From positions 1-64,000 of the forward strand of contig JAVHLG010000002.1 in the NCBI GenBank assembly GCA_031082225.1: a DNA stretch of 64,000 nt, given 5' to 3'. The notes below the pieces were generated by a model. It ran no database searches. It was not told the DNA's origin and saw only the letters and a program-made list of their open reading frames with translations. This DNA comes from Desulfovibrionaceae bacterium. GTDB taxonomy: Bacteria > Desulfobacterota > Desulfovibrionia > Desulfovibrionales > Desulfovibrionaceae. Shown piece after piece: positions 1 through 64,000 of this stretch. Made by a program: the position numbers and the translations under genes. Position 1 is the stretch's first letter; each line of letters begins with the position of its first letter.

Positions 1-6
1 GTCATC

Positions 7-47
7 GGGGAATAAGGGGGGAATAAGGGGGGAATAAGGGGGGAACA
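7..47. repeat. Short tandem repeat, GGGGGGAATAA unit (11 bp)
   Basis: Three to four copies of an 11-bp G6-AATAA unit follow each other at the left edge, the last decaying to AACAG. The stretch from here to 305 holds no gene I can support; it is GC-rich and lies downstream of the minus-strand IHF gene. Confidence 0.7.
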
Positions 48-305
48 GGGGAGACGAGGGAACGCTTTCCGGGAAAGGCCGCCGCATGGATCATCGGCAG
101 GACGCGGCGCGGTCGTAGTGTCGTCCGCCCCCCCCAGGGAGGGCGTCAGACAGGCGCAGGTATCGTTGCCAAGCGTGATCCGCGCAACGCCGCATGGCGG
201 CCCGGCGCGGTCGGCGATGTTCTGGGTCGGCCCCCTCCGCCATGAACCCCCGGAGACGGGTGCCGTCGCCGGGGAACCAGTCCCGGGGCCGGGGACGATC
301 CCGGG

Positions 306-599
306 CTATTCGGGATTGAGCTCGGCCCGAAACTTCCGGGACAGCCGGAAGACCACCACCTTGCGCGGCGGCAGGACGATGCTCTTGTTGGTCTGGGGGT
401 TGCGTCCCTTGCGGGCCTTTTTGTCGTAGGATTCGAATTTGCCGAAGCCGCTGACCAACAGCGCGTCGTCTTTTTTGATCGACTGCTTCATGATGTCCAG
501 GAGGTGGTCCACGAGAACCTTGACCTCGGCCCGGTTGCGCTCGGTCTTTTCGTAGATGTAGTCAACAATGTCCGCCTTGGTGAGGGTCTTGCCGCTCAT
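306..599 (-). CDS. ihfA: Integration host factor alpha-type (HU/IHF family) DNA-binding protein
   Basis: A 97-residue HU/IHF-fold protein that binds and bends DNA as a dimer and helps sigma-54 activation, replication and phage integration. The family signature is seen as VSGFGKF (residues 49-55) followed by the beta-arm region RKGRNPQTNKSI with the tip proline, then a basic C-terminal helix. Length matches IHF-alpha (about 95-100 aa). The start was chosen because GGAGGA sits just upstream of ATG; the same frame stays open further upstream but that part reads as the antisense of the HIT gene. It lies 80 bp downstream of the HIT gene on the same strand, so the two are probably co-transcribed. 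Alpha versus beta assignment is by overall resemblance. Confidence 0.9.
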   Translation of the reverse strand: MSGKTLTKADIVDYIYEKTERNRAEVKVLVDHLLDIMKQSIKKDDALLVSGFGKFESYDKKARKGRNPQTNKSIVLPPRKVVVFRLSRKFRAELNPE

Positions 600-679
600 G
601 TTTTCCTCCGGAGCGTGGTGGGCCGACGCCGGGCAGTCGGGTGCGCGGCAGGGCGCCGCGCCGCTGCCCGGGTTGGGCG

Positions 680-1108
680 TTAAATTCGAGTGCGAATGGT
701 CTCGGCCATCCGGGTCATGGCCGCCATGTCGGCATAGGGTGCGCCCGGCCACGGTTCCAGCCCGTCGCCTTCTGCCCGGGGGATGACGTGGAAATGGGCG
801 TGCAGCACCAGTTGTCCGGCCGAGGCCCCGTTGTTCATGACCACATTGACGCCCGTGGCCCCGGTGGCCTCGCGCACGGCCCGGCCCACGACCTGAAGGG
901 CGGTTACGAGGTCGCCCCCGATGTCGGCGGGGAGTTCCCACAGCGAAGCGACATGGGCCTTGGGGATGACCAGGGCATGCCCCGGCCGGATGGGGGCGAT
1001 GTCCAGAAAGGCCAGCACGGCAGGGGTCTCGTAAATTTGTGCGCTGGGAATCTCGCCGCGCAGGATCTTGCAGAAGAGACAGTCTTTGTCGAGCATGCCT
1101 GTGTCCAT
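680..1108 (-). CDS. HIT family nucleotide hydrolase (zinc-type)
   Basis: A 142-residue histidine-triad protein, expected to hydrolyse or transfer nucleoside 5'-phosphoramidates or dinucleotide-type substrates in the cytoplasm. The catalytic triad is H103-x-H105-x-H107 in HAHFHVIP. The zinc ligands common in bacterial HIT proteins are visible as C10-x2-C13 and H52, and the fold motif RPGHALVIPKAH is intact. The start is uncertain: ATG at 1108 (MDTGML) or the internal ATG four codons later; neither has a strong ribosome site. It is followed by ihfA. A longer upstream extension in the same frame looks non-coding. Confidence 0.88.
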   Translation of the reverse strand: MDTGMLDKDCLFCKILRGEIPSAQIYETPAVLAFLDIAPIRPGHALVIPKAHVASLWELPADIGGDLVTALQVVGRAVREATGATGVNVVMNNGASAGQLVLHAHFHVIPRAEGDGLEPWPGAPYADMAAMTRMAETIRTRI

Positions 1109-1283
1109 GGAATGTGAAGGATCGAGCTTGTCGGCCCGGCCGCACGCCTGTCGGGCCACGCTTCAGAAGTCACGACGCGACCATAACCATCCAATAGCTA
1201 AGTAAAAATTATTTTTCAAGGGGCCTCGTGCACATTTTGTCAAAAAACCGGTTTCCCGGCCCGGCAGGCCGTCGGAGACGGAC

Positions 1284-2390
1284 ATGCGGGTGAGCTTCGC
1301 CCATCCCGAGCCCGCCCAGGCCAAGGTCCGCATCTGGCCGGTATTTTTGCCTTTTGCCGGATGCGGCGGGAGGTGCGTCTACTGCGCCCAGCATCTGCAG
1401 ACCGGGATGACGCCCGCCTCGCTGGAGACGGTGCGGCGCGATCTGGACGCGGCCCTGGGGGCGGCGCTGGCCGCGGGCCGCAGTCCCTGCGAGATCGGTT
1501 TTTACGGCGGCACGTTCACGGCCCTGCCCGGGGACCATGCCGAGCGGTTTACGGCCCTGGCCCAGGCGTACCGGGAGCGGGGGCTTGTGACCCGGATTCG
1601 CTGCTCCACGCGTCCCGACGCCGTAACGGCCCGGCGACTGGCCGTCCTGCGCGGCCTGGGCCTGGATATGGTGGAGCTTGGCGTGCAGACCTTCGAGGCC
1701 GGGGTGCTGGCCCGCAGCGGCCGGGGATATGCGCCGGAGGCGGCGCAGGCGGCATGCCTGAGGGTGCGCGAAGCCGGGCTGTCCTTGGGGGTGCAGTTGC
1801 TGCCGGGACTGCCCGGACACACGCCGGAGATGTTCGCCCGGGATGTGGCCAGGGCCGCCGCGCTTGGACCGGAGGCGGCGCGCATCTATCCCTGCCTGGT
1901 GGCGGCCGGGACGCGGTTGGCGGCCATATGGCGGGCAGGGGAATATACGCCCTGGGACGTGGAGGCGACCATTGCGGCCGTGGCGCAGGGGCTTTTGGAA
2001 CTGTGGCGGGCGGGGGTGCGGGTCATCCGGGTGGGGCTTGCGCCGCAACCGGAGTTTGCAGCCGCCGTGCTGGCTGGTCCTGCGCATCCGGCCCTGGGGA
2101 GCCGGGCGCGGGCGCGGGCGCTTTTCGAACTGGTGCGCGCCCAGGCGCAGCGCCTGGGCGACGGCCCCAAGGGGATGTGTGTGCCCAGGCGGTATTCCGG
2201 GGAACTGTGGGGTCATGGCCGGGAGCTTGCGGCGGCGTATGCCGACCTGGGGCTTACCCGGAATTCCGTGCGCCCGGCGGATGTGGCGGACTTCGAGATA
2301 TGGACGGCAGGGGAGGGCGATGCGCCTGGGATGCGTGGCCGCGAACCCGCGATTCCGGTGACGTTCCCGAAGCCGGTGTTTGACGGTTGA
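1284..2390 (+). CDS. Radical SAM protein (Elp3/HemN-like)
   Basis: A 368-residue radical SAM enzyme. The [4Fe-4S]/SAM cysteines are C27, C31 and C34 in AGCGGRCVYC. GFYGGTFTA follows as the glycine-rich SAM-binding strand, and the motif GVQTF is of the Elp3/HemN class. No acetyltransferase domain and no second cluster motif are seen, so it is not full Elp3; the substrate is unknown. GGAGACGGAC directly precedes the ATG. It is a single plus-strand gene divergent from HIT-ihfA and upstream of two tRNA genes. Confidence 0.8.
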   Translation: MRVSFAHPEPAQAKVRIWPVFLPFAGCGGRCVYCAQHLQTGMTPASLETVRRDLDAALGAALAAGRSPCEIGFYGGTFTALPGDHAERFTALAQAYRERGLVTRIRCSTRPDAVTARRLAVLRGLGLDMVELGVQTFEAGVLARSGRGYAPEAAQAACLRVREAGLSLGVQLLPGLPGHTPEMFARDVARAAALGPEAARIYPCLVAAGTRLAAIWRAGEYTPWDVEATIAAVAQGLLELWRAGVRVIRVGLAPQPEFAAAVLAGPAHPALGSRARARALFELVRAQAQRLGDGPKGMCVPRRYSGELWGHGRELAAAYADLGLTRNSVRPADVADFEIWTAGEGDAPGMRGREPAIPVTFPKPVFDG

Positions 2391-2511
2391 CAGGGAGGCG
2401 GACAAGCCTGTATTCCCCGGCACCGAACGCGGACGGAGCGCCGTTTGGGGTGCTGCGACATGTCCGGGCCATGGACGCCTTTGGGTTTTTTCCCTGGCCG
2501 CACACGGACGC

Positions 2512-2540
2512 TTGACACCCATGGCGAATCCGAGTATCCG
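2512..2540 (+). promoter_or_regulatory. Sigma-70-type promoter for the tRNA pair
   Basis: A perfect -35 TTGACA (2512-2517) is followed after 17 bp by TATCCG (2535-2540), about 20 bp upstream of tRNA-Gln. The -10 is only a partial match; placement before the tRNA makes it credible. Confidence 0.5.
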
Positions 2541-2559
2541 CCTTCGTTCACGAGTTTGC

Positions 2560-2633
2560 TGGGGGATCGTCTAGCGGCAGGACTATGGACTCTGACTCCA
2601 TCAACCTAGGTTCGAATCCTAGTCCCCCAGCCA
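2560..2633 (+). tRNA. tRNA-Gln (anticodon CUG)
   Basis: A 74-nt cloverleaf with encoded CCA. The acceptor stem TGGGGGA/TCCCCCA pairs perfectly, the discriminator is G2630, the anticodon loop reads CT-CTG-AC, and the T-arm contains GGTTCGAATCC. It is transcribed with tRNA-Glu 14 bp downstream. Confidence 0.95.
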
Positions 2634-2647
2634 ACCACGTAACTCGC

Positions 2648-2725
2648 GTCCCCATCGTCTAGCCTGGTCCAGGACATCGGCCTTTCACGCCGGTAACAGG
2701 GGTTCAAATCCCCTTGGGGACGCCA
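2648..2725 (+). tRNA. tRNA-Glu (anticodon UUC)
   Basis: A 78-nt cloverleaf with CCA encoded. The acceptor GTCCCCA pairs with TGGGGAC, the discriminator is G2722, the anticodon loop is CT-TTC-AC, and the T-arm is GGGGTTCAAATCCCC. It shares a transcript with tRNA-Gln and is followed by a strong hairpin. Confidence 0.95.
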
Positions 2726-2758
2726 GCGAATCACCCTGATTCTTGAGGGGTTTACATT

Positions 2759-2789
2759 GAAAGGCCGGGGGGCACCTCCCCGGCCTTTC
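2759..2789 (+). terminator. Hairpin terminator after the tRNA pair
   Basis: A perfect 12-bp stem, GAAAGGCCGGGG (2759-2770) with CCCCGGCCTTTC (2778-2789), and a 7-nt loop. No long U tract follows. Confidence 0.75.
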
Positions 2790-2795
2790 GCCTTT

Positions 2796-2819
2796 CAGGG
2801 GGTACGACAGGGGGTACGA
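2796..2819. repeat. Two tandem copies of a 12-bp unit CAGGGGGTACGA
   Basis: Exact head-to-tail duplication at 2796-2807 and 2808-2819, directly after the tRNA terminator. It sits at the start of a 450-bp stretch of broken mobile DNA. Confidence 0.6.
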
Positions 2820-2875
2820 GCTTGGGAAAGCGCCCGTCATCCAACTTGGCCTGATCTGCCCTCAAAGGTCTTCAT

Positions 2876-2998
2876 TGCCGAATGGGCCAAGCCTGGCAGG
2901 CGATTGGAAATTGGGTTCAATTTTACAAAGAGCAGCGCCGCACACGGCCTTTGACGGTCGTCGGCCCCTGGATGTATACTGGGAAGGTCAATCAGCCT
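2876..2998 (+). pseudogene. IS3-family transposase OrfB C-terminal fragment
   Basis: About 40 codons read AIGNWVQFYKEQRRTRPL and, after a short gap, GKVNQP. This resembles the C-terminal end of IS3-family OrfB integrases, where (I/L)xxWxxFYNxxRPHxxL is usual. No start, no DDE motif and no terminal inverted repeats are seen, so only a remnant survives. It lies just behind two tRNA genes, a frequent site of insertion scars. Confidence 0.45.
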
Positions 2999-3071
2999 CG
3001 AAGGCGGCATGAGCAGCAACCGGACTCTGGCTTGCCTTCGCCCCAAAACTGTCCAACCATTCAGAGCCACC

Positions 3072-3191
3072 TCAGTAGTCGGTGCGGTCCTGGAGCATCC
3101 GTCTCGGCCCGATGGTGCCGCAGCCCGCGGACGTCGCCGCAGCCACAAGCAGCATGATGCAGGCGGCCTTGCCGCGCCAAAGGGTTTTCAT
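3072..3191 (-). pseudogene. Truncated lipoprotein (signal peptide plus lipobox only)
   Basis: A 39-codon reading frame begins at an ATG with a strong CCAGGAGG ribosome site. It encodes MKTLWRGK, a hydrophobic segment and the lipobox TSAGC, then GTIGPRRMLQDRTDY and a stop. A signal peptide with lipobox followed by only about 16 residues looks like the head of a longer outer-membrane lipoprotein; as I recall, families with a C-G-x-I-G-P...DR(F/T)DY start continue for several hundred residues. The body appears deleted next to the IS3 scar. It could instead be a genuine very small lipoprotein. It lies directly downstream of the alpha/beta hydrolase gene on the same strand. Confidence 0.5.
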
Positions 3192-3269
3192 GGTCACGTC
3201 CTCCTGGTCCTGAACCGGTGGTCGGCGCCGCGTTCGGACCGATAACGCGTCGCCTGGAACGGGCCGACG

Positions 3270-4571
3270 TTACTTCTTGAACACGTCGTCGAGCCAGTCG
3301 AAGGCCACCTGCCCCACGATGCTGCGGTTTTCCATGACGCAGTGGTTGGACGCGCCCTCGTTGAGCGGGGTGACCACCAGATTCTTCGTGGGGTTGGCCA
3401 GGCCGTCGATGCAAAGCTTCTGCTGCCTCTTGGTCTCGTCCCCCCCGTATTCGCCCTCGCCCACGAGGGAGAGGGCGGGCACCGTCACCTTGGCCGGGTC
3501 GAAGCTGAAGCCCTTGTTGGCCTCCACCAGGCCGGGCACGTTGTCCATGGGCACGCCCCAGCGCCAGGCGACGATCTTCACGGTATTGCCGTGGAAGCTG
3601 TTGAAGGTGGCCACTTTTTCGGGCGTGGCCGTGACCACGGGGGTCATGCTGGCAAACAGGGGATAGGCGTCCACCACGCAGGCGTTCATGATCACGGCCT
3701 TGATGCGCGGATCATGCTGGGCCGCCTGGGGCGCGAAACCGCCGCCGCCGGATATGCCGAACACGGCCAGCCGGTCGGGATCCACGTCCTTTCGGGCGAG
3801 GGCGTAGTCCACGGCCTTTTTTACCGCGTGGTACATCTCTGGCCGGAATGTCTTGCCCTCAAGCGGCAGGATGCCCTGGCCCGGGAGGTCCAGGGTCATG
3901 AAATTGTAGCCGCGCTCGATGGCCTGGGGCATGATGTAGAAAATCAGATCTTCGGCAAAGGTCTCCCCCCCGCCCAGCATGAGAAGGGTCTTGCGCGGCG
4001 TGTCGTCTCTGGCGGCCTTGCGGAAGTAACCGGGCAGCATGGCCCCTTCGAAGGGGATTTCGATGGAATCGAGCGGTGGGTCATGGAGCTTGCCCGCCAG
4101 TTTCATCACCTCGCGCGACGTGGTCGCGGTCGACTTCAGACGCGGGTCGTCGGGCATCATGGCCAGAAGGCCGAATCGATAATAGTTGGAGGCGCGCATG
4201 AGTTGCTCACGGGCACTTATGAGGTGTCCGCCGTCCAGCGACTTCCGACCCCTGGCTTCCACCCTGGCCGCCATCTTGAGCCATTGCTCCTGCCAGCTGG
4301 CGGCGTCGCCGTCCTTGATATTGGCCGCCACGTAAAACGCCTCGCCGGTCTCGGCCCCGCCGTTACTGATGGAGCCCAACACGACCGATCCGAAGGTGAA
4401 GTCCATGTCCGAATCCTGGAAGTGATAGCGTACGTAAGGCGCGTGCATGTCGAATTCCTTCTCGGACGTCTGCGTGCCCTGAGCGCTGGCTTGCGGCGGA
4501 GTGACCGCGCAGAAGACGAGCGCGCAAACAAGCAGCAACGTGCAGGCGGAACGCAGTGGGCGGATGCGCAT
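3270..4571 (-). CDS. Secreted alpha/beta hydrolase (FrsA / pseudooxynicotine-hydrolase-like)
   Basis: A 433-residue protein with an N-terminal Sec signal peptide (MRIRPLRSACTLLLVCALVF, cleavage probably after AQAS/ASAQ). It has an alpha/beta-hydrolase core: strand KTLLMLGGGE, nucleophile elbow FGISGGGGF with Ser in GxSxG, and late His in the ASNHCVMEN segment. A helical cap of about 130 residues precedes the core, as in esterase families that include 2,6-dihydropseudooxynicotine hydrolase and FrsA. It is likely periplasmic. The start was chosen at the signal peptide, after GAAAGGGAC; the frame is open further upstream without coding character. The substrate is unknown. Confidence 0.75.
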   Translation of the reverse strand: MRIRPLRSACTLLLVCALVFCAVTPPQASAQGTQTSEKEFDMHAPYVRYHFQDSDMDFTFGSVVLGSISNGGAETGEAFYVAANIKDGDAASWQEQWLKMAARVEARGRKSLDGGHLISAREQLMRASNYYRFGLLAMMPDDPRLKSTATTSREVMKLAGKLHDPPLDSIEIPFEGAMLPGYFRKAARDDTPRKTLLMLGGGETFAEDLIFYIMPQAIERGYNFMTLDLPGQGILPLEGKTFRPEMYHAVKKAVDYALARKDVDPDRLAVFGISGGGGFAPQAAQHDPRIKAVIMNACVVDAYPLFASMTPVVTATPEKVATFNSFHGNTVKIVAWRWGVPMDNVPGLVEANKGFSFDPAKVTVPALSLVGEGEYGGDETKRQQKLCIDGLANPTKNLVVTPLNEGASNHCVMENRSIVGQVAFDWLDDVFKK

Positions 4572-4830
4572 GGCGGTGTCCCTTTCTGGTTGAGGTTCGG
4601 TCCGTTGGTAGCCGCCTGAACTCTCGGAAGCCATCCGTCCCGGATTCGAGGCAGCATGTGCGGCAGGATCGCATTTGGGGCTGTCATTTTCCTTACATCC
4701 CGACCCAGACCCATCCCAAACCCGGGCCTTTCGCGGCCACCTCACCCGCCACGTATTCGGAAAAATCCGTCCGAATCGGTGCGTGAACAAGCCGCCTCGG
4801 TTATCCGGAATGATGGGCCCAAAGTGGCGC

Positions 4831-4904
4831 AAGAAAACCTTGTCTCCAGGAATCCGGGTGCGATACAGGTGTAAGAAAATCTTGTGTCCAGGAATCCGGG
4901 TGCG
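4831..4904. repeat. Pair of 32-bp direct repeats upstream of the beta-helix gene
   Basis: Copies at 4831-4862 and 4873-4904 (begin AAGAAAA, end AATCCGGGTGCG) differ at two positions, with a 42-bp period. A weaker third match (15 of 20) lies at 4939-4958 inside the start of the next gene. They occupy the 5' region of that gene, whose ATG follows AGGAG at 4934. The rest of the 4572-4830 interval holds nothing I recognise. Confidence 0.7.
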
Positions 4905-4933
4905 GAACAGTTCTGTGTTTCAGGAGACACGAA

Positions 4934-6166
4934 ATGAGCAGAAAAGCTTGTATCCTGCAAGCCTTCATCCTTGTCGAATTGGCCCTGATGCTGCCATATT
5001 CCTTGGCCCAGGCCGAGGTGGTGGTCACTACCGTGCCCCAATTGGCGGCAGCCGTCGCCAATGCCAATGCCGGGGGGGACAAGACCATCCTTGTGGCCGA
5101 CGGAACCTATACCCTCGACAGCCTGCTCCACATTACCGGCGACAACATCACCATCCGCGGCCAGTCAGGCAACCGAGGAGCGGTCATCATTCGGGGACAG
5201 GGCATGGAGGGCGGGGTTTCCCACGTCTTTTTGGTCCGGGGGTCGTATTTCACGGTTCGGGACATGACCATCGGCTGGGTCTATTACCATGCGGTCCAGA
5301 TCCATGGGGAACTCGGGGCCAGCCATGTGACCATTTCCAATGTGCGCATCGTCGACACCAGGGAACAGATGGTCAAGGTTTCCACGAGTTCCTCCAGCCC
5401 CCATTCCTCCACCAACGGCCTGGTGGAGAACTGCCTTTTCGAATATTCGGCCGGAATCGGGCCCCAATGGTACATCGGCGGGGTCGATGCCCATAAATCC
5501 TCCAACTGGGTTGTCCGCAACAACATCTTCAAAAACATCGCCAGTCCTTCAGCCTCCATTGCCGAACACGCCATCCATTTCTGGTCAGGGTCTCAGGACA
5601 CCCTGGTCGAGGGCAATCTGATCATTGACTGCGACCGGGGGATTGGCTTCGGCCTGGGTTCGTCAACCCATGTCCGGGGAGTCATCCGCAACAACATGAT
5701 CTTTCACAGCACCAGAAACCCGGCCTTTGCCGACGTGGGCATCGACCTTCAGTCCAGCACCGACGCCCGGGTCTTCAACAACACCATTTTCTTTGGCAAC
5801 GGCTATCCCAATGCCATCGAATACCGCTTCGCGACAACCTCCGGGGCCTACATCGCCAACAACCTGACCAACAAGGCCATCGTCTCGCGAGACGGAGGAA
5901 CCGCCACCCTGACCCACAATGTGACCTCGGCCCAGGCGGGCTGGTTCACCGACCCGGACAACGCCGATCTGCATCTGGCTTCGGCCGTGGCGGGCGTGGT
6001 CGATTCCGGCACATCAGCCATCCCCGGCCTGCCGTCGCCCTTTCTGGATTTTGACGGCCAGCAACGGCCCATGGGCCCCGGGATCGATATCGGGGCCGAC
6101 GAATACGCACGGGTGGCGACGCCCGGCATATGTATTCCGGCCATCCCCGGCCTGCTCCTGGAGTAG
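4934..6166 (+). CDS. Secreted right-handed beta-helix protein (pectate-lyase-like)
   Basis: A 410-residue secreted protein: Sec signal peptide in residues 1-28 (cleavage near AQA-EVVV), then PQLAAAVANANAGGDKTILVADGTY, the usual entry strand of pectate-lyase/polysaccharide-lyase beta-helices. Repeated rungs of the form VxxNxFxN follow (VRNNIFKN, VEGNLIIDC, IRNNMIFHS, VFNNTIFFGN) from about residue 100 to 330. The end DIGADEY is a common C-terminal strand of such proteins. Catalytic residues cannot be assigned. The last residues, PAIPGLLLE, form a short hydrophobic tail resembling the ends of two other secreted proteins in this window. Convergent with the response regulator gene. Confidence 0.75.
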   Translation: MSRKACILQAFILVELALMLPYSLAQAEVVVTTVPQLAAAVANANAGGDKTILVADGTYTLDSLLHITGDNITIRGQSGNRGAVIIRGQGMEGGVSHVFLVRGSYFTVRDMTIGWVYYHAVQIHGELGASHVTISNVRIVDTREQMVKVSTSSSSPHSSTNGLVENCLFEYSAGIGPQWYIGGVDAHKSSNWVVRNNIFKNIASPSASIAEHAIHFWSGSQDTLVEGNLIIDCDRGIGFGLGSSTHVRGVIRNNMIFHSTRNPAFADVGIDLQSSTDARVFNNTIFFGNGYPNAIEYRFATTSGAYIANNLTNKAIVSRDGGTATLTHNVTSAQAGWFTDPDNADLHLASAVAGVVDSGTSAIPGLPSPFLDFDGQQRPMGPGIDIGADEYARVATPGICIPAIPGLLLE

Positions 6167-6250
6167 TTTTTCCGGCGTCCATTGGATCTCCCCGCACATG
6201 GAGCCATCATCAGGAGCGCCGTCATGCCTGGAAGGGAACGCTGCAACGGA

Positions 6251-7654
6251 TCAGGACTTCTTTCTCCGGGTGGGGATGTTCGCCAGGATCAGGTGGCGGT
6301 AGATGCTCGGCACGCTCAGTCCGGACATCAGGCTGGCCGTTGTGACGTCGTGGCTGCACAGGGCCATGAGTTCCTGGAAATATTGCCTGTCCCGCCGGGC
6401 CTTGTATTCGTCGTAGGGCACAACGTCCCCGGCCTGCCCGGGGGGGGCGGCTGACGCCCCGGCCGGGGCCGCGCCGTTGCCGGGAGCGGCGTCCAGGGCG
6501 GAGAACCGGAGATGGCCCGGCAGGTGTTTGGGATAGACCACGGCGTCGCGCCCGGCGGCAATGACCGCCGCCTCCATGACGTTCCCCAGTTCCCGGACGT
6601 TTCCCGGCCACGGATATCCGGTCAGAAGCCGCATGAGTTGCGCCGAGACCCGTTTGGCGGGAAGGCCGTACCGGTCGCAGGATGCGCCGATGAAATGGGC
6701 GGCCAGAAGCGGGATGTCCTCCCCCCGCTCCCGCAGGGGCGGCAGTCCGATCTCCAGGGTGCGCAGCCGAAACAGCAGGTCGCTGCGAAATTCCCCGGTC
6801 CCGGTCAGGGCCTCCAGGTCCCGGTTGGTGGCGGCCACCAGCCGAAAGTCGCTGGATTGCTCCCTGGGCCCTCCCACCGGTCGATAGCGGCGCTCCTGAA
6901 GCACCCGCAAAAAGGATTTCTGCAGGGCCGGGGGCAATTCCCCGACCTCGTCCAGAAACAGCGTCCCCCCGTCGGCCTCGCCCACCAGCCCCCTGCGATC
7001 CGCATGGGCCCCGGTGAACGCGCCCTTGACATGGCCGTACAGGGCGCTTTCCACCAGGGTCTCCGTGAGGTTGCCACAATCCACAACCACGAACGGCCCC
7101 GCCCCCCGGCGGCTCTGGGCGTGTATGGCCCGGGCCGCGAGCTCCTTGCCCACCCCGGTCTCCCCGAGCAGGAGCACCCCGGCCTCGCTGTCCGCAGCCT
7201 GGGCAATCCGCTCCCGGGCCCGCCGCATGGGCGGCGAGGTTCCGATGATGCCGTCGTTACGGGGCTCGCGGGCCGCCTGGCCGCGCCGGTGGTCCCGGCG
7301 GTAGGCCAGGGCGTCGGCCAGGGAGGCCCGGACGCTCTGGGGGGAGGCCGGTTTGCGGATGTAGTCCCAGGCTCCGCAGGCCAGACTCTGGCGCGCCCCG
7401 TAGTTGTTGCCCAGGCCGGTGATGACGATGATCTCGGGATGGCCGGGGGAGGCCGCCAGATCGTCGATGGCCTTTTGGCCGTCGCCGTCGGGCAGATCCA
7501 GATCCAGGTAGATGACATCGACGCCGGTTCCGGCCATGTCCATGCCGGAGCGCAGATTCCCGGCCAGAAGGATTTCGTGGTCCATGTCCGCAAAGCAGCG
7601 GGAAAGGCTGTTGCGGATGAGTTCGTCGTCGTCGATGATCAGGATGCGGGCCAT
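6251..7654 (-). CDS. Sigma-54-dependent response regulator (NtrC family)
   Basis: A 467-residue NtrC-type activator. The receiver domain is residues 1-120 (acid pocket DDD 8-10, phosphoacceptor D51 in YLDLDLP, K in IRKPA). The AAA+ domain has Walker A GETGVGKE, the sigma-54 contact loop GAFTGA, Walker B GGTLFLDEVGE and the R-finger region LLFRLRTLEIGLPPLRER. A C-terminal Fis-like helix-turn-helix follows (TTASLMSGLSVPSIYRHL). ATG at 7654 is preceded by GGAAACGAC. The kinase gene lies 74 bp upstream on the same strand. The pair is divergent from the glutamine-synthetase-like operon, whose upstream region holds a possible -24/-12 promoter, so it probably controls that operon. Confidence 0.93.
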   Translation of the reverse strand: MARILIIDDDELIRNSLSRCFADMDHEILLAGNLRSGMDMAGTGVDVIYLDLDLPDGDGQKAIDDLAASPGHPEIIVITGLGNNYGARQSLACGAWDYIRKPASPQSVRASLADALAYRRDHRRGQAAREPRNDGIIGTSPPMRRARERIAQAADSEAGVLLLGETGVGKELAARAIHAQSRRGAGPFVVVDCGNLTETLVESALYGHVKGAFTGAHADRRGLVGEADGGTLFLDEVGELPPALQKSFLRVLQERRYRPVGGPREQSSDFRLVAATNRDLEALTGTGEFRSDLLFRLRTLEIGLPPLRERGEDIPLLAAHFIGASCDRYGLPAKRVSAQLMRLLTGYPWPGNVRELGNVMEAAVIAAGRDAVVYPKHLPGHLRFSALDAAPGNGAAPAGASAAPPGQAGDVVPYDEYKARRDRQYFQELMALCSHDVTTASLMSGLSVPSIYRHLILANIPTRRKKS

Positions 7655-7728
7655 GTCGTTTCCGGTTTTTTCGGCCTGGGCCACGGGGGTGCGCGTCCGG
7701 CCGGGATTCCCCGCTGTGCCGCCGGGGC

Positions 7729-9633
7729 TCAGGCCCGGGGGGCGGCGGCGGGGCACAGGACGCGAATGCGCTCCACCAGGGCGCCGGGGGTCATGGGCTT
7801 CATGAGAAATCCGGCGATGCCCGCCGCCTCGGCCTGTGCCTCCAGGTCCGGGGCCACATGCCCGGTGCAGATGACCACCCTGGCGGCGGGGTCGTGGTCC
7901 AAAATCTTCCCGGCCATGTCCATGCCGCTTATCCCGGGCATGGAGAGGTCGGCGACGATCAGGTCGTAGCGCCCCCGGGCCCGGAAATATTCCTTGAGGC
8001 CTTCCTCGCCGCTGTCGGCGGTGAACACGGTAAATCCCGCCTCGCGCAGCACCCGGGACATGGCCGACAGGGCCCCGGCGTCATCGTCCACCAGAAGCAG
8101 CCGTCCGGTGGCCCTCTTTGCCGGACGCGGCTCGGCCACGATCTGCTCTCCTGCCGGGGCGCACAGGGGCAGGTAGACCGTAAACGTCGCGCCCTGGCCG
8201 GGAACGCTTTCCACCGAGACCCCGCCGCCGCAGCTTGTGGCGATGGCGTGGACCACGGCCAGCCCCATCCCGGTCCCGCCGGAGTTCATCTTGGTGGTGA
8301 AAAAGGGCTCGAAGATACGTTCGATCTTGTCCGGCTCGATGCCCCGGCCGTTGTCCGTAACCCGCAGGACCACATAGTCCCCGGGGGCCAGCCCGGGATG
8401 GGGGGCCTTTTTCCTGGAGGCCACGGTCAGGTTGTCCAGGTCCACGGCCAGCAGGCCGCCGCCGGGCATGGCCTGCACGGCGTTGCGGCACAGGTTCAGC
8501 AAAAGCTGCTGTACCTGGGCCGGATGGGCCATGACGCAATCCTTGGCGGCCCGGCAGGCGGCCCTCAGGGTGACGCTTGCGGGCAGGGAGGCCTGGAGCA
8601 GATCCAGGCTTTCCCTGGCCAGGGGGGTCAGCCGCAGGGGGGAATGGCTGACGTTTTGCTGGCGGCTGTATTCCAGCACCTGTTCCACGAGGTCGGCGGC
8701 CCGGTAGGCCGCGCGCAGGGCCTCGGCCAGGGGTTCGGCCAGGATCCGGTCGGCGGTCTTGTTTAAGGCATAGTCGATGTTGAAGATGATGGGGACCAGA
8801 TTGTTGTTCAGGTCGTGGGCGATGCCCCCGGCCAGCACCCCGATGGCCCGCATCTTGTGGGCCTGGTAGAGCTCGCGCTCCACCCGCTTGAGCTCGGTGA
8901 TGTCGATGCCCAGTTCCATGACCAGGGGTTCGCCCTGTTCGTCCTCGAAGGGATAGTCGTAGATGTGGAAGGTGCGGCCGTCGCCGTCGGTGAACTGCCA
9001 GTTCTCGGGCTCGCCGGTCTCGAAGACCCGGAAGGTGGGACAGTGGGGGCAGGGCGCATCGCGCCCGCTGAAGACCTCGTAGCAGTAACGGCCGTCGGTC
9101 TCGCCATAGAAATTGCGCGTTTTCCGGTTGGCGTAGGCCACGGTGTAGTCCCGGCGCTGCATGTAGACGAACACCGGCAGCTCGTCGATGACGTTCAAAA
9201 AGAGCCTGCGGCCGCGTTTTTTGAGATGCTCCTCGCGGCGACGCACCAGCCGCTCGGCTTTGAGCGCCTGCTTGAGGCGTTCGTCCACAGGCTCCTCACG
9301 CACCTCCGCCACAGCCTCGCCGCCGTCCCCCCCGGTCCCGGGAAACGGGGTGATCTGGCAGACAAACCGCCGGGGCTCGTCCCCGGAGGCGTCCTCCCAG
9401 GAGAAACGATGCGGCCCGCCCTGGGAGAATACGGCGGCCAGGCCGGTCCCAAGCCCCTCCCGCACCCCGGGGGCCAGGGGCAGTTCGTCCAGCAGGCGGC
9501 CGGCCGCCCCCTCCCGCCTGCCGCACACCATCTCCCGGAACGCGCGGTTGGCGAAGGTGATGCGGCCGTCGGCGGAAAACACCGCCAGGGCGGCGAGGCT
9601 TTGCGCGGCGAAGTGGTGAAAGTGTCCGGTCAT
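7729..9633 (-). CDS. PAS hybrid sensor histidine kinase with receiver domain
   Basis: A 634-residue soluble kinase. PAS-1 spans residues about 8-55; a charged coiled coil (112-142) follows; PAS-2 spans about 145-250 and carries cysteines C184, C195 and C198. The H-box has phosphoacceptor H273 in GGIAHDLNNNL. HATPase N and G boxes are LLNLCRNAVQAM, DNGRGIEPDKIERIFEPFF and GGTGMGLAVV. A C-terminal receiver starts near RLLLVDDDAGAL with acceptor D in ADLSMPG. No transmembrane segment is seen, so it senses an intracellular signal. The ATG follows GAGGGAGAGGCGG. Partner of the downstream NtrC-type regulator. Confidence 0.92.
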   Translation of the reverse strand: MTGHFHHFAAQSLAALAVFSADGRITFANRAFREMVCGRREGAAGRLLDELPLAPGVREGLGTGLAAVFSQGGPHRFSWEDASGDEPRRFVCQITPFPGTGGDGGEAVAEVREEPVDERLKQALKAERLVRRREEHLKKRGRRLFLNVIDELPVFVYMQRRDYTVAYANRKTRNFYGETDGRYCYEVFSGRDAPCPHCPTFRVFETGEPENWQFTDGDGRTFHIYDYPFEDEQGEPLVMELGIDITELKRVERELYQAHKMRAIGVLAGGIAHDLNNNLVPIIFNIDYALNKTADRILAEPLAEALRAAYRAADLVEQVLEYSRQQNVSHSPLRLTPLARESLDLLQASLPASVTLRAACRAAKDCVMAHPAQVQQLLLNLCRNAVQAMPGGGLLAVDLDNLTVASRKKAPHPGLAPGDYVVLRVTDNGRGIEPDKIERIFEPFFTTKMNSGGTGMGLAVVHAIATSCGGGVSVESVPGQGATFTVYLPLCAPAGEQIVAEPRPAKRATGRLLLVDDDAGALSAMSRVLREAGFTVFTADSGEEGLKEYFRARGRYDLIVADLSMPGISGMDMAGKILDHDPAARVVICTGHVAPDLEAQAEAAGIAGFLMKPMTPGALVERIRVLCPAAAPRA

Positions 9634-9813
9634 GTCCGCCTCTCCCTCTCCAGAAGGGCGAAATTTCCTTTTTTTGTCATTTCTTCTTTCAAAAGCAGCC
9701 TAATCCAATGTTCCCGCGAATGCAAATCCGGCTGCAAAACAGTATCATACTAGAAAAATTGGAATAATCAAAAACAAGAAAACGGCGGTTTTTTTCAAAT
9801 GAAAGAAATCAAT

Positions 9814-9827
9814 TCTCATAAATGAGA
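9814..9827. promoter_or_regulatory. Inverted repeat TCTCAT-AA-ATGAGA, possible activator site
   Basis: A perfect 6-bp dyad with a 2-bp spacer, about 100 bp upstream of the -24/-12-like site; a looser dyad (TTTCA-AA-TGAAA) lies just before it. Position and symmetry suit an NtrC-type enhancer, but no binding consensus is known for this regulator. The rest of the 9634-10029 interval is AT-rich. Confidence 0.35.
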
Positions 9828-9922
9828 CGACATGTCTTCGCCCGGCCTCCAAGGACGATTTCACACGCCGCAAATATATCTCAATATCCTTTTTTTATTG
9901 GATGAATTGTGAAACCTGCATG

Positions 9923-9938
9923 TTGGCACGGGGTTTGA
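9923..9938 (+). promoter_or_regulatory. Possible sigma-54 (-24/-12) promoter of the ligase operon
   Basis: TTGGCACGGGGTTTGA matches the -24 element TTGGCACG exactly with correct 10-bp spacing, but the -12 dinucleotide is GA instead of the nearly invariant GC. It lies 92 bp before the start codon of the first operon gene and is divergent from a sigma-54 activator gene. Confidence 0.42.
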
Positions 9939-10029
9939 TAGGGATATCCTGAAATTTACAATCATGGAAAATAAACGACGTCGGCGGACACGGCACAGCC
10001 GGGAAAGAAACCTAAAAGGAAGACCACCC

Positions 10030-11412
10030 ATGACCATGCAGCAGCATCCGTCCATGTCTATAGACACCATCAAAAAGACGATCCGGGACCACGATATCCA
10101 TTTCATCCGCTTCGAGCAGTCCGATCTGCACGGCGTGTCCAGAAGCAAGACCGTCCCCGTCGGATCGTTTATGGACTACATCGAAAACGGTCTCAACTTC
10201 TATGGCGGCCTCCTTGGCCTGGACATCCAGTCCATGGTCCCCAAGGGAACCGGATATGCCGAAGAGGTGGCCTTTGCCGACCACTGCACCGTGCCAGACC
10301 TGTCCACCTTCACGGTCCTGCCATGGGTTCCCAACACCGCCAACATCACCGTGGACCCCTATTGGTACGACGGCACACCGGCCATGGCCTCCCCCCGGCT
10401 GCTTCTCAAAAAGCTCATCAACACCTTCGACAGCCTCGGTTACATCTGCCGCCTGGGCTACGAATTCGAATTCTACGTCCTGAACAAGGACACCAAAAAG
10501 CCCGTCTACGGCGGACAGCCCATTTTCGTGACGCTCAAAAACAACTTCGACATCGACTTCATCTACGACCTCATGCGCAAAATGGACCAGGCCGGGGTGC
10601 GCATCATCACCCAGAACTCTGAGCACGGCCCCGGGCAGCAGGAGATCAACCTCTATTACAAGGATGGCCTGGCCGCTGCGGACACGGCCTTTTTGTACAA
10701 GATGGGGACCAAGGAGATCGCCCTGCAGCACGGCTACATCGCCACCTGGCTGACCAAGCCCTTCATCGACTCCAGCGGTTCCGGCTCCCATTTCCACGTC
10801 AGCCTCATCGACAAGAAAACCGGCAAAAACGCCTTCGACGATCCAAACGGCGAATACGGCCTCACGGATCTGGCCAGGAAGTTCCTGGCCGGGATGCTCA
10901 AGCACGCCCGGGCCAACACCGTGTTCACCGCACCCACCATCAATTGCTACAAACGCTACCGGGTCAACTCCTTTGCCCCCCACAGCGCCACCTGGGGCAT
11001 GGAAAACCGCACCGTGGGCATCCGGGTCAAGGGCTGCCGCGGCCAGAGCACCCATTTCGAAAACCGCCTGGCCTGCGCCGGGACCAACCCCTATCTCCTG
11101 GCCCTGACCACCCTGGCCGCCGGGCTGGAGGGCATCCAGTCCTCCCCGGAACTCCCGGCCCCCATCACCGACATCGCCTATGAGCGCGACGACGTGCCCC
11201 GGCTCCCGGGAAGCCTCGAGGAGGCCATCACGGCCTTCGAGGCCGACACGGACCTGCACGCCGTGCTGGATCCCGAATTCATCAAGCTGGTCCTGGCGCT
11301 CAAGAAATTCGAGGTGGAGACGGCCAAGGCCCGTTTCCCGGACTACGGCACGCCGGAATTCAACAACCGGATCGATCCCTGGGAATGGGACTACTACATG
11401 GAGCTGATCTAG
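10030..11412 (+). CDS. Glutamine-synthetase-family gamma-glutamyl ligase (PuuA/GlnT-like)
   Basis: A 460-residue glutamine synthetase fold enzyme, expected to join glutamate to ammonia or an amine at ATP cost. Catalytic-fold motifs seen: EFEFYV and NSEHGPGQQEI (metal glutamates), SGSGSHFHVSL (ATP/metal histidine), NCYKRYR, MENRTVGIR and STHFENRLACAGTNPYL. It lacks the 'RxP' after ENRT and is in a catabolic-looking operon with a transporter, which points to a gamma-glutamylamine ligase rather than GlnA. ATG follows AAAGGAAG; the frame is open further upstream but unsupported. First gene of the operon. Main alternative: a housekeeping or methylamide-type glutamine synthetase. Confidence 0.82.
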   Translation: MTMQQHPSMSIDTIKKTIRDHDIHFIRFEQSDLHGVSRSKTVPVGSFMDYIENGLNFYGGLLGLDIQSMVPKGTGYAEEVAFADHCTVPDLSTFTVLPWVPNTANITVDPYWYDGTPAMASPRLLLKKLINTFDSLGYICRLGYEFEFYVLNKDTKKPVYGGQPIFVTLKNNFDIDFIYDLMRKMDQAGVRIITQNSEHGPGQQEINLYYKDGLAAADTAFLYKMGTKEIALQHGYIATWLTKPFIDSSGSGSHFHVSLIDKKTGKNAFDDPNGEYGLTDLARKFLAGMLKHARANTVFTAPTINCYKRYRVNSFAPHSATWGMENRTVGIRVKGCRGQSTHFENRLACAGTNPYLLALTTLAAGLEGIQSSPELPAPITDIAYERDDVPRLPGSLEEAITAFEADTDLHAVLDPEFIKLVLALKKFEVETAKARFPDYGTPEFNNRIDPWEWDYYMELI

Positions 11413-11426
11413 CGTCGCGCCCCCTG

Positions 11427-11546
11427 GAGGGCTTGGCCGAGGCGCCCCTGGAGGCCTGGGCCGACGCTTCCATGGAGGCCAGGCCCGACGCTTCCAAGAC
11501 GGCCTGGGGCGACGCTTCCACGGAGACCTGGGGCGACGCGCCGCAC
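11427..11546 (+). repeat. Five tandem 24-bp repeats between ligase and C45 hydrolase genes
   Basis: Units start at 11427, 11451, 11475, 11499 and 11523. Each is exactly 24 bp, diverged but sharing a core near CCTGG-N-CGACGCTTCC. Read in the frame of the downstream hydrolase they would encode 8-residue units such as EAWADASM and ETWGDAPH, with no stop between them and the hydrolase. The preferred hydrolase start (AAGGAACCGCC-ATG at 11691) leaves them untranslated. Confidence 0.75.
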
Positions 11547-11690
11547 GGGAAACCGGGCCTCGATATGACCGGGTTGCAGAACATCATCCAGTGTGCAGGC
11601 GTTGTCCGGCCATCGGACGCCCCCCCGCCACACCGCGCGGACGCCAGCCCCAGACGGGCCTGCACGGCAAAAAAATCGCAAGGAACCGCC

Positions 11691-12791
11691 ATGTCCAGAA
11701 CCATCCCCCTGATCGAACTCGCCGGGACGCCTTTCGAGATGGGCCTGGCCCACGGCCGGGCCATGAAGGAGGCCATCACGGACTTCGTGGCCAGCATCGC
11801 GGCCGTGCATCAGGCCAACAACGCCTACCTCAAGGCCGGACACGAGACGCTGACGGCCTTTTGCCTGCGCAACATCGGATTTCTGGAGAAATTCTCCCCG
11901 GGGCTGGTGGACGAAATGCGCGGCGTCGCCCAGGGGGCCGGGACGACCTTCGAGGAGATCCTGCACCTCAACTGCTTCCTGGAATTGGAGGACGTGCGGG
12001 CCCCGGGGCTCGGGGGCAGGCTGCTGCCCGATTCCCTGTGGGGCTGCACGACCGTCAACGTCATGGCCGGGGCCTCGGCGGACGGTCGGCCCATCCTCGC
12101 CCAGACCTACGACATGGAGAAGTACTACGAAAAGTACCTGTGCCTGTTGCGCCTTCGCCCCGAAAACGGCCCCCAGGCCCTGGTCGTGTCCTTTGCCGGA
12201 ATCCTGGGCCTGTGCGGCGTAAATAGCGCCGGGGTGGGGCTGGTCATCAACAAGGTGGCGGCCACGGACGCCCGGCCCGGGGTCATCTATCCGTTTATCG
12301 TGCGCAAGGCCCTGGCCGCCGAGCGCATCGGCGACGCCCTGGGCGCGGCGATCTTCTCCCCCCGGGCCACGGGCATCAACTATCAGCTTGCCGGGTCCGG
12401 GGCGGCCTTTTGCGCCGAGACCTCGGCCACGACCTACGCCCTTTTGGACATCCCCGGGGCCATCGCCCACACCAATCACTACCTTTCCGAACGCATGCGG
12501 GCCTTCGAGACCCCGAACTGGCTCAGCCACGGCGGCTCCATGGTGCGCCGCCAGGTGGCCCAGGGGTTCCTGGACGAACGCCAGGGCCGCCTGACCCCGG
12601 AGGCCCTCAAGGAGCTGTCCGCGAACCACGTCAACCACCCGCGCTGCATCTGCGCCCACGGCTTCCCCGGCGAGGACGAGCGCACGGCCTTCCATACCGT
12701 ATTCGGCGTGGTCATGGACCCGGACGCGGGCATACTCGAGGTCTGCCCCGGCAATCCCTGCGAGAACGCCTACCACCGCCACAGCCTGTAA
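11691..12791 (+). CDS. C45-family Ntn-hydrolase (acyl-CoA:6-APA acyltransferase-like amidase)
   Basis: A 366-residue protein of the penicillin acyltransferase/C45 family, in which a Gly-Cys bond is cut autocatalytically and the freed Cys becomes the N-terminal nucleophile of an amidase. The cleavage motif is DSLWG-C119-TTV. Other family marks are GTPFEMGLAHGRAMKE near the N-terminus, NSAGVGLVINK and the C-terminal HTVFGVVMDPDAGILEVCPGNP. ATG follows AAGGAACCGCC. In this operon it may split an amide bond in the imported substrate or a gamma-glutamyl intermediate. No signal peptide, so cytoplasmic. Confidence 0.8.
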   Translation: MSRTIPLIELAGTPFEMGLAHGRAMKEAITDFVASIAAVHQANNAYLKAGHETLTAFCLRNIGFLEKFSPGLVDEMRGVAQGAGTTFEEILHLNCFLELEDVRAPGLGGRLLPDSLWGCTTVNVMAGASADGRPILAQTYDMEKYYEKYLCLLRLRPENGPQALVVSFAGILGLCGVNSAGVGLVINKVAATDARPGVIYPFIVRKALAAERIGDALGAAIFSPRATGINYQLAGSGAAFCAETSATTYALLDIPGAIAHTNHYLSERMRAFETPNWLSHGGSMVRRQVAQGFLDERQGRLTPEALKELSANHVNHPRCICAHGFPGEDERTAFHTVFGVVMDPDAGILEVCPGNPCENAYHRHSL

Positions 12792-12903
12792 CCGCCAGGG
12801 ACACGGCGCAGGAGACGTCTTTTTCAACGAGGCCAACGGCGCGACCGCCCCGCAGGGCGCGCCCCAAAAGGATTCGAATTCAAACCGCTTCGCGAGGTGC
12901 AGC

Positions 12904-14478
12904 ATGGACGAGACGAAACGCAAGATCGGCAAGGCATGCAGGAAGTTCGACGAAGGCAAAATGACCCGGCGCAGCTTTCTGACCAAGCTGGCGGCCCTGG
13001 GGGTCACGGCGGCGGTGGCCAATGCCGTGAGCCTGTCGCCCTTTGGCGCGGCCACGGCCTGGGCCTCCATCTCCGGCCCTGAGGAGCGGGCCTGGGCCCT
13101 GGCCAAGGAGGCCGCCGCCAAGGCGTCCAAGAAGACCCTGACGCTGCTCATCCCCACCGGGTCCATCGGCAACATGACCCCGTATGTGGACAAGTGGAAA
13201 AACGAGCTGGGCATCCAGTTGGAGTTCATCGAGGAACCCGACGAGGTGGTGCACACCAAGGGCATGCAGGAGGCTGTGGCCAAGACCGGCCGTTACGACG
13301 TGATGATGCCCACGGCCATGTCCTATCCCGACTGGATCGACTCCGGGGTCATCTACGACCTTACCGACTGGACCGACAAATACCAGCCGGACCTGTTCAA
13401 CAAGCAGTGGGGCGTGGTCTTCCCGGCCAGCCACCATGCCCAGCTCTACAACGGCCGCGTGGCCGGACTTTTAAACGACGGCGACCAGATCACGCTCCTT
13501 TGCCGCTCGGATTATCTGCAAGACCCCGAGAAGATGAAGGCCTTTGAGGACAAGTACGGCTACAAGCTGGACGTTCCCCACACATGGAAGGAATACTACA
13601 ACCTGGCCCAGTTCATGCATGATCCGGCCAAGGGCTTCTACGGCTCCCTGGAATACCGCTCCCCCTACTACGTCAAGTGGATGTTCATGCAGCGCCTGGT
13701 GTCCAAGGGCAAGCTGTACTTCGACGCGGACATGAACCCCACCTTCAACTCCGAGGAAGGCGTGGCCGCTCTGGAAGACATGCTGGCCATGAACGCCTAC
13801 CTGCACCCCGACGCCTTCAGCTTCACCTGGTCCTCCAACTACAACGCCTTCGGACGCGGCGAAGGGTTCATGAACATCGTGTGGCCGTCGGGATTCAAGT
13901 ATTCCATGGCCCCCTCCACCGGCCCGGCCACCACGGGCAAGATCGCGGCCACGGTCATGCCCGCCGACACCTTAAAAGACGGCACCAAGCTCTACGCGGG
14001 CCTTTTCTGCTGGGGCTACGGCTATGCCGTGTCCAGGTATTCCGCCAACCCCGAACTGGCCTACGCCTATTCCCAGTGGATGACCTCCCCGACCATCTCG
14101 GCCGACGCCATCCCCTACCTGGGCGGCTATTCCGATCCCTACCGGGTCAACCACATGCTCGAACCCACCGAGCGGTTGGTTGCCACCTACACCAAGCCGT
14201 ACTTAAAGACCCTCTACGACAACATGGTCAACACCGTGCCGGACTTCTGCCTGCCCGGCGGCTTCGAATACCAGGACGCCCTGGACAAGCAGGTCCACGC
14301 CTGCATGACCGGCGAGAAAAAGCCGAAAGAGGCCCTGGAGGCTGCGGCCCACTCCTTTGAGCGGATCACCAAGCGCATCGGCAAGGACAAGGTGCGCAAG
14401 TCCTGGCTGACCCTGGCCAAAAACCTGGCCGAGCCCATCAAGAAGGCCAGCGGCGCGGACACGTGGCCGGATGCGTAG
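12904..14478 (+). CDS. ABC transporter substrate-binding protein (family 1), Tat-exported
   Basis: A 524-residue periplasmic binding protein. The N-terminus carries a twin-arginine signal (MTRRSFLTKLAALGVTAA, arginines 22-23) with cleavage near AWA-SISG. The body reads as a family-1 polyamine/sugar-type binding protein (LTLLIPTGSIGNMTPYVDKW, GRYDVMMPTAMSYPDWIDSGVIYDL, NIVWPSG). It delivers substrate to the two permeases encoded downstream; Tat export suggests folding before export. GAGGTGC precedes the ATG. A hairpin separates it from the permease gene, which would permit higher expression. Substrate not identifiable. Confidence 0.88.
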   Translation: MDETKRKIGKACRKFDEGKMTRRSFLTKLAALGVTAAVANAVSLSPFGAATAWASISGPEERAWALAKEAAAKASKKTLTLLIPTGSIGNMTPYVDKWKNELGIQLEFIEEPDEVVHTKGMQEAVAKTGRYDVMMPTAMSYPDWIDSGVIYDLTDWTDKYQPDLFNKQWGVVFPASHHAQLYNGRVAGLLNDGDQITLLCRSDYLQDPEKMKAFEDKYGYKLDVPHTWKEYYNLAQFMHDPAKGFYGSLEYRSPYYVKWMFMQRLVSKGKLYFDADMNPTFNSEEGVAALEDMLAMNAYLHPDAFSFTWSSNYNAFGRGEGFMNIVWPSGFKYSMAPSTGPATTGKIAATVMPADTLKDGTKLYAGLFCWGYGYAVSRYSANPELAYAYSQWMTSPTISADAIPYLGGYSDPYRVNHMLEPTERLVATYTKPYLKTLYDNMVNTVPDFCLPGGFEYQDALDKQVHACMTGEKKPKEALEAAAHSFERITKRIGKDKVRKSWLTLAKNLAEPIKKASGADTWPDA

Positions 14479-14552
14479 TGTTCGACGTTTAAATAAATAC
14501 GACCGTATTTTTTAAGAAAACGTAATGATTTCAATGTATTGCATGAATAACG

Positions 14553-14600
14553 CCTTGCCCGGTTTTCGTGGACGCGACACGAAGCATGTCGCGGGCAGGG
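14553..14600 (+). other. Intercistronic stem-loop after the binding-protein gene
   Basis: CCTTGCCCG (14553-14561) pairs with CGGGCAGGG (14592-14600), one G-U pair. A nested GCGACA/TGTCGC hairpin is an alternative. Such structures commonly stabilise the binding-protein mRNA or attenuate read-through. The remainder of 14479-14751 holds no gene. Confidence 0.5.
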
Positions 14601-14751
14601 AAGAATGCCCCCGGCGGCCAACGGGCCAAAGCCCTCTGGACCCCCGTAACGGGAAGATGGAAACGAGAAGCGGGGCGCTCCCCGCAAAGATGTGGACATC
14701 AGCCGTTCCCCTGGTTCGCAGGGACCGGGGGAACGCACAAAGGCGCATGAC

Positions 14752-15741
14752 GTGAATGTATCCGCAATGGCATCACCGCCCGGCCCCACCCACCCGGCCG
14801 ACGCCCCGGGCCTTTCCCCTGCCGCGCCGCACGGCGGGGGAAAGCCTCCCCGGGCAAAGGGCGGCAACATCGGCCTGGCCCTGACCCTGCCGGGACAGAT
14901 CGTCTCCATCCTGGTCCTGGTCATCCCGCTTCTGGTGGCCCTGTACATGAGCTTCACCGACTGGTCGCCCACCCGGGGCTCCCTGTTCGACGCCGAGTTC
15001 GTGGGATTTGAGAACTACAGCGAACTGCTCATCTGGGACACCCGGTTTCTCTATGCGGTCCTGCGCACCCTGTGCATCTCCGCCGTCTGCCTGGCCCTGG
15101 AATTCGCCTTCGGGCTCTCCCTGGCGGTGCTGTTCATGCGCCGGTTCCGGGGAAAATCCCTGCTTTTTTCCGCCTTTTTGACGCCCATGATGATCCTGCC
15201 CGTGGTGGTCGGCTACATCTTCTGGATGCTCTTCCAGTCCAGCGGTCCGGTGAACCAGATCCTCGAATTCGTCCTTGGCCCCGACGTGGCCCTGGAGTGG
15301 TTCCGCAGCGCCCCCCTGGCCGTCACGGCGGTGATCATCACCGAGGTCTGGCACTGGACGCCGCTGTTTTTCCTGATCCTTCTGTCAGGCCTTAATTCCG
15401 TGCCGGAAAACCCGGTGCGCGCGGCGGTCATCCTGGGGGCCAACCCCCGCCAGGTCTTCTGGCGGGTGGTCATGCCCACGCTCAAGCCGGTGATCATCGT
15501 GGCCTTCGTCATCCGGACCATGGAGATCATCAAGCTTTTCGACGAGGTGTTCATGTTGACCCGGGGCGGGCCCGGATCGGCCACGGAGACCATCAGCCTC
15601 TACATCTACAAGCTGGCCTTCAACGATTTCCAACTGGCCTACGGCGCGGCCGCCGCCTTCCTGGTGCTCCTCGGGGCGCTGGGGCTCATCCACCTGCTGC
15701 TTCTGCCGGTGCGCAACCAGCTTTTGGAGGTGAAGCGCTGA
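14752..15741 (+). CDS. ABC transporter permease (MalF type)
   Basis: An inner-membrane permease of about 329 residues with six predicted membrane segments. The EAA loop that docks to the ATPase is VRAAVILGANPRQVFWRVVMPTLKP. A proline-rich cytoplasmic leader precedes the first membrane helix. Start is uncertain: GTG 14752 has AAAGGCG upstream, ATG 14767 is five codons later, and an in-frame GTG at 14692 is possible. Its stop overlaps the next gene (TGATG), so the pair is translationally coupled. Confidence 0.85.
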   Translation: MNVSAMASPPGPTHPADAPGLSPAAPHGGGKPPRAKGGNIGLALTLPGQIVSILVLVIPLLVALYMSFTDWSPTRGSLFDAEFVGFENYSELLIWDTRFLYAVLRTLCISAVCLALEFAFGLSLAVLFMRRFRGKSLLFSAFLTPMMILPVVVGYIFWMLFQSSGPVNQILEFVLGPDVALEWFRSAPLAVTAVIITEVWHWTPLFFLILLSGLNSVPENPVRAAVILGANPRQVFWRVVMPTLKPVIIVAFVIRTMEIIKLFDEVFMLTRGGPGSATETISLYIYKLAFNDFQLAYGAAAAFLVLLGALGLIHLLLLPVRNQLLEVKR

Positions 15742-16601
15742 TGCTCTCCAAAAAACTCACCCTGTTCCAGGCGGCGCTTCTGGCCGCGGCCCTGGCCGTG
15801 GTGCTCTTCCCGGTGTTCTGGATCCTCATGACGGCCATCAAGCCCCCCACGGACTGGAACGCCTCGCCCGCCATCTGGATGCCGTCGCAGCCCACCCTCG
15901 TCAACTTCAAGACCCTCTTTGACCCCGACGCCCTCAAGGAATACGGCGTGGGCGGGGTCAGCCAGTCGGCCACCAAGGCCGTTATCGGATCGCTTCTGGC
16001 CTCGATCACGGCCACGACCCTGTCGGTGCTCATCGGCCTGTTCGCGGCCATCGGCATCTCCCGCTACGGCGCCGAGAACAAATCCACGCCGCTGGTCATC
16101 CTGTCCGGGCGGATGTTTCCCCCGGCGGCCATCGCCGTGCCCTTCGTGATCATCTTCTCCAACATCGGCCTGACCGACAGCTACGTGGGGCTCATCGCCA
16201 TCTATGTGGCGGCCACCCTGCCTTTCTCCACCTGGATGCTCAAAAGCTTCGTGGACGACCTGCCCCGGGAGATCGAGGAGGCGGCCATGATCGACGGAAA
16301 ATCGCGGATAAAGGCCCACCTCACGGTGACCATTCCGCTCATCCGGGGCGGGCTTTTCGCCACCACCATGTTCATCTTCATCCTCAACTGGTCGGAATTC
16401 ATGTTCGCCCTGGTGCTCTCCTACAGCAACGTCAGCACCATCCCCGTGCAACTGGCCAAATACGTCACGGCCACGGCCGGAACCCTCTACGGCGTCCAGG
16501 CCGCCCTGGCCGTCCTGGCCATGGTTCCCCTGGTCATCGTCGGCTATCTCATCCAGGGCCATCTGGCCCGGGGCATGACTTTCGGAGCCATCAAGCAATG
16601 A
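15741..16601 (+). CDS. ABC transporter permease (MalG type)
   Basis: A 286-residue permease with about six membrane helices; EAA loop IEEAAMIDGKSRIKAHLTVTIPLIRGG. It starts inside the stop of the preceding permease and overlaps the ATPase gene by 4 bp (ATGA). Forms the heterodimeric channel with its neighbour. Confidence 0.88.
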   Translation: MLSKKLTLFQAALLAAALAVVLFPVFWILMTAIKPPTDWNASPAIWMPSQPTLVNFKTLFDPDALKEYGVGGVSQSATKAVIGSLLASITATTLSVLIGLFAAIGISRYGAENKSTPLVILSGRMFPPAAIAVPFVIIFSNIGLTDSYVGLIAIYVAATLPFSTWMLKSFVDDLPREIEEAAMIDGKSRIKAHLTVTIPLIRGGLFATTMFIFILNWSEFMFALVLSYSNVSTIPVQLAKYVTATAGTLYGVQAALAVLAMVPLVIVGYLIQGHLARGMTFGAIKQ

Positions 16602-17713
16602 GCATCCCCAAACTCGAACTGGTGTCCCTGGTCAAAGAATACAACGACGGGGCCGTGGTGGCCGTGGACGGCATCGACTTAAGCGTGGCCCCCGGGGAGA
16701 CCATCGCCCTGCTTGGCCCCTCGGGCTGCGGCAAGTCCACCACCCTGAACATGGTCGTCGGCCTGGAAGAACCCACCTCGGGCGACATCCACATCGATGG
16801 CCTGTCCATCGTCAACATCCCCCCGGGAAAACGCAACGTGGGCCTGGTTTTCCAGGATTATGCGGTCTTTCCCTCCATGACCGTGCGCCAGAACCTGGCC
16901 TTCGGGCTGGTGGTGCGGAAAAAAGGCAGGGAGGAAATCGCCCGGGCCGTGGACGAGGTCGCCGAGCTTTTGGGCATGGTCGGCCGCCTGGACGTCCGGG
17001 CCCGGGATCTCGGCGGTTCCGAGATGCAGCGGGTGGCCATCGGCCGCACTCTGGTGACCAAACCGGCCGTGCTGCTTCTCGACGAGCCCCTGTCCAACCT
17101 GGAGGCCGCCGCCCGGCTGGCCATGCGCCGGGAGCTGCGGCGGCTGCAAAGCGAAATCGGCCTGACCATCATCTACGTCACCCACGACCAGATCGAGGCC
17201 CTGTCCCTGGCCGACCGCATCGCCGTGATGCACGCCGGGAAGATCCTGCAGGTGGAAAAAACCAGCCTCATCTGTGAACGCCCGGACCACGTCTACGTGG
17301 CCGGGTTTCTGGGGTCGCCGCCCATGAACCTGCTTGCCGGGGAGATCAGGCCCGGCGTGGCAGGCGCGGCGGGACCGGCGTTTACTCATGGCCCCCTGAC
17401 CCTGGCCCTGCCTGCGGGCTGCGCCCTGGAAAAGGGCTCGTACACCCTGGGGCTGCGGCCCGAGTCCCTGCGGCTGGCCCCGGAATCCGAAGCCCCCCTG
17501 GCCGGGACGGTCTCCCTGGTGGAATTTCGGGGCGGCGACGTGGTGGTCACCGTGGATGTCGCCTCGGTCAAACTGGATGTCATCCTTCCCGCCACCGAGC
17601 GTCCCGCCATGGGACAGTCCGTGGGGGTGGATTTCGACCCGGAATCCCTGGTCTTTTTCGGCGGCGACACCAGCCGCAGACTGGACGCAAGCCCCATGGG
17701 GAGGCCCCTGTGA
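16598..17713 (+). CDS. ABC transporter ATPase A (intact Walker, Q- and H-loops; degenerate signature)
   Basis: A 371-residue MalK/UgpC-like ATPase. Walker A is GPSGCGKST (40-48), Q-loop Q86 in VFQDYAVFPSMT, Walker B LLLDEP with E163, and H-loop H196 in VTHDQIEA. The ABC signature, normally LSGGQ, is DLGGSEMQR (LGGSE, 138-142), so it is altered. A TOBE/OB regulatory domain follows from about residue 240. It overlaps the permease and the second ATPase gene by 4 bp each. Paired with ATPase B it would form a heterodimer; see the entry for B. Confidence 0.88.
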   Translation: MSIPKLELVSLVKEYNDGAVVAVDGIDLSVAPGETIALLGPSGCGKSTTLNMVVGLEEPTSGDIHIDGLSIVNIPPGKRNVGLVFQDYAVFPSMTVRQNLAFGLVVRKKGREEIARAVDEVAELLGMVGRLDVRARDLGGSEMQRVAIGRTLVTKPAVLLLDEPLSNLEAAARLAMRRELRRLQSEIGLTIIYVTHDQIEALSLADRIAVMHAGKILQVEKTSLICERPDHVYVAGFLGSPPMNLLAGEIRPGVAGAAGPAFTHGPLTLALPAGCALEKGSYTLGLRPESLRLAPESEAPLAGTVSLVEFRGGDVVVTVDVASVKLDVILPATERPAMGQSVGVDFDPESLVFFGGDTSRRLDASPMGRPL

Positions 17714-18828
17714 TCGACACCGCGCCGAACGGCCGGACAGCCCCGGTTCTGACCCTGGAAAACCTGACGAAACGCTTCCGGGGCAAGATCGCCCTGGACG
17801 GCGTGTCCTTCTCGGTCCCCGAGGCCTCGCTGACGGTCATCCTGGGCCATGCCGGGGCGGGCAAGACCACCACCCTGCGCCTCATCGCCGGGCTGGACCG
17901 GCCCGACGCCGGGCGGGTGCTCCTGGCGGGCCGGGACGTGGCCGGGTGGGAGCCCAAAGACCGCGACATCGCCATGATCTTCGACAATCTGGCCCTGTAT
18001 CCGAACAAGACCGGCTTCGAAAACATCGCAAGCCCCCTTTTGATCCGAAAGACGCCCCGGCCGGAGATCGCGGAGAAGGTCCAGGCCATGGCCAAGGTGC
18101 TGAAAATCGGCCACACCCTGGGACGGCTTCCGGCAACCATGAGCGGCGGGGAGCGGCAGCGCATCGCCCTGGGCCGGGCGCTCATCCGCACGCCGAGCCT
18201 GTTTCTTTTGGATGAACCCCTCTCCAGCCTGGACGCCAAGCTGCGCATCGAACTGCGCGCCGAACTGCGACGCCTGCAAAGCGAACACGGCTATTCCTTC
18301 CTCATGGCCACGCCGGACTTCAACGAGGCCCTGGCCATCGCCGACACGGTGATCATGCTGCGCCAGGGAAGGGTGGTCCAGATCGCCCCGCCCCAGGCGC
18401 TCTACGACCAGCCCGTGGACCGGGAGACGGCCCGGGCCGTGGGCGCGCCGCTGATCAACATCCTCCCGGCCCGCCTCGATCCGGACGGAAAGGGCATCCA
18501 CGTCTCGGAATGGCGGCTGCCCGTCCCGGGGCATCTGCATGCGGCCCTGGCCTCCAGCCCGGACGGATTCGAGCTGGGCATCCGGCCCGAGAACCTGGGG
18601 CTCGTGGACATCCCCGGGGCGGATCTGACCGGAAGGGTGTCCGATATCGAACCCCTGGGCCTCAAATCCGTGCTGACGGTGAAAAAGGGCGAGGCCGAGG
18701 TGCGCGTCCTGGTGGAGAGCGTCGCGGCCAAGACCGTGGCCGTGGGCCGGGAGATCGGCCTACGCGTCAAGCACCCCTCCATGCTGCACGCCTTTGCTGC
18801 GGCCTCCGGCCGACGCCTGACGGCCTGA
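17710..18828 (+). CDS. ABC transporter ATPase B (intact signature; Q- and H-loop residues lost)
   Basis: A 372-residue paralogue of ATPase A. Walker A is GHAGAGKTT (46-54), signature MSGGERQR (144-151) intact, Walker B LFLLDEP with E169. The Q-loop position is Asp (D92 in MIFDNLALYPNKT) and the switch histidine is Pro (P202 in ATPDFNEA). A C-terminal TOBE-like region is present. Its defects complement those of ATPase A, leaving one canonical and one degenerate ATP site in an A-B heterodimer. Two-ATPase operons of this layout are known, for example the rhizobial GlpSTPQV glycerol importer. Confidence 0.87.
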   Translation: MIDTAPNGRTAPVLTLENLTKRFRGKIALDGVSFSVPEASLTVILGHAGAGKTTTLRLIAGLDRPDAGRVLLAGRDVAGWEPKDRDIAMIFDNLALYPNKTGFENIASPLLIRKTPRPEIAEKVQAMAKVLKIGHTLGRLPATMSGGERQRIALGRALIRTPSLFLLDEPLSSLDAKLRIELRAELRRLQSEHGYSFLMATPDFNEALAIADTVIMLRQGRVVQIAPPQALYDQPVDRETARAVGAPLINILPARLDPDGKGIHVSEWRLPVPGHLHAALASSPDGFELGIRPENLGLVDIPGADLTGRVSDIEPLGLKSVLTVKKGEAEVRVLVESVAAKTVAVGREIGLRVKHPSMLHAFAAASGRRLTA

Positions 18829-18896
18829 CATCGGGGCATCCCAACATCCCGAAACCAGGAAACGCGTGTCTGGGCCGAGGCGGCCTTGAGGACGGC

Positions 18897-19898
18897 ATGA
18901 TCAAAATTTTCGTCACCTACCGATGCAACCTGGCCTGCCCGTACTGCTTCGCCACGCAGATGCGGCGGGAATATCCCGGGGACATGACCCGGGAGACGTT
19001 CGCCAGGCTTTTGGAGTGGATGCGCAGGGCCGGGCTCCCGGCCGCGGCCTTCATCGGCGGCGAACCGACCCTGCACCCGGACCTGCCGGAGATGATCGAG
19101 GCCACGGTGGCCGCAGGCATCCCGGCGGCGCTTTTCACCAACGGCCTGTTCCCCGTCTCTGTGGCGGAAAGGCTGGCCCCCCTGGTCTCCAACTTCGTGG
19201 TCAACTACAACGACCCCGCCGGATATGCCCCGGCCCAGGCCGACATGCTTCACGCCACCCTTACCCGGCTGCGCCAGCTCGGGGCCAGGGTGGCCTTCTC
19301 CAAAAACTTCTCCCGGGGCGGCCTGGACTACGGCTACCTGCTTGACGCCCTGGACCGCTACGGCGTGACCACCGTGCGCTACGACATCTCCCGCCCAAAC
19401 CACGACGCGGACAACAACCATTTCATCCTGGACGACACCCGGCAGGTCATGTCCCACGCGGCCTGCTTCGTGAAGGCCTGCGAGGCCCGGGGGGTGCGCA
19501 CCGGCCTGGACTGCAGCGTACGCCTGTGCGACCTGCACGACGAGGACCGGCGCTATCTGGAGCGGGTTTCCATGAAATTTTCCGGGATCTGCCACCCCTG
19601 CGCCGACGTGCATCCCGACCTGTCCGCCTCCTATTGCCTGCCCATGCGCGGCATCAGCGTCCCCGACGTGACGGCCTTTGCCGATCACGCCGCCCTCATG
19701 TGGCGACTGGCCGAGGCGGCGCGGCCCATCAGGCTTGCCAACGTCTCGGCGGCATGTTTCGAATGCAGGGACTTCATGCGGCGCTGCCAGGGCGGCTGCA
19801 TGGCCCTTATGCGAACCGCCTGCCCTGAATCGGAAGAAGACGGGACGGGCGACGCCCTGAATACCGCCCCGGCGGAGGCCAAACGTTATGAGCGATAG
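18897..19898 (+). CDS. Radical SAM protein with extra C-terminal cysteines (SPASM/Twitch-like)
   Basis: A 333-residue radical SAM protein: CNLACPYC near residues 9-16 gives the CX3CX2C cluster, followed by the AAFIGGEPTLHPDL motif. C-terminal cysteines in GICHPC, SASYC and ACFECRDFMRRCQGGC look like ligands for an auxiliary Fe-S cluster as in SPASM/Twitch maturases. GAGGACGGC precedes the ATG; an upstream open frame is antisense-like. It overlaps the start of the Mo/GATase gene by 11 bp, suggesting it matures or works with that enzyme. No RiPP precursor or sulfatase is nearby. Substrate unknown. Confidence 0.8.
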   Translation: MIKIFVTYRCNLACPYCFATQMRREYPGDMTRETFARLLEWMRRAGLPAAAFIGGEPTLHPDLPEMIEATVAAGIPAALFTNGLFPVSVAERLAPLVSNFVVNYNDPAGYAPAQADMLHATLTRLRQLGARVAFSKNFSRGGLDYGYLLDALDRYGVTTVRYDISRPNHDADNNHFILDDTRQVMSHAACFVKACEARGVRTGLDCSVRLCDLHDEDRRYLERVSMKFSGICHPCADVHPDLSASYCLPMRGISVPDVTAFADHAALMWRLAEAARPIRLANVSAACFECRDFMRRCQGGCMALMRTACPESEEDGTGDALNTAPAEAKRYER

Positions 19899-22575
19899 CA
19901 AAACCGTGATCACCACCTGCACCAGGGACTGCCCCAACGCCTGCGGCCTGGTGGCCACCGTGAAAGACGGTCGACTGACCGGGCTTGCCGGGAATCCCGA
20001 CCATCCCCTGACCCGGGGCGTGGCCTGCGTCAAGGCCGCGCGGTACGTCAAACGGGTCTACAGCCCGGAACGGATCACCCACCCCATGCTCCGCAGAAAC
20101 GGCCGCTGGGTCCGGGCGGGCTGGGACGAGGTGCTGGATCTGGTGGCCGAACGCCTGAAGACATTCGCTGCGGAGTCCGGGACCGAATCCATCTTGTATT
20201 ACCAGGGATATGGCGAACGGACGGCGCTGAAGCTTCTCAACAAGTATTTCTTCAACCTTTTCGGCGGGGTGACCACCCTGCGCGGCTCCCTGTGCGGCGG
20301 CGCCGGGCAGGCCTCGCAAAACCTGGACCTGGGCCAGCGCATCTCCCACGACCCCCTGGACCATTTCAACAGCCAGGCCATGATCCTGTGGGCCAGAAAC
20401 CCCGTGTCCACCAACATCAGCCTCACGGCCATCGCCCGGGACATCCGCAGTCGCGGGGGCTCGGTCCTGCTCATCGACCCCGCGCGCAGCAAGTCGGCGG
20501 TCCTGGCCGACCACCATATCGCCCCCCGGCCGGGCGGCGACGTCTTCCTGGCCATGGCCGCAGCCAAGCTGGTGCTGGCCGCCGGGGCCGAGGACCGGGA
20601 GTTTTTGGCCCGTCATGCCGTGGGCGTGGAGGCCTACCTGGAGATTCTGTCGGGTTTTCCCGTGGACGACCTGTGCCGCCGGGCCGGGGTGTCCCGGGGG
20701 GAGGCGGAACTTCTGGCCGAGACGCTCATGGGCAGAAGGCCTGCCTCCATCCTGCTCGGCTGGGGCCTGCACCGCCATGAATACGCCCACTACGGCATCC
20801 GGGCCATCGACGCCCTGGCGGCCATCTGCGGCAACCTGGGGGTTCCCGGCGGCGGGGTGAGCCAGGGGTTCGAGGAATACGGCCCCTACGACCAACGCCT
20901 GTGGGGCGACGACCTCAATCCGCCGCGACGCACCCTGCTTTTGCCGGTTATCGGCCGGGAGATCCTGGCCGCCAAAGATCCGGCCATCCGCATGATCTAC
21001 GTCACGGCGGCCAACCCCCTGTGCATGGCCCCCAATACCGCCGCCGTGGCCGAGGCCTTCCGCAAGGCCGAGTTCGTGGTCTATTCCGGCCACACCATGG
21101 ACGACACCTCGGACTACGCCCACGTCTTTTTGCCCGCCACCACCTTTCTGGAAGAGATCGATGTCATGGCCAGCTACGGGCACAACTACGTGGGTCCGGT
21201 CAATCCGGCCATCCCGCCCGTGGGCCAGTGCAAATCGGAATTCCGCATGTTTTACGAACTGGCGGCGCGCTTCCCCTTTGCGGACCGGTTTTGCAAAAGC
21301 GAGGAAGAGTGGCTGCGTACGCTGTGCGCCCCGGTGTGGGAGCAGGGCGGCGACCCGGAGAGCCTCCGGCAGGAGGCCTTCCGCCTGGACGCCCCCATGG
21401 TTCCCTATGCGGACAAGGTCTTCCCCACGCCGTCGGGAAAATTCCAGTTCATGACCGCGTTTGATCCGTCCCACATTCCCGAACCCGACCCGGCCTATCC
21501 CTACCGGTTTTTGACCATCGCCCCTCACGGCTACATCTGTTCCGAACGGACCATGGCCGACCACGAACCCCTGCCCGTGGTCCGCCTGGCCGCATCCGAG
21601 GCCGCCAAGCGGGGCCTGGCCCATGGCATGCCGGTCGTGGTGAAAAGTCCGCTGGGCGAGGCCCTGGCCACATTGCGCGTGGAGGAGGGCCTGCGGCCGG
21701 ACATCCTGGTGGCCGACCGGGGAGGCTGGAACAAGGCCGGGCACGGCCTCAACAGGCTGACCCGGGATCTGGCCAGCCGGGTGGGAAACGGCACGCCGTA
21801 TTACGAAACAGCCGTGACCGTATGTCCCGTTCCGAATGAAGGCCCGGCCGGGAGGCGCATCCTGGTGGTCCAGCACAGCGAGCGGGCCCCGGGCGGGGAT
21901 TTCGTCAAGGGGCTGGCCCGGCTTGGCGCGCTCCCGACCACGGTCAATCCGGCCCGGGGGGACGATCTGCCCGAATCTCCCGAGGGCTTTGACGCCCTGG
22001 TGGTCCTGGGAGGGCCGCAGCACGCCTCCGACGACGCGGCCTCGCCGCACTTCCCGGCCCTGCTTGCGCTCATGCGGGCTTTCGACGCCGAGAACCGGCC
22101 CGTGGCCGGCATCTGCCTGGGGGCGCAGCTTTTGGCCCGGGCCCATGGCGGCAGGCCGCAGCCCATGGGCCGACTGGAATTCGGGTTCACGACGCTTGCA
22201 GCCACCGCCGAGGGGCAGGTCGATCCGGTGCTTGGGCCTGCCCTGCCTCTGCCCCGGCTCATGGAGTTTCACGAGGACACCTTCGACCTGCCCCCGGGGG
22301 CCGTGGCCCTGGTCACCGGCCAGGCCTGCCCCAACCAGTGCTTCCGGGTCGGGGCCGCCTCCTACGGATTCCAGTTCCACCTGGAGGTCGATTCGGTGAT
22401 CGCCAGCAACTGGATCACGCTCTTCCGGCAGGGGGGCATCGACACCTACGCCCCCTACCGGGAGGCCTACGGCGAGTCGTATTTCGCCGGGCTTGCCGCC
22501 GACCTGCCCGTGCTGGTGGCCGAGTCCCAGGAGTTCTGCCGCCGGGTGGTCCGGAACTGGCTGGCCCTGGCCTGA
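19888..22575 (+). CDS. Molybdopterin oxidoreductase fused to class I glutamine amidotransferase
   Basis: An 895-residue fusion. Residues 1-650 are a Mo/W-bisPGD oxidoreductase: [4Fe-4S] ligands C11, C15, C19 and C47 (CTRDCPNACG...GVAC), a probable Mo ligand C136 in LRGSLCGGAGQ, the domain motifs LWARNPVSTN and SGHTMDDTSDYAHVFLPA, and the cofactor-binding C-terminal barrel to about 645. Residues about 656-895 are a complete GATase-1 domain with triad C743 (GICLGAQLL), H831 and E833 (FQFHLEV), of the YfeJ type (HEDTFDLPPGA). No Tat signal, so cytoplasmic. Last gene of the operon. In the inferred pathway it would oxidise a gamma-glutamylated intermediate and hydrolyse the glutamyl amide. Confidence 0.87.
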   Translation: MSDSKTVITTCTRDCPNACGLVATVKDGRLTGLAGNPDHPLTRGVACVKAARYVKRVYSPERITHPMLRRNGRWVRAGWDEVLDLVAERLKTFAAESGTESILYYQGYGERTALKLLNKYFFNLFGGVTTLRGSLCGGAGQASQNLDLGQRISHDPLDHFNSQAMILWARNPVSTNISLTAIARDIRSRGGSVLLIDPARSKSAVLADHHIAPRPGGDVFLAMAAAKLVLAAGAEDREFLARHAVGVEAYLEILSGFPVDDLCRRAGVSRGEAELLAETLMGRRPASILLGWGLHRHEYAHYGIRAIDALAAICGNLGVPGGGVSQGFEEYGPYDQRLWGDDLNPPRRTLLLPVIGREILAAKDPAIRMIYVTAANPLCMAPNTAAVAEAFRKAEFVVYSGHTMDDTSDYAHVFLPATTFLEEIDVMASYGHNYVGPVNPAIPPVGQCKSEFRMFYELAARFPFADRFCKSEEEWLRTLCAPVWEQGGDPESLRQEAFRLDAPMVPYADKVFPTPSGKFQFMTAFDPSHIPEPDPAYPYRFLTIAPHGYICSERTMADHEPLPVVRLAASEAAKRGLAHGMPVVVKSPLGEALATLRVEEGLRPDILVADRGGWNKAGHGLNRLTRDLASRVGNGTPYYETAVTVCPVPNEGPAGRRILVVQHSERAPGGDFVKGLARLGALPTTVNPARGDDLPESPEGFDALVVLGGPQHASDDAASPHFPALLALMRAFDAENRPVAGICLGAQLLARAHGGRPQPMGRLEFGFTTLAATAEGQVDPVLGPALPLPRLMEFHEDTFDLPPGAVALVTGQACPNQCFRVGAASYGFQFHLEVDSVIASNWITLFRQGGIDTYAPYREAYGESYFAGLAADLPVLVAESQEFCRRVVRNWLALA

Positions 22576-22619
22576 AAAAAACGCCCCGGCGGCAGGGCCT
22601 CTCACCCGACCCGTGGTGC
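22498..22619 (+). repeat. Direct repeat copy A (3' end of Mo/GATase gene and trailer)
   Basis: These 122 bp, covering the last ~26 codons of the Mo/GATase gene and ~44 bp beyond, recur at 26405-26525 in the same orientation with about 9 substitutions and one A indel. Homology stops sharply at GGTGC. A terminator-like AAACGCCC...GGGCGTTT structure follows copy A (22578-22641). Confidence 0.88.
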
Positions 22620-23658
22620 TCACGCCCTGGCCGGGCGTTTATCAGGGGGGGCGCCGCAACTCGCCATAGTTGCGGACCAAAACACATGAACTAGGCGCAT
22701 CTGGATTGGATGCGTTGGTAGACCCCACCGGCTATTTCATGGCCGAAGGCCTTGTGAAGGAAGGTCTGTTCGCCGCAGGGAGGAGCAGGTTCACAGTGTG
22801 GCGACCATTGCGTTCCCACGGCGTGAGATGTCGGCAATGCGCGTCGTGCGGGCCTACTCGCTTAGGTCAACTCGCCGGACAGGGCTTCAAGCGCCACCTT
22901 GGCCATATACTCTGCCGAATACTTCCGTCGCTGGACCTCGTTGACCACCTCGACCATGGGATACCCGTTAGCACTCTGTCTGGACATACCTCTAGCACTC
23001 CCTCCTCGGTTCGCTAGGGTGTCCGGTCGAATTGGGGGCTACTCCAGTCGGCTGTCCAATTTTCCGCGACTACCTCAGGCTGTCGGCCCTTTTTCGTTGC
23101 CAACGCTACTCCCAACTTCCGAGAAGAACCCAGCAGATAAATCGGCCCGCTTCCACATGGGAGGCAGGCCTCTTGTTAGTATTTCCTGGTGGACAGCCTT
23201 TGCCCACAAAACGAATCCACCTTCTCTACGATCTATTCATGAGGCAGGTTGCAACCACTTGCAGCAAATTTCAGTAACTATTCAATGAGTTCGATATTTG
23301 CTGGGCTCCTGTCGCACCGTCCATACGCTTCGCCCATGTTCTGATCGCCTCCGGATTCGCCCGCGTTCAATGACCCGTTCGATTTCCACTGCGATTTTCT
23401 GACCGATCTCCCAGTCGTGGGGGAGTTTCGAAGGCTGTAAGCCATGATTTTGTCCTCATGAGCGCTAAATATAATCAAATGGCTGTGAAACCTATTGCAT
23501 AAAAACTCAGATGTGCTTAGAAAGTTAACAATGGTGTTGCAATTATATGGCGGAAATGCTTTTCATGAAAATGTATGTTTATAAAAGTATGAATTAAAAT
23601 GAGTAGTTATTGTTAAATGTGATGTTTTGTCGTTTCAACTCGCCTTGAGAGGTGAAAA
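22620..23658. other. Gene-poor stretch at the left of the island
   Basis: About 1 kb of mixed composition with no intact gene. It contains the IS3 OrfA remnant at 22862-22987 and turns AT-rich after about 23440. Open frames at 22899-23288 (plus) and 23278-23478 (minus) show no recognisable family and no good ribosome sites. Confidence 0.6.
22862..22987 (-). pseudogene. IS3-family OrfA transposase remnant
   Basis: A 41-codon frame contains RRKYSAEYMAKVALEALSGE, the characteristic N-terminal helix of IS3-family OrfA proteins (usual form R-x-Y-S-x-E-F-K-x-K-V-A-L-E-A-L-x-G). A stop after GELT cuts it off, and no OrfB or terminal repeats are recognisable nearby. A leader of 19 codons precedes the conserved part. 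A GGAGGGAG stretch lies upstream of the ATG. Confidence 0.65.
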
Positions 23659-25874
23659 ATGCAAAGAGAACGCGCACCAAGAGACGTTGACACCAGTGTT
23701 GGTATGTATTCGGTATTTGTTGTTTTTTATATTATTATACTAATTAGTATTCCAGTTTCAGTGTTTGCAGATGATGGTTTTTTTTACTGACTACTGCTGC
23801 AAGATTATCCTCTGTTGCTTCTCCTGTTACTATTACGGTTGGCCCATTGGGTGGAACTGTCACAACGGGTAGAGGGAGGGTGACTTTTCCACCTGGAACA
23901 TTTAACCAAAATACAATAATCACCTTAACCGGTCATAAACCTGATTCAACATTTGGAATGCAGCAATATTCTACATCTTTTGCACTTCAGATACAGGCTG
24001 AAATGTTCTGCAAACCACTTACTGTCTCCATATCTGGGTTTTCTGGGACAACTCAAAATCAACTTGTCGCACTTGGCGACGTATATTTAAGTGCTGGTGT
24101 TACCGATACGGGTCAGATGTCACTAGTTCCTGCCCAGGTGGTTGATGGTCGTCTAGTGTTTCAGGTTCCGCCGAGTGCCGAATGCGAGTCTCACTCGCTT
24201 GAAGCAGTAGACGAAACGGCGAGTGGATATAAAGGCTTGATAATACCAATCACCATTAAATTTCAGCACGTGACATCTTACTGCACAGTGCAAAGTGATA
24301 ACTTTGTGTTGTCTTATCCGTGCGAATATGCATCGACCAAACCAACAATTCCAGGGCTTATCTTGTCGTATGCAGAACGTGCATACGCATTGCTTGAGGG
24401 CATGGGGTTTGAACTGGCAGGGCGTTTTCAAAATAATTTCCCAATCAACATCTCCTATTCATTGGGCCAGCGAGATGGAGAAACGGTGTTACCCCTTAGC
24501 GGCAAGTATTATCAGTATTTAAATATAAACGGTGAAAAATGCGATCCGCTTCGTCTCGATCCTTTGCAGGCAACAATCGGGCACGAATTTTTCCATGCTG
24601 TCCAAAACCTGTACGACCCTCGGGGTGTGATTGCCATTCGCCATCCTGCCTCGGACCCAAGTTTCCTGTGGTTGGCAGAGGCGAGTTCGACGTGGTTCGA
24701 GTCGCGCATGCTCAACTCGACGACCTATGTTTCCCCGACATTTGTCACCAGCATTGACATGAAAAGCACTGGGCTTGAGTCTGGTGGCAATCGAGATGTA
24801 GTCCAGTCCCTTGGCTATTGGGCCTCTGGATTTCTTCGTTATCTGGTCGGGGTATATCCGTCTGGGGACAGATTTATGCTGAACTTGTGGAACATGGTAA
24901 ATCTACAGACAACGAAATATTCCGATTTGGCGGCACTTATAAGCACTGTAGGGAGCAGTGCGAATACTGCTACGCACTGGAGGGAATATCTTAATGATGT
25001 GATGAGTGGAAACACTGGCTACGCCGGTTGGCCTATTCCAAGTAACAATACTGGATGGGGTAGTAATTCGGGATTTACCGGTGTTGTGCGCGCCAGCATA
25101 GCCCCGTTTTCAGGGTTAAAGTGGCCTCTTAGATTTAATACAGTGACTGAAAACAGGACTTATTTTATCACATCACTCACGAGTAGCCCGTATATGAGTC
25201 TTGAGCTTTATCGATATAAAGGAGCACAGCAGCCATTTGAGAGAGTCGCGACGCTTGCCAATAACAAACCGTTCGCACTTGCGGTTGCTCCGAATGACCA
25301 GTATATCGTGTCCGTTGTAAATGCTGATACAACATCTCCATACCATTTTTTAACGGAAGCTGTTTTGCGAATTGGGCTTGCTGGGAGACCACGCTTCTGC
25401 ACAATCAACGACCTTATCCCCATGGAGATCGATGGGCGCAACCGAGTGTGGAGACATCCAACCCTTGGTTACCGACTGGCTTTAGAGCAAATGCACGACG
25501 TAAGAGAGGGAGAACTGACCTATGCTGAATGTCGTGATTATGATACCGGCCAACTGGTTGACGCCTATTCCTGGTACTATGAAAATGGTAATAATTTCCG
25601 GGAGGATCACTATTTAAATGCGTTAACTCATGGAGTTCAAAAACAGTGGCATGACAACGGTCAACTGCAATATTCCCTCACATATAAGGAGGGAGTACGA
25701 CATGGGTTATCTTTGTATTATCATTATAACGGAAATCTATCAGTCACCTCGTACTATATTAATGGAAAAGCGAATGGTGATTGGGTTTGGTATGATGAAT
25801 CAGGCGCTGTGCTATATACTTGTACTTTAGTAGACGACGTTCCACAGCCTGGATGTACATATCCATGGTGGTAG
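23659..25874 (+). pseudogene. Secreted zincin-like metalloprotease with MORN repeats, frameshifted at a T8 tract
   Basis: ATG 23659 (after GAGAGG) opens a signal peptide (VFVVFYIIILISIPVSVFADDG) that stops after 43 codons. The long frame, 23847-25874 by its first possible start (TTG), is one frame away; one extra T in the T8 run at 23778-23785 would join them into about 738 residues. Numbering in the long frame: a ZU5-like GG-V...PPGTF segment at 1-60; a zincin motif H246-EFFH in ATIGHEFFHAVQNLY with downstream Glu in WLAEASSTWFE; MORN/YwqK-type repeats from about 600 (VQKQWHDNGQLQYS, RHGLSLYYHYNG, GDWVWYDESG). GC content is far lower than in neighbours, indicating recent transfer. May be a broken gene, a slippage-controlled gene or a sequencing error. 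Confidence 0.72.
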
Positions 25875-26075
25875 TTGCGTTTTCTTGCAATGCTCTGGCC
25901 TTGCTTGATTCCTCTTTTTGGCATGGGCAGTGTTGACATCTGACTGTTGTCGCCGCGTCCGCACCCCCAAGGCTGGGCTTTCGGAACAGCACGCCGGAGG
26001 AAGGGGAAGCCCGGGAAGGCTGATGGCGCGGCGCGCCGCCTGATTCGTCCCGTCCGTCGGCCTTTGCGCGACGGC

Positions 26076-26210
26076 TCACGGCTTCTTTTTTCCGGTGAAC
26101 CACCTCCAGTCGTATTTGCGCAGCCGCAGTCCGGGCCACCACCATCTGGCCAGGATCACCGCCAGCACAAGAAGCAGGTACAGCAGGTGCAAGAGGTCGG
26201 ATCGATCCAT
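26076..26210 (-). CDS. Small membrane protein, 44 aa
   Basis: ATG 26210 has an excellent GGAGGAAGGG ribosome site. The peptide is MDRSDLLHLLYLLLVLAVIL, then ARWWWPGLRLRKYDWRWFTG and a lysine-rich end: one hydrophobic helix (residues 6-21) followed by a Trp/Arg-rich basic tail, suggesting an inner-membrane anchor with cytoplasmic tail. No family recognised. It lies in GC-rich DNA between the low-GC gene and direct-repeat copy B. Confidence 0.55.
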   Translation of the reverse strand: MDRSDLLHLLYLLLVLAVILARWWWPGLRLRKYDWRWFTGKKKP

Positions 26211-26352
26211 GGCTTGCCCTTCCTCCGGGTGGTTTTCGCCGAGGCGGACACCATGCCGGAAATCCGCCGGAAGTCCACCCCGTCCCTGCGGGTCGCGCTC
26301 CAAGGTTTGCGCGGCCGGGGTCGTGCGCGGCGACCGACGGCCCGGTAGCGAA

Positions 26353-26388
26353 AACGGCCCGCCCCCACCACGTGGGGGACGGGCCGTT
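26353..26388 (-). terminator. Strong hairpin terminator
   Basis: AACGGCCCG-CCCCCAC pairs with GTGGGGG-CGGGCCGTT around a 3-nt loop, with one bulged A at 26379. On the minus strand it is followed by TTTT, so it can end transcripts from the secreted-protein gene to the right. Confidence 0.75.
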
Positions 26389-26404
26389 GTGTTGCCGTCA
26401 TGCC

Positions 26405-26525
26405 GCCGACCTGCCCATATGTGTGGCCGAGTCCCGGGAGTTCTGCCGCCGGGTGGTCCGGGGCTGGCTGGCCCTGGCCTGAAAAAACGCCCTGGCGGCA
26501 GGGCCTCTCACCCGACCCGTGGTGC
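26405..26525 (+). repeat. Direct repeat copy B (second 3' end of the GATase gene)
   Basis: About 92% identical to 22498-22619. It preserves the reading frame AADLPICVAESREF...WLALA-stop with no gene body upstream, so it is a severed or donor-derived gene end. It contains a GCCCTG-GCGG-CAGGGC hairpin. The 4.0 kb between A and B behave as an inserted segment. Confidence 0.85.
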
Positions 26526-26781
26526 ACGGCAAACGCCGAGCAACGTGGCGATGTCATGGAGCGACATCATGCTGGCCAGGGCCACGACGTGCTCGTCGGC
26601 GACGGGGGTGCGGGGGGACATGGCGGCGGCGTGACCTCGTGGGTGGTTGCGGGTCTTTTCTCTCACGCGGATGACGACGTTCAACCCGGCTGCTGGCCAA
26701 GCGGGGGCAGGCGGCCTTCTGCCGCCGACCGTGGCGCGAGGCCGGGACAATCCGTCTATGACGACGGTTTCCTCGGGACGC

Positions 26782-27738
26782 TCAGGGCTCGGGGAGCAGC
26801 AGGAGGGTCGAGATGGCCGACGTGGGCGCATTCGGCCCAGGCCAGCCAGCCAGCCTGGCGGCCAGCCACCACATGGCCTTGCCCTTTTGCAGGCAAATCA
26901 GCTTGTGGGAATGGACGCAATCAAACTCCAATTCGAAATCGCAGTATCCTGGATGTGCCGCGCACCAGCTTTCGCACCACGGACATTCATCGGTGGTTTC
27001 CGGGTGGATCACCCCATCCGGGTCGTGCATCTCAATGTCCGCAACATCAAAGAGAACCTTCTCATTGACCCGTACGTACTCCCGGGTCCGTTCCGAATTG
27101 ATCCTTAAGCGCTCTCCGCCCCCATCGGTATGTCCGGTGTGGTAGATGAATCGCATGGTCGGAAATTCATTCTCAAGCATGTCCAGGGCCTGAAGGTACT
27201 GATCCACAGCGTCATCTCCGTACCAGGACATCTCGCCGCAAAAGCCAAACATGGAGGCGTGGTAGCGCCCGATTCCAGCCACATACCGCGTCCGGGCCAG
27301 GCCATCCTCGGTCGCCCAATAGAGATCCGGGCCGATATACCCTTCCGCCGGAATCTGACCATATGCCGGCTGGCCGTCGTACATCCGCAACTCGCCCGGA
27401 TTGGCCTCGGGAGGCCAGTCCGGATCCGTGTTGTCGCCCATCCATGAATAGCGAAAGACCGAGTCGTACCTCGGGTCGATGCTTTCCATGAGCTGTAGGC
27501 CGCTGAGGATCTGGCTGCCATGGGAGGTATGCCCGTAATGGATAGCCAACGTCTTGGCCCGGTCGAGCCAGACGGCCGGGATGGAATCGAACTCCCAGAC
27601 CGCACGGTGGTCGGCGATGATGGGCGCGCCGACGGCCGTGCCCACCGTGCCGGTCAGGGCCGTAAACACGAGAAGGATGGCCACGGCCATCCCCGGGCCA
27701 TGGATGCGCGTCGTCATGGGGAACCGGGAACGGGGCAT
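26782..27738 (-). CDS. Secreted protein of unknown function (HYGHTSHGSQ family)
   Basis: A 318-residue exported protein: signal peptide MTTRIHGPGMAVAILLVFTA with cleavage near VGA-PIIAD. Conserved-looking segments are AIHYGHTSHGSQILSGLQLM, YHTGHTDGGGE and, near the end, a Cys/His-rich block CPWCESWCAAHPGYCDFE...CVHSHKLIC with KGKAMWWLAARLAGW. I recall similar secreted proteins in polysaccharide-degrading bacteria but cannot name a function; possible SGNH/esterase-like character is speculative. GGAGGAGAC precedes ATG 27738. The end, AISTLLLLPEP, is a hydrophobic tail. Divergent from the glycoside-hydrolase-like gene. Confidence 0.7.
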   Translation of the reverse strand: MPRSRFPMTTRIHGPGMAVAILLVFTALTGTVGTAVGAPIIADHRAVWEFDSIPAVWLDRAKTLAIHYGHTSHGSQILSGLQLMESIDPRYDSVFRYSWMGDNTDPDWPPEANPGELRMYDGQPAYGQIPAEGYIGPDLYWATEDGLARTRYVAGIGRYHASMFGFCGEMSWYGDDAVDQYLQALDMLENEFPTMRFIYHTGHTDGGGERLRINSERTREYVRVNEKVLFDVADIEMHDPDGVIHPETTDECPWCESWCAAHPGYCDFELEFDCVHSHKLICLQKGKAMWWLAARLAGWPGPNAPTSAISTLLLLPEP

Positions 27739-28603
27739 GTCTCCTCCGGCATGTTTGGGGTGGGCAAAGCGGGCCATTGTCGCGGCAGGGGGGCCTCCCC
27801 GGAGGGCCTTCGGGGCCGCATCGCGGCAATGCCGGAACCTTTCGTCTGTCAGAAGCAGTGCAAAAATAATGCCGTCTACCTGAATGTGCTGTCCGGGGGG
27901 AACCCCAGGGTGTGGTGCAGACATGGAATTCAGCCTGGATCGGGGCGGCCGATGGCTTCAGGGGGGCGTTACGCCGCTCGTGCAATACGCTGTGCCCGAT
28001 TTTGGAGACCCGGTTTGCCGCCTTCCGGGGAATGCCTGGAAATCCTGCAGTGTCAATGTTGCCTGTTGATGATCCATGATATGTGGAATTATGTGACCAC
28101 AGCGAACCATGAATAATGGATGGCGGGTGGAAGGCCTGCCGAATGGAAACAGAGAGCCAGGATAACTGCGAAGATACCAGGACAATCTTTTAGATAAAAG
28201 CTGGCATGGAGTGTGCAATAGCGGATTGGGGACGTACAGCTGAGATATGTTTTCGTGTTTTGGTTATGTTACAGTCTTGTTACAAGGAGCAGGCGGAGCC
28301 TGGAATCCCGGCGGACGTGGCCGCGCCACCGGCCGGGCTACAAGTCCGTTGCGTCCATAAGGTGTCCCGTCGGCCAGGGCAGGGCTCCGGCAGTCGGGCA
28401 AAGGACGGTCATGCCGAATCGCCGTGCTGCCGTCGGTCCACCTGGAAGACGGCCCGGACAGATGTGGGGCACGCCCGGTCATTCGGGCTTGCCTCAGGCG
28501 TTTTGGCCGGTTGGGGGCGGGCGCCCCTGTCATGTGGAGACCTGCCCCGGCGGTTTCTGACCGCCGCCCGTTTCGCCCGCGACCAAGAACAAAAGGACAC
28601 GCC
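27739..28603. other. Long divergent intergenic region
   Basis: 865 bp between two divergently transcribed secreted-protein genes. No further gene is supported. A possible -24/-12 promoter lies at 28201-28217; the part around 28060-28280 is AT-richer than its flanks. Confidence 0.5.
28201..28217 (+). promoter_or_regulatory. Possible sigma-54 promoter for the glycoside-hydrolase-like gene
   Basis: CTGGCATGGAGTGTGCA has GG and GC exactly 10 bp apart, with TGGCATG at -24 and GTGCA at -12. It would leave a leader of nearly 390 nt before the ATG at 28604. Confidence 0.4.
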
Positions 28604-31456
28604 ATGCATGTCGGCAAAGCACTGTTTCGGACCCTTCTGGCCTGCGTCATCGTGTGGTGCGCCATGTCCGGACCCGTGGCCGGGGCGGTGGATGTGGGCT
28701 CCCTGCCCCTTGGACAGCTCAACGTCGGGGACGGCAGCATCATCTTCGCCAATGCCTTGAAAGAATGTACGGTCTATCTTGAGGGGGACAGCCAGACCGA
28801 AGTGCAGCTCGACGCCAGGGGCTTTCTCACCCGGATGCCGTCCGGGGTGCATTCCATCTGGTATCTGACCGGTTGGCGGGACGCCCGGGGCGATCAGACC
28901 GACGACGGATACTACGGCGTCTGGGTGCTGACCTGGGAGGGTGATGGGGCCATCGTGCTCAACGGCGCCGACCGACGCCATGAGATTTTGCTCGACGACC
29001 CGGCGGCCAGGCGCATGGTGGTCAAACTGCCGCCCGGCGAATCGCCCCTGGTTGAGATCACGGCCATCAATCCGGACAATTACCTCCGCAACATGAAGCT
29101 CTGGCCGCCGGCCGTTCCCGGGGCCGGATCCGGACTGACCGCCTCCGACCGTCTCGGTCCGGGCCAGATCGAGGGCAACCTGGAGCCCGTCCCCGGGGCG
29201 GCGGAGCCGGTTTTCCACCCCCGGCGCCTCGAGCATTTCCGTCAGGCGGCGTTTGGCGTCCTGCGTCCCATGGACTGGCTGCACGTCAACGGGAGCGACC
29301 TGGTCGCCGCCGGGGCCTGGGAGGCCAGGAGGCCGCGCGACTACGCCACCCAGGGCGGCGCCATCATCTATAATCACGCGACCAACGAGTCGTATCCCAT
29401 TCCCGGCTACAAGAGCAATTCCGGCATGGCCTATGAATACCTCATCGAACTGGCCAACGCGCTGGACTGCGACCTCTGGCTGCAACCGGCCCACGACGCC
29501 TCGGAGGCGTATCTGCGGGCCATGGCCCGTCTGGTGGCCGGGAAGGCAGGGCATGTCGGCCTCGATCCCGGACTGCGGATCTGGATCGAACTGTCCAACG
29601 AATTCTGGAATCCCGTGGAATATTACATGCAGCAGGTGAATTATGCCCGCGACGTGGCGGCGGCGCATTTCGGGGTGTCCCGCGAGGACATTGAGCCCAT
29701 AAGCACGCGCCACGGCTGGGGCGCGGGCCATCTGCAGGGGCTGGCCCTGAACGTATTCGCCGACGAATGGACGGTCCAGGGCCGGGCGAGAAAGGATTTC
29801 ATCGCCGTGGCCGCCGGATTCACACACGGGCCGGACTACAACGCCGCGGTCATCGACGCCGTGCGCGAGGTGGACCGGAACCTGCCCGACGTGTTCGCCG
29901 TGGCCCATTATTTCGGGGCCATTGCCGACCAGTTTCTCGGGATGGGGTACGCGGCGGACGGAGCGGCCAGTGAAGAGGTCTACGCCCAGGCCTTCAGGCT
30001 GCTCAACCAGGATATCTTCCGCACGACCGTTCCTGCGGTCGAGGCCAACGTGGCCCTGTGCCGGGAAAAGGGTCGCCTGCCCCTTGTGGGCTATGAAGGC
30101 GGCCAGCATCTGGTGGCCCCGATCTGGCTGGCCGATCAGCCCGGGTACGTGGATTTCCTGCATAACGTCAACAGGCGGCCGGAAATGGCTGCGGCCTACC
30201 GGCTCATGTTCGCCGGTTGGACCGCAGCCGGGGCCATGACCGCGTCGGTGTATTCCGACGTCGTGCTCCCTGCCCGGTGGGGATCGTTCGGCGCCAAGGA
30301 ATATCTGCGCCAGCCCGTGGCGGACGCCCCGAAGTGGCGGGCCTTTATCGAATGGCTCACGGTGCAGCGGCAGGTCCGCAGGCTCGGCGATCCCCTCGGC
30401 CACGCCCCCACGGTGACCAGCGGGTCGCAACTGCCCATGGCCGAGGTCGGCCGACCGTATTCCGCTGGGGTTGCGGCCAGCGGCGGGGACGGACATCTCA
30501 GCTTCAGCCTGCTGAGTGACCTCCCCGCAGGACTGGCCCTGATCCCCGCCGGAGAGGGGCTGGCCCGCATTGTCGGCGTGCCGACCGCCTCGGGCTCGCA
30601 TCGACTGATGTTGCGCGTGCTGGACAGGGACAACGACCCGGCCTACCAGCTCATGACCCTGCGCATCGAGGAACGCGACGCCGGACGCAACACGCTCATC
30701 CTCTTCAAAGGGGAGGATGTCGCCATGCCTCCGGGCGTGGATCATCTCAACCTGCGCCGCCAGGTGCAGCAGGGCGGCCGAGAGGTGTTCCTGCCCTTCG
30801 CTTTTGGCGACGGGAATCATTTTTTCGACCTTGATCCGGTCTCGAACCTCAATATGTACGGCGGGATACGCCTGACCACCGAGGGACCGGGGGACCCGTC
30901 GGTCTGGTGCCGCCTGGACGCCGGGAATCCTGGCTATTTCGGACTCCAGAGCGGGGCGTCAGGGGAGTCGCCGTGGAATCTCGAGACCCTGCTCGTCTGG
31001 CGCAAGGACCAGTTCCAAAACGACGGTTCGGCCAGGCGGGTGGCCTTCGGGGCCACGGCCTCCACGGCGACCTTGCGGGTGAGCCTGGCCAGCCTGGACC
31101 CCGACGTCTCGGAACTTCGCTTTGTCATCCGCGACGGCGATGTCTGGTATGTCTCCGAGGCGGCGTATAGCCGGACCACGGCGACGGTGTTCGAACTGAA
31201 GGCCTTCAACAATTCCGGGGAACCCGGGAAGCGGTGGGCCGCGTTTTCACCCACCGCGCACGACTTCAGCCCCCCGGCCAATCTGACCTTTACGGCCAGG
31301 GATTTCACCGACGTGCAGGCCGTGGGTCTGGCCTACCGGGGCGAACGCTTCGGCTGGCACTGGGATTTCAGCTTCGATGAAGTGCTTGTTCTCGCGGATC
31401 TCAAGGGGGGCGTCGTGCCGGGGGCCATGATGCTGCTTTTGGACCAGTCGCAATAA
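28604..31456 (+). CDS. Large secreted protein, putative glycoside hydrolase with Ig-like domain
   Basis: A 950-residue exported protein: signal peptide residues 1-28 (cleavage VAG-AVDVG). A TIM-barrel-like region at about 200-580 includes WLHVNG, CDLWLQPAHDASEAYL and IWIELSNEFWNP, whose Asn-Glu resembles the acid/base motif of clan GH-A glycosidases; GYEGGQHLV may carry the nucleophile Glu. A putative-Ig/cadherin-like domain follows (GRPYSAGVAASGGDGHLSFSL...GVPTASGSHRLMLRVLD, about 620-700), then a C-terminal jelly-roll-like region. Ends VPGAMMLLLDQSQ. AAAAGGACACGCC precedes the ATG. Substrate not identifiable. Confidence 0.7.
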   Translation: MHVGKALFRTLLACVIVWCAMSGPVAGAVDVGSLPLGQLNVGDGSIIFANALKECTVYLEGDSQTEVQLDARGFLTRMPSGVHSIWYLTGWRDARGDQTDDGYYGVWVLTWEGDGAIVLNGADRRHEILLDDPAARRMVVKLPPGESPLVEITAINPDNYLRNMKLWPPAVPGAGSGLTASDRLGPGQIEGNLEPVPGAAEPVFHPRRLEHFRQAAFGVLRPMDWLHVNGSDLVAAGAWEARRPRDYATQGGAIIYNHATNESYPIPGYKSNSGMAYEYLIELANALDCDLWLQPAHDASEAYLRAMARLVAGKAGHVGLDPGLRIWIELSNEFWNPVEYYMQQVNYARDVAAAHFGVSREDIEPISTRHGWGAGHLQGLALNVFADEWTVQGRARKDFIAVAAGFTHGPDYNAAVIDAVREVDRNLPDVFAVAHYFGAIADQFLGMGYAADGAASEEVYAQAFRLLNQDIFRTTVPAVEANVALCREKGRLPLVGYEGGQHLVAPIWLADQPGYVDFLHNVNRRPEMAAAYRLMFAGWTAAGAMTASVYSDVVLPARWGSFGAKEYLRQPVADAPKWRAFIEWLTVQRQVRRLGDPLGHAPTVTSGSQLPMAEVGRPYSAGVAASGGDGHLSFSLLSDLPAGLALIPAGEGLARIVGVPTASGSHRLMLRVLDRDNDPAYQLMTLRIEERDAGRNTLILFKGEDVAMPPGVDHLNLRRQVQQGGREVFLPFAFGDGNHFFDLDPVSNLNMYGGIRLTTEGPGDPSVWCRLDAGNPGYFGLQSGASGESPWNLETLLVWRKDQFQNDGSARRVAFGATASTATLRVSLASLDPDVSELRFVIRDGDVWYVSEAAYSRTTATVFELKAFNNSGEPGKRWAAFSPTAHDFSPPANLTFTARDFTDVQAVGLAYRGERFGWHWDFSFDEVLVLADLKGGVVPGAMMLLLDQSQ

Positions 31457-31608
31457 TCAGACGGTCGCGGCGGGGAGGTGCGCCTGGGGACGGGGGAGCG
31501 CCAGCGGGGAGGCGTTGACGTAAGAAACGGCCCGTGACGCCGCTGCATGGGGGAATGTCAAGAACCTCTGCGCGACCCGGGGGGAATGGAAGCCCTGTCG
31601 CGGCGCGC

Positions 31609-32553
31609 CTACCGCCCCGTGGCCAGCACCTCGGGCAGGCCGCCGGACTCGCCGGACGGGGCGAAAAGCCGGGCCAGGGCGGCCAGGTCTGCCGCATCAA
31701 GGGCGGTTCTCGTTCCCATAAGCCATTCCAGGGCCCCGCGCTTGCGTTTGGGACCGCTCACCACCGGGACTTTGACCCCGGCAAGGCCCACCTGGGCCTT
31801 GAGATAGTCCTCGGCCTCCTCCAGTCCGCCGAGTTCGTCCACCAGCCCCAGGGCCAGGGCGCGCTCGCCGGTCATGGCCCGGCCGTCGGCGATGAGCGCC
31901 ACGGATTCCGGGGACAGTCTGCGGGCGGTGGCCACGGCGTGCTGGAACTGGGCGTTTAGGTCCGTGACGATGCCTTCCAGATAGGCCCGGTCGGCCTCCT
32001 TGAGCTCTTTTACGGGCGACCCGGCGGTTTTCAGGTCGCCGCTGGCCAGGGATTCGAAGGACACCCCGATCTTGCCGAAAAGCTCGCGCACGTTGGGATA
32101 CTGGGCCATGACCCCGATGCTGCCGGTCAGCGTGCCGGGATTGGCGAAGATGCGATGCGCCGGACAGGCCGCGTAGTAGCCGCCGCTGGCGGCCACCGTG
32201 GACATGGAGGCCACCACCGGCTTGACCGCCGCCAGCCGGAGCACGGCCTGGTAAATTTCCTGGGACGGTCCGAAGGCCCCGCCGGGCGAATTGATGCGCA
32301 GGATGACCCCCTTGATCGTGGGGTCTTCGCGCAGTTCCTTGATGAAGCGCACGGCGGGCTCGGCGTCGCCGAGAAATCCCTCCAGGCGCACCAGGCCGAG
32401 GCGGGCCTTGGCCGCGAACAGGCCGCCGCCTTCGTCGTCGGACATAAAAGACGCAACGGCCATGGCCCCCACAAGGAGGGCCACGGCCGCCACGATCAAA
32501 AGCACAACAAAAAGCGCCGGACGCCGTCTGGGAAAGGAACCGCTACTGGGCAT
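31609..32553 (-). CDS. sppA: Signal peptide peptidase SppA (S49 family)
   Basis: A 314-residue membrane-anchored serine protease that degrades cleaved signal peptides. It has one N-terminal membrane helix (residues 11-36), catalytic Ser S123 in TVAASGGYYAAC and catalytic Lys K175 in SGDLKTAGSP. GFLGDAEP, ILRINSPGG and GSIGVMAQYPN are family marks. It starts inside the end of rpsA (11-bp overlap), an arrangement common in Deltaproteobacteria. Half-length form, as in Bacillus, not the tandem E. coli form. Confidence 0.92.
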   Translation of the reverse strand: MPSSGSFPRRRPALFVVLLIVAAVALLVGAMAVASFMSDDEGGGLFAAKARLGLVRLEGFLGDAEPAVRFIKELREDPTIKGVILRINSPGGAFGPSQEIYQAVLRLAAVKPVVASMSTVAASGGYYAACPAHRIFANPGTLTGSIGVMAQYPNVRELFGKIGVSFESLASGDLKTAGSPVKELKEADRAYLEGIVTDLNAQFQHAVATARRLSPESVALIADGRAMTGERALALGLVDELGGLEEAEDYLKAQVGLAGVKVPVVSGPKRKRGALEWLMGTRTALDAADLAALARLFAPSGESGGLPEVLATGR

Positions 32554-34276
32554 CCTCTTCCAGCTTCTGGCGCAGAAGCTCGCCCAGGTTGCTGCCCGTG
32601 TCGTTGGGACCGGCAGTGCGGAACTCCTTGGCCTTGCGCTTGTCTTCCTCTTCCTTGGTGGCCTTGATGGACAGCCCCAGTCGGCGCTCGTCGGCGCTGA
32701 CGTGGATGACCTTGGCCTCAATCTCGTCCCCTTCCTTGTACACCTCGGCCGGGGTCTTGACCTTCTTGCGGCTGATCTCCGAGACGTGCACCAACCCTTC
32801 AATGCCTTCCTCAACCTCGACGAACAGCCCGAAGTCGGTGATGTTGGTCACGATGCCGCGCACCACGGTGCCCACGGGATAGTTGTCCGGCACCTTGGTC
32901 CAGGGGTCTTCGGAGAGCTGTTTGACGCCCAGGGTGAACTTTTCGTTCTCCTTGTCCACGGTGAGCACCTTGGCCCGCACCGTGTCGCCGCCCTTGAAGA
33001 GCTCGCCCGGATGGCGGATCTTCTTGGTCCAGGAGATGTCCGAGACGTGGATCAGGCCGTCGATGCCGTCCTCGATGCCGATGAAGATGCCGAACTCGGT
33101 GATGTTTTTCACCGTGCCCTCAAGCACCGTGCCCTCGGGGTACTTCTCGGCCACCACATCCCAGGGGTTGGGGCGGACCTGCTTCATGCCAAGGGAAATG
33201 CGCTTCTTGTCGGAATCGACCCCAAGCACCACCACCTCGACCTCGTCGCCCACATGCACCATCTGGGACGGATGCCGCAGCTTGCGGGTCCAGGACATCT
33301 CGGAGATGTGCACCAGTCCCTCGACGCCGGGCTCAAGCTCGACAAAGGCCCCGTAGTCCACCAGGTTGGTGACCTTGCCGGAGAGGCGGGTGCCCTCGGG
33401 ATACTTGTCGCCGATGTTCTGCCAGGGATCGTCCACCAGCTGCTTCATGCCCAGGGAGACCTTCTGCTTTTCCTGGTCGAAGGACAGAACCTTGAGTTCC
33501 AGTTCGTCGCCCAGGTGCACCAGTTCCTTGGGATGCTTGATGCGCTTCCAGGACATGTCCGTGATGTGCATGAGTCCGTCCAGGCCCCCAAGATCCACGA
33601 ACACGCCGTATTCGGTGATGTTTTTGACCTTGCCGGTGACCGTCTGGCCCTCGGCCAGGGTTTTGAGCAGGTCGCGGCGCATGGAATCCCGGCGTTCTTC
33701 GAGAAGAACCCGACGGGACACGATGACGTTGCTGCGCCGACGGTTGATCTTGAGAACCCGGAATTCGAAGTCCTGGTTGACCAGGGCGTCCATGTCCGGC
33801 ACCGGGCGCAGATCCACGTGGGAGCCGGGCAGAAAGGCCTCGACGCCGCCCAGGTCCACGGTGTAGCCGCCCTTGATGCGGCGCACGATGCGGCCGGTGA
33901 TGATGTCGTCTTTTTCCTGGAGCTCCTCGAGCTTATCAAAAAGCTGCATCCGCTTGGCCCGGTCGCGGGACAGCGAGATGGTGCCTTCGGATTCGTTTTT
34001 GTGCACCACGTAGACGTCGATCTGGTCGCCGACCTGGATGTCCACGTTGCCCTCGGGGTCGGTGAACTCGGAGACCGGGATCTGGCCTTCGGACTTGAAG
34101 TTGACGTCCACCAGGACGTGTTCCTTGCCCACCCGGACGACAACGCCGGGTACGATGGTGCCGTCGTCGATGTCCCCGAAGTCTTCGTTCAGGTAATTTT
34201 CGAGGGCCGCCTCGAAATTGACCTCCATCTCCGGGGTGTTGCTGAGTTCATTTGTCATTTCCGCTGTTTTTTCCAT
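32543..34276 (-). CDS. rpsA: 30S ribosomal protein S1
   Basis: A 577-residue protein with six S1/OB repeats, each seen as V-x-G-x-V...G-x-F-V-x-(L/I)...G-L-(I/V/M)-H-(V/I)-S-(D/E)-(I/M)-S. It binds mRNA on the small ribosomal subunit during initiation. The strong ribosome site TTGGAGG precedes the ATG. Two-gene operon with sppA. Confidence 0.97.
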   Translation of the reverse strand: MEKTAEMTNELSNTPEMEVNFEAALENYLNEDFGDIDDGTIVPGVVVRVGKEHVLVDVNFKSEGQIPVSEFTDPEGNVDIQVGDQIDVYVVHKNESEGTISLSRDRAKRMQLFDKLEELQEKDDIITGRIVRRIKGGYTVDLGGVEAFLPGSHVDLRPVPDMDALVNQDFEFRVLKINRRRSNVIVSRRVLLEERRDSMRRDLLKTLAEGQTVTGKVKNITEYGVFVDLGGLDGLMHITDMSWKRIKHPKELVHLGDELELKVLSFDQEKQKVSLGMKQLVDDPWQNIGDKYPEGTRLSGKVTNLVDYGAFVELEPGVEGLVHISEMSWTRKLRHPSQMVHVGDEVEVVVLGVDSDKKRISLGMKQVRPNPWDVVAEKYPEGTVLEGTVKNITEFGIFIGIEDGIDGLIHVSDISWTKKIRHPGELFKGGDTVRAKVLTVDKENEKFTLGVKQLSEDPWTKVPDNYPVGTVVRGIVTNITDFGLFVEVEEGIEGLVHVSEISRKKVKTPAEVYKEGDEIEAKVIHVSADERRLGLSIKATKEEEDKRKAKEFRTAGPNDTGSNLGELLRQKLEEDAQ

Positions 34277-34373
34277 GGGTTAACCTCCAACGCGATCTCT
34301 CCTTGAAAGGATTTAGCTTCCTACCAGAAAGGCCGGGTGCTGACAACCTGTATTTATTGGTTTCAAGGCGGCG

Positions 34374-35819
34374 TCAGCCCGCCGCAGGACCCTGAACCCG
34401 CCTGCGCCATAGCCGCGCCAGTAATGTCAGCATGGGCGCGATGGCCGCCGCCTCGGCCAGTTCCCGGAAGACGAAGGGGCCAAGTCCCAGGTACAGGCCC
34501 ATGCCCAATCCGGCGGCCAGCAAAATGGGGGACAGGGTACGCCAGGTGAAAAGCCCGACGGTTTTCTGGCAATAGCCCGTGGTGGCCACGGCCACCGCCG
34601 CCTTGGTGACCAGGATGGCCAGGGCCGCCCCGGCCAGGGGCGTTGACGGGATGAGCGCGGCGCACAGGGTCAGATTCAGGGCCAGCCCGGCCAGATAAAT
34701 GAAAAGCAGGAGCCGCTGGCGGCCCTGGCTGAGCATCAGATAGGCGGCCAGATTGTGCAGAAAGGCGACCAGCACCGTGGGCGCGAGATATTTTTGCAGC
34801 CAGACCGCCTCGGCATAGTCCGGGCCGTAGATCAGGCCGATCAGGCGATCCGACTCCACGGTCAGGACAAAGACGATGGGCAGGGCCAGGGCCAAAAGCC
34901 ATTGGGCCGAAACCCGGGCCAGGCGGTGAAACTCCTCGCGGCCGGTCTTCCACAGGCGGGAAAAAAGCGGATAGAGCACGTTGCTCAAAAGCAGCGAGCA
35001 CACTAAAACCGACACCCCATCCACCAGTTCCCAGGTGACGGAATAGCGGGCCACGGCCTCCTGGCCCCCGGCGCGCTGCAAAAAAAACAGGTTGGACTTG
35101 TTGTAGGTGATGGCCGCCAGGGCCATGATCAGAAACGGCGCGCCGTTTCGGGTGGTGCCCCAGATGCGCAGCATGGCCTTGCGCCCCAGGTCCAGGCGGG
35201 CCAGCCGTTCGCCCCGCAGGGTGACGACAAGGCCCCCGGCCAGGTTGGCGGCGTTCTCCACCACCTTGAAAAGCGCCATCCACAACGGACCCGCCCCGGC
35301 AAAAAGGGTGGCGAAGGCCCATCCATAGCCCAGAACGGCGGCCACGGCCCGGATCATGGCCTCCTGGTCCTGGCGGCCGCGCACCCGGCAGGCCACGAAA
35401 AACGTCCCGGACAGGGGTTCCAGCCCCACCCCCAGGGAAATGACCGCCACCAGCCCCACCAGTTGGGCGTCGTACCCCTGCTGCCAGGCCATGCCCACCA
35501 CCCCGGCCAGGCCCGCCGCGAACAGCACGGCCTTGATGACCGTATACTGGGCCAGGATCTCGCCGGTACGGGCGTAGCGGCGGCTTAGGGAGGTCACCAG
35601 GGGCTGGTTGAGGCCGAATTCGCCCAGAAACAGGATGAACTGGCCCAGGCCGAAGGCCAGCATGAAGCCGCCGTAGGTGTTCGCGCTTTGCCGGGCCAAA
35701 AGGATCAGGAACAGGGTGTGCAGGGAGTCGCGCATCCACTGGGCCCCGGCCAGCTTGAGGAACTTGCCGAGGATGCCGTGATGCGGGGCGGCGGGGCCGG
35801 GGGGATTTCCTGTGGTCAT
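34374..35819 (-). CDS. Polysaccharide flippase / Wzx-like membrane protein
   Basis: A 481-residue integral membrane protein with about 12 hydrophobic segments of the MOP/Wzx exporter type (LARQSANTYGGFMLAFGLGQFI, AAITYNKSNLFFLQRAGG, RLIGLIYGPDYAEAVWLQKYLAPTVLVAF). Expected to move lipid-linked oligosaccharide units across the inner membrane. ATG 35819 follows GGAGC. It neighbours GT4 glycosyltransferase genes, supporting a surface-polysaccharide role. Confidence 0.8.
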   Translation of the reverse strand: MTTGNPPGPAAPHHGILGKFLKLAGAQWMRDSLHTLFLILLARQSANTYGGFMLAFGLGQFILFLGEFGLNQPLVTSLSRRYARTGEILAQYTVIKAVLFAAGLAGVVGMAWQQGYDAQLVGLVAVISLGVGLEPLSGTFFVACRVRGRQDQEAMIRAVAAVLGYGWAFATLFAGAGPLWMALFKVVENAANLAGGLVVTLRGERLARLDLGRKAMLRIWGTTRNGAPFLIMALAAITYNKSNLFFLQRAGGQEAVARYSVTWELVDGVSVLVCSLLLSNVLYPLFSRLWKTGREEFHRLARVSAQWLLALALPIVFVLTVESDRLIGLIYGPDYAEAVWLQKYLAPTVLVAFLHNLAAYLMLSQGRQRLLLFIYLAGLALNLTLCAALIPSTPLAGAALAILVTKAAVAVATTGYCQKTVGLFTWRTLSPILLAAGLGMGLYLGLGPFVFRELAEAAAIAPMLTLLARLWRRRVQGPAAG

Positions 35820-36009
35820 GAAGCTCCGTGCGCCGCGCCCGGGGCGCGGCCCAGATTGATGACAAAGCCCCTGGCAGGGCACGAGAACCACTCGCTCACG
35901 GCGCGACTGTGCCGCGGCCCGGGGCGCGCGGCCTTTTCATTTGCCCCGGTTCGGGCTACGGACTCACGCTGTCGAAAGCCGAAACAACCATCCCAGGCAG
36001 CGTGGACCC

Positions 36010-37128
36010 GTGGTCAATCCCACCTTTGCCCGAAAAGAACAAGCCGCCCCCCTGCGCCTGGTCCTTCTGCTCCAGGATCTGTGCTTCGGGGGCACCCAGC
36101 GCCACGCCCTGGAACTGGCGGCGCGTCTTTCCCCGCAGCGTTTCCGGGTGGAGATGTGGACCCTGATGGCCGGGGAGGATTTCCTGCCCCAGGCCGAGCG
36201 GTACGGGCTGACCGTGCGGCGGTTGTGCGACGCCTCGGCCGTGGGACCGCGCTCCCTGGCCGCCCTGTGGCGGGCGCTTCGCACCCACCGGCCGGACATG
36301 CTGGTCCCCCTGACCGTGGTGCCCAACATCTGGGGACGGGTGCTCGGGCGGCTGGCCGGGGTTCCGGCTGTGGCGGGCAACTGCCGGGGCGCGGCGGACC
36401 CGGGCCTGCAGCACGAATGGCTGCTGTGGCCCCTGGCCGACCACGTGCTGTGCAACGCCTTGGCCGTTCGCGACCGTCTGGTCAAGGCCTTCCGGGTTCC
36501 CGGCGGGCGGATCACCGTGATCCGCAACGGGGTGAACACCGAGGCCTTCGTCCCCGCCGCCTCCCCGCCGGACGGCCCCCCGGTCATCCTGTGCCTGGCC
36601 AGGATGGACCCGGTCAAGGACCACGCCACCCTGCTTGCGGCCTTCGACCTGCTGGCCCCGGAGCATCCCGAGGCGCTCCTGTGGCTGGTGGGGGACGGCC
36701 CGATCCGGGGGGCGGTCGAGGCCCGCGTCCAGACCAGTCCCTTCCGGGACCGCATCCGGCTTTTCCCGGGCGACGCGGACGTGCGCCGCTATTATGCCCG
36801 GGCCGCGTTTTTGGTCCTGTCCTCCCGGCACGAGGGATTGCCCAACGTGGTTTTGGAGGCCATGGCCTCGGGCCTGGCCGTGGCCGCCACGGACGTGGGG
36901 GGGCTGTCCGAGGTGGTGCGCGACGGGATCACGGGTCGGCTGGCGCCTGCGGCCAGACCCGAGGCCCTGGCCCGGGCCATGGGGGAGCTTCTGGCCGATG
37001 CCGCCCTGCGGCGGCGCATGGGCCGGGCGGCCAGAGAACTGGCTGTGGCGGAATTTTCCCTGGAGGCCATGGCCCGTTGCCATGAAGAGGCGTTCGCCGC
37101 GATCTGGGAGAAAAAACGCCGTCCCTGA
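36010..37128 (+). CDS. GT4 family glycosyltransferase
   Basis: A 372-residue GT-B enzyme. N-domain motif LLLQDLCFGGTQRHALELAARL, hinge VIRNGVNTEAF, C-domain nucleotide-sugar motif SSRHEGLPNVVLEAMASGLAVAATDVGG. Start at GTG 36010 fits the domain boundary; in-frame alternatives further upstream lack a ribosome site. Adds sugars in polysaccharide assembly; donor unknown. Convergent with the next glycosyltransferase gene. Confidence 0.85.
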   Translation: MVNPTFARKEQAAPLRLVLLLQDLCFGGTQRHALELAARLSPQRFRVEMWTLMAGEDFLPQAERYGLTVRRLCDASAVGPRSLAALWRALRTHRPDMLVPLTVVPNIWGRVLGRLAGVPAVAGNCRGAADPGLQHEWLLWPLADHVLCNALAVRDRLVKAFRVPGGRITVIRNGVNTEAFVPAASPPDGPPVILCLARMDPVKDHATLLAAFDLLAPEHPEALLWLVGDGPIRGAVEARVQTSPFRDRIRLFPGDADVRRYYARAAFLVLSSRHEGLPNVVLEAMASGLAVAATDVGGLSEVVRDGITGRLAPAARPEALARAMGELLADAALRRRMGRAARELAVAEFSLEAMARCHEEAFAAIWEKKRRP

Positions 37129-37171
37129 CCGTTCCCGGCCCAGGGCGCGTGCGGGGCGCGAAAATGACGCG

Positions 37172-38425
37172 TCAGGCCGAGTGGGCGCAGATGAGTTCGA
37201 TCATGCGGCGGGCGTTTTTTTCCGAGTCGTAATAGTCGAGGATGAGCTGCCGCCCGCGTTCGGCCATGGCCAGGGCCTTGTCCCGGTTGCGGAGCACATC
37301 CAGGATGGCCCGCTTCATGGCCTCCACGTCCAACTGGGGAATGAGGCGGCCGGTTTCGCCGTCGCGCACCACCTCCCGGATGCCGCCCACGTCCGTGGCC
37401 ACCACGGGGACGCGGTGCATCAGCGCCTCCATGATCACCGTTGGCAGGCCATCGCGGTCGCCGCTTTGCACCACCTTGCTCGGGGTGACGAACACGTCCG
37501 CCTGGCGTAACATCCGGGGAACCTGGTCGTGGGGCACAAAGCCGGGGAAACGCACCCGGTCCGTCAGCTTCAGGCGTCGGACCAGGGCCTTGAGCGGCAG
37601 GCATTGGGGGCCGGACCCGGCCAGGGTGAGGGTGAAATCCACCCCGTCGTCGGCCAGGGCCCGGCAGGCCCGCAGGAGCACGTCCAGGCCCTTGGTGCGC
37701 ACGAACCGGCACAGGGCCATGATGTGGTAGGGCGGCTGCATGGGGGCCGGGGCGTCCTGGCAGTCTTCCCAGGACAGGCAGTTGCGCACCAGCACGATCT
37801 TGTCGTCGCGGCCGTCGGCAAAGCCCCGCAGGTAGTCGATGTTGAAGGCCGCATCGACCCTGGCGAAGGCGGCGTTGGCGATTTTTTCCGGCAGGGCCCC
37901 GTCGGCGGGATAGATGTCCCCGGCCCGGCCGGTGAAACTGAAGGGAATGCCGGTCAAGGCCGAGGCCACCCAGGCCGCCGTGGCCGGGCCGTTGGCCCAG
38001 CAGGCGTGGATGTGGCGCACGCCGGTTTCCTCGAAGCGCCGGGCCAGGTGGCAGCCGCAGTAGCAGGCCCAGTAGTTCTCCCCGGTCTGCTCCAGACAGC
38101 GCCAGCGCCGGAAAAGCAGCGAGGCGAATAGGGGTTTGAGCACCTCGGGACGCCGCTTGAGCCAGTAGGCAAAGGCCGAGGCCCCGAGCAGGGTGCGGCG
38201 GCACCCCAGGCGTTCCACGGGGATGTCGTCGCGTTGCATCTCCCCGGTGAGGTGGCAGCCCAGCCGGTCGTACAGGGAATAGACGGTAAGCGGCATGCCC
38301 ATGCGCCGCATGATCTGCACTTCGCGATAGATGAAGGTCTCGGAAGGCTTGGGAAACCACAGGGTGACATATGCGGTTTTGGGCAGTCCGGGGGGGGGCG
38401 GCGGAGAAGGCATCCCGTGGGTCAT
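37172..38425 (-). CDS. GT4 family glycosyltransferase (paralogue 1)
   Basis: A 417-residue GT-B enzyme: YVTLWFPKPSETFIYREVQIM at the N-terminus, IHACWANGPATAAWVASAL and FTGRAGDIYP mid-protein, and the donor-site block SGDRDGLPTVIMEALMHRVPVVATDVGG. It is a close paralogue of the gene at 50973-52232, sharing nearly the same three blocks. ATG 38425 follows AGGATCATGAC. Confidence 0.85.
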   Translation of the reverse strand: MTHGMPSPPPPPGLPKTAYVTLWFPKPSETFIYREVQIMRRMGMPLTVYSLYDRLGCHLTGEMQRDDIPVERLGCRRTLLGASAFAYWLKRRPEVLKPLFASLLFRRWRCLEQTGENYWACYCGCHLARRFEETGVRHIHACWANGPATAAWVASALTGIPFSFTGRAGDIYPADGALPEKIANAAFARVDAAFNIDYLRGFADGRDDKIVLVRNCLSWEDCQDAPAPMQPPYHIMALCRFVRTKGLDVLLRACRALADDGVDFTLTLAGSGPQCLPLKALVRRLKLTDRVRFPGFVPHDQVPRMLRQADVFVTPSKVVQSGDRDGLPTVIMEALMHRVPVVATDVGGIREVVRDGETGRLIPQLDVEAMKRAILDVLRNRDKALAMAERGRQLILDYYDSEKNARRMIELICAHSA

Positions 38426-39048
38426 GTCATGATCCTGTCGCACGATGTCCGGCGTGGTGTACTGCGCGGTGAAGAGGGGATGCAAACATTTTTCTCGATA
38501 CAATTTTTGCAAACATCCAACGCTTCGGCAACAAGGACGTGAAAAAAGAACGGGAAGAAGATATTTTCACGACATGGCTGGATTTGGCAAGGGGGCGTTC
38601 TTCAGGAAGTTTTCGGTTCATCGAAGAGACGCACATGCGCAAGGATGTTGTGTTGGAATGCATGATGCTTCGCAAAAAAAAATCAAAAAAGTTTCTATGC
38701 AAGGCGATGTTTTTTAAAAACATCAAAAAATGTGACGTGCATGTATGAAATGTTTTATAAATGCTGCGCAACATGTTTGAACGATCACGTTGTTGTCGCT
38801 CGACACATTCTTTTCACAGCACGAGCCGGGCGTCGTATTTTCCCATGGTCGGACGACCTTTGCCCCGTTGGACCAGAGGTCTCGGGCGGGGACACGGCGA
38901 TGCCTTGTCAACAAGGAACTGCACCCGTTAAAAAATTTCAACATCCTTTTCATATCAGTGAAAACAGCTACCACATCAGGGAAATGATGGCAACAGTCCC
39001 CCTCTTCAAACACCAATGTCGTTCCCCAGACGGGCAGATTTTACACAT
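38426..39048. other. Intergenic region, AT-rich
   Basis: About 620 bp between divergent genes, with A/T-rich segments and many short A and T runs at 38600-38760. No convincing gene, tRNA or regulatory RNA is seen; a 69-codon plus-strand frame at 38539-38748 has no recognisable family. It presumably holds promoters for both flanking genes. Confidence 0.55.
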
Positions 39049-40632
39049 ATGAAAAAAAACGCTCCACGCATCGCAATGCTTCTCCCGACCCGCCGGACGC
39101 GGCGCTATCAGGTCGATATCCTGGGCGCTCTTCGCGACATGGGCCTTGCGGTCTCGGTCTTTTCACTCCCCGGCCCGCACCGGGGCCCGGGGTTCCTGTT
39201 TTCCCTCTATCAGCGTCTGGACCGGCTTGTGACGCCGGTCGCCGTCGACCCCCTGGCACGGGAGCCCCTCCCCGGGGACGTGTGTGTCCGGGAACTGCCC
39301 GGCCATCCCGGCTGGCCGTCCGAACTGGCCGGGGCCGCCAGGGAGGATGGCCTGGATATTCTGGTGGTCCTGGGCGACCTGGCCATTTCCCCTGCCCTTC
39401 CGGAGGCCTTCCGGCTGGGGGTCGTGGCGCTTGATGCCGTGGACTTCACCACCCAGGCCCCGTGGGCCGCTTTCCGCGCCCTGAGCGGGGCCGAACCCTG
39501 CTGGGAGCCCCGGCTTGTCTGGCATGTCGCCGGTCGGCCGCCCCGGATCCTGTACCGGTCCGCCTCGGCGGTGTCTCCCCTGTCCCTGCACCGGACGGCG
39601 GCCCCGGCCTGCGTCAAGGCCGCCTGCTTTGTCCCCCGGATGCTGCGGGAGTTGGCGGAACGTGGTCCCGGGGCCTGGGAGGACCGGGCCGGGGCCCTGC
39701 CGGAGCGGACGCCCCCCGCCTCGGTGGGAGGCGCGGCCCTGCTGCGGTTTGTGCCACGCCTTTTTGTCCGTTTCATGACCCTGGCATGGCGCGACGCGTT
39801 GTTGCGGCCCCAGTGGTTTCTGGCCCTGCGCCGGGGCGGGGGCGACCCCTTCGACCTGGCGGGCTTTGTTCCGGCCTTTCCCCCGGACGCCTCCGGATGG
39901 GCCGACCCCTTCCCCTTTGTCCGCCAGGGCGTGACGCATCTTTTTTTCGAGGACATCGACAAGGACACGGGCAAGGGCAGCATCGCGGTCATGACCCAGG
40001 GGCCGGACGGCGGATTCGGTCCGCCCCGGACGGTTCTGCGCACCCCGCACCACCTGTCCTATCCCTTTGTCTTCGAATGGGGCGGCGATGTCTACATGGT
40101 CCCGGAAAGCGCCCAGGCCGCCCGGGTGGAGGTGTTTCGGGCCGTGCGCTTCCCCCATAAGTGGGAGTCGGCGGCGGTCCTGCTTGACGGGGTGCGGGCG
40201 GTGGACGCCACCTTGCTTGAGCATGAGGGACGCTGGTGGCTTATGGCCAACCTGCGGATGGAGGGCGGCTCGTCCTGGGACGAACTGTCGGTTTTTTTCG
40301 CCGAAACCCCCCTGGGGCCGTTTGTCCCGCACCCGGGCAACCCCGTGGTCTCGGACGTGCGCCATGCCCGGCCCGCCGGGCGGGTCTTTGGCCAAGGCGG
40401 CCGTCTCTTTCGCCCGGCCCAGGACTGCTCCGGCCACTACGGCCGGGGACTGGTCATCCGGGAGATCGAACGCCTGACCCCGCAGGACTATCGCGAGTCC
40501 ACGGCCGTGCGCCACGACGCCGCCATCCTGGGGGTGGGCGACAGCCTGCACACCTACAACGCCGTCCCGGGGCTCGAGGTCGTGGACGGCAGGCGGTTCA
40601 TCCCGCGTCTGTCCCTTCGCCGCCGCAGGTGA
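39049..40632 (+). CDS. Glucosamine inositolphosphorylceramide transferase-like protein (beta-propeller)
   Basis: A 527-residue protein. Residues 1-240 resemble a formyltransferase/GT-like alpha/beta domain (RIAMLLPTRRTRRYQVDILGALRDMG). Residues about 260-520 form repeated propeller blades seen as WADPFPF, HLFFEDIDKDTGKGSIAVM, HHLSYPFVFEWGGDVYMVPES, DATLLEHEGRWWLMAN and RPAGRVFGQGGRLFRPAQDCS. That block is typical of the GIPC-transferase/GH43-like family in bacterial polysaccharide loci. ATG 39049 begins MKKNAPRIAML; the ribosome site is weak. Probable role: glycan transfer or modification at the membrane surface. Confidence 0.65.
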   Translation: MKKNAPRIAMLLPTRRTRRYQVDILGALRDMGLAVSVFSLPGPHRGPGFLFSLYQRLDRLVTPVAVDPLAREPLPGDVCVRELPGHPGWPSELAGAAREDGLDILVVLGDLAISPALPEAFRLGVVALDAVDFTTQAPWAAFRALSGAEPCWEPRLVWHVAGRPPRILYRSASAVSPLSLHRTAAPACVKAACFVPRMLRELAERGPGAWEDRAGALPERTPPASVGGAALLRFVPRLFVRFMTLAWRDALLRPQWFLALRRGGGDPFDLAGFVPAFPPDASGWADPFPFVRQGVTHLFFEDIDKDTGKGSIAVMTQGPDGGFGPPRTVLRTPHHLSYPFVFEWGGDVYMVPESAQAARVEVFRAVRFPHKWESAAVLLDGVRAVDATLLEHEGRWWLMANLRMEGGSSWDELSVFFAETPLGPFVPHPGNPVVSDVRHARPAGRVFGQGGRLFRPAQDCSGHYGRGLVIREIERLTPQDYRESTAVRHDAAILGVGDSLHTYNAVPGLEVVDGRRFIPRLSLRRRR

Positions 40633-40752
40633 GCCGGAGGCGTCGTGCCGGACTGGCCCGCCAGGCGTGCCAGCCTGTCGTGCCAGCCGGGCGGGCCACG
40701 AAACGCGGCCACGGGACGCGGCCGGACCGGAACCGGGGGCGATGGGAGCCGG

Positions 40753-42075
40753 TCAGCCCCCGGCCAGGGCCACCAGATCGTAGTCCTTGGCCTCCACGAT
40801 CTCGGCCGGTACGAGACGCCCCGGGGCCACGCCCGGGCCGCTGACGTAGGTCACGCCGTCGGCCTCCGGGGCCTGGAACCAGGTCCGGCCCAGGTGCAGC
40901 CCCGGCCATTCGGGGTGCGGCGCGTCCACCAGGACCGGCAGGGTCTGGCCGACGTATCCGGCCAGGATGTCGGCGCTGATTTCGGCCTGCAGCTCCATGA
41001 GCACGTCGCGCCGCCGCCTGGCCTCGGCCCCCGAGACCTTGCCCGGCAGGTTCACGGCCCGGGTGCCCTCCTCGGGGGAGAAGGGGAAGACCCCCACATG
41101 GTGCAGGCGGGTCTTGGCCACGAAGTCCATCAGGGCCTGAAAGCGCCGGGGCGTCTCGCCCGGAAAGCCGGTGATGAACGTGGTGCGGATGGCCGCCTCG
41201 GGGAAGCGTCGCCGCACCCGGTCCACCACGGCCTCGGGGGCGTCCGAGCGGGGGCGGCCCATGGCCTTGAGGATGTCCGGGTGGACGTGCTGGAAGGGGA
41301 TGTCGAAATAGGGCAGAAGCGGCGGCCCGGCCGCAGCCAGGAAATCCAGAAGCCCGGCGTCGAGGCCTGAAGGATAGAGATACATCAGCCTGAGCCAGGA
41401 AAGCCCGGGCAGGGGCAAAAGGCCCTCCACAAGCTCCCGCAGGCCCTGGCCGCGCCCCGCGTCGCGGCCGTAGGCCGTCAGATCCTGGGCCACCAGGACC
41501 AGTTCCGAGACCCCCCGGGCCACAAGTCCCCGGGCCTCGGCCACGACCTCCGCCACCGCACGGCTGGACAGGCGTCCCCGGATGGAGGGGATGGTGCAGT
41601 AGGCGCAGGCGTGGTTGCAGCCCTCGGCGATCTTGACGTAGGCATACCCCGGCGGCGTGCTCAGAAGCCGCGCCCCCGGGGCCGTGTCCGAACCAGCATC
41701 CGCAGTCTCGCCCCTCGCCGCCCAAAACAGCCGTCCGGGCAGGGCGTCCAGTTCCGACGGCAGCCCCCAGATGTCCACCTCGGGCAGCCCGGCCCGGAGT
41801 TCCTCCCCATAGCGGGCGGGCAGGCACCCGGTCACGGCCAGTTTCGGGCGCGGCGAGAGCCCCCGGATGGCCTGGGCCGTCTCCAGGATCACCTGCACCG
41901 ACTCCTCCACGGCGGGCCTGATGAACGAGCAGGTGTTGATGACCACCAGGTCGGCCGCCGCCGGATCGGCCACGATCTCGATCCCGCCGGGCATGGCCCC
42001 CAGCACGGTTTCGGCGTCGACCCGGTTTTTGGGACAGCCGAGGCTTATGGAATGGACAGTGAGCGGTCGGGTCAT
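40753..42075 (-). CDS. rimO: Ribosomal protein S12 methylthiotransferase RimO
   Basis: A 440-residue radical SAM methylthiotransferase that modifies the conserved Asp of S12. It has an N-terminal UPF0004 cluster domain (C14 in SLGCPKNRVD, INTCSF, AVTGC), radical SAM CNHACAYCTIPSIRG, GFPGET and a C-terminal TRAM domain. SLGCPKN distinguishes RimO from MiaB. ATG 42075 follows GGGGAAAACC. Overlaps nothing; divergent from the kinase gene. Confidence 0.95.
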   Translation of the reverse strand: MTRPLTVHSISLGCPKNRVDAETVLGAMPGGIEIVADPAAADLVVINTCSFIRPAVEESVQVILETAQAIRGLSPRPKLAVTGCLPARYGEELRAGLPEVDIWGLPSELDALPGRLFWAARGETADAGSDTAPGARLLSTPPGYAYVKIAEGCNHACAYCTIPSIRGRLSSRAVAEVVAEARGLVARGVSELVLVAQDLTAYGRDAGRGQGLRELVEGLLPLPGLSWLRLMYLYPSGLDAGLLDFLAAAGPPLLPYFDIPFQHVHPDILKAMGRPRSDAPEAVVDRVRRRFPEAAIRTTFITGFPGETPRRFQALMDFVAKTRLHHVGVFPFSPEEGTRAVNLPGKVSGAEARRRRDVLMELQAEISADILAGYVGQTLPVLVDAPHPEWPGLHLGRTWFQAPEADGVTYVSGPGVAPGRLVPAEIVEAKDYDLVALAGG

Positions 42076-42182
42076 GGTTTTCCCCAAGGTTCTTGCATGG
42101 CGTGCCGTCCCCGGCTATCATGCCCCAAACCAAAAGACAAAACCGGCCGCGGCCTCGCCGCGCGGCCATGGAGCGCCGGAAT

Positions 42183-43643
42183 ATGCCAGGCGAAGACGCG
42201 GCGAAAAAGCCCTACCGGTTCGCCCTGTACGGTCAGGGAGCGGATCTGGAGGCCTTTTGTTCCTTTCTGTGCGGCCCGGGAATGGACGAGGTATTCGCCG
42301 AGATCGCCTTTGTGGGCGCGGCCCCGGGCCATGCCGGGCAGGCCCCGGTGGGGCCGGGCATCCCGGTCTATCCGTCCCTGGCCGCGCTTGCGGCGGCCCA
42401 CCCCGAGGTCAACGGCGTCCTGGAACTGACCGGCCAGGGCCTGCCGCCCGACGCGAACCTGCCCCCCGGAACCACGGTCATGGACCGTCGGGCGGCCATG
42501 CTGCTCCGGACCACCGTGGCCACGGCCTCCCTGTGCGAGTCCTGCCGCCTGGACCTCACCCAGACCCGCCTGTACCTGGACGCCGTGTTCGACCACCTGG
42601 ACGCCGAGGTGGTCCTGGCCGATTCCCATGGCCTGGTGGAGGACGTCAACCGCGCCGCCAGACGACGCACCGGAAGGGCCAAGGAGGAACTCCTCGGCCG
42701 CCCCTGCGCCGAGGTGCTCGACGACCTGCAAAACCTCCGCCCGGCCGATGCCGACGACATCTCCCCCTGGGGCGCGCTTTTGTCCGGCAAGGGCGGCAGC
42801 GCCGAATATTCCCGCATGGACGCCGAGGACCGGCTGCGCTACTTCCGGGCCGTGGCCCACATTGTGGGCGGCGGGGGGCGTCCGGCGCACATCGTGGTCA
42901 TCCGCCGCGACGTGACCCATGACGTGTTCCTGGAGCGCCGCCTGCAAAAGACCGAGCGCCTGGCCGCCATCGGCGAATTGTCCATGTTCATCTCCCACGA
43001 GATCAGAAACCCGCTTTTCGCCATCGCCGGATTCGCCAATTCGCTTCTGCGCTCTGCTGGCATCGACGAGTCCGCCCGGGAAAAGGTCTCCATCATCCTC
43101 CAGGAATCCAACCGCCTGGACGCCATCCTCAAAAGCATCGTCAACTTCGCCCGGCCCACCCAGGCCACGCCGGGCGAGGTGGACATGAGCCAGATGGTGC
43201 GCCAGACCCTGGACATCATGCGCCTGAGCATCGACAAGCAGGGGGTGGAGATCGTCATCGAAACCCCGGCCTCCCTGCCCAAGGCCCGGGGCGACACGGA
43301 ACTGCTCAAGCAGTGCCTGCTCAACATCATCAAGAACTCCATGGAGGCCATGCCCCACGGCGGCCGCCTCACCGTGTCCACGGGCATGCGCCGGGGCAGC
43401 GTCTTTCTGGCCGTGGCCGACACCGGGCACGGCATCTCCAAGGAGCACATGGCCCAGGTCTTCAACCCGTTTTTCAGCACCCGGGACAAGGGCGCGGGCC
43501 TGGGGCTGGCCATGACCAAGAAAATTCTCGACGATCTGGGCGGTTCCGTGGAAATCAAAAGCCGGGAGGGCGAGGGCGCCACCGTGACCCTGTATTTGCC
43601 GCCGTTTTTCGCCCTGGAGAAGGATGCCGACCATGCCGACTGA
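42183..43643 (+). CDS. Sensor histidine kinase with N-terminal Rossmann-like domain and PAS
   Basis: A 486-residue soluble kinase. Residues 1-100 look like a nucleotide-binding Rossmann half-domain (FALYGQGADLEAF...IAFVGAAPG...AAHPEVNGVLELTG). A PAS domain lies at about 125-245. HisKA has His in SMFISHEIRNPLFAIAGF; HATPase has the N-box IIKNSMEAMPHGG and G-boxes DTGHGIS and GAGLGLAMTKKI. ATG 42183 has GGAGC upstream; ATG 42168 is possible. No response regulator gene adjoins; it overlaps rdgB by 11 bp. Resembles NtrB-type kinases. Confidence 0.85.
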   Translation: MPGEDAAKKPYRFALYGQGADLEAFCSFLCGPGMDEVFAEIAFVGAAPGHAGQAPVGPGIPVYPSLAALAAAHPEVNGVLELTGQGLPPDANLPPGTTVMDRRAAMLLRTTVATASLCESCRLDLTQTRLYLDAVFDHLDAEVVLADSHGLVEDVNRAARRRTGRAKEELLGRPCAEVLDDLQNLRPADADDISPWGALLSGKGGSAEYSRMDAEDRLRYFRAVAHIVGGGGRPAHIVVIRRDVTHDVFLERRLQKTERLAAIGELSMFISHEIRNPLFAIAGFANSLLRSAGIDESAREKVSIILQESNRLDAILKSIVNFARPTQATPGEVDMSQMVRQTLDIMRLSIDKQGVEIVIETPASLPKARGDTELLKQCLLNIIKNSMEAMPHGGRLTVSTGMRRGSVFLAVADTGHGISKEHMAQVFNPFFSTRDKGAGLGLAMTKKILDDLGGSVEIKSREGEGATVTLYLPPFFALEKDADHAD

Positions 43644-44238
43644 GAAGGCCATCGTCCTGGCCACCACAAACAGGGGAAAAATCGCCGAACTGCGCGCCCT
43701 GCTCGCCAACACCGGCATCACCGTCAAAGGGCTGGCCGATTTTCCGGACATGGGCGACATCCCCGAGACCGGAACCACCTTCGCCGAAAACGCCCGCCTC
43801 AAGGCCGCAGCCGTGGCCAGGGCCACGGGACTTCCCGCCGTGGCCGACGACTCGGGGCTGTGCGTGGACGCCCTGGACGGCGCGCCCGGCGTCCATTCCG
43901 CCCGCTATGACGGCGAAAACGCCACGGACGCCGGAAATAACGCCAAACTCCTGGACGCCCTGCGCCACGTGCCCCCGGAAAAACGCGCCGCCCGGTTCGT
44001 ATGCGCCATGGCCGCCACCACCCCGGACGGCCGCTGGGCCGAGGCCCGGGGCGAATGGCCGGGCGTCATCGCCCCCTCCCCCCGGGGCGGCGGCGGGTTC
44101 GGCTACGACCCGCTGTTTTTCGACCCCTCCCTGGGCCGCACCGCGGCCCAACTGACGCCGGAAGAGAAAAACGCCCGCAGCCATCGCGGCCAGGCCCTGG
44201 CCCGGCTCATCCCCCTTTTGGACACGCTGCTCGCCTAG
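43633..44238 (+). CDS. rdgB: XTP/dITP diphosphatase (RdgB/HAM1)
   Basis: A 201-residue housecleaning pyrophosphatase hydrolysing dITP, XTP and ITP. Motifs: ATTNRGKIAEL, GTTFAENARLKA, ADDSGLCVDALDGAPGVHSARY, GGFGYDPLF and SHRGQALA. ATG 43633 has AAGGA upstream inside the kinase gene end; an ATG three codons earlier is also possible. Confidence 0.95.
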   Translation: MPTEKAIVLATTNRGKIAELRALLANTGITVKGLADFPDMGDIPETGTTFAENARLKAAAVARATGLPAVADDSGLCVDALDGAPGVHSARYDGENATDAGNNAKLLDALRHVPPEKRAARFVCAMAATTPDGRWAEARGEWPGVIAPSPRGGGGFGYDPLFFDPSLGRTAAQLTPEEKNARSHRGQALARLIPLLDTLLA

Positions 44239-44354
44239 CCCCCGTTTCTCGCCTGCCCCCCGTCCTTGAAATGCCGTGGGCGACAAGGTAAGGGTGTGCA
44301 AAAGCGTTCGTCTGGGGCGGCATGTCGCTGCCCCGGCGGAAAGCAGGAGCCCAC

Positions 44355-46178
<1,824 letters not shown>

Positions 46179-46188
46179 CTGCGGCGGC

Positions 46189-48291
46189 ATGGTGCGTTCC
46201 CCGGCGGCCGGGGGTTCCCGGCCGGGTCTGGCGACCCGGGCGCTGGCGGCCGTGGCGGCCGTGTGCTGCGTCCTGGCGGCGCTTGGCGGCCCTGTCCAGG
46301 CCGCCGACGCGGACAAGGCCTACCAGGAGGCGCTTCGCCAGTTCAAACGCCTGTCCACGGACGCTGCGGCCGGGAAAAACCGGGAGCCCTGGCTGGCCCT
46401 GGACGAAAAATTCGTGGCCGTGTACCGCGCCGCCCCGGACGGCCCCCTGGCCCCCAAGGCCCTGTACTACCGGGGCTGGGTCTTCGAGGAACTGGCCTAC
46501 CGCTCCTACCTGGAGAAGGACGCCAGGCAGTCCCTGGACCATTACCAGCGCATGATCGACCGGTTTCCGCGCCACGCCTGGGCCGACGACGCCCATGTGC
46601 GCCGGGCCGTGGTTTTGCGCGACCGGATCAAGGACAAGGGGCAGGCCATGGACGAACTTCGGGTCGTCCTGAAACGCTATCCCGACGGGGACAAGGTGGC
46701 CGAGGCCGTGGAAATGCTGCGCGGCCTGGACCCCTCGTTTACCCCAGAGCCCAGGCAGGCGGCTTCGGCCCCGCCCTCGGGAACCGGTTCCGCAAAGGCC
46801 GCGGATGCCGGAAAGGCCGCCGCCCCGACCGAGACCGCCGCCGCTCCCCAGGCCCAGGCCGTCCCGGGGGGCCAGATGGTTCTGGCGGCCGCCTCGCCGC
46901 CTGCGGCCACCTCGGGCGCGCCCGCGACGCTTGGGGAGATCAGCAAGACCGGCGGGGACGACTATTCGCGCATCACCCTCGGCCTGGACCGGGAAACCAC
47001 CTTCCGCTACCAGCTTCTCGAAAAGACCAAGGGCGAGGATACGGCCCCGCGCCGGTTGTACATCGACCTGGACAACGTGCGTATGGGACAGGCCGTGCGG
47101 GCCGACGAGAAGATCGCCGACGGCATCCTGCGCCAGATCCGGGCCGCCTACAACAGGCCCGACGTGGTCCGGGTGGTTCTGGATATCGACAATTTGGACC
47201 GCTACAACGTCTTCACCCTGGACAACCCCTTCCGGGTGGTGCTCGACGTCTACGCCACGGGCAAACCCGGCAAGGCCCCGGCTTCGGCCCCGGCCCCGGG
47301 CGACAAGCCGCAGGACAAATACGACGGCTGGCTGTCCAACCTTTTCAAGGCCAAGTCCGCGTCCCCTCCCGGGGCGGCCAAACCCGCTGAAAAAGCCGCA
47401 GACAAGGCCGCCCCGTCAACTGACGCGGCCATGCGCGAGGAAACGGCCCAGGCCGCCAGACAGGCCGCCGCAAAGCAGTCCGCCAAGGCCCCCGAACCCG
47501 CCCCGGCAAAGCCTCCGGCCTACAAGCCGCCCCCGGGCAGCGAAAAGCGCCTGGGCGACCTGGTGGAGCAGCTCGGGCTTACCGTGCGCACCATCATGAT
47601 CGACCCCGGCCATGGCGGCAAGGATCCCGGGGCCCAGGGCCTTGGCGGACTCGTGGAGAAGGACGTCAACCTGCGATTCGCCAAAATTCTTGGCAAAAAA
47701 CTCGAAGAGCACGGCTTCCAGGTGCTCTATACGCGCACCAAAGACGTGTTCATTCCCCTGGAGGAGCGCACGGCCATGGCCAACGCCAAAAAGGCCGACC
47801 TGTTCGTGTCCATCCACTGCAACGCCCACGGCGACGCCAAGTCCACGGGCCTGGAGATCTATTCCCTCAACCTGGCCAGCACCGAGGACGCCGTGCGGGT
47901 GGCCGCGCGGGAAAACGCGGTCTCGGCCAAGACCATCAGCGACCTGCAGTTGATCCTGACCGATCTGATGCTCAACACCAAGATGAAGGAATCCCGGGAG
48001 CTGGCCAGGACCGTGCAGGACAGGGCCGTTTCGTCGGTGGCCCGCTGGAAGACCCGCAACCGGGGGGCCCACGAGGCCCCGTTCTACGTGCTCATGGGGG
48101 CGCGCATGCCCGCCGTGCTGGTGGAGATGGGCTACATCACCAACCCCGACGACGCCAAACGGCTGGCCTCGGACAAGTACCTGGAGGCCCTGGCCCAGGG
48201 CATGGTCAACGGGCTGGTGGCCTACAAGCAGCGCATCGAGCGGTTTACGGGGGAGGCGGTCCCGGCGGCGGGGAAGAAGAAGGACTCATAG
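46189..48291 (+). CDS. N-acetylmuramoyl-L-alanine amidase (AmiC type) with AMIN and TPR-like regions
   Basis: A 700-residue exported peptidoglycan amidase. Signal peptide residues 1-35; TPR-like helices at about 40-185; an Ala/Pro-rich linker; an AMIN targeting domain at about 245-365 (DYSRITLGLDRETTFRYQLL...VVLDIDNLDRYNVFTLDNPFRVVLD); a second Ala/Lys/Pro-rich linker; an Amidase_3 zinc domain at about 465-690 (DPGHGGKDPGA, EKDVNLRFA, SIHCNAH, PAVLVEMGYITN). Splits daughter-cell wall. Start at ATG 46189, 10 bp after glmS, with a weak ribosome site; co-transcription with glmS is likely. Confidence 0.93.
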   Translation: MVRSPAAGGSRPGLATRALAAVAAVCCVLAALGGPVQAADADKAYQEALRQFKRLSTDAAAGKNREPWLALDEKFVAVYRAAPDGPLAPKALYYRGWVFEELAYRSYLEKDARQSLDHYQRMIDRFPRHAWADDAHVRRAVVLRDRIKDKGQAMDELRVVLKRYPDGDKVAEAVEMLRGLDPSFTPEPRQAASAPPSGTGSAKAADAGKAAAPTETAAAPQAQAVPGGQMVLAAASPPAATSGAPATLGEISKTGGDDYSRITLGLDRETTFRYQLLEKTKGEDTAPRRLYIDLDNVRMGQAVRADEKIADGILRQIRAAYNRPDVVRVVLDIDNLDRYNVFTLDNPFRVVLDVYATGKPGKAPASAPAPGDKPQDKYDGWLSNLFKAKSASPPGAAKPAEKAADKAAPSTDAAMREETAQAARQAAAKQSAKAPEPAPAKPPAYKPPPGSEKRLGDLVEQLGLTVRTIMIDPGHGGKDPGAQGLGGLVEKDVNLRFAKILGKKLEEHGFQVLYTRTKDVFIPLEERTAMANAKKADLFVSIHCNAHGDAKSTGLEIYSLNLASTEDAVRVAARENAVSAKTISDLQLILTDLMLNTKMKESRELARTVQDRAVSSVARWKTRNRGAHEAPFYVLMGARMPAVLVEMGYITNPDDAKRLASDKYLEALAQGMVNGLVAYKQRIERFTGEAVPAAGKKKDS

Positions 48292-48469
48292 CGTCACATC
48301 CACAATAAAAAGAGTACCCAGGCTGATGACGCCCCCACCCGGTTTTTCGTGGCGTGGAGCGATACAGGGCGTGCAATGTTTCGAAGAGCATCAAGAACCG
48401 TTTTGGGTTTTTCACCATCCAGGCGCAAGCGCCTCACGGTTTCTTTTGCAAGATGGGGGTGCAGGGAGT

Positions 48470-49045
48470 CTATAGGTAAACCAATAAGCACGCACCGGCC
48501 AGGGCGACGGTGGCCCAGCCCAAACGGTCGACATATCTGTGCAGCGCCGCCTCCATCTTCTCGCCGCCCCAGGCCATCATCCCCGCGACAAAGAAAAACC
48601 GCAAGCCGCGCCCGATCACCGAGGCCAGAACGAACGGAAGCATGGCCATGGACATGGCGCCTGCCGCGATGGTGAACACCTTATAGGGAATGGGGGAGAA
48701 TCCGGCGATAAAGACCGCCCAGAAACCCCAGGTTTCAAACCAGCCTACTGCCGTTTGGTAGGAAACCCAGTAATGGCTGGCGCGCAGGAAAGGCTCGATC
48801 CACGAGAACGCGTAAAAGCCGATGAGGTAACCGAACAGGCCGCCGAGAATGGACGTGGCCGTGGTCAAAAGCGCATACCACCACGCCCGTTTGGGGTTCG
48901 CCAAACACATCGGGGCCAGCATCACGTCCTGCGGGATGGGAAAAAACGACGATTCCGCAAAACTCAGCATCCCCAAAAACCAGGGCGCCCTCGGATGGCG
49001 GGACCATTTCATGGTCCAGCGGTAGAGCGGGGAAAAGATTCTCAT
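48470..49045 (-). CDS. YqaA-family (VTT/DedA-like) membrane protein
   Basis: A 191-residue membrane protein with four to five hydrophobic segments and the VTT/DedA hallmarks: ESSFFPIPQDVMLAPM near the start, GYLIGFYAF, and GFSPIPYKVFTIAAGAMSM. Members are linked to lipid scrambling or membrane homeostasis. It lies 15 bp downstream of asnB on the same strand, so it may be the last gene of that operon. The 48292-48469 gap to amiC holds nothing firm. Confidence 0.85.
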   Translation of the reverse strand: MRIFSPLYRWTMKWSRHPRAPWFLGMLSFAESSFFPIPQDVMLAPMCLANPKRAWWYALLTTATSILGGLFGYLIGFYAFSWIEPFLRASHYWVSYQTAVGWFETWGFWAVFIAGFSPIPYKVFTIAAGAMSMAMLPFVLASVIGRGLRFFFVAGMMAWGGEKMEAALHRYVDRLGWATVALAGACLLVYL

Positions 49046-49060
49046 GCCAGTCCTGAAGCC

Positions 49061-50968
49061 CTATTCGATGCCGGGCCTGTTTTTATCCAGCCACAGTTGC
49101 AGCACCAAAAGCGTCCACAACTCCTTGCGGTGATCGCAGATCCCGTCCTGGTGCTCGGCCCGGAGCCTGGCCACGGCCCTGGGATCGAAGAGCCCCTGCC
49201 GTTTGAGGTGGGACTCCCCCAAAAGCTCGTCCATCTGGGGCCGCAGGGCTTCGCGCAGCCACATGGACGCCGGGATGAGGAAGCCGCGCTTGGGCCGGGA
49301 GAGGATCTCCCGGGGCAGGATGTCGGCCACGGCCTTTTTCAGGAGATATTTGCGCTTGTCCCCGCGCAGTTTCATGGAGATGGGCAGACGGCAGGCGAAC
49401 TCGGCCAGGTCGCGGTCCAGAAACGGGGCGCGCACCTCCAAGGAGTGCATCATGGAGCAGCGGTCCACCTTCACCAGGATGTAGTCGAGCATGTACTGCC
49501 GGGCGAAGGCATAGAACACCTTGGCCAGGGGCGCATCGGCCGGAAAGGCGTCGAAGAGCGCCGTGGTCGGGGCGTACAGCCTGGCCGGGGTCAGAAACTC
49601 CCTATCCGGATGTTGCCACAGGGAGGCCTGGGCCTCGGGGGAGAAGGCCGAAAGCCAGGTCTGCACGCGCAGAGTGCGCGGGGCCGCCGCCCCGGCCAGG
49701 AAGGTCCGGGCCACGGCGCGCGGATTGACGTAACCCGAGGACTGGGGCAGCCGTCTGGCGACGGGCTCGATGAAGCCCTTGCGCAGCATCCTGGGCAGGC
49801 GCAGATAGCGTTCGGCCAGATTGAACCCCACGAAATATTCGTATCCGGCGAAAAGCTCGTCCGGCCCGTCGCCGCCCAGGGCCACGGTGACCTTCTCCCG
49901 GGTGACCTTGGAGAGCAGAAACGTGGGCACGATGGACGGGTCGGCCATGGGCTCGTCGAACCGGGCCACGATCTCCGGCAACAGGCCGCCACACTCGGCG
50001 GCGCTCAAGATGCGTTCGTGGTGGTCCGTGGCGAAGCGTTTGGCCACGGTCCGGGCATAGGCGGACTCGTCGTAGCTTTTTTCCGTGAACCCGATGCTGA
50101 AGGTTTTGACCCGGGCGGACATCCCGGCCATGAACGCGGCCACGGTGGAGGAGTCGATGCCGCCGCTTAAAAACACCCCCAGGGGCACGTCGCTCACCAG
50201 CCGCCGTTTCACGGCCTGGGCCAGGAGCAGGCGCAGGCGTTCGCACAACTCGTCCTCGTTTTGCCCCGTATCCGGATCGGGCGGCGGCATGTCCCAATAG
50301 GGGGAGGTCACGATGTGGCCGTCGCGCAACAGCAGGTAGTGCCCGGGCCTCAGTTTGTGGACCTGTTTGTAGATGCTTTGCGGGGTGGGCACGTATTCAT
50401 AGGACAGAAACCGGGCCAGGGCCTGGGTGGCGACGGAGAACTCCAGAAACGGCAGGGCCCGCAGCGCGGTGATCTCCGAGGCGAAGGCGAACACCCCCTT
50501 TTGCAGGGTGTAGACGAAGGGCTTTTTGCCGAAGCGGTCCCGGGCCGCAAACAGGGTGCGGGAGCGTTTGTCCCACAGGGCGAAGGCGAACATGCCCTCG
50601 AAGAGGTCCAGGCAGTCCGGCCCTTTGTCGAGCCAGGCGTTTAAGATGACCTCGGTGTCGGAGTTGGTGCGAAAGATGTAGCCCTTGGTCGTCAGGTCGC
50701 GCCGTATCTCCCGGAAATTGTAGATTTCGCCGTTGAAGCTGACCACGGCCAGATCATTGGCGTCAGCCATGGGCTGGCCGCCCGTGGACAGGTCGATGAT
50801 GGACAGGCGGCGATGCCCCAGGGCGGCGGGGCCTTCCAGGGTGTGGCCGTCGCCGTCGGGGCCGCGATGGCGCAAGGCCCGGGTCATGGCCGCAAGCCAG
50901 GACAGGCGGGTCTCGGCCGGGGGCATGGCGGACGGGTCCAGGTGGACGAAACCGGCGATGCCGCACAT
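49061..50968 (-). CDS. asnB: Asparagine synthase (glutamine-hydrolysing)
   Basis: A 635-residue enzyme. Class II GATase domain with nucleophile C2 (MCGIAGFVH), RHRGPDGDG, SFNGEIYNF. Synthetase domain with PP-loop FLSGGIDSSTVAAF, ALGGDGPDELFAGYEYF and RCSMMHSLEVRAPFLDRDLAEF. AsnB homologues inside glycan loci often amidate sugar acids or amino-acid substituents rather than supply asparagine. It sits 4 bp downstream of a glycosyltransferase gene, supporting such a role here. Confidence 0.9.
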   Translation of the reverse strand: MCGIAGFVHLDPSAMPPAETRLSWLAAMTRALRHRGPDGDGHTLEGPAALGHRRLSIIDLSTGGQPMADANDLAVVSFNGEIYNFREIRRDLTTKGYIFRTNSDTEVILNAWLDKGPDCLDLFEGMFAFALWDKRSRTLFAARDRFGKKPFVYTLQKGVFAFASEITALRALPFLEFSVATQALARFLSYEYVPTPQSIYKQVHKLRPGHYLLLRDGHIVTSPYWDMPPPDPDTGQNEDELCERLRLLLAQAVKRRLVSDVPLGVFLSGGIDSSTVAAFMAGMSARVKTFSIGFTEKSYDESAYARTVAKRFATDHHERILSAAECGGLLPEIVARFDEPMADPSIVPTFLLSKVTREKVTVALGGDGPDELFAGYEYFVGFNLAERYLRLPRMLRKGFIEPVARRLPQSSGYVNPRAVARTFLAGAAAPRTLRVQTWLSAFSPEAQASLWQHPDREFLTPARLYAPTTALFDAFPADAPLAKVFYAFARQYMLDYILVKVDRCSMMHSLEVRAPFLDRDLAEFACRLPISMKLRGDKRKYLLKKAVADILPREILSRPKRGFLIPASMWLREALRPQMDELLGESHLKRQGLFDPRAVARLRAEHQDGICDHRKELWTLLVLQLWLDKNRPGIE

Positions 50969-50972
50969 GGGC

Positions 50973-52232
50973 TCAGGCCTTCCCTGCGCCGGAAACGGCG
51001 TCGGCCGGGGGGACGTCGTCGTCGCGGTACAACTCGAAAAGCGCCCGGCTGTTTATTTCGGGATCAAACATGGCCAGCACCCGTTTGCGCCCGGCGGCGG
51101 CCATGGCCACGGCCTTTTTCCGGTCGGCGGCCATGGCCTTGATGGCGTTGGCCAGGGCCGCCGGGTCGCGCTGGGGCGCCAGGCGTCCGGTGACGCCGTC
51201 CTCGATGACCTCGGGGATGCCGCTGATGTCCGTGGCCACCACGGGCAGACAGTGGGACAGGGCCTCCATGATGACATTGGGAATGCCGTCGCGGTCGCCG
51301 GTTTTGTGGATGACGCTGGGCATGACGAAGATGTCGCTTGAGGCGTAGAGTTCCGTGATGCGGTCGTGGGAGACGAAGCCGGGAAGGAAGACGCGGGCCC
51401 GCAAGCCCAGTTGATGGCGCAGAAAGCGGAGGTAGGCCCCCTGGAATCCCGCGCCCACCAGGGTGAGCTGGAAGGGGAATCCTTCCTGGTCGAGCAGGCG
51501 GCAGGCCCGAAGCAGCACGTCGAAGCCCTTGGTGCGGCAAAACCGTCCCACGGCCAGAAGCCGGTAGGGCGGCTCCATGCGTACTTTGGCCTTGACCCGG
51601 CTGGACAGGGTCAGGCTGTTGTAGACCATGTGGATTTTTTGCGCCTCCTGCCCGTCTGAGAAGGCGGCCAGGTAGTCGACGTTGGCCTGGTTGTTGGTGT
51701 GCACGAAGGCGGCGGCGCGGATTTTTTCCGCCAGGGCGCCGTCCTGGGGATGGATGTCCCCGGCCCGGCCCGAGAAGGAAAAGGGCAGGTCGAGCAGGGT
51801 CGCGGCCACCCAGGCGGCCGTGGCCGGGCCGTTGGCCCAGGCGGCGTGGACGTGGGTGGCGCCGTTTTGTTCCATAAGCGTGGCCAGCCGGAATCCGGCC
51901 AGAAAGGACCAGAAGCCTTCCGCCGCAACCTCCAGGCAGCTCCATTTCCGCCAGGGAATGGTGGCCCACAGCCGTTTGGCCACGTCGGGGCGGCGTTTGC
52001 GCCAGGCCCATGCGTCGCGAAACACCTGGGGCAGGGAGGCCGCTCCCAGCCGGGTCACGTCGCTGGAAGCGGCGCGCATCTCCATGCTCAGGCCGTTTTT
52101 GGCCGGGCCGTAGAGGGAATAGACGGAGATGGGCAGCCCCATGCCTTGCAGGTTCTTGATCTCCCGGAAGATGAACATCTCCGAGGGAAGCGGGAACCAC
52201 AAAAGGACATAGGCGATGTTGCGTTGATTCAA
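50973..52232 (-). CDS. GT4 family glycosyltransferase (paralogue 2)
   Basis: About 419 residues: AYVLLWFPLPSEMFIFREIKNL, THVHAAWANGPATAAWVAATL, FSGRAGDIHP, and the donor block TGDRDGIPNVIMEALSHCLPVVATDISG. Close paralogue of 37172-38425. Start codon uncertain: the frame has no upstream ATG; TTG 52232 matches the paralogue's N-terminus, TTG 52298 is an alternative. Followed directly by asnB. Confidence 0.82.
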   Translation of the reverse strand: MNQRNIAYVLLWFPLPSEMFIFREIKNLQGMGLPISVYSLYGPAKNGLSMEMRAASSDVTRLGAASLPQVFRDAWAWRKRRPDVAKRLWATIPWRKWSCLEVAAEGFWSFLAGFRLATLMEQNGATHVHAAWANGPATAAWVAATLLDLPFSFSGRAGDIHPQDGALAEKIRAAAFVHTNNQANVDYLAAFSDGQEAQKIHMVYNSLTLSSRVKAKVRMEPPYRLLAVGRFCRTKGFDVLLRACRLLDQEGFPFQLTLVGAGFQGAYLRFLRHQLGLRARVFLPGFVSHDRITELYASSDIFVMPSVIHKTGDRDGIPNVIMEALSHCLPVVATDISGIPEVIEDGVTGRLAPQRDPAALANAIKAMAADRKKAVAMAAAGRKRVLAMFDPEINSRALFELYRDDDVPPADAVSGAGKA

Positions 52233-52487
52233 GCGGTCTTCTCGTGGGACGGGGTTTTGCAGTATCGCGAAGCGCGAAGCGGCTTGACTGTAGTCCAATG
52301 CCAGCGCGTCTGTAAAGTCGAGCGATGCAGGATGGATTTTTGCCCGGCCGCTGGCCGTGCGGGCGAGAAAAGCGAAAGGGGAGGCGCGCGGCGCGGCCGG
52401 TGCGCTCAGCGGGCCGAGGCTTGCCCCGTGACGGTTTTGCGATTAGGGAACGGATGCGACGTACGCCAAGCGGCGCGCCTGCGACGC

Positions 52488-52575
52488 GGAGGGATGGCCG
52501 AGCGGCCGAAGGCGGCGGTCTTGAAAACCGCAGACGCGCAAGCGTCCGGGGGTTCGAATCCCTCTCCCTCCGCCA
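52488..52575 (+). tRNA. tRNA-Ser (anticodon UGA)
   Basis: An 88-nt class II tRNA with encoded CCA: acceptor GGAGGGA/TCCCTCC, discriminator G52572, anticodon loop CT-TGA-AA, and a long variable arm (GACGCGCAAGCGTC). A phage-type integrase gene starts 188 bp downstream, so its 3' half is the likely attachment site. Confidence 0.95.
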
Positions 52576-52762
52576 CATCACGATGCAGCACCGTCCGATA
52601 AAATCCAGAAAGCCAAGAAATTCAAGGAAAAGCCGGGCCACGATGATCCGGCTTGATCCGTCTATATCCGTTGACATCCGGGTAACTGGCGGGTAACTTT
52701 GCGTATAACATTTGGGTTGTGCGGGTAACTCGCAGTCCTTCAACATCAATGGAGGTTTTCCC

Positions 52763-53986
52763 GTGGCTTTGACGGACGTGACCATACGGAGCATGAAGCC
52801 CGGCCCGAAGCCCCAGAGGATCAAGGACGGCGACGGCCTCTTTCTGGAACTCCGGCCAAACGGCGCGAAGTGGTGGCGGTTCCGGTACTACAAGCCCAAC
52901 GGCAAAGAGGGGCTTCTGTCCTTCGGCGTTTATCCCGGGGTGGGACTGAAAGAGGCACGGCAGAAGCGCGAGGTGGCCCGACGCATGGTTGCCGACGGCC
53001 TGGACCCTGCCGTGGAGAGAAAGGTTGAACGTGCCGCCCCGGACGTGTTGACCCTGGAAAAGCTGGCTCTGGAATGGCACGAGCGGTTCCTGCCAAAGTG
53101 GACGCCCGGCCATGCCCAGGACATCATTGGACGCCTACGCCTGCACATATTCCCGCACATCGGCCAGACGCCCGCCAAAGACCTTGCCGCCCCGGAACTA
53201 CGGGCCGCCCTCCGCCGGATAGAGTCCCGGGGTGCCATGGAGACGGCCAAGCGCGTCCTGCAGATCGTGGGGCAAGTCCTGCGCTATGGCGTGGCATCCG
53301 GCTACCTGACCCGGGACATTGCCGCCGACTTGCGCGGGGCCTTGGGTGCGGCCAAGCCGAAGCACCATGCCGCCATACTGGACGCGAAGGGCATCACGGG
53401 CCTGCTGAGGGCCATAGACGGCTACCAGGGACATCCTGCGACGTATGCCGCCCTGCGCCTTGCCCCGCTGCTGTTCCTGCGCCCTGGCGAGCTTAGGGGG
53501 CTTCTGTGGGAAGAGGTGGACCTCGACGCCGAGGAAATCCGTATAGGTGCCGAACGCATGAAGATGAGAGAGGCGCACATTGTCCCTTTGGCCCGGCAGG
53601 CGAAAGAGATTCTTTTGGAGCTTCATCCCCTGACAGGCCACGGAAAGTACGTCTTTCCATCCTTACGGAGTTCATCACGGTGCATGAGCGAGAACACAGT
53701 CAACGCCGCACTGCGCCGTCTGGGGTACGCCAAGGATGAAATGACGGGACATGGCTTCCGTAGTATGGCCTCGACAATCCTGAATGAACAGGGCTGGCCG
53801 TCCGACGCCATAGAGCGGCAACTAGCGCACAGGCCCAGGAACAAGGTCAGGGCGGCTTACAACCACGCCCAACACCTGGACGTGCGCCGGAAGATGCTTG
53901 CCGCTTGGGCCGACTACCTGGACGGGCTGAAGACCGGGGCGAAGGTGACGCCGCTTCATGTGAGCATGGGGGGCGGGAAACGATGA
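52763..53986 (+). CDS. int: Tyrosine-type site-specific integrase (P4 family)
   Basis: A 407-residue recombinase with the P4-type N-terminal DUF4102 domain (LTDVTIRSMKPGPKPQRIKDGDGLFLEL), a core-binding domain at about 95-185 and the catalytic domain. Active residues: R240 (FLRPGELR), H330 and R333 (TGHGFRSMAST), H356 and Y366 (AYNHAQ). GTG 52763 has GGAGG upstream. It lies beside tRNA-Ser(UGA), where the element is presumed integrated. Its stop overlaps the toxin gene (ATGA). Confidence 0.95.
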   Translation: MALTDVTIRSMKPGPKPQRIKDGDGLFLELRPNGAKWWRFRYYKPNGKEGLLSFGVYPGVGLKEARQKREVARRMVADGLDPAVERKVERAAPDVLTLEKLALEWHERFLPKWTPGHAQDIIGRLRLHIFPHIGQTPAKDLAAPELRAALRRIESRGAMETAKRVLQIVGQVLRYGVASGYLTRDIAADLRGALGAAKPKHHAAILDAKGITGLLRAIDGYQGHPATYAALRLAPLLFLRPGELRGLLWEEVDLDAEEIRIGAERMKMREAHIVPLARQAKEILLELHPLTGHGKYVFPSLRSSSRCMSENTVNAALRRLGYAKDEMTGHGFRSMASTILNEQGWPSDAIERQLAHRPRNKVRAAYNHAQHLDVRRKMLAAWADYLDGLKTGAKVTPLHVSMGGGKR

Positions 53987-54321
53987 CCCCCGCGCCCGTT
54001 GCCCGTGAGGTTCGCCTGTATGTGGCCGATGACGGGCGTTGTCCTTTTTCCGAATGGCTTGAGAGCATGAAGGACATCCGGGCGCAAGCCAGGATAGCGC
54101 AACGCATCGACCGGTTGGCCGTGGGCAACCTTGGGGACGTGAAACCCTTGGGCGAGGGCTTGGCGGAACTCCGGATAGATTACGGGCCAGGGTATCGCGT
54201 CTATTTCGGCCAGCATGGGCCACGGCTGGTCATTCTTCTGTGCGGCGGGGACAAGGCGCGTCAGTCTGTAGACATCAAGACCGCCCGGCGATATTGGGCG
54301 GATTGGAGGAAACGCCCGTGA
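53983..54321 (+). CDS. HigB/RelE-like toxin (addiction-module killer family)
   Basis: A 112-residue basic protein of the Gp49/HigB-type RelE superfamily: EVRLYVADDGRCPFSEWLESM, IAQRIDRLAVGNLGDVKPLGEGLAELRIDYGPGYRVYF, VILLCGGDKARQSVDIKTARRY. Such toxins are ribosome-dependent mRNA endonucleases. Starts within the integrase stop codon, so likely expressed with it. The toxin precedes the antitoxin, as in HigBA pairs. Confidence 0.85.
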   Translation: MTPAPVAREVRLYVADDGRCPFSEWLESMKDIRAQARIAQRIDRLAVGNLGDVKPLGEGLAELRIDYGPGYRVYFGQHGPRLVILLCGGDKARQSVDIKTARRYWADWRKRP

Positions 54322-54560
54322 AAGACATCTCTCTCGACGCATATATGGACGTGCGGCTTCAAGACCCGGTGTTTGCCGCCGGATATGTGAACGCGGCCCT
54401 TGAGGACGGCGATTGCGCCGCCGTGGTCCTGGCCATGACGCGGGTACTCAAGGCCCGCTCCAAGGGCGTGACGGTGCCGCCTGAGGGGCTGGAAGCGTTG
54501 TGCCGCCTGAAACCCGTGCTTGACGACCTGGGCATGAGTTTGGCCGTGACGGCAAGATAG
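54318..54560 (+). CDS. HigA-like antitoxin, short form
   Basis: An 80-residue partner of the toxin. The N-terminal half (VRLQDPVFAAGYVNAALEDGDCAAVVLAMTRVLKA) matches addiction-module antidote proteins. The usual helix-turn-helix in the second half is not recognisable; KGVTVPPEGLEALCRLKPVLDDLGMSL stands in its place. GTG 54318 overlaps the toxin stop and follows GGAGG. It may bind toxin without classic DNA binding. Confidence 0.72.
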   Translation: MKDISLDAYMDVRLQDPVFAAGYVNAALEDGDCAAVVLAMTRVLKARSKGVTVPPEGLEALCRLKPVLDDLGMSLAVTAR

Positions 54561-54591
54561 CCGTGGCATGGAGTGAAGCCATCCAAGATTT

Positions 54592-54644
54592 CCCCGCCCT
54601 AGGGTAGCTCCCGAAGAGCCGGAACCCTACCGGCCTGGGCGGGG
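54592..54644. other. Extended nested hairpin downstream of the toxin-antitoxin pair
   Basis: CCCCGCCC pairs with GGGCGGGG (54592-54599/54637-54644), inside it TAGGGT with ACCCTA (54600-54605/54624-54629), then GCTC with GAGC. No U tract follows on the plus strand. Could be a terminator-like or functional RNA structure. Confidence 0.5.
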
Positions 54645-54677
54645 ATAACTTCCATGGGACCGGCCGAGGGGGCTGTT

Positions 54678-55349
54678 GTGATAAAGAGATGGATTACGGG
54701 CGCGGAGATTTTGGAAAAGTATGATTTGGCGCTGCGGGAACTGGCTGATTTATTGAAGTGCGGGCTTCGCGCCTACGATCCAATCACACTTGACCAGTAT
54801 GTCCGCCCCGAGGACTGCCTAAAACGCAAGGACGTGCTGCCTGCAGATAAGGTCTCAGAATTTTATGAGCAATTCCTCCTTGGGCAGAAGCTTTTGCTCC
54901 TGTCGCAACGGGGCGGCTCGTCAGACGAAGATCAAGCCAGGGCGGAGGCCGATGCGCGGATAATGTGGTCTTTTGAGGATTATGCCAGCTACCCGGCCCC
55001 CGGCGAGGGTACGAAGCTCCTCGAATCTTTTGTGCATCCTGTCCTGCCGGGACACCACCGCTGGCTCAAAACGGTCAAGGCTGCGGTTTTCAAGCCCGAT
55101 GAGGTAGAGGCGGCTGTTATCCCATTCAGGGCCGCCCGGCAGGAGATCGACCCCCGCCAGAGGGAGACATACCTGACGGTCATTGCCGCCCTGGTGGTCG
55201 GCATGGGCGACGTGGGAAAACTCAAAGACCGCAACCGCGTGGGCAAAATTGTCAAAGCGATAGAGCGCCTTGGCCTCGACAGGAGCGACGACACCGTGCG
55301 AAAAGTGATAAATCAAGTCATTGATTTTATGGAGGAAAAGAAGGTCTAA
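54678..55349 (+). CDS. Hypothetical protein of the integrated element
   Basis: A 223-residue soluble, charged protein (IKRWITGAEILEKYDLALRELADLL...LGQKLLLLSQ...WLKTVKAAVFKP...RQRETYLTVIAALVVGMGDVGK...). No domain I can name; the end (NRVGKIVKAIERLGLDRSDDTVRKVINQV) looks helical. GTG 54678 has GAGGGGG upstream, better than the ATG eight codons earlier. Seen, as I recall, next to integrases in other Desulfovibrio elements. Confidence 0.65.
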   Translation: MIKRWITGAEILEKYDLALRELADLLKCGLRAYDPITLDQYVRPEDCLKRKDVLPADKVSEFYEQFLLGQKLLLLSQRGGSSDEDQARAEADARIMWSFEDYASYPAPGEGTKLLESFVHPVLPGHHRWLKTVKAAVFKPDEVEAAVIPFRAARQEIDPRQRETYLTVIAALVVGMGDVGKLKDRNRVGKIVKAIERLGLDRSDDTVRKVINQVIDFMEEKKV

Positions 55350-55365
55350 AACCGTATACGGTTTT
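55348..55365. promoter_or_regulatory. Perfect 18-bp palindrome AAAACCGTATACGGTTTT
   Basis: It overlaps the stop codon of the preceding gene and lies 92 bp before alpA. It could be a dimeric repressor operator for the alpA-primase operon, or a small terminator hairpin. Confidence 0.5.
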
Positions 55366-55457
55366 GAGTTTAGTTCTTCGGCCCTGTTTTTGGCCCTTTT
55401 CGGCATCTAATAGTCGTTCCCGCCACGAGCGGGCCACTCCGACAACGGAGAACGACC

Positions 55458-55667
55458 ATGCAAGCCGAAATGTCCAAGCCTATCAAACTGTTGCGCCTGC
55501 CTCAAGTCCTCGAAAAAATCCCGTACCGACGTTCCCGATTTCTCGACCTCGTGCGTCAGGGGCGACTTCCCGCGCCGCGTAAGCTGCCCGGGGGGCGGGC
55601 CTCAGCGTGGGTTGAATCCGAGATCGACGACGCCATCGAGCGCATCGTCAACGGTGAGGTGGCGTAG
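55458..55667 (+). CDS. AlpA-family excisionase/transcriptional regulator
   Basis: A 69-residue winged-helix protein: KLLRLPQVLEKIPYRRSRFLDLVRQGRLPAPRKLPGGRASAWVESEID. AlpA proteins switch on P4-like integrases or direct excision. ATG 55458 follows GGAGAA. First gene of a compact replication module (alpA, small protein, primase-helicase). Confidence 0.88.
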   Translation: MQAEMSKPIKLLRLPQVLEKIPYRRSRFLDLVRQGRLPAPRKLPGGRASAWVESEIDDAIERIVNGEVA

Positions 55668-55669
55668 CC

Positions 55670-55915
55670 ATGGGCGCAAATGCAATGCGCCCCCGTCCCG
55701 GCCAGGGGATCGAGGGCGCAAAAAGCGAGTCTGTGGTTTGCAACGCCCTGATAGCCCTGCCGGGGCCTGTCGTCAACCTCGAATCGCCCAGGCTGTGGCG
55801 GGCGTTCCGAAAGTTCAATAGGAACTTCAAGCGGATAGCGAGGCTGCAAGAGGAGAACGCAAGGCTTTTGGAAGCCATGCGGCGCGCACAGGGCGGCCCG
55901 GGGGTGGCGGCATGA
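55670..55915 (+). CDS. Small hypothetical protein
   Basis: 81 residues, basic, with a probable C-terminal coiled coil (FRKFNRNFKRIARLQEENARLLEAMRRA). It starts two bases after the alpA stop and overlaps the primase-helicase gene by 4 bp (ATGA). No family recognised. Confidence 0.6.
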   Translation: MGANAMRPRPGQGIEGAKSESVVCNALIALPGPVVNLESPRLWRAFRKFNRNFKRIARLQEENARLLEAMRRAQGGPGVAA

Positions 55916-58740
55916 TCCCCTGCACCATCTTCACATCCACGAACCCGTCCAGGCTGAGCAAGGGCTTCTCGCTGGGCGCCGAGGGCAATCTGGTCAAAAA
56001 AACCGGCGGGACCATGGTTGAAGGCGTGGCTCTGACCGTGCGCTTCGAGAACATCACGCGCTTTGCTGAGATGCTTCCGGCCCTGCGCCCGGACCAAGCA
56101 CTGGCGTTCGGCGTCTGCGGCCACGATAAAGCTCGGGTGGTGAGCCAGGAGAAGCTACAGAAAATCCCGGCGGGCGACGTGCCCGTGGTGGCCCGGACCA
56201 GGGAGGCATTTGCATACCCGGCTGGCCCTGCGATCCTGATGATAGATTATGACCCCCGGAAAGACGGCACGCTGCCCTTGTCCGACGACGCTTTGCTGGC
56301 AACGCTGTTCGAGGTGTGCCCCGCTTTGAGGGACGCGCCGCTGGTGCTGACTCATAGCGCATCCTCTCACATCTTCAACGGCGACACAGAGCTTGTGGGC
56401 CTCAAGGGCCGCCGCATTTACGCCTTGGTGGCCGAAGGACAGGACGTCCCAAGAGCCGGGGCCGCCCTTTTCCGACGCCTGCAATTGGCCGGGTTTGGTC
56501 ACATCGAAATCGGCAAGGCCGGGCAACTGTTGGAGCGCGGGATCGTGGACGCCTCGGTCTGGCAACCCGAACGCCTGGACTTTGCTGCGGGGGCCGCCTG
56601 CGAACCGCCCCTTGACCAGAGACGCCCCGCCCCCAGAGTCATCAACGCCGACGCCGCGCCCATGGACACCAGGACCGCCCTGCCCGACCTGAGCGCGGGC
56701 GAGGAGGCAACGCGACGCAAGATCGTGGGCGACGCCAGGGCCGCCATGAGGGGCGAGGCCGACGCGATCCGGGCGGAATGGGTGGAGACGCAGGTGGTCC
56801 GGGTGCTGGCCAAAAACGGGAAAAATCCGGATTCTGCACCTAAAGACGCCCAAAAACTGCGGGAAACGTACAAAAACGCCGCAAAATACCATGATCTATT
56901 CGCGCCCTTCGAGCTGCTGGCGTCCGACGGCAAGCCCGTCACCGTGGGCGAAATCCTGGCCGAGCCTGACCGATGGCATGGACGACGGTTCCGCGACCCG
57001 CTTGAGCCGGATTACGGGAACGACGGACGCATCGCAGTCCTGAACACGACGGCCAAGCCGCCCTACATCTTCAGCCACGCCCACGGGGGCCTGCGTTACG
57101 TCCTGCGCCGGGAGCGGGTTGCTCATGTCATCCAGCGGGGCGAACGCCTGGGGGCCGCTGAGAGCGCCCTACGGGCCATGCGAGAGGACGGCGGCCTTTT
57201 TGAGCGCAACGGCGAGATCGTCCGCGTCATGGACGACGGGACCGTCATCCCGCTGAGCCTGGGTGGCGTCCTGGTCGAATTGGACCGCGCCGTCAGGTGG
57301 ATGATGCCGGGCCGGAAGGGCGAGGCGACGCCATGCGACTGCCCGCGCCCGATAGCCGAGGCGGTGCTGGCAATGCGGGGCCGGTGGAACCTGCCTGTGC
57401 TGCGGGCCGTGGCGACTGCGCCGCTTTACATCCCCTCAGAGGACCGCGTTCTGGACACCGACGGCCACGACGCCGGGACCGGCATTTTGCTTGTGTGCAA
57501 GGGCCTCGACGGCTGGCCGGGTGTGCCCGAGAACCCGACGGCGGATCACATCCGAAAGGCCGTGGTGACGCTGTGGAAGCCGTTCGTGGAGTTCCCATTT
57601 CTGACCGATACCGACAGAGGCGTTTTCGTCTCCCAGGTGCTCACGGCGATGGTGCGGCCTGTGCTGCCGACTGCCCCGGGATTCGCAAACGTGGCGTCAA
57701 CTCCGGGTTCGGGAAAAACCAATCTGGCGAAGTGCGCCGCTGTCCTGGCCGGTGCGGGCGACGGCGCGGTCATGCCTGCCGCCGACACCGATGAGGAGAT
57801 GAGAAAGCGCCTGCTGGCCGCTGGCCGCCGGGGTGCGCCGGTGGTCATCCTCGACAATCTGACCGGACAAATCGCATCCGACGCATTGTGCGCCTGGCTT
57901 ACATCCGAGACGCTTACTGACCGTATCCTGGGAAAATCCGAGGAAACAACCGTCACAACGAGCGGCGTGGTGATCCTCACGGGCAACAATCTGGTGCTCA
58001 AGGGCGACCTGTGTCGCCGGGTGCTGACCTGCCGGATTGAGCCGGGCGTTGAAGCGCCATGGAAACGGGCGTTCGGCCTGGACCCGCAAGCGCACTGCCG
58101 CGACAACCGGCTGGCGATGGTGGCCGCCGGGTTGACCATCCTGAGATGGGCCATGCGCCGCCCACGGGCGTTCCCTGACCGTCTGGCGAGCTTTGAACAC
58201 TGGTCCGACAGTGTACGCCATGCCGTTGTCGAGCTTGGCCGTGAGGGCTTCCTGAGCGTAGCCGACCCCGTGGGGAGTATCGACGAGGCATTTGCCGCCG
58301 ACCCCGAGACGAACAAGCTGTCGGCGCTGTTGGTCACATGGCAAGCCGCGTTTGGCGATAGACCCGTAAAAGTTGGCGAGGCCATCAAAAGAGCCGGTGA
58401 CGATGATGCGCTGGCCGAGGCCCTTGCCGAAATTGCCGGGGAGCGTGGCGTCGTAAATGACCGCCGCTTGGGGCGCTGGATCGAGCGAAATTCGAGACGG
58501 TTGATCATGGGGCGTCGAATTGAGCCCGCCGGAAAGAGCGGGGGTTCAACCCGGTGGGTGGTCAAGCAGGGGGTTTGTGGGGATTATGTGGGTTTTGTTT
58601 CATCCCCTTACGCACAAGAAAAAGTAAAAGACATTATATGTGAAGGGACCAAAAGAAACCCCCAACTCCCACCTAAACCCCCTGTCGGTTCTCATGCCCC
58701 CGTGCCACCTGCCCGCGACCTCAAGGTGGTGCGGATATGA
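55912..58740 (+). CDS. Primase-helicase-like replication protein
   Basis: A 942-residue protein. The N-terminal part (about 1-280) contains LMIDYDPRKDG and THSASSHIF, as in primase-polymerase (AEP-like) domains of plasmids and satellites. The C-terminal part (about 560-820) is an SF3/D5-like ATPase with Walker A STPGSGKTN near 595-602, Walker B VVILDNLTG, and VILTGNNLVLKGDLCRRVL. Likely initiates element replication. The last ~60 residues are less conserved-looking and more AT-rich. Starts at ATGA overlap; ends ATGA with the next gene. Confidence 0.78.
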   Translation: MIPCTIFTSTNPSRLSKGFSLGAEGNLVKKTGGTMVEGVALTVRFENITRFAEMLPALRPDQALAFGVCGHDKARVVSQEKLQKIPAGDVPVVARTREAFAYPAGPAILMIDYDPRKDGTLPLSDDALLATLFEVCPALRDAPLVLTHSASSHIFNGDTELVGLKGRRIYALVAEGQDVPRAGAALFRRLQLAGFGHIEIGKAGQLLERGIVDASVWQPERLDFAAGAACEPPLDQRRPAPRVINADAAPMDTRTALPDLSAGEEATRRKIVGDARAAMRGEADAIRAEWVETQVVRVLAKNGKNPDSAPKDAQKLRETYKNAAKYHDLFAPFELLASDGKPVTVGEILAEPDRWHGRRFRDPLEPDYGNDGRIAVLNTTAKPPYIFSHAHGGLRYVLRRERVAHVIQRGERLGAAESALRAMREDGGLFERNGEIVRVMDDGTVIPLSLGGVLVELDRAVRWMMPGRKGEATPCDCPRPIAEAVLAMRGRWNLPVLRAVATAPLYIPSEDRVLDTDGHDAGTGILLVCKGLDGWPGVPENPTADHIRKAVVTLWKPFVEFPFLTDTDRGVFVSQVLTAMVRPVLPTAPGFANVASTPGSGKTNLAKCAAVLAGAGDGAVMPAADTDEEMRKRLLAAGRRGAPVVILDNLTGQIASDALCAWLTSETLTDRILGKSEETTVTTSGVVILTGNNLVLKGDLCRRVLTCRIEPGVEAPWKRAFGLDPQAHCRDNRLAMVAAGLTILRWAMRRPRAFPDRLASFEHWSDSVRHAVVELGREGFLSVADPVGSIDEAFAADPETNKLSALLVTWQAAFGDRPVKVGEAIKRAGDDDALAEALAEIAGERGVVNDRRLGRWIERNSRRLIMGRRIEPAGKSGGSTRWVVKQGVCGDYVGFVSSPYAQEKVKDIICEGTKRNPQLPPKPPVGSHAPVPPARDLKVVRI

Positions 58741-59438
58741 ACGCGCTACTCACTGAAATCCGCGAGGCTGGGCTGGCCGTGGCCGTGGACGGCGACGGGC
58801 TGGTCATCAAAGGACTTGACGCGCTGCCCGAGGAGGCCGTGGACCGCTGGCTGGTACGGCTGCTGGGGCGCAAAGCTGCGATCATGGAGGCCCTGGCCGC
58901 TGAGTCCGCCCCGGCTGTCATCAAAGTCATCGCGCCCGAGCAGGCCGACCATGAATCCGACGTCCATGGCCCCGACGCCGGACGCGAGGCGTGCCCCGAT
59001 GAGTTCCGACCCTGCCGCGAGAACTGCGCCCACCACGGATGCGCGGCCTGGCTGGGCAACGGGTCCCAGGACCGGGCCGTCTGCTGGCGTTGCTTGGGTG
59101 CGATCCACCACAACGGCGAGTCCGTGGAAACCGCCGACATGCCAAAACTGGCCGCCCTTCTTAGATGCCCCTGGCTTCAACTGGAAGGTGGCGGGCAGGC
59201 GGGCCTCGGGTGGTGGCCTGAATCCCCCGACGATGACACAGATATGGGGCCATACGAGGCTTGCGGAACGCTGAAAGACCTGTGCGAACGGTACGCCCTG
59301 CGCGTAGTCCCGGTGGGCGATACGTTTCGGGTGCGGTATCCGGTGGGCGCTGCGCCGAATCTGGTGGCGTATAGCGATCTGCTACTTGAGGAGGCCATGC
59401 CGTACATCGTCAAAATGGTGGGGGTGCGCCATGGATAA
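58737..59438 (+). CDS. TubC N-terminal docking-domain-like protein with Cys-rich middle
   Basis: 233 residues. The first ~55 residues (LLTEIREAGLAVAVDGDGLVIKG...LVRLLGRKAAIMEAL) match the TubC_N-like docking fold often found next to phage primases. A cysteine cluster CRENCAHHGC...CWRCLG (about 93-122) could bind zinc. The C-terminus is unassigned. Coupled to the primase gene by 4-bp overlap. Confidence 0.65.
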   Translation: MNALLTEIREAGLAVAVDGDGLVIKGLDALPEEAVDRWLVRLLGRKAAIMEALAAESAPAVIKVIAPEQADHESDVHGPDAGREACPDEFRPCRENCAHHGCAAWLGNGSQDRAVCWRCLGAIHHNGESVETADMPKLAALLRCPWLQLEGGGQAGLGWWPESPDDDTDMGPYEACGTLKDLCERYALRVVPVGDTFRVRYPVGAAPNLVAYSDLLLEEAMPYIVKMVGVRHG

Positions 59439-59967
59439 GACGCCCCTGCAAATCATCTGCGACACCAGGGAGCAAAAGCCCTGGACCTTTGAGAACTACA
59501 ACGTGACCGTGGTCCGGGCTGGCCTGCGGTCCGGCGATTATTCCCTTGCTGGGCATGAGCATGAGATTGCCTTGGAGCGAAAGAGCTTGGACGACCTTGT
59601 GCAAAGCCTGTCCCACGGCAGGACAAGATTCGAGGCTGAGATAGAGCGCCTATCCGCCATTTCGTTTGCCGCCGTGTTGGTGGAAGCGTCCGCTGAGGAC
59701 GTGGCCCGGCATCGCTACCAAAGCCAGATGAACCCGGCAAGCGTGATGCAGTCCATGTTTTCGTGGACGGTGCGCTACCGTGTCCCATTCCTGCTTTGTG
59801 GATCACGGCGGGCGGCTGAGTATGCGGCTCACGGGCTTTTGTCGAAATATCAGAAGCACGTCGAGGACCGGGAAAAAGAAAAGCAGGCCGTCACTTATTT
59901 GGAAGGTTTGACGGCCAAGCGAAGCGCATCACGCAAGCGCGAAAAGGAGATACCGCGTGGAATCTGA
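59431..59967 (+). CDS. ERCC4-type nuclease
   Basis: A 178-residue XPF/MUS81-type nuclease domain: DTREQKPW, GDY at 35-37, and the catalytic ERKSLDDL (E49-R-K51...D54). Probably processes branched DNA during element replication or recombination. ATG 59431 overlaps the previous gene by 8 bp; the C-terminal lysine-rich tail overlaps the next gene. Confidence 0.85.
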   Translation: MDKTPLQIICDTREQKPWTFENYNVTVVRAGLRSGDYSLAGHEHEIALERKSLDDLVQSLSHGRTRFEAEIERLSAISFAAVLVEASAEDVARHRYQSQMNPASVMQSMFSWTVRYRVPFLLCGSRRAAEYAAHGLLSKYQKHVEDREKEKQAVTYLEGLTAKRSASRKREKEIPRGI

Positions 59968-60406
59968 CAAGGCAGAAAAAACGCAAGTCCGTGGCCGCTG
60001 GCCGAAAGGCGTTTCAGGGAATCCCAAAGGGTGCGCCAAAGGGAGCCGCCACAAAGTCACTCAGGCCGTCCAGGCGCTTCTGGATGGGGAAGCCGAGGGT
60101 CTGACCCGCAAGGCCGTCGAGGCGGCGATGGGGGGCGATATGGTGGCATTGCGGCTGTGCCTTGAGCGGATTTGCCCAGCCCCGAAGGACCGGCCCCTCA
60201 GGGTAAAGCTGCCCGAGGTGAAAGGCGCATCCGATTTGCCGGGCGTAACCGGCGCGATCCTCGACGCCGTGGCCTCCGGCGAGTTGACGCCATCGGAAGG
60301 CCAAGCCGTTGCGGGATTGGTCGAGGCCCATCGGAAAAGCCTGGAAATGCAGGAGATCGAACTTAGGGTCCAGGCACTCGAAAACCACATGGGGGGGGGC
60401 AAATAA
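59957..60406 (+). CDS. DUF5681 domain protein, possible small-terminase-like
   Basis: 149 residues. RGRWPKGVSGNPKG is the DUF5681 hallmark, followed by a helical region (VTQAVQALLDGEAEGLTRKAVEAAMGGDMVALRLCLERI). DUF5681 genes often sit where phages carry the small terminase. GTG 59957 has AAAAGGAGA upstream. No large terminase is seen in the window. Confidence 0.72.
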   Translation: MESDKAEKTQVRGRWPKGVSGNPKGCAKGSRHKVTQAVQALLDGEAEGLTRKAVEAAMGGDMVALRLCLERICPAPKDRPLRVKLPEVKGASDLPGVTGAILDAVASGELTPSEGQAVAGLVEAHRKSLEMQEIELRVQALENHMGGGK

Positions 60407-60409
60407 ACC

Positions 60410-60499
60410 GTGGCCGATTGTCCCAGATGCGCGGCCCGGATGCCGGAAGACGAGCCGTGGTGGGCCAAATCACAACAACTGAAAACCCAGGAGGTATAG
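60410..60499 (+). CDS. Very small CxxC protein, 29 aa
   Basis: GTG 60410 starts a 29-residue frame beginning MADCPRCAARMPEDEPWW; CPRC could be half a zinc site. It fills the gap between two element genes and overlaps the next gene's ribosome site. The only upstream Shine-Dalgarno candidate is a G9 run. Confidence 0.4.
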   Translation: MADCPRCAARMPEDEPWWAKSQQLKTQEV

Positions 60500-60501
60500 C
60501 C

Positions 60502-60753
60502 GTGGCTTCTTTGGAACGCAGGATTCAGATACTAGAAAAGGTCGAGGCGACTGTCCCGCAGTCGCCAGTGATGTTCTTGTGGGACACATCCGGTCATGAA
60601 TCGAGGCCGGTCACTGGCATCGCCCCGCAGGGTCACGGAGAAACCACGCACCGCCAGTCGGGCGAAACTGAGGACGAACTGGTCGAGCGTTTTTCAAAAA
60701 CGCTGCCGCCGCGCATGCGTTTTTGTTTGGCGAACATTTTGCGGGAAGGCTGA
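60502..60753 (+). CDS. Small hypothetical protein of the element
   Basis: 83 residues: a short N-terminal coiled helix (ASLERRIQILEKVEATV), then PVMFLWDTSGHESRPVTGI and an acidic C-terminal segment. GTG 60502 follows AGGAGG. No family recognised; position suggests a packaging or regulatory accessory. Confidence 0.6.
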   Translation: MASLERRIQILEKVEATVPQSPVMFLWDTSGHESRPVTGIAPQGHGETTHRQSGETEDELVERFSKTLPPRMRFCLANILREG

Positions 60754-60899
60754 AGCCCGGAAGCCGCATATCGGCGAAAACGGGGAGGCCTCCGCAATTC
60801 TGCGGCGTCGGACTGCCCGAAAACGCCAGGTAATGGCGTGGTTTCCAGGAAAAGGGACTTTTGTTAAGAACTTGCTTCACACTTTAAAGGGGGTATAAC

Positions 60900-61784
60900 A
60901 TGGGCGGTGGCGGCGGAACGACGTCTTCTTCCAGCGGCAACAGCATGTATGACATGATGCAGGCCATGGTTGGCATGCAGCAAATGCAAATGTCGCAGGA
61001 ACAGTGGGGTTGGGCGAAGGAACAGTACGGAATCGCGAAAGACCTGTACCTTCCCTATGAGGAAGAGCTTGTCCGGTCAAACCGGAATATGCTGCCTCTC
61101 CAGGAGGAGTATCAGAAGCGGTACATCCAGACGGCCACGACGGATCTTGAAAAAGACAACCAGATGAAAGACCTGCTTCGCGAACAGCAAAGGCAGGAAC
61201 TGGCGAACTCCGCCCCCGTGGCGGAAGCCTTTTACAAGGCCGCCCTGGAAGGGGTGAACCCGGAATACGACAAGGTGATGGGCATGGCCTCGTCCAACGT
61301 GGAACAGAGCTACCAGGGCGCGGCCGACGAAACCCGGCGGAACCTCGCCCGGCAGGGCCTGGGCGCGGAATCCGGCGCGGCCACGTCCGCGTTGTCCCAG
61401 ATGGGCCTGAGCAAGGCAGCGGCCAAGGCCCTGGCGCAGACACAGGCGTACCAGGGCGAGAAGCAGCGCGTCGAGGATACCAACTTCGCCCGGCTCCAGT
61501 CGGGCATGAGCGCCCGGGGCAGCGCCACGGGGCTTGCTGGCGTCGGCAGCGCGGGCATGGCAGGCGGCGGCGTCCAGGGAGTTGACCCCGTCGCCCGGTA
61601 TGGGGTGGCCGGGAGCTATGCTCGGACCGCCAATGGCGGCATAGAGGGAGCCAGTGGCAGCTTTGGCGCACTCTCCGATCGGAACAGCATGGAATATCAG
61701 TCCGGGGGCGACGGTGGTGGATGGGGTCGCGCTATCGGCGCAGGCGTTGGGCTCGTGGGCTCTTTGATTACGAAGTTCGCGTAG
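60900..61784 (+). CDS. Phage virion/DNA-ejection-type protein
   Basis: 294 residues: a Gly/Ser start (MGGGGGTTSSSSG), a long Gln/Glu/Met-rich helical region (residues 15-110) and an Ala/Gly-rich helical half (DETRRNLARQGLGAESGAATSALSQMGLSKAAAKALAQTQAYQGE). This composition is typical of internal virion or ejection proteins of podoviruses. AAAGGGGG precedes the ATG. A long frame of the opposite-strand polyvalent gene runs through it as antisense. The next plus-strand start (GGGGGCGAC-ATG, 61791) is cut short. Confidence 0.68.
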   Translation: MGGGGGTTSSSSGNSMYDMMQAMVGMQQMQMSQEQWGWAKEQYGIAKDLYLPYEEELVRSNRNMLPLQEEYQKRYIQTATTDLEKDNQMKDLLREQQRQELANSAPVAEAFYKAALEGVNPEYDKVMGMASSNVEQSYQGAADETRRNLARQGLGAESGAATSALSQMGLSKAAAKALAQTQAYQGEKQRVEDTNFARLQSGMSARGSATGLAGVGSAGMAGGGVQGVDPVARYGVAGSYARTANGGIEGASGSFGALSDRNSMEYQSGGDGGGWGRAIGAGVGLVGSLITKFA

Positions 61785-64000
61785 GGGGCGACATGGGACG
61801 CAGGAGAAATCCTCGATGGCCGCAGTGGTCCTCCCGGAGTACAGGGTTTCCCGCAAGGCGGCGTTGACGTGATCCGGGAGCGGCTGCCCGGTCCTGGCCT
61901 CGAGGATCTTCACCGTCTTGACCAGCCGGTTCATCTTGTCCTGGACGATGCGCTGGATCATCTCGAACCAGGTCTCCGGCGGCAGGCCGTGCGAGGCTAC
62001 GGTGCCGGGCTCGGGCGTGCGACGGTGGAACCGGTTGTCGTCTTTATCCCGGCTGGATTGGTCGGAATCAATTTCTTCGTCAAAAAGATTGACGAGATCA
62101 GCCTCGGTGAGTATTTTGTTTTTGCCTCTGAATGCGAACTCCTTGTGCAATTGGAGCACCCCGGATTTTCGCAGTTCAGAGGTTTTCTTTTTGTTCTGAT
62201 ACCGCAAACGGCCATTCGCCAACTGCGCGGATACCCATTTTCTGATCTCATCTTTCCCGTAAACGCTCGCCACCTCGTTCACTGAAAAGTGTTTTTCCGG
62301 GATGTTCAGGTGAATCGCGGAAAGAACAGGCTTACCTTCGACCATCAGGTCTGTCAGCACCACGAAGCTGTCGGCCATCGTAGCGGAATCAAAAACCATC
62401 ACAGGGTCCGCCATGGCTCTCGGGATATCCTTCAATGTCTCGACGGGCAGTTTGTGCTTGTCCTTCAGGATCTTTGCAGCGTTGCGTTGTGGCATGACAA
62501 GTTTCAGTTTCTTTGCACCCAAAAGCCGCAAAACTTTCGGGGTAGTCCCCACGGTGAGAACCTCGCCACGGGGCATCTTCCCGTCCACAAAAGCGTCAAG
62601 CTGCTGCGCCCATGCCTCCATTTCGGATTTCCGCATGTACACCTCTTCGCCCGTCACACCATAGACCGCATCCCCTTTGCGCCGGATAGCCGCCCTGGCT
62701 TCCGCCACGAAGTCGATAATCATCTGGTCCGTGGCCCCCGTGAATCGCCCGGGCATGATCTGCGCCAGGAACTTCCGCAACCGGGCCATGAATTGCTTCA
62801 TCCGGAACTTCATCGCCCCCTTCAGGGACGACATGGACCCGCCCACCAGGTCCATGGTCACTTCTTCAGCGGCCATGATCCGGTTTTCTAGGGTGTTGCC
62901 CAAGTCGTGGCGGTCCAGGTAGTCGGCCACCTGGTCCGGGACCAGTTTGGCCACGGCGGCAAAGAACTCATGGCGATGCGCCGGGTCCGGGAACATCATC
63001 CGGGCGACGTGGTGGCCGCCCTCATGCCCGAGGATGAACTTGAGATACCGGGCCTGGGCTTCTTTCGCCGTCATGGCGTCGGCCACGACGTAGATGTCAC
63101 CCTGCCAGTACACGGCGTCGAAGCCGCCGATCATGTTGGCGTGCTTGGCGGCGGCGTAGAGCCCGACGGGCAAGTCCTCGTAGGACTGCACCACCTGGAC
63201 GCGATCCGCGATGCCCTTGACCCGCTTCAGGAGCGGGGCCAGGGCCTTCTTGATGGAGGCGGCGGTGGAGCCGGTGGGCTCCGTCTCGGGGCTCTCCGTC
63301 TTGGAAAAACGCAAATCCGCGTTGACGCCAAGCGCGTCACGGACTATATTCATGACAGAGTCTTGAGGGGGTTGGGGAACGCCCAACTTCGCTTCCCGCG
63401 ATGCGGCACCCCGCTGTGACGAAGCCTCCTCAAGGCTCCCCATTTCCGTCATCTCATGATCATAAAATCTGTTGCCGTTCACATCCTCGTGGACGACCAA
63501 CCCCACGACAAACGTCTTTTTTGGGGTCCGCATTTTTGCGGCGTAAATAATTCGTTTCCCTGGACTCCCGTCTTGGTGTGGTCCTGAAAAGACAGGCACA
63601 GCCCGTTCCAACATGTCCGGCACCGCCGCCACAGCCTGGATCTTTTCCGGCCCGGACCCATGGGACAGAGCGCCCTTCACACCGTTCCGGGTGATGTAGA
63701 TGGTTGAATTGTCGTGCTGGTTGACGACTTCCTGGCGGAAATTCGGGCTATCCACGAAGTCAACGGCCTTCTGACGAAGGGCCTTGATGTCCAAAGGCTC
63801 CGAGGACATGTCCGCGATTTCGTTACCCGTGAGGCTCACAGGTTCCTGCGCCTCGAACCTCTCCTTCACCTCCGTCTTGCCGGTGCGGTGAAAATTCACA
63901 TCCGGCGAGTACGCCGCCCCGCTGACCGTGGCGTCCTTCACCGCTGCAAGCTTGGTGCGGTATTCTTCGTGCCCGGTCGGAACCCACTGCCCGTTTTCCT
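61077..64000 (-). CDS. Phage polyvalent protein fragment (PBECR/MuF-C and zincin domains), 5' end outside window, 3' end chimeric
   Basis: The frame enters from beyond 64000 (codons for WVPTGHEEYRTKLAAVKDA are in frame up to the edge) and stays open to 61077. The authentic part ends near 61815 (LYSGRTTAAIEDF); the last ~245 codons are the antisense of the virion-protein gene. Domains in order: a PBECR-like nuclease-fold segment (NSTIYITRNGVKGALSHG), a zincin helix HEGGHH in KFILGHEGGHHVARMMF, and a MuF-C-like segment (AAKILKDKHKLPVETLKDIPRAMADPVMVF...VNEVASVYGKDEIRKW...LRYQNKKKTSEL). Polyvalent proteins are injected with phage DNA. The orientation switch marks a rearranged prophage. Confidence 0.7.
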   Translation of the reverse strand, partial: ENGQWVPTGHEEYRTKLAAVKDATVSGAAYSPDVNFHRTGKTEVKERFEAQEPVSLTGNEIADMSSEPLDIKALRQKAVDFVDSPNFRQEVVNQHDNSTIYITRNGVKGALSHGSGPEKIQAVAAVPDMLERAVPVFSGPHQDGSPGKRIIYAAKMRTPKKTFVVGLVVHEDVNGNRFYDHEMTEMGSLEEASSQRGAASREAKLGVPQPPQDSVMNIVRDALGVNADLRFSKTESPETEPTGSTAASIKKALAPLLKRVKGIADRVQVVQSYEDLPVGLYAAAKHANMIGGFDAVYWQGDIYVVADAMTAKEAQARYLKFILGHEGGHHVARMMFPDPAHRHEFFAAVAKLVPDQVADYLDRHDLGNTLENRIMAAEEVTMDLVGGSMSSLKGAMKFRMKQFMARLRKFLAQIMPGRFTGATDQMIIDFVAEARAAIRRKGDAVYGVTGEEVYMRKSEMEAWAQQLDAFVDGKMPRGEVLTVGTTPKVLRLLGAKKLKLVMPQRNAAKILKDKHKLPVETLKDIPRAMADPVMVFDSATMADSFVVLTDLMVEGKPVLSAIHLNIPEKHFSVNEVASVYGKDEIRKWVSAQLANGRLRYQNKKKTSELRKSGVLQLHKEFAFRGKNKILTEADLVNLFDEEIDSDQSSRDKDDNRFHRRTPEPGTVASHGLPPETWFEMIQRIVQDKMNRLVKTVKILEARTGQPLPDHVNAALRETLYSGRTTAAIEDFSCVPCRPLRELRNQRAHEPNACADSATPSTTVAPGLIFHAVPIGECAKAATGSLYAAIGGPSIAPGHPIPGDGVNSLDAAACHARAADASKPRGAAPGAHARLEPGEVGILDALLLALVRLCLRQGLGRCLAQAHLGQRGRGRAGFRAQALPGEVPPGFVGRALVALFHVGRGHAHHLVVFRVHPFQGGLVKGFRHGGGVRQFLPLLFAKQVFHLVVFFKIRRGRLDVPLLILLLERQHIPV

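What the first reader, a model, noticed from the sequence alone, without database searches (positions are those of the whole stretch)
19888..22575. Molybdopterin oxidoreductase fused to an intact glutamine amidotransferase
One 895-codon frame carries all four Fe-S cysteines (C11, C15, C19, C47), a candidate Mo ligand C136, and at the C-terminus an intact Cys743-His831-Glu833 triad. I know of no characterised enzyme with this pairing. The GATase domain could hydrolyse a gamma-glutamyl amide or supply ammonia.
Basis: partly seen in the sequence, partly recalled or inferred. Interest (0 to 1): 0.75.

Follow-up and report, generated by a model that had tools for sequence, protein, structure and literature searches.

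The report
Molybdenum enzyme fused to gamma-glutamyl hydrolase
A sulfate-reducing bacterium carries a molybdenum/tungsten-type redox enzyme fused to a glutamine-amidase domain, and its conserved operon (importer, amide hydrolase, ligase that tags amines with glutamate) suggests an oxygen-free version of a known aerobic way of eating amines.

Summary
19888-22575 is one open 895-codon frame with all the named residues, and full-length relatives recur in about 35 Desulfovibrionaceae genomes. The two-domain pairing itself was already catalogued: a 2018 molybdenum survey lists GuaA1/COG0518 fused to DMSOR-family proteins, without function.

New here is the context. The gene is the last of a conserved operon: a sigma54/two-component pair, a glutamine-synthetase-like ligase whose ammonium-site residues are all replaced (as in PuuA and IpuC), a C45 amide hydrolase, a five-gene ABC importer, a radical SAM/SPASM protein, then the fusion. 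The ligase occurs only alongside the fusion. The GATase triad is intact in 24/24 ligase-positive cases but broken or gone in 5/15 ligase-negative genomes; this is suggestive, not phylogenetically significant. A Rhizobium plasmid carries the same importer with a separate GATase, a ligase and an amidase but no molybdenum enzyme.

Best reading: an anaerobic counterpart of the Ipu/Puu gamma-glutamylation pathways. The ligase makes a gamma-glutamyl amide, the Mo/W domain oxidises it without O2 (inferred), and the GATase domain releases glutamate plus oxidised product. The substrate is unknown. Ammonia supply to the Mo domain is disfavoured.

The parts
19888..22575 (+). Fusion gene: Fe4S4/Mo(W)-bisPGD oxidoreductase (aa 1-~648) + class I GATase (aa ~655-895)
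   Evidence: AF2 mean pLDDT 91.6, pTM 0.91
20293..20295 (+). Cys136, candidate Mo/W ligand, in motif CGG[A/T]G
   Evidence: near-invariant in 45 rows
22114..22116 (+). Cys743, GATase nucleophile (G-I-C-L-G)
22378..22386 (+). His831-x-Glu833 of the GATase triad
18897..19898 (+). Radical SAM protein with C-terminal SPASM-like Cys motifs, overlapping the fusion start by 11 nt
17710..18828 (+). ABC importer ATPase 2 (UgpC/MalK type)
16598..17713 (+). ABC importer ATPase 1 (UgpC/MalK type)
15741..16601 (+). ABC importer permease 2
14692..15741 (+). ABC importer permease 1
12904..14478 (+). Solute-binding protein (SBP_bac_1) with a twin-arginine-like N-terminus (TRRSFLTK); 79.5% identical to one on a Rhizobium plasmid
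11691..12791 (+). C45/AAT-type Ntn amide hydrolase (Gly-Cys self-processing site WGCTT); likely start 11691, not 11385
9964..11412 (+). Glutamine-synthetase-like ligase with all four ammonium-site residues replaced; true start may be ~20 codons downstream
9924..9939 (+). Sigma54-type -24/-12 element TGGCACGGGGTTTGAT, found at a similar place upstream of the ligase in the 14 operon loci examined
7729..9633 (-). Divergent PAS histidine kinase with receiver domain, conserved beside the operon
6251..7756 (-). Divergent sigma54-activating response regulator, conserved beside the operon

Best explanation
The fusion is the last enzyme of an inducible, oxygen-independent gamma-glutamylation pathway for an imported amide or amine. 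Steps: (1) the ABC importer brings in the substrate (from gene content); (2) the C45 hydrolase cleaves an amide bond, giving an amine (inferred); (3) the GS-like ligase joins the amine to the gamma-carboxyl of glutamate with ATP (supported by loss of the ammonium site); (4) the Fe4S4/Mo(W)-bisPGD domain oxidises the gamma-glutamylated amine, probably using water-derived oxygen, where aerobes use P450, FAD oxidase or Rieske enzymes (inferred); (5) the fused GATase, via Cys743-His831-Glu833, hydrolyses the gamma-glutamyl bond to glutamate plus the oxidised product (triad and ligase link shown, activity inferred). The radical SAM protein probably makes another change to the substrate; since the Mo domain persists without it, it is not an obligate maturase. 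The substrate is unknown.
For: Conserved gene order with the ligase next to the C45 hydrolase. The ligase has D50/S53/Y179/E327 replaced by Y/L/I/F, like PuuA (P/V/V/Y) and IpuC (C/I/T/W), with glutamate, metal and ATP residues kept. Ligase orthologue in 25/288 family genomes; 23 confirmed to hold the fusion, the other 2 are incomplete MAGs; p~7e-22. Triad intact 24/24 with ligase, broken or absent 5/15 without, p=0.005. Mo and GATase genes are separate but adjacent in NaphS2, and a GATase of another subfamily follows the Mo gene in Pelotomaculum. Rhizobium plasmid with same importer plus GATase, ligase, amidase. Ipu cluster of TC1: IpuC, P450, ferredoxin, GATase; the GATase step is postulated there in PMC6776027. 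Best structural match of the GATase domain is DnfC (Z 31.2), reported to hydrolyse glutamine and gamma-glutamyl hydroxamate (PMC11440038).
Against: The Mo domain occurs alone, without ligase or GATase, in many Desulfobacterota as an orphan gene and stays intact in ligase-negative genomes, so it may act on something not gamma-glutamylated. Ten ligase-negative genomes keep an intact triad (six in one genus). Phylogenetically independent pairs show only 2:0 (p=0.5), and GATase/Mo divergence ratios overlap between the two groups. No electron acceptor or aldehyde dehydrogenase is in the operon, and no substrate is identified.
Confidence: 0.5

Rival explanations
1. The GATase hydrolyses the gamma-glutamyl amide made by the ligase, but the Mo domain acts on a different molecule (before ligation, after release, or in general metabolism); fusion only keeps the two proteins together.
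For: The Mo domain exists alone in many genomes and outlives the operon. An intact fusion persists beside a truncated radical SAM gene in G930.
Against: Mo and GATase genes are paired twice with GATases of different subfamilies, and the fused form dominates wherever the ligase is present, as expected for successive steps.
Confidence: 0.25
2. Glutaminase plus channel: the GATase releases ammonia from glutamine and passes it to the Mo domain for an amination.
For: Class I GATases are classically ammonia suppliers; AF2 predicts a well-defined two-domain particle (pTM 0.91).
Against: No known bis-PGD enzyme uses channelled ammonia (own knowledge). The Mo domain occurs without a GATase in many lineages. 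GATase decay is seen only where the gamma-glutamyl-type ligase is absent. A stand-alone GATase accompanies the same importer and ligase in Rhizobium without the Mo enzyme.
Confidence: 0.08
3. The Mo domain works reductively (for example on an N-oxide, hydroxamate or sulfoxide group of the imported compound) or non-redox (hydratase-like), with gamma-glutamylation and GATase as carrier chemistry.
For: Top fold matches include DMSO/TMAO reductases and nitrate reductases, and acetylene hydratase is also among them; the fold cannot tell direction.
Against: Known gamma-glutamylation pathways (Ipu, Puu, aniline) oxidise the tagged intermediate (PMC6776027, PMC11335346).
Confidence: 0.13
4. Ordinary coincidence: a fusion without functional coupling.
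For: Some genomes keep the fusion with a broken GATase.
Against: Conservation across about 35 genomes, a conserved operon and regulatory site, and split neighbours.
Confidence: 0.04

Closest known systems
Ipu isopropylamine pathway (IpuC ligase, P450, amidotransferase-type hydrolase; Pseudomonas KIE171, Paenarthrobacter aurescens TC1)
   Same: GS-like gamma-glutamyl ligase, oxidation of the tagged amine, class I GATase-type hydrolase
   Different: O2-dependent P450 rather than a Mo/W enzyme; no fusion, no C45 hydrolase, no radical SAM
Puu putrescine pathway of E. coli (PuuPABCD)
   Same: Import, gamma-glutamyl ligase, oxidation, GATase-fold gamma-glutamyl hydrolase
   Different: PuuB oxidase and PuuC aldehyde dehydrogenase; PuuD is of the Peptidase_C26 branch (own knowledge); different importer
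Aniline/1-naphthylamine gamma-glutamylation (AtdA1/NpaA1 with AtdA2/NpaA2)
   Same: GS-like ligase plus GAT-like hydrolase of the gamma-glutamyl amide (PMC11335346)
   Different: Rieske dioxygenase; the hydrolase there is thought to undo ligation and is dispensable
DnfC GATase (8khs) of the Alcaligenes dirammox system
   Same: Closest solved fold of the C-terminal domain (Z 31.2, 29% identity); a GATase working beside an oxidase
   Different: Stand-alone; partner is a diiron oxidase, not a Mo/W enzyme
Formate dehydrogenase H and other Fe4S4 bis-PGD enzymes
   Same: Fold, Fe-S Cys pattern, Cys at the Sec/Cys ligand position
   Different: His after the ligand is Gly; far below the FDH family cut-off
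DMSOR-GuaA1 (COG0518) fusions listed by Peng et al. 2018 (PMC6147048, Table 4)
   Same: The same two-domain pairing at COG level
   Different: Only a table entry: no organism, operon or function discussed in the passages read

Membership tests
DMSO reductase superfamily, Fe4S4 bis-PGD enzymes | Fe4S4, molybdopterin and dinucleotide-binding domains | tested here: met
   PF04879, PF00384, PF01568 above cut-off; fold Z about 36 to FdhH and Nap
DMSO reductase superfamily, Fe4S4 bis-PGD enzymes | Four Fe-S Cys and a protein Mo/W ligand | tested here: met
   C11/C15/C19/C47 and C136 near-invariant in 45 rows; metal content not testable
Formate dehydrogenase alpha | Sec/Cys followed by the conserved His | tested here: not met
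   C136-Gly137 aligned to Cys-His of FDHs
Formate dehydrogenase alpha | Family score (TIGR01591 cut-off 666 bits) | tested here: not met
   180.7 bits
Class I glutamine amidotransferase | Cys-His-Glu triad and GATase fold | tested here: met
   PF00117 37.3 bits over cut-off 22.8; triad; fold Z 31
Class I glutamine amidotransferase | Ammonia passed to a synthase partner | not testable with these tools
   No coordinates or assay available; no ammonia-using synthase domain seen
Glutamine synthetase (GlnA) | Ammonium-site residues D50, S53, Y179, E327 | tested here: not met
   Replaced by Y, L, I, F in the operon protein
Gamma-glutamyl organic amide ligases (PuuA/IpuC/AtdA1 type) | GS fold with glutamate/metal/ATP residues kept and the ammonium site replaced | tested here: met
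   below all NCBIfam equivalog cut-offs, so no named subfamily
Gamma-glutamyl organic amide ligases (PuuA/IpuC/AtdA1 type) | Ligation of an amine to glutamate | not testable with these tools
   needs enzyme assay
Ipu/Puu-type gamma-glutamylation pathway | Ligase, importer and gamma-glutamyl hydrolase candidate in one cluster | tested here: met
Ipu/Puu-type gamma-glutamylation pathway | O2-dependent oxidase/oxygenase in the cluster | tested here: not met
   None among the operon proteins; a Mo/W enzyme sits there. Hence 'works like', not 'member of'
C45 Ntn hydrolases | C45 profile and Gly-Cys self-processing site | tested here: met
   NF040521 225 bits over cut-off 85; WGCTT

The most novel reading that the evidence does not exclude
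A molybdenum or tungsten enzyme that hydroxylates or dehydrogenates a gamma-glutamyl amide with water-derived oxygen and, in the same chain, cuts off the glutamate: the first anaerobic gamma-glutamylation catabolic pathway and a new substrate class for bis-PGD enzymes.
Probability: 0.35. Interest if true: 0.8.

Novelty: new variant of a known kind. Interest (0 to 1): 0.6.

Why it matters
As far as the papers searched here show, gamma-glutamylation of amines is described with O2-dependent oxidation steps. A sulfate-reducer operon in which a Mo/W enzyme takes that place would extend the strategy to anoxic habitats and give a testable function to a large orphan clade of bis-PGD enzymes in Desulfobacterota. 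The operon is compact, has a predicted inducible promoter and is present in complete single-contig genomes, so it can be tested directly.

Tried and rejected
Frameshift or assembly artefact: rejected, same frame in about 35 genomes. Formate dehydrogenase: rejected, the His after the ligand is Gly and the score is far below cut-off. True glutamine synthetase: rejected, ammonium site lost. Radical SAM as obligate maturase of the Mo domain: disfavoured, since the Mo domain persists where the radical SAM gene is absent or truncated. Internal TGA/TAG in homologues as recoded codons: the two cases inspected (G937, G951) are ordinary stops at the end of a Mo-only gene. Substrate from the solute-binding protein: only weak PDB hits to sugar binders. 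Relatives of that protein in 385 genomes of an alphaproteobacterial class: none, but the search had no positive control. Antisense ORF 19807-22623: high-GC shadow, no evidence of a gene. Inter-domain channel: no coordinates or PAE available. Literature: no paper on function found.

Full report
Observation. The frame 19888-22575 is open and reads 895 residues. Pfam finds the Fe4S4, molybdopterin and dinucleotide-binding domains and then a class I GATase, all above cut-off. AlphaFold2 with 48 aligned sequences gives mean pLDDT 91.6 and pTM 0.91. Residues 1-648 match Fe4S4 bis-PGD enzymes (FdhH, Nap, Z about 36) and residues 655-895 match GATases, best DnfC, 8khs, Z 31.2.

Distribution. The protein recurs fused in about 35 of 288 Desulfovibrionaceae genomes. 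The family name is inferred from matching named records. In a tree of the Mo domain the fused form needs at least 3-4 changes, consistent with one fusion and later losses. In Delta proteobacterium NaphS2 the two halves are adjacent separate genes. In two Desulfotomaculaceae a GATase of another subfamily (27% and 24% identity to the fusion, PRK09065 type) lies just downstream of the Mo gene, behind an mtmB/pyl cluster. The Mo domain alone, 48-70% identical, is an orphan gene in many sulfate reducers, with no conserved partner.

Operon. The fusion ends a run of same-strand genes: GS-like ligase, C45 hydrolase, solute-binding protein, two permeases, two ATPases, radical SAM/SPASM, fusion. The radical SAM gene overlaps the fusion by 11 nt. 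The same order is seen in most ligase-positive loci where the contig is long enough; in NaphS2 the importer is inverted. A PAS kinase and a sigma54-type regulator lie divergently upstream in nearly all operon loci where that stretch is held. A -24/-12-like element TGGCACG-N4-TTG precedes the ligase: one mismatch to consensus in 12 of 14 loci, two in the others. Its position is similar in most loci, and shuffles rarely match it. The whole-window scan for this pattern is not enriched; the case rests on conservation.

Ligase. Against E. coli GlnA, PuuA and the annotated IpuC of TC1, the operon protein keeps the glutamate, metal and ATP residues but has D50, S53, Y179 and E327 replaced by Y, L, I and F. 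PuuA and IpuC also lack all four. It is therefore most likely a gamma-glutamyl-amine ligase, not a glutamine synthetase.

Co-occurrence and decay. The ligase orthologue is in 25 of 288 genomes. In 22 the fusion was found by the same survey. A 23rd (G881) has both on one contig. The other two are 67-78% complete MAGs whose ligase contigs are short. Fisher p is about 7e-22, and among genomes at least 90% complete 16 of 16 ligase-positive genomes hold the fusion. The GATase triad is intact in all 24 ligase-positive domains examined. This set includes NaphS2 and one further Desulfovibrionales MAG; row L044 was dropped because its genome was only guessed. In 15 ligase-negative genomes three have lost catalytic residues (H831R; C743S; C743R with E833G) and two lack the domain (p=0.005). 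On the tree only two of seven supported independent contrasts are informative (2:0, p=0.5), and divergence ratios of GATase to Mo domain overlap. So this is suggestive only. One ligase-negative genome (G930) keeps a truncated radical SAM gene next to an intact fusion, a scar of operon loss.

Aerobic counterpart. Plasmid CP021374 of Rhizobium sp. ACO-34A carries the same importer (59-79% identical), a stand-alone GATase, a ligase (41%), an amidase where the operon has a C45 hydrolase, a 2Fe-2S ferredoxin and a serine hydroxymethyltransferase, but no Mo enzyme. The TC1 plasmid shows IpuC, P450, ferredoxin and GATases together, and the GATase step is postulated there (PMC6776027).

Mechanism and limits. 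The shown steps are gene content, active-site residues and co-occurrence. The inferred steps are amide cleavage by C45, oxidation by the Mo/W domain and gamma-glutamyl hydrolysis by the GATase. The weakest link is the Mo step, because this domain persists without the ligase and the GATase. Metal, electron acceptor and substrate are unknown.

Prior art. Peng et al. 2018 list GuaA1 (COG0518) as a new domain fusion of the DMSOR family (PMC6147048 Table 4). The architecture is therefore not new; the operon and its interpretation were not found in the papers searched.

Noticed in passing
window 22494-22619 and 26401-26525: The 3' end of the fusion gene plus its downstream sequence (126 bp) is repeated at 92% identity about 3.9 kb downstream. 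The stretch between, much of it low-GC (36-52% against about 65%), is not seen beside this gene in two same-genus relatives, so it looks like an insertion that duplicated the gene end.
   Followed up: partly
window 23847-25874: ORF in the low-GC stretch with MORN repeats and a weak match to MXAN_6640-type metalloproteases.
   Followed up: no
L036 1560-12708, L038 1-10553: Pelotomaculum-type genomes: MtmB, RACo-like activator, URO-D family protein and pylS/B/C/D genes directly upstream of the Mo gene and a separate GATase.
   Followed up: partly
L089 4978-5676, L093 about 10950-11378: One genus has a second, stand-alone GATase gene between the C45 hydrolase and the solute-binding protein, as TC1 also has two GATases in its ipu cluster.
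   Followed up: partly
L151 12666-13145: Truncated radical SAM gene left upstream of an intact Mo-GATase fusion in a genome without the rest of the operon.
   Followed up: partly
L103 9158-22069: Rhizobium sp. ACO-34A plasmid cluster with a divergent MocR-type regulator gene, serine hydroxymethyltransferase and ferredoxin; may hint at the substrate.
   Followed up: partly
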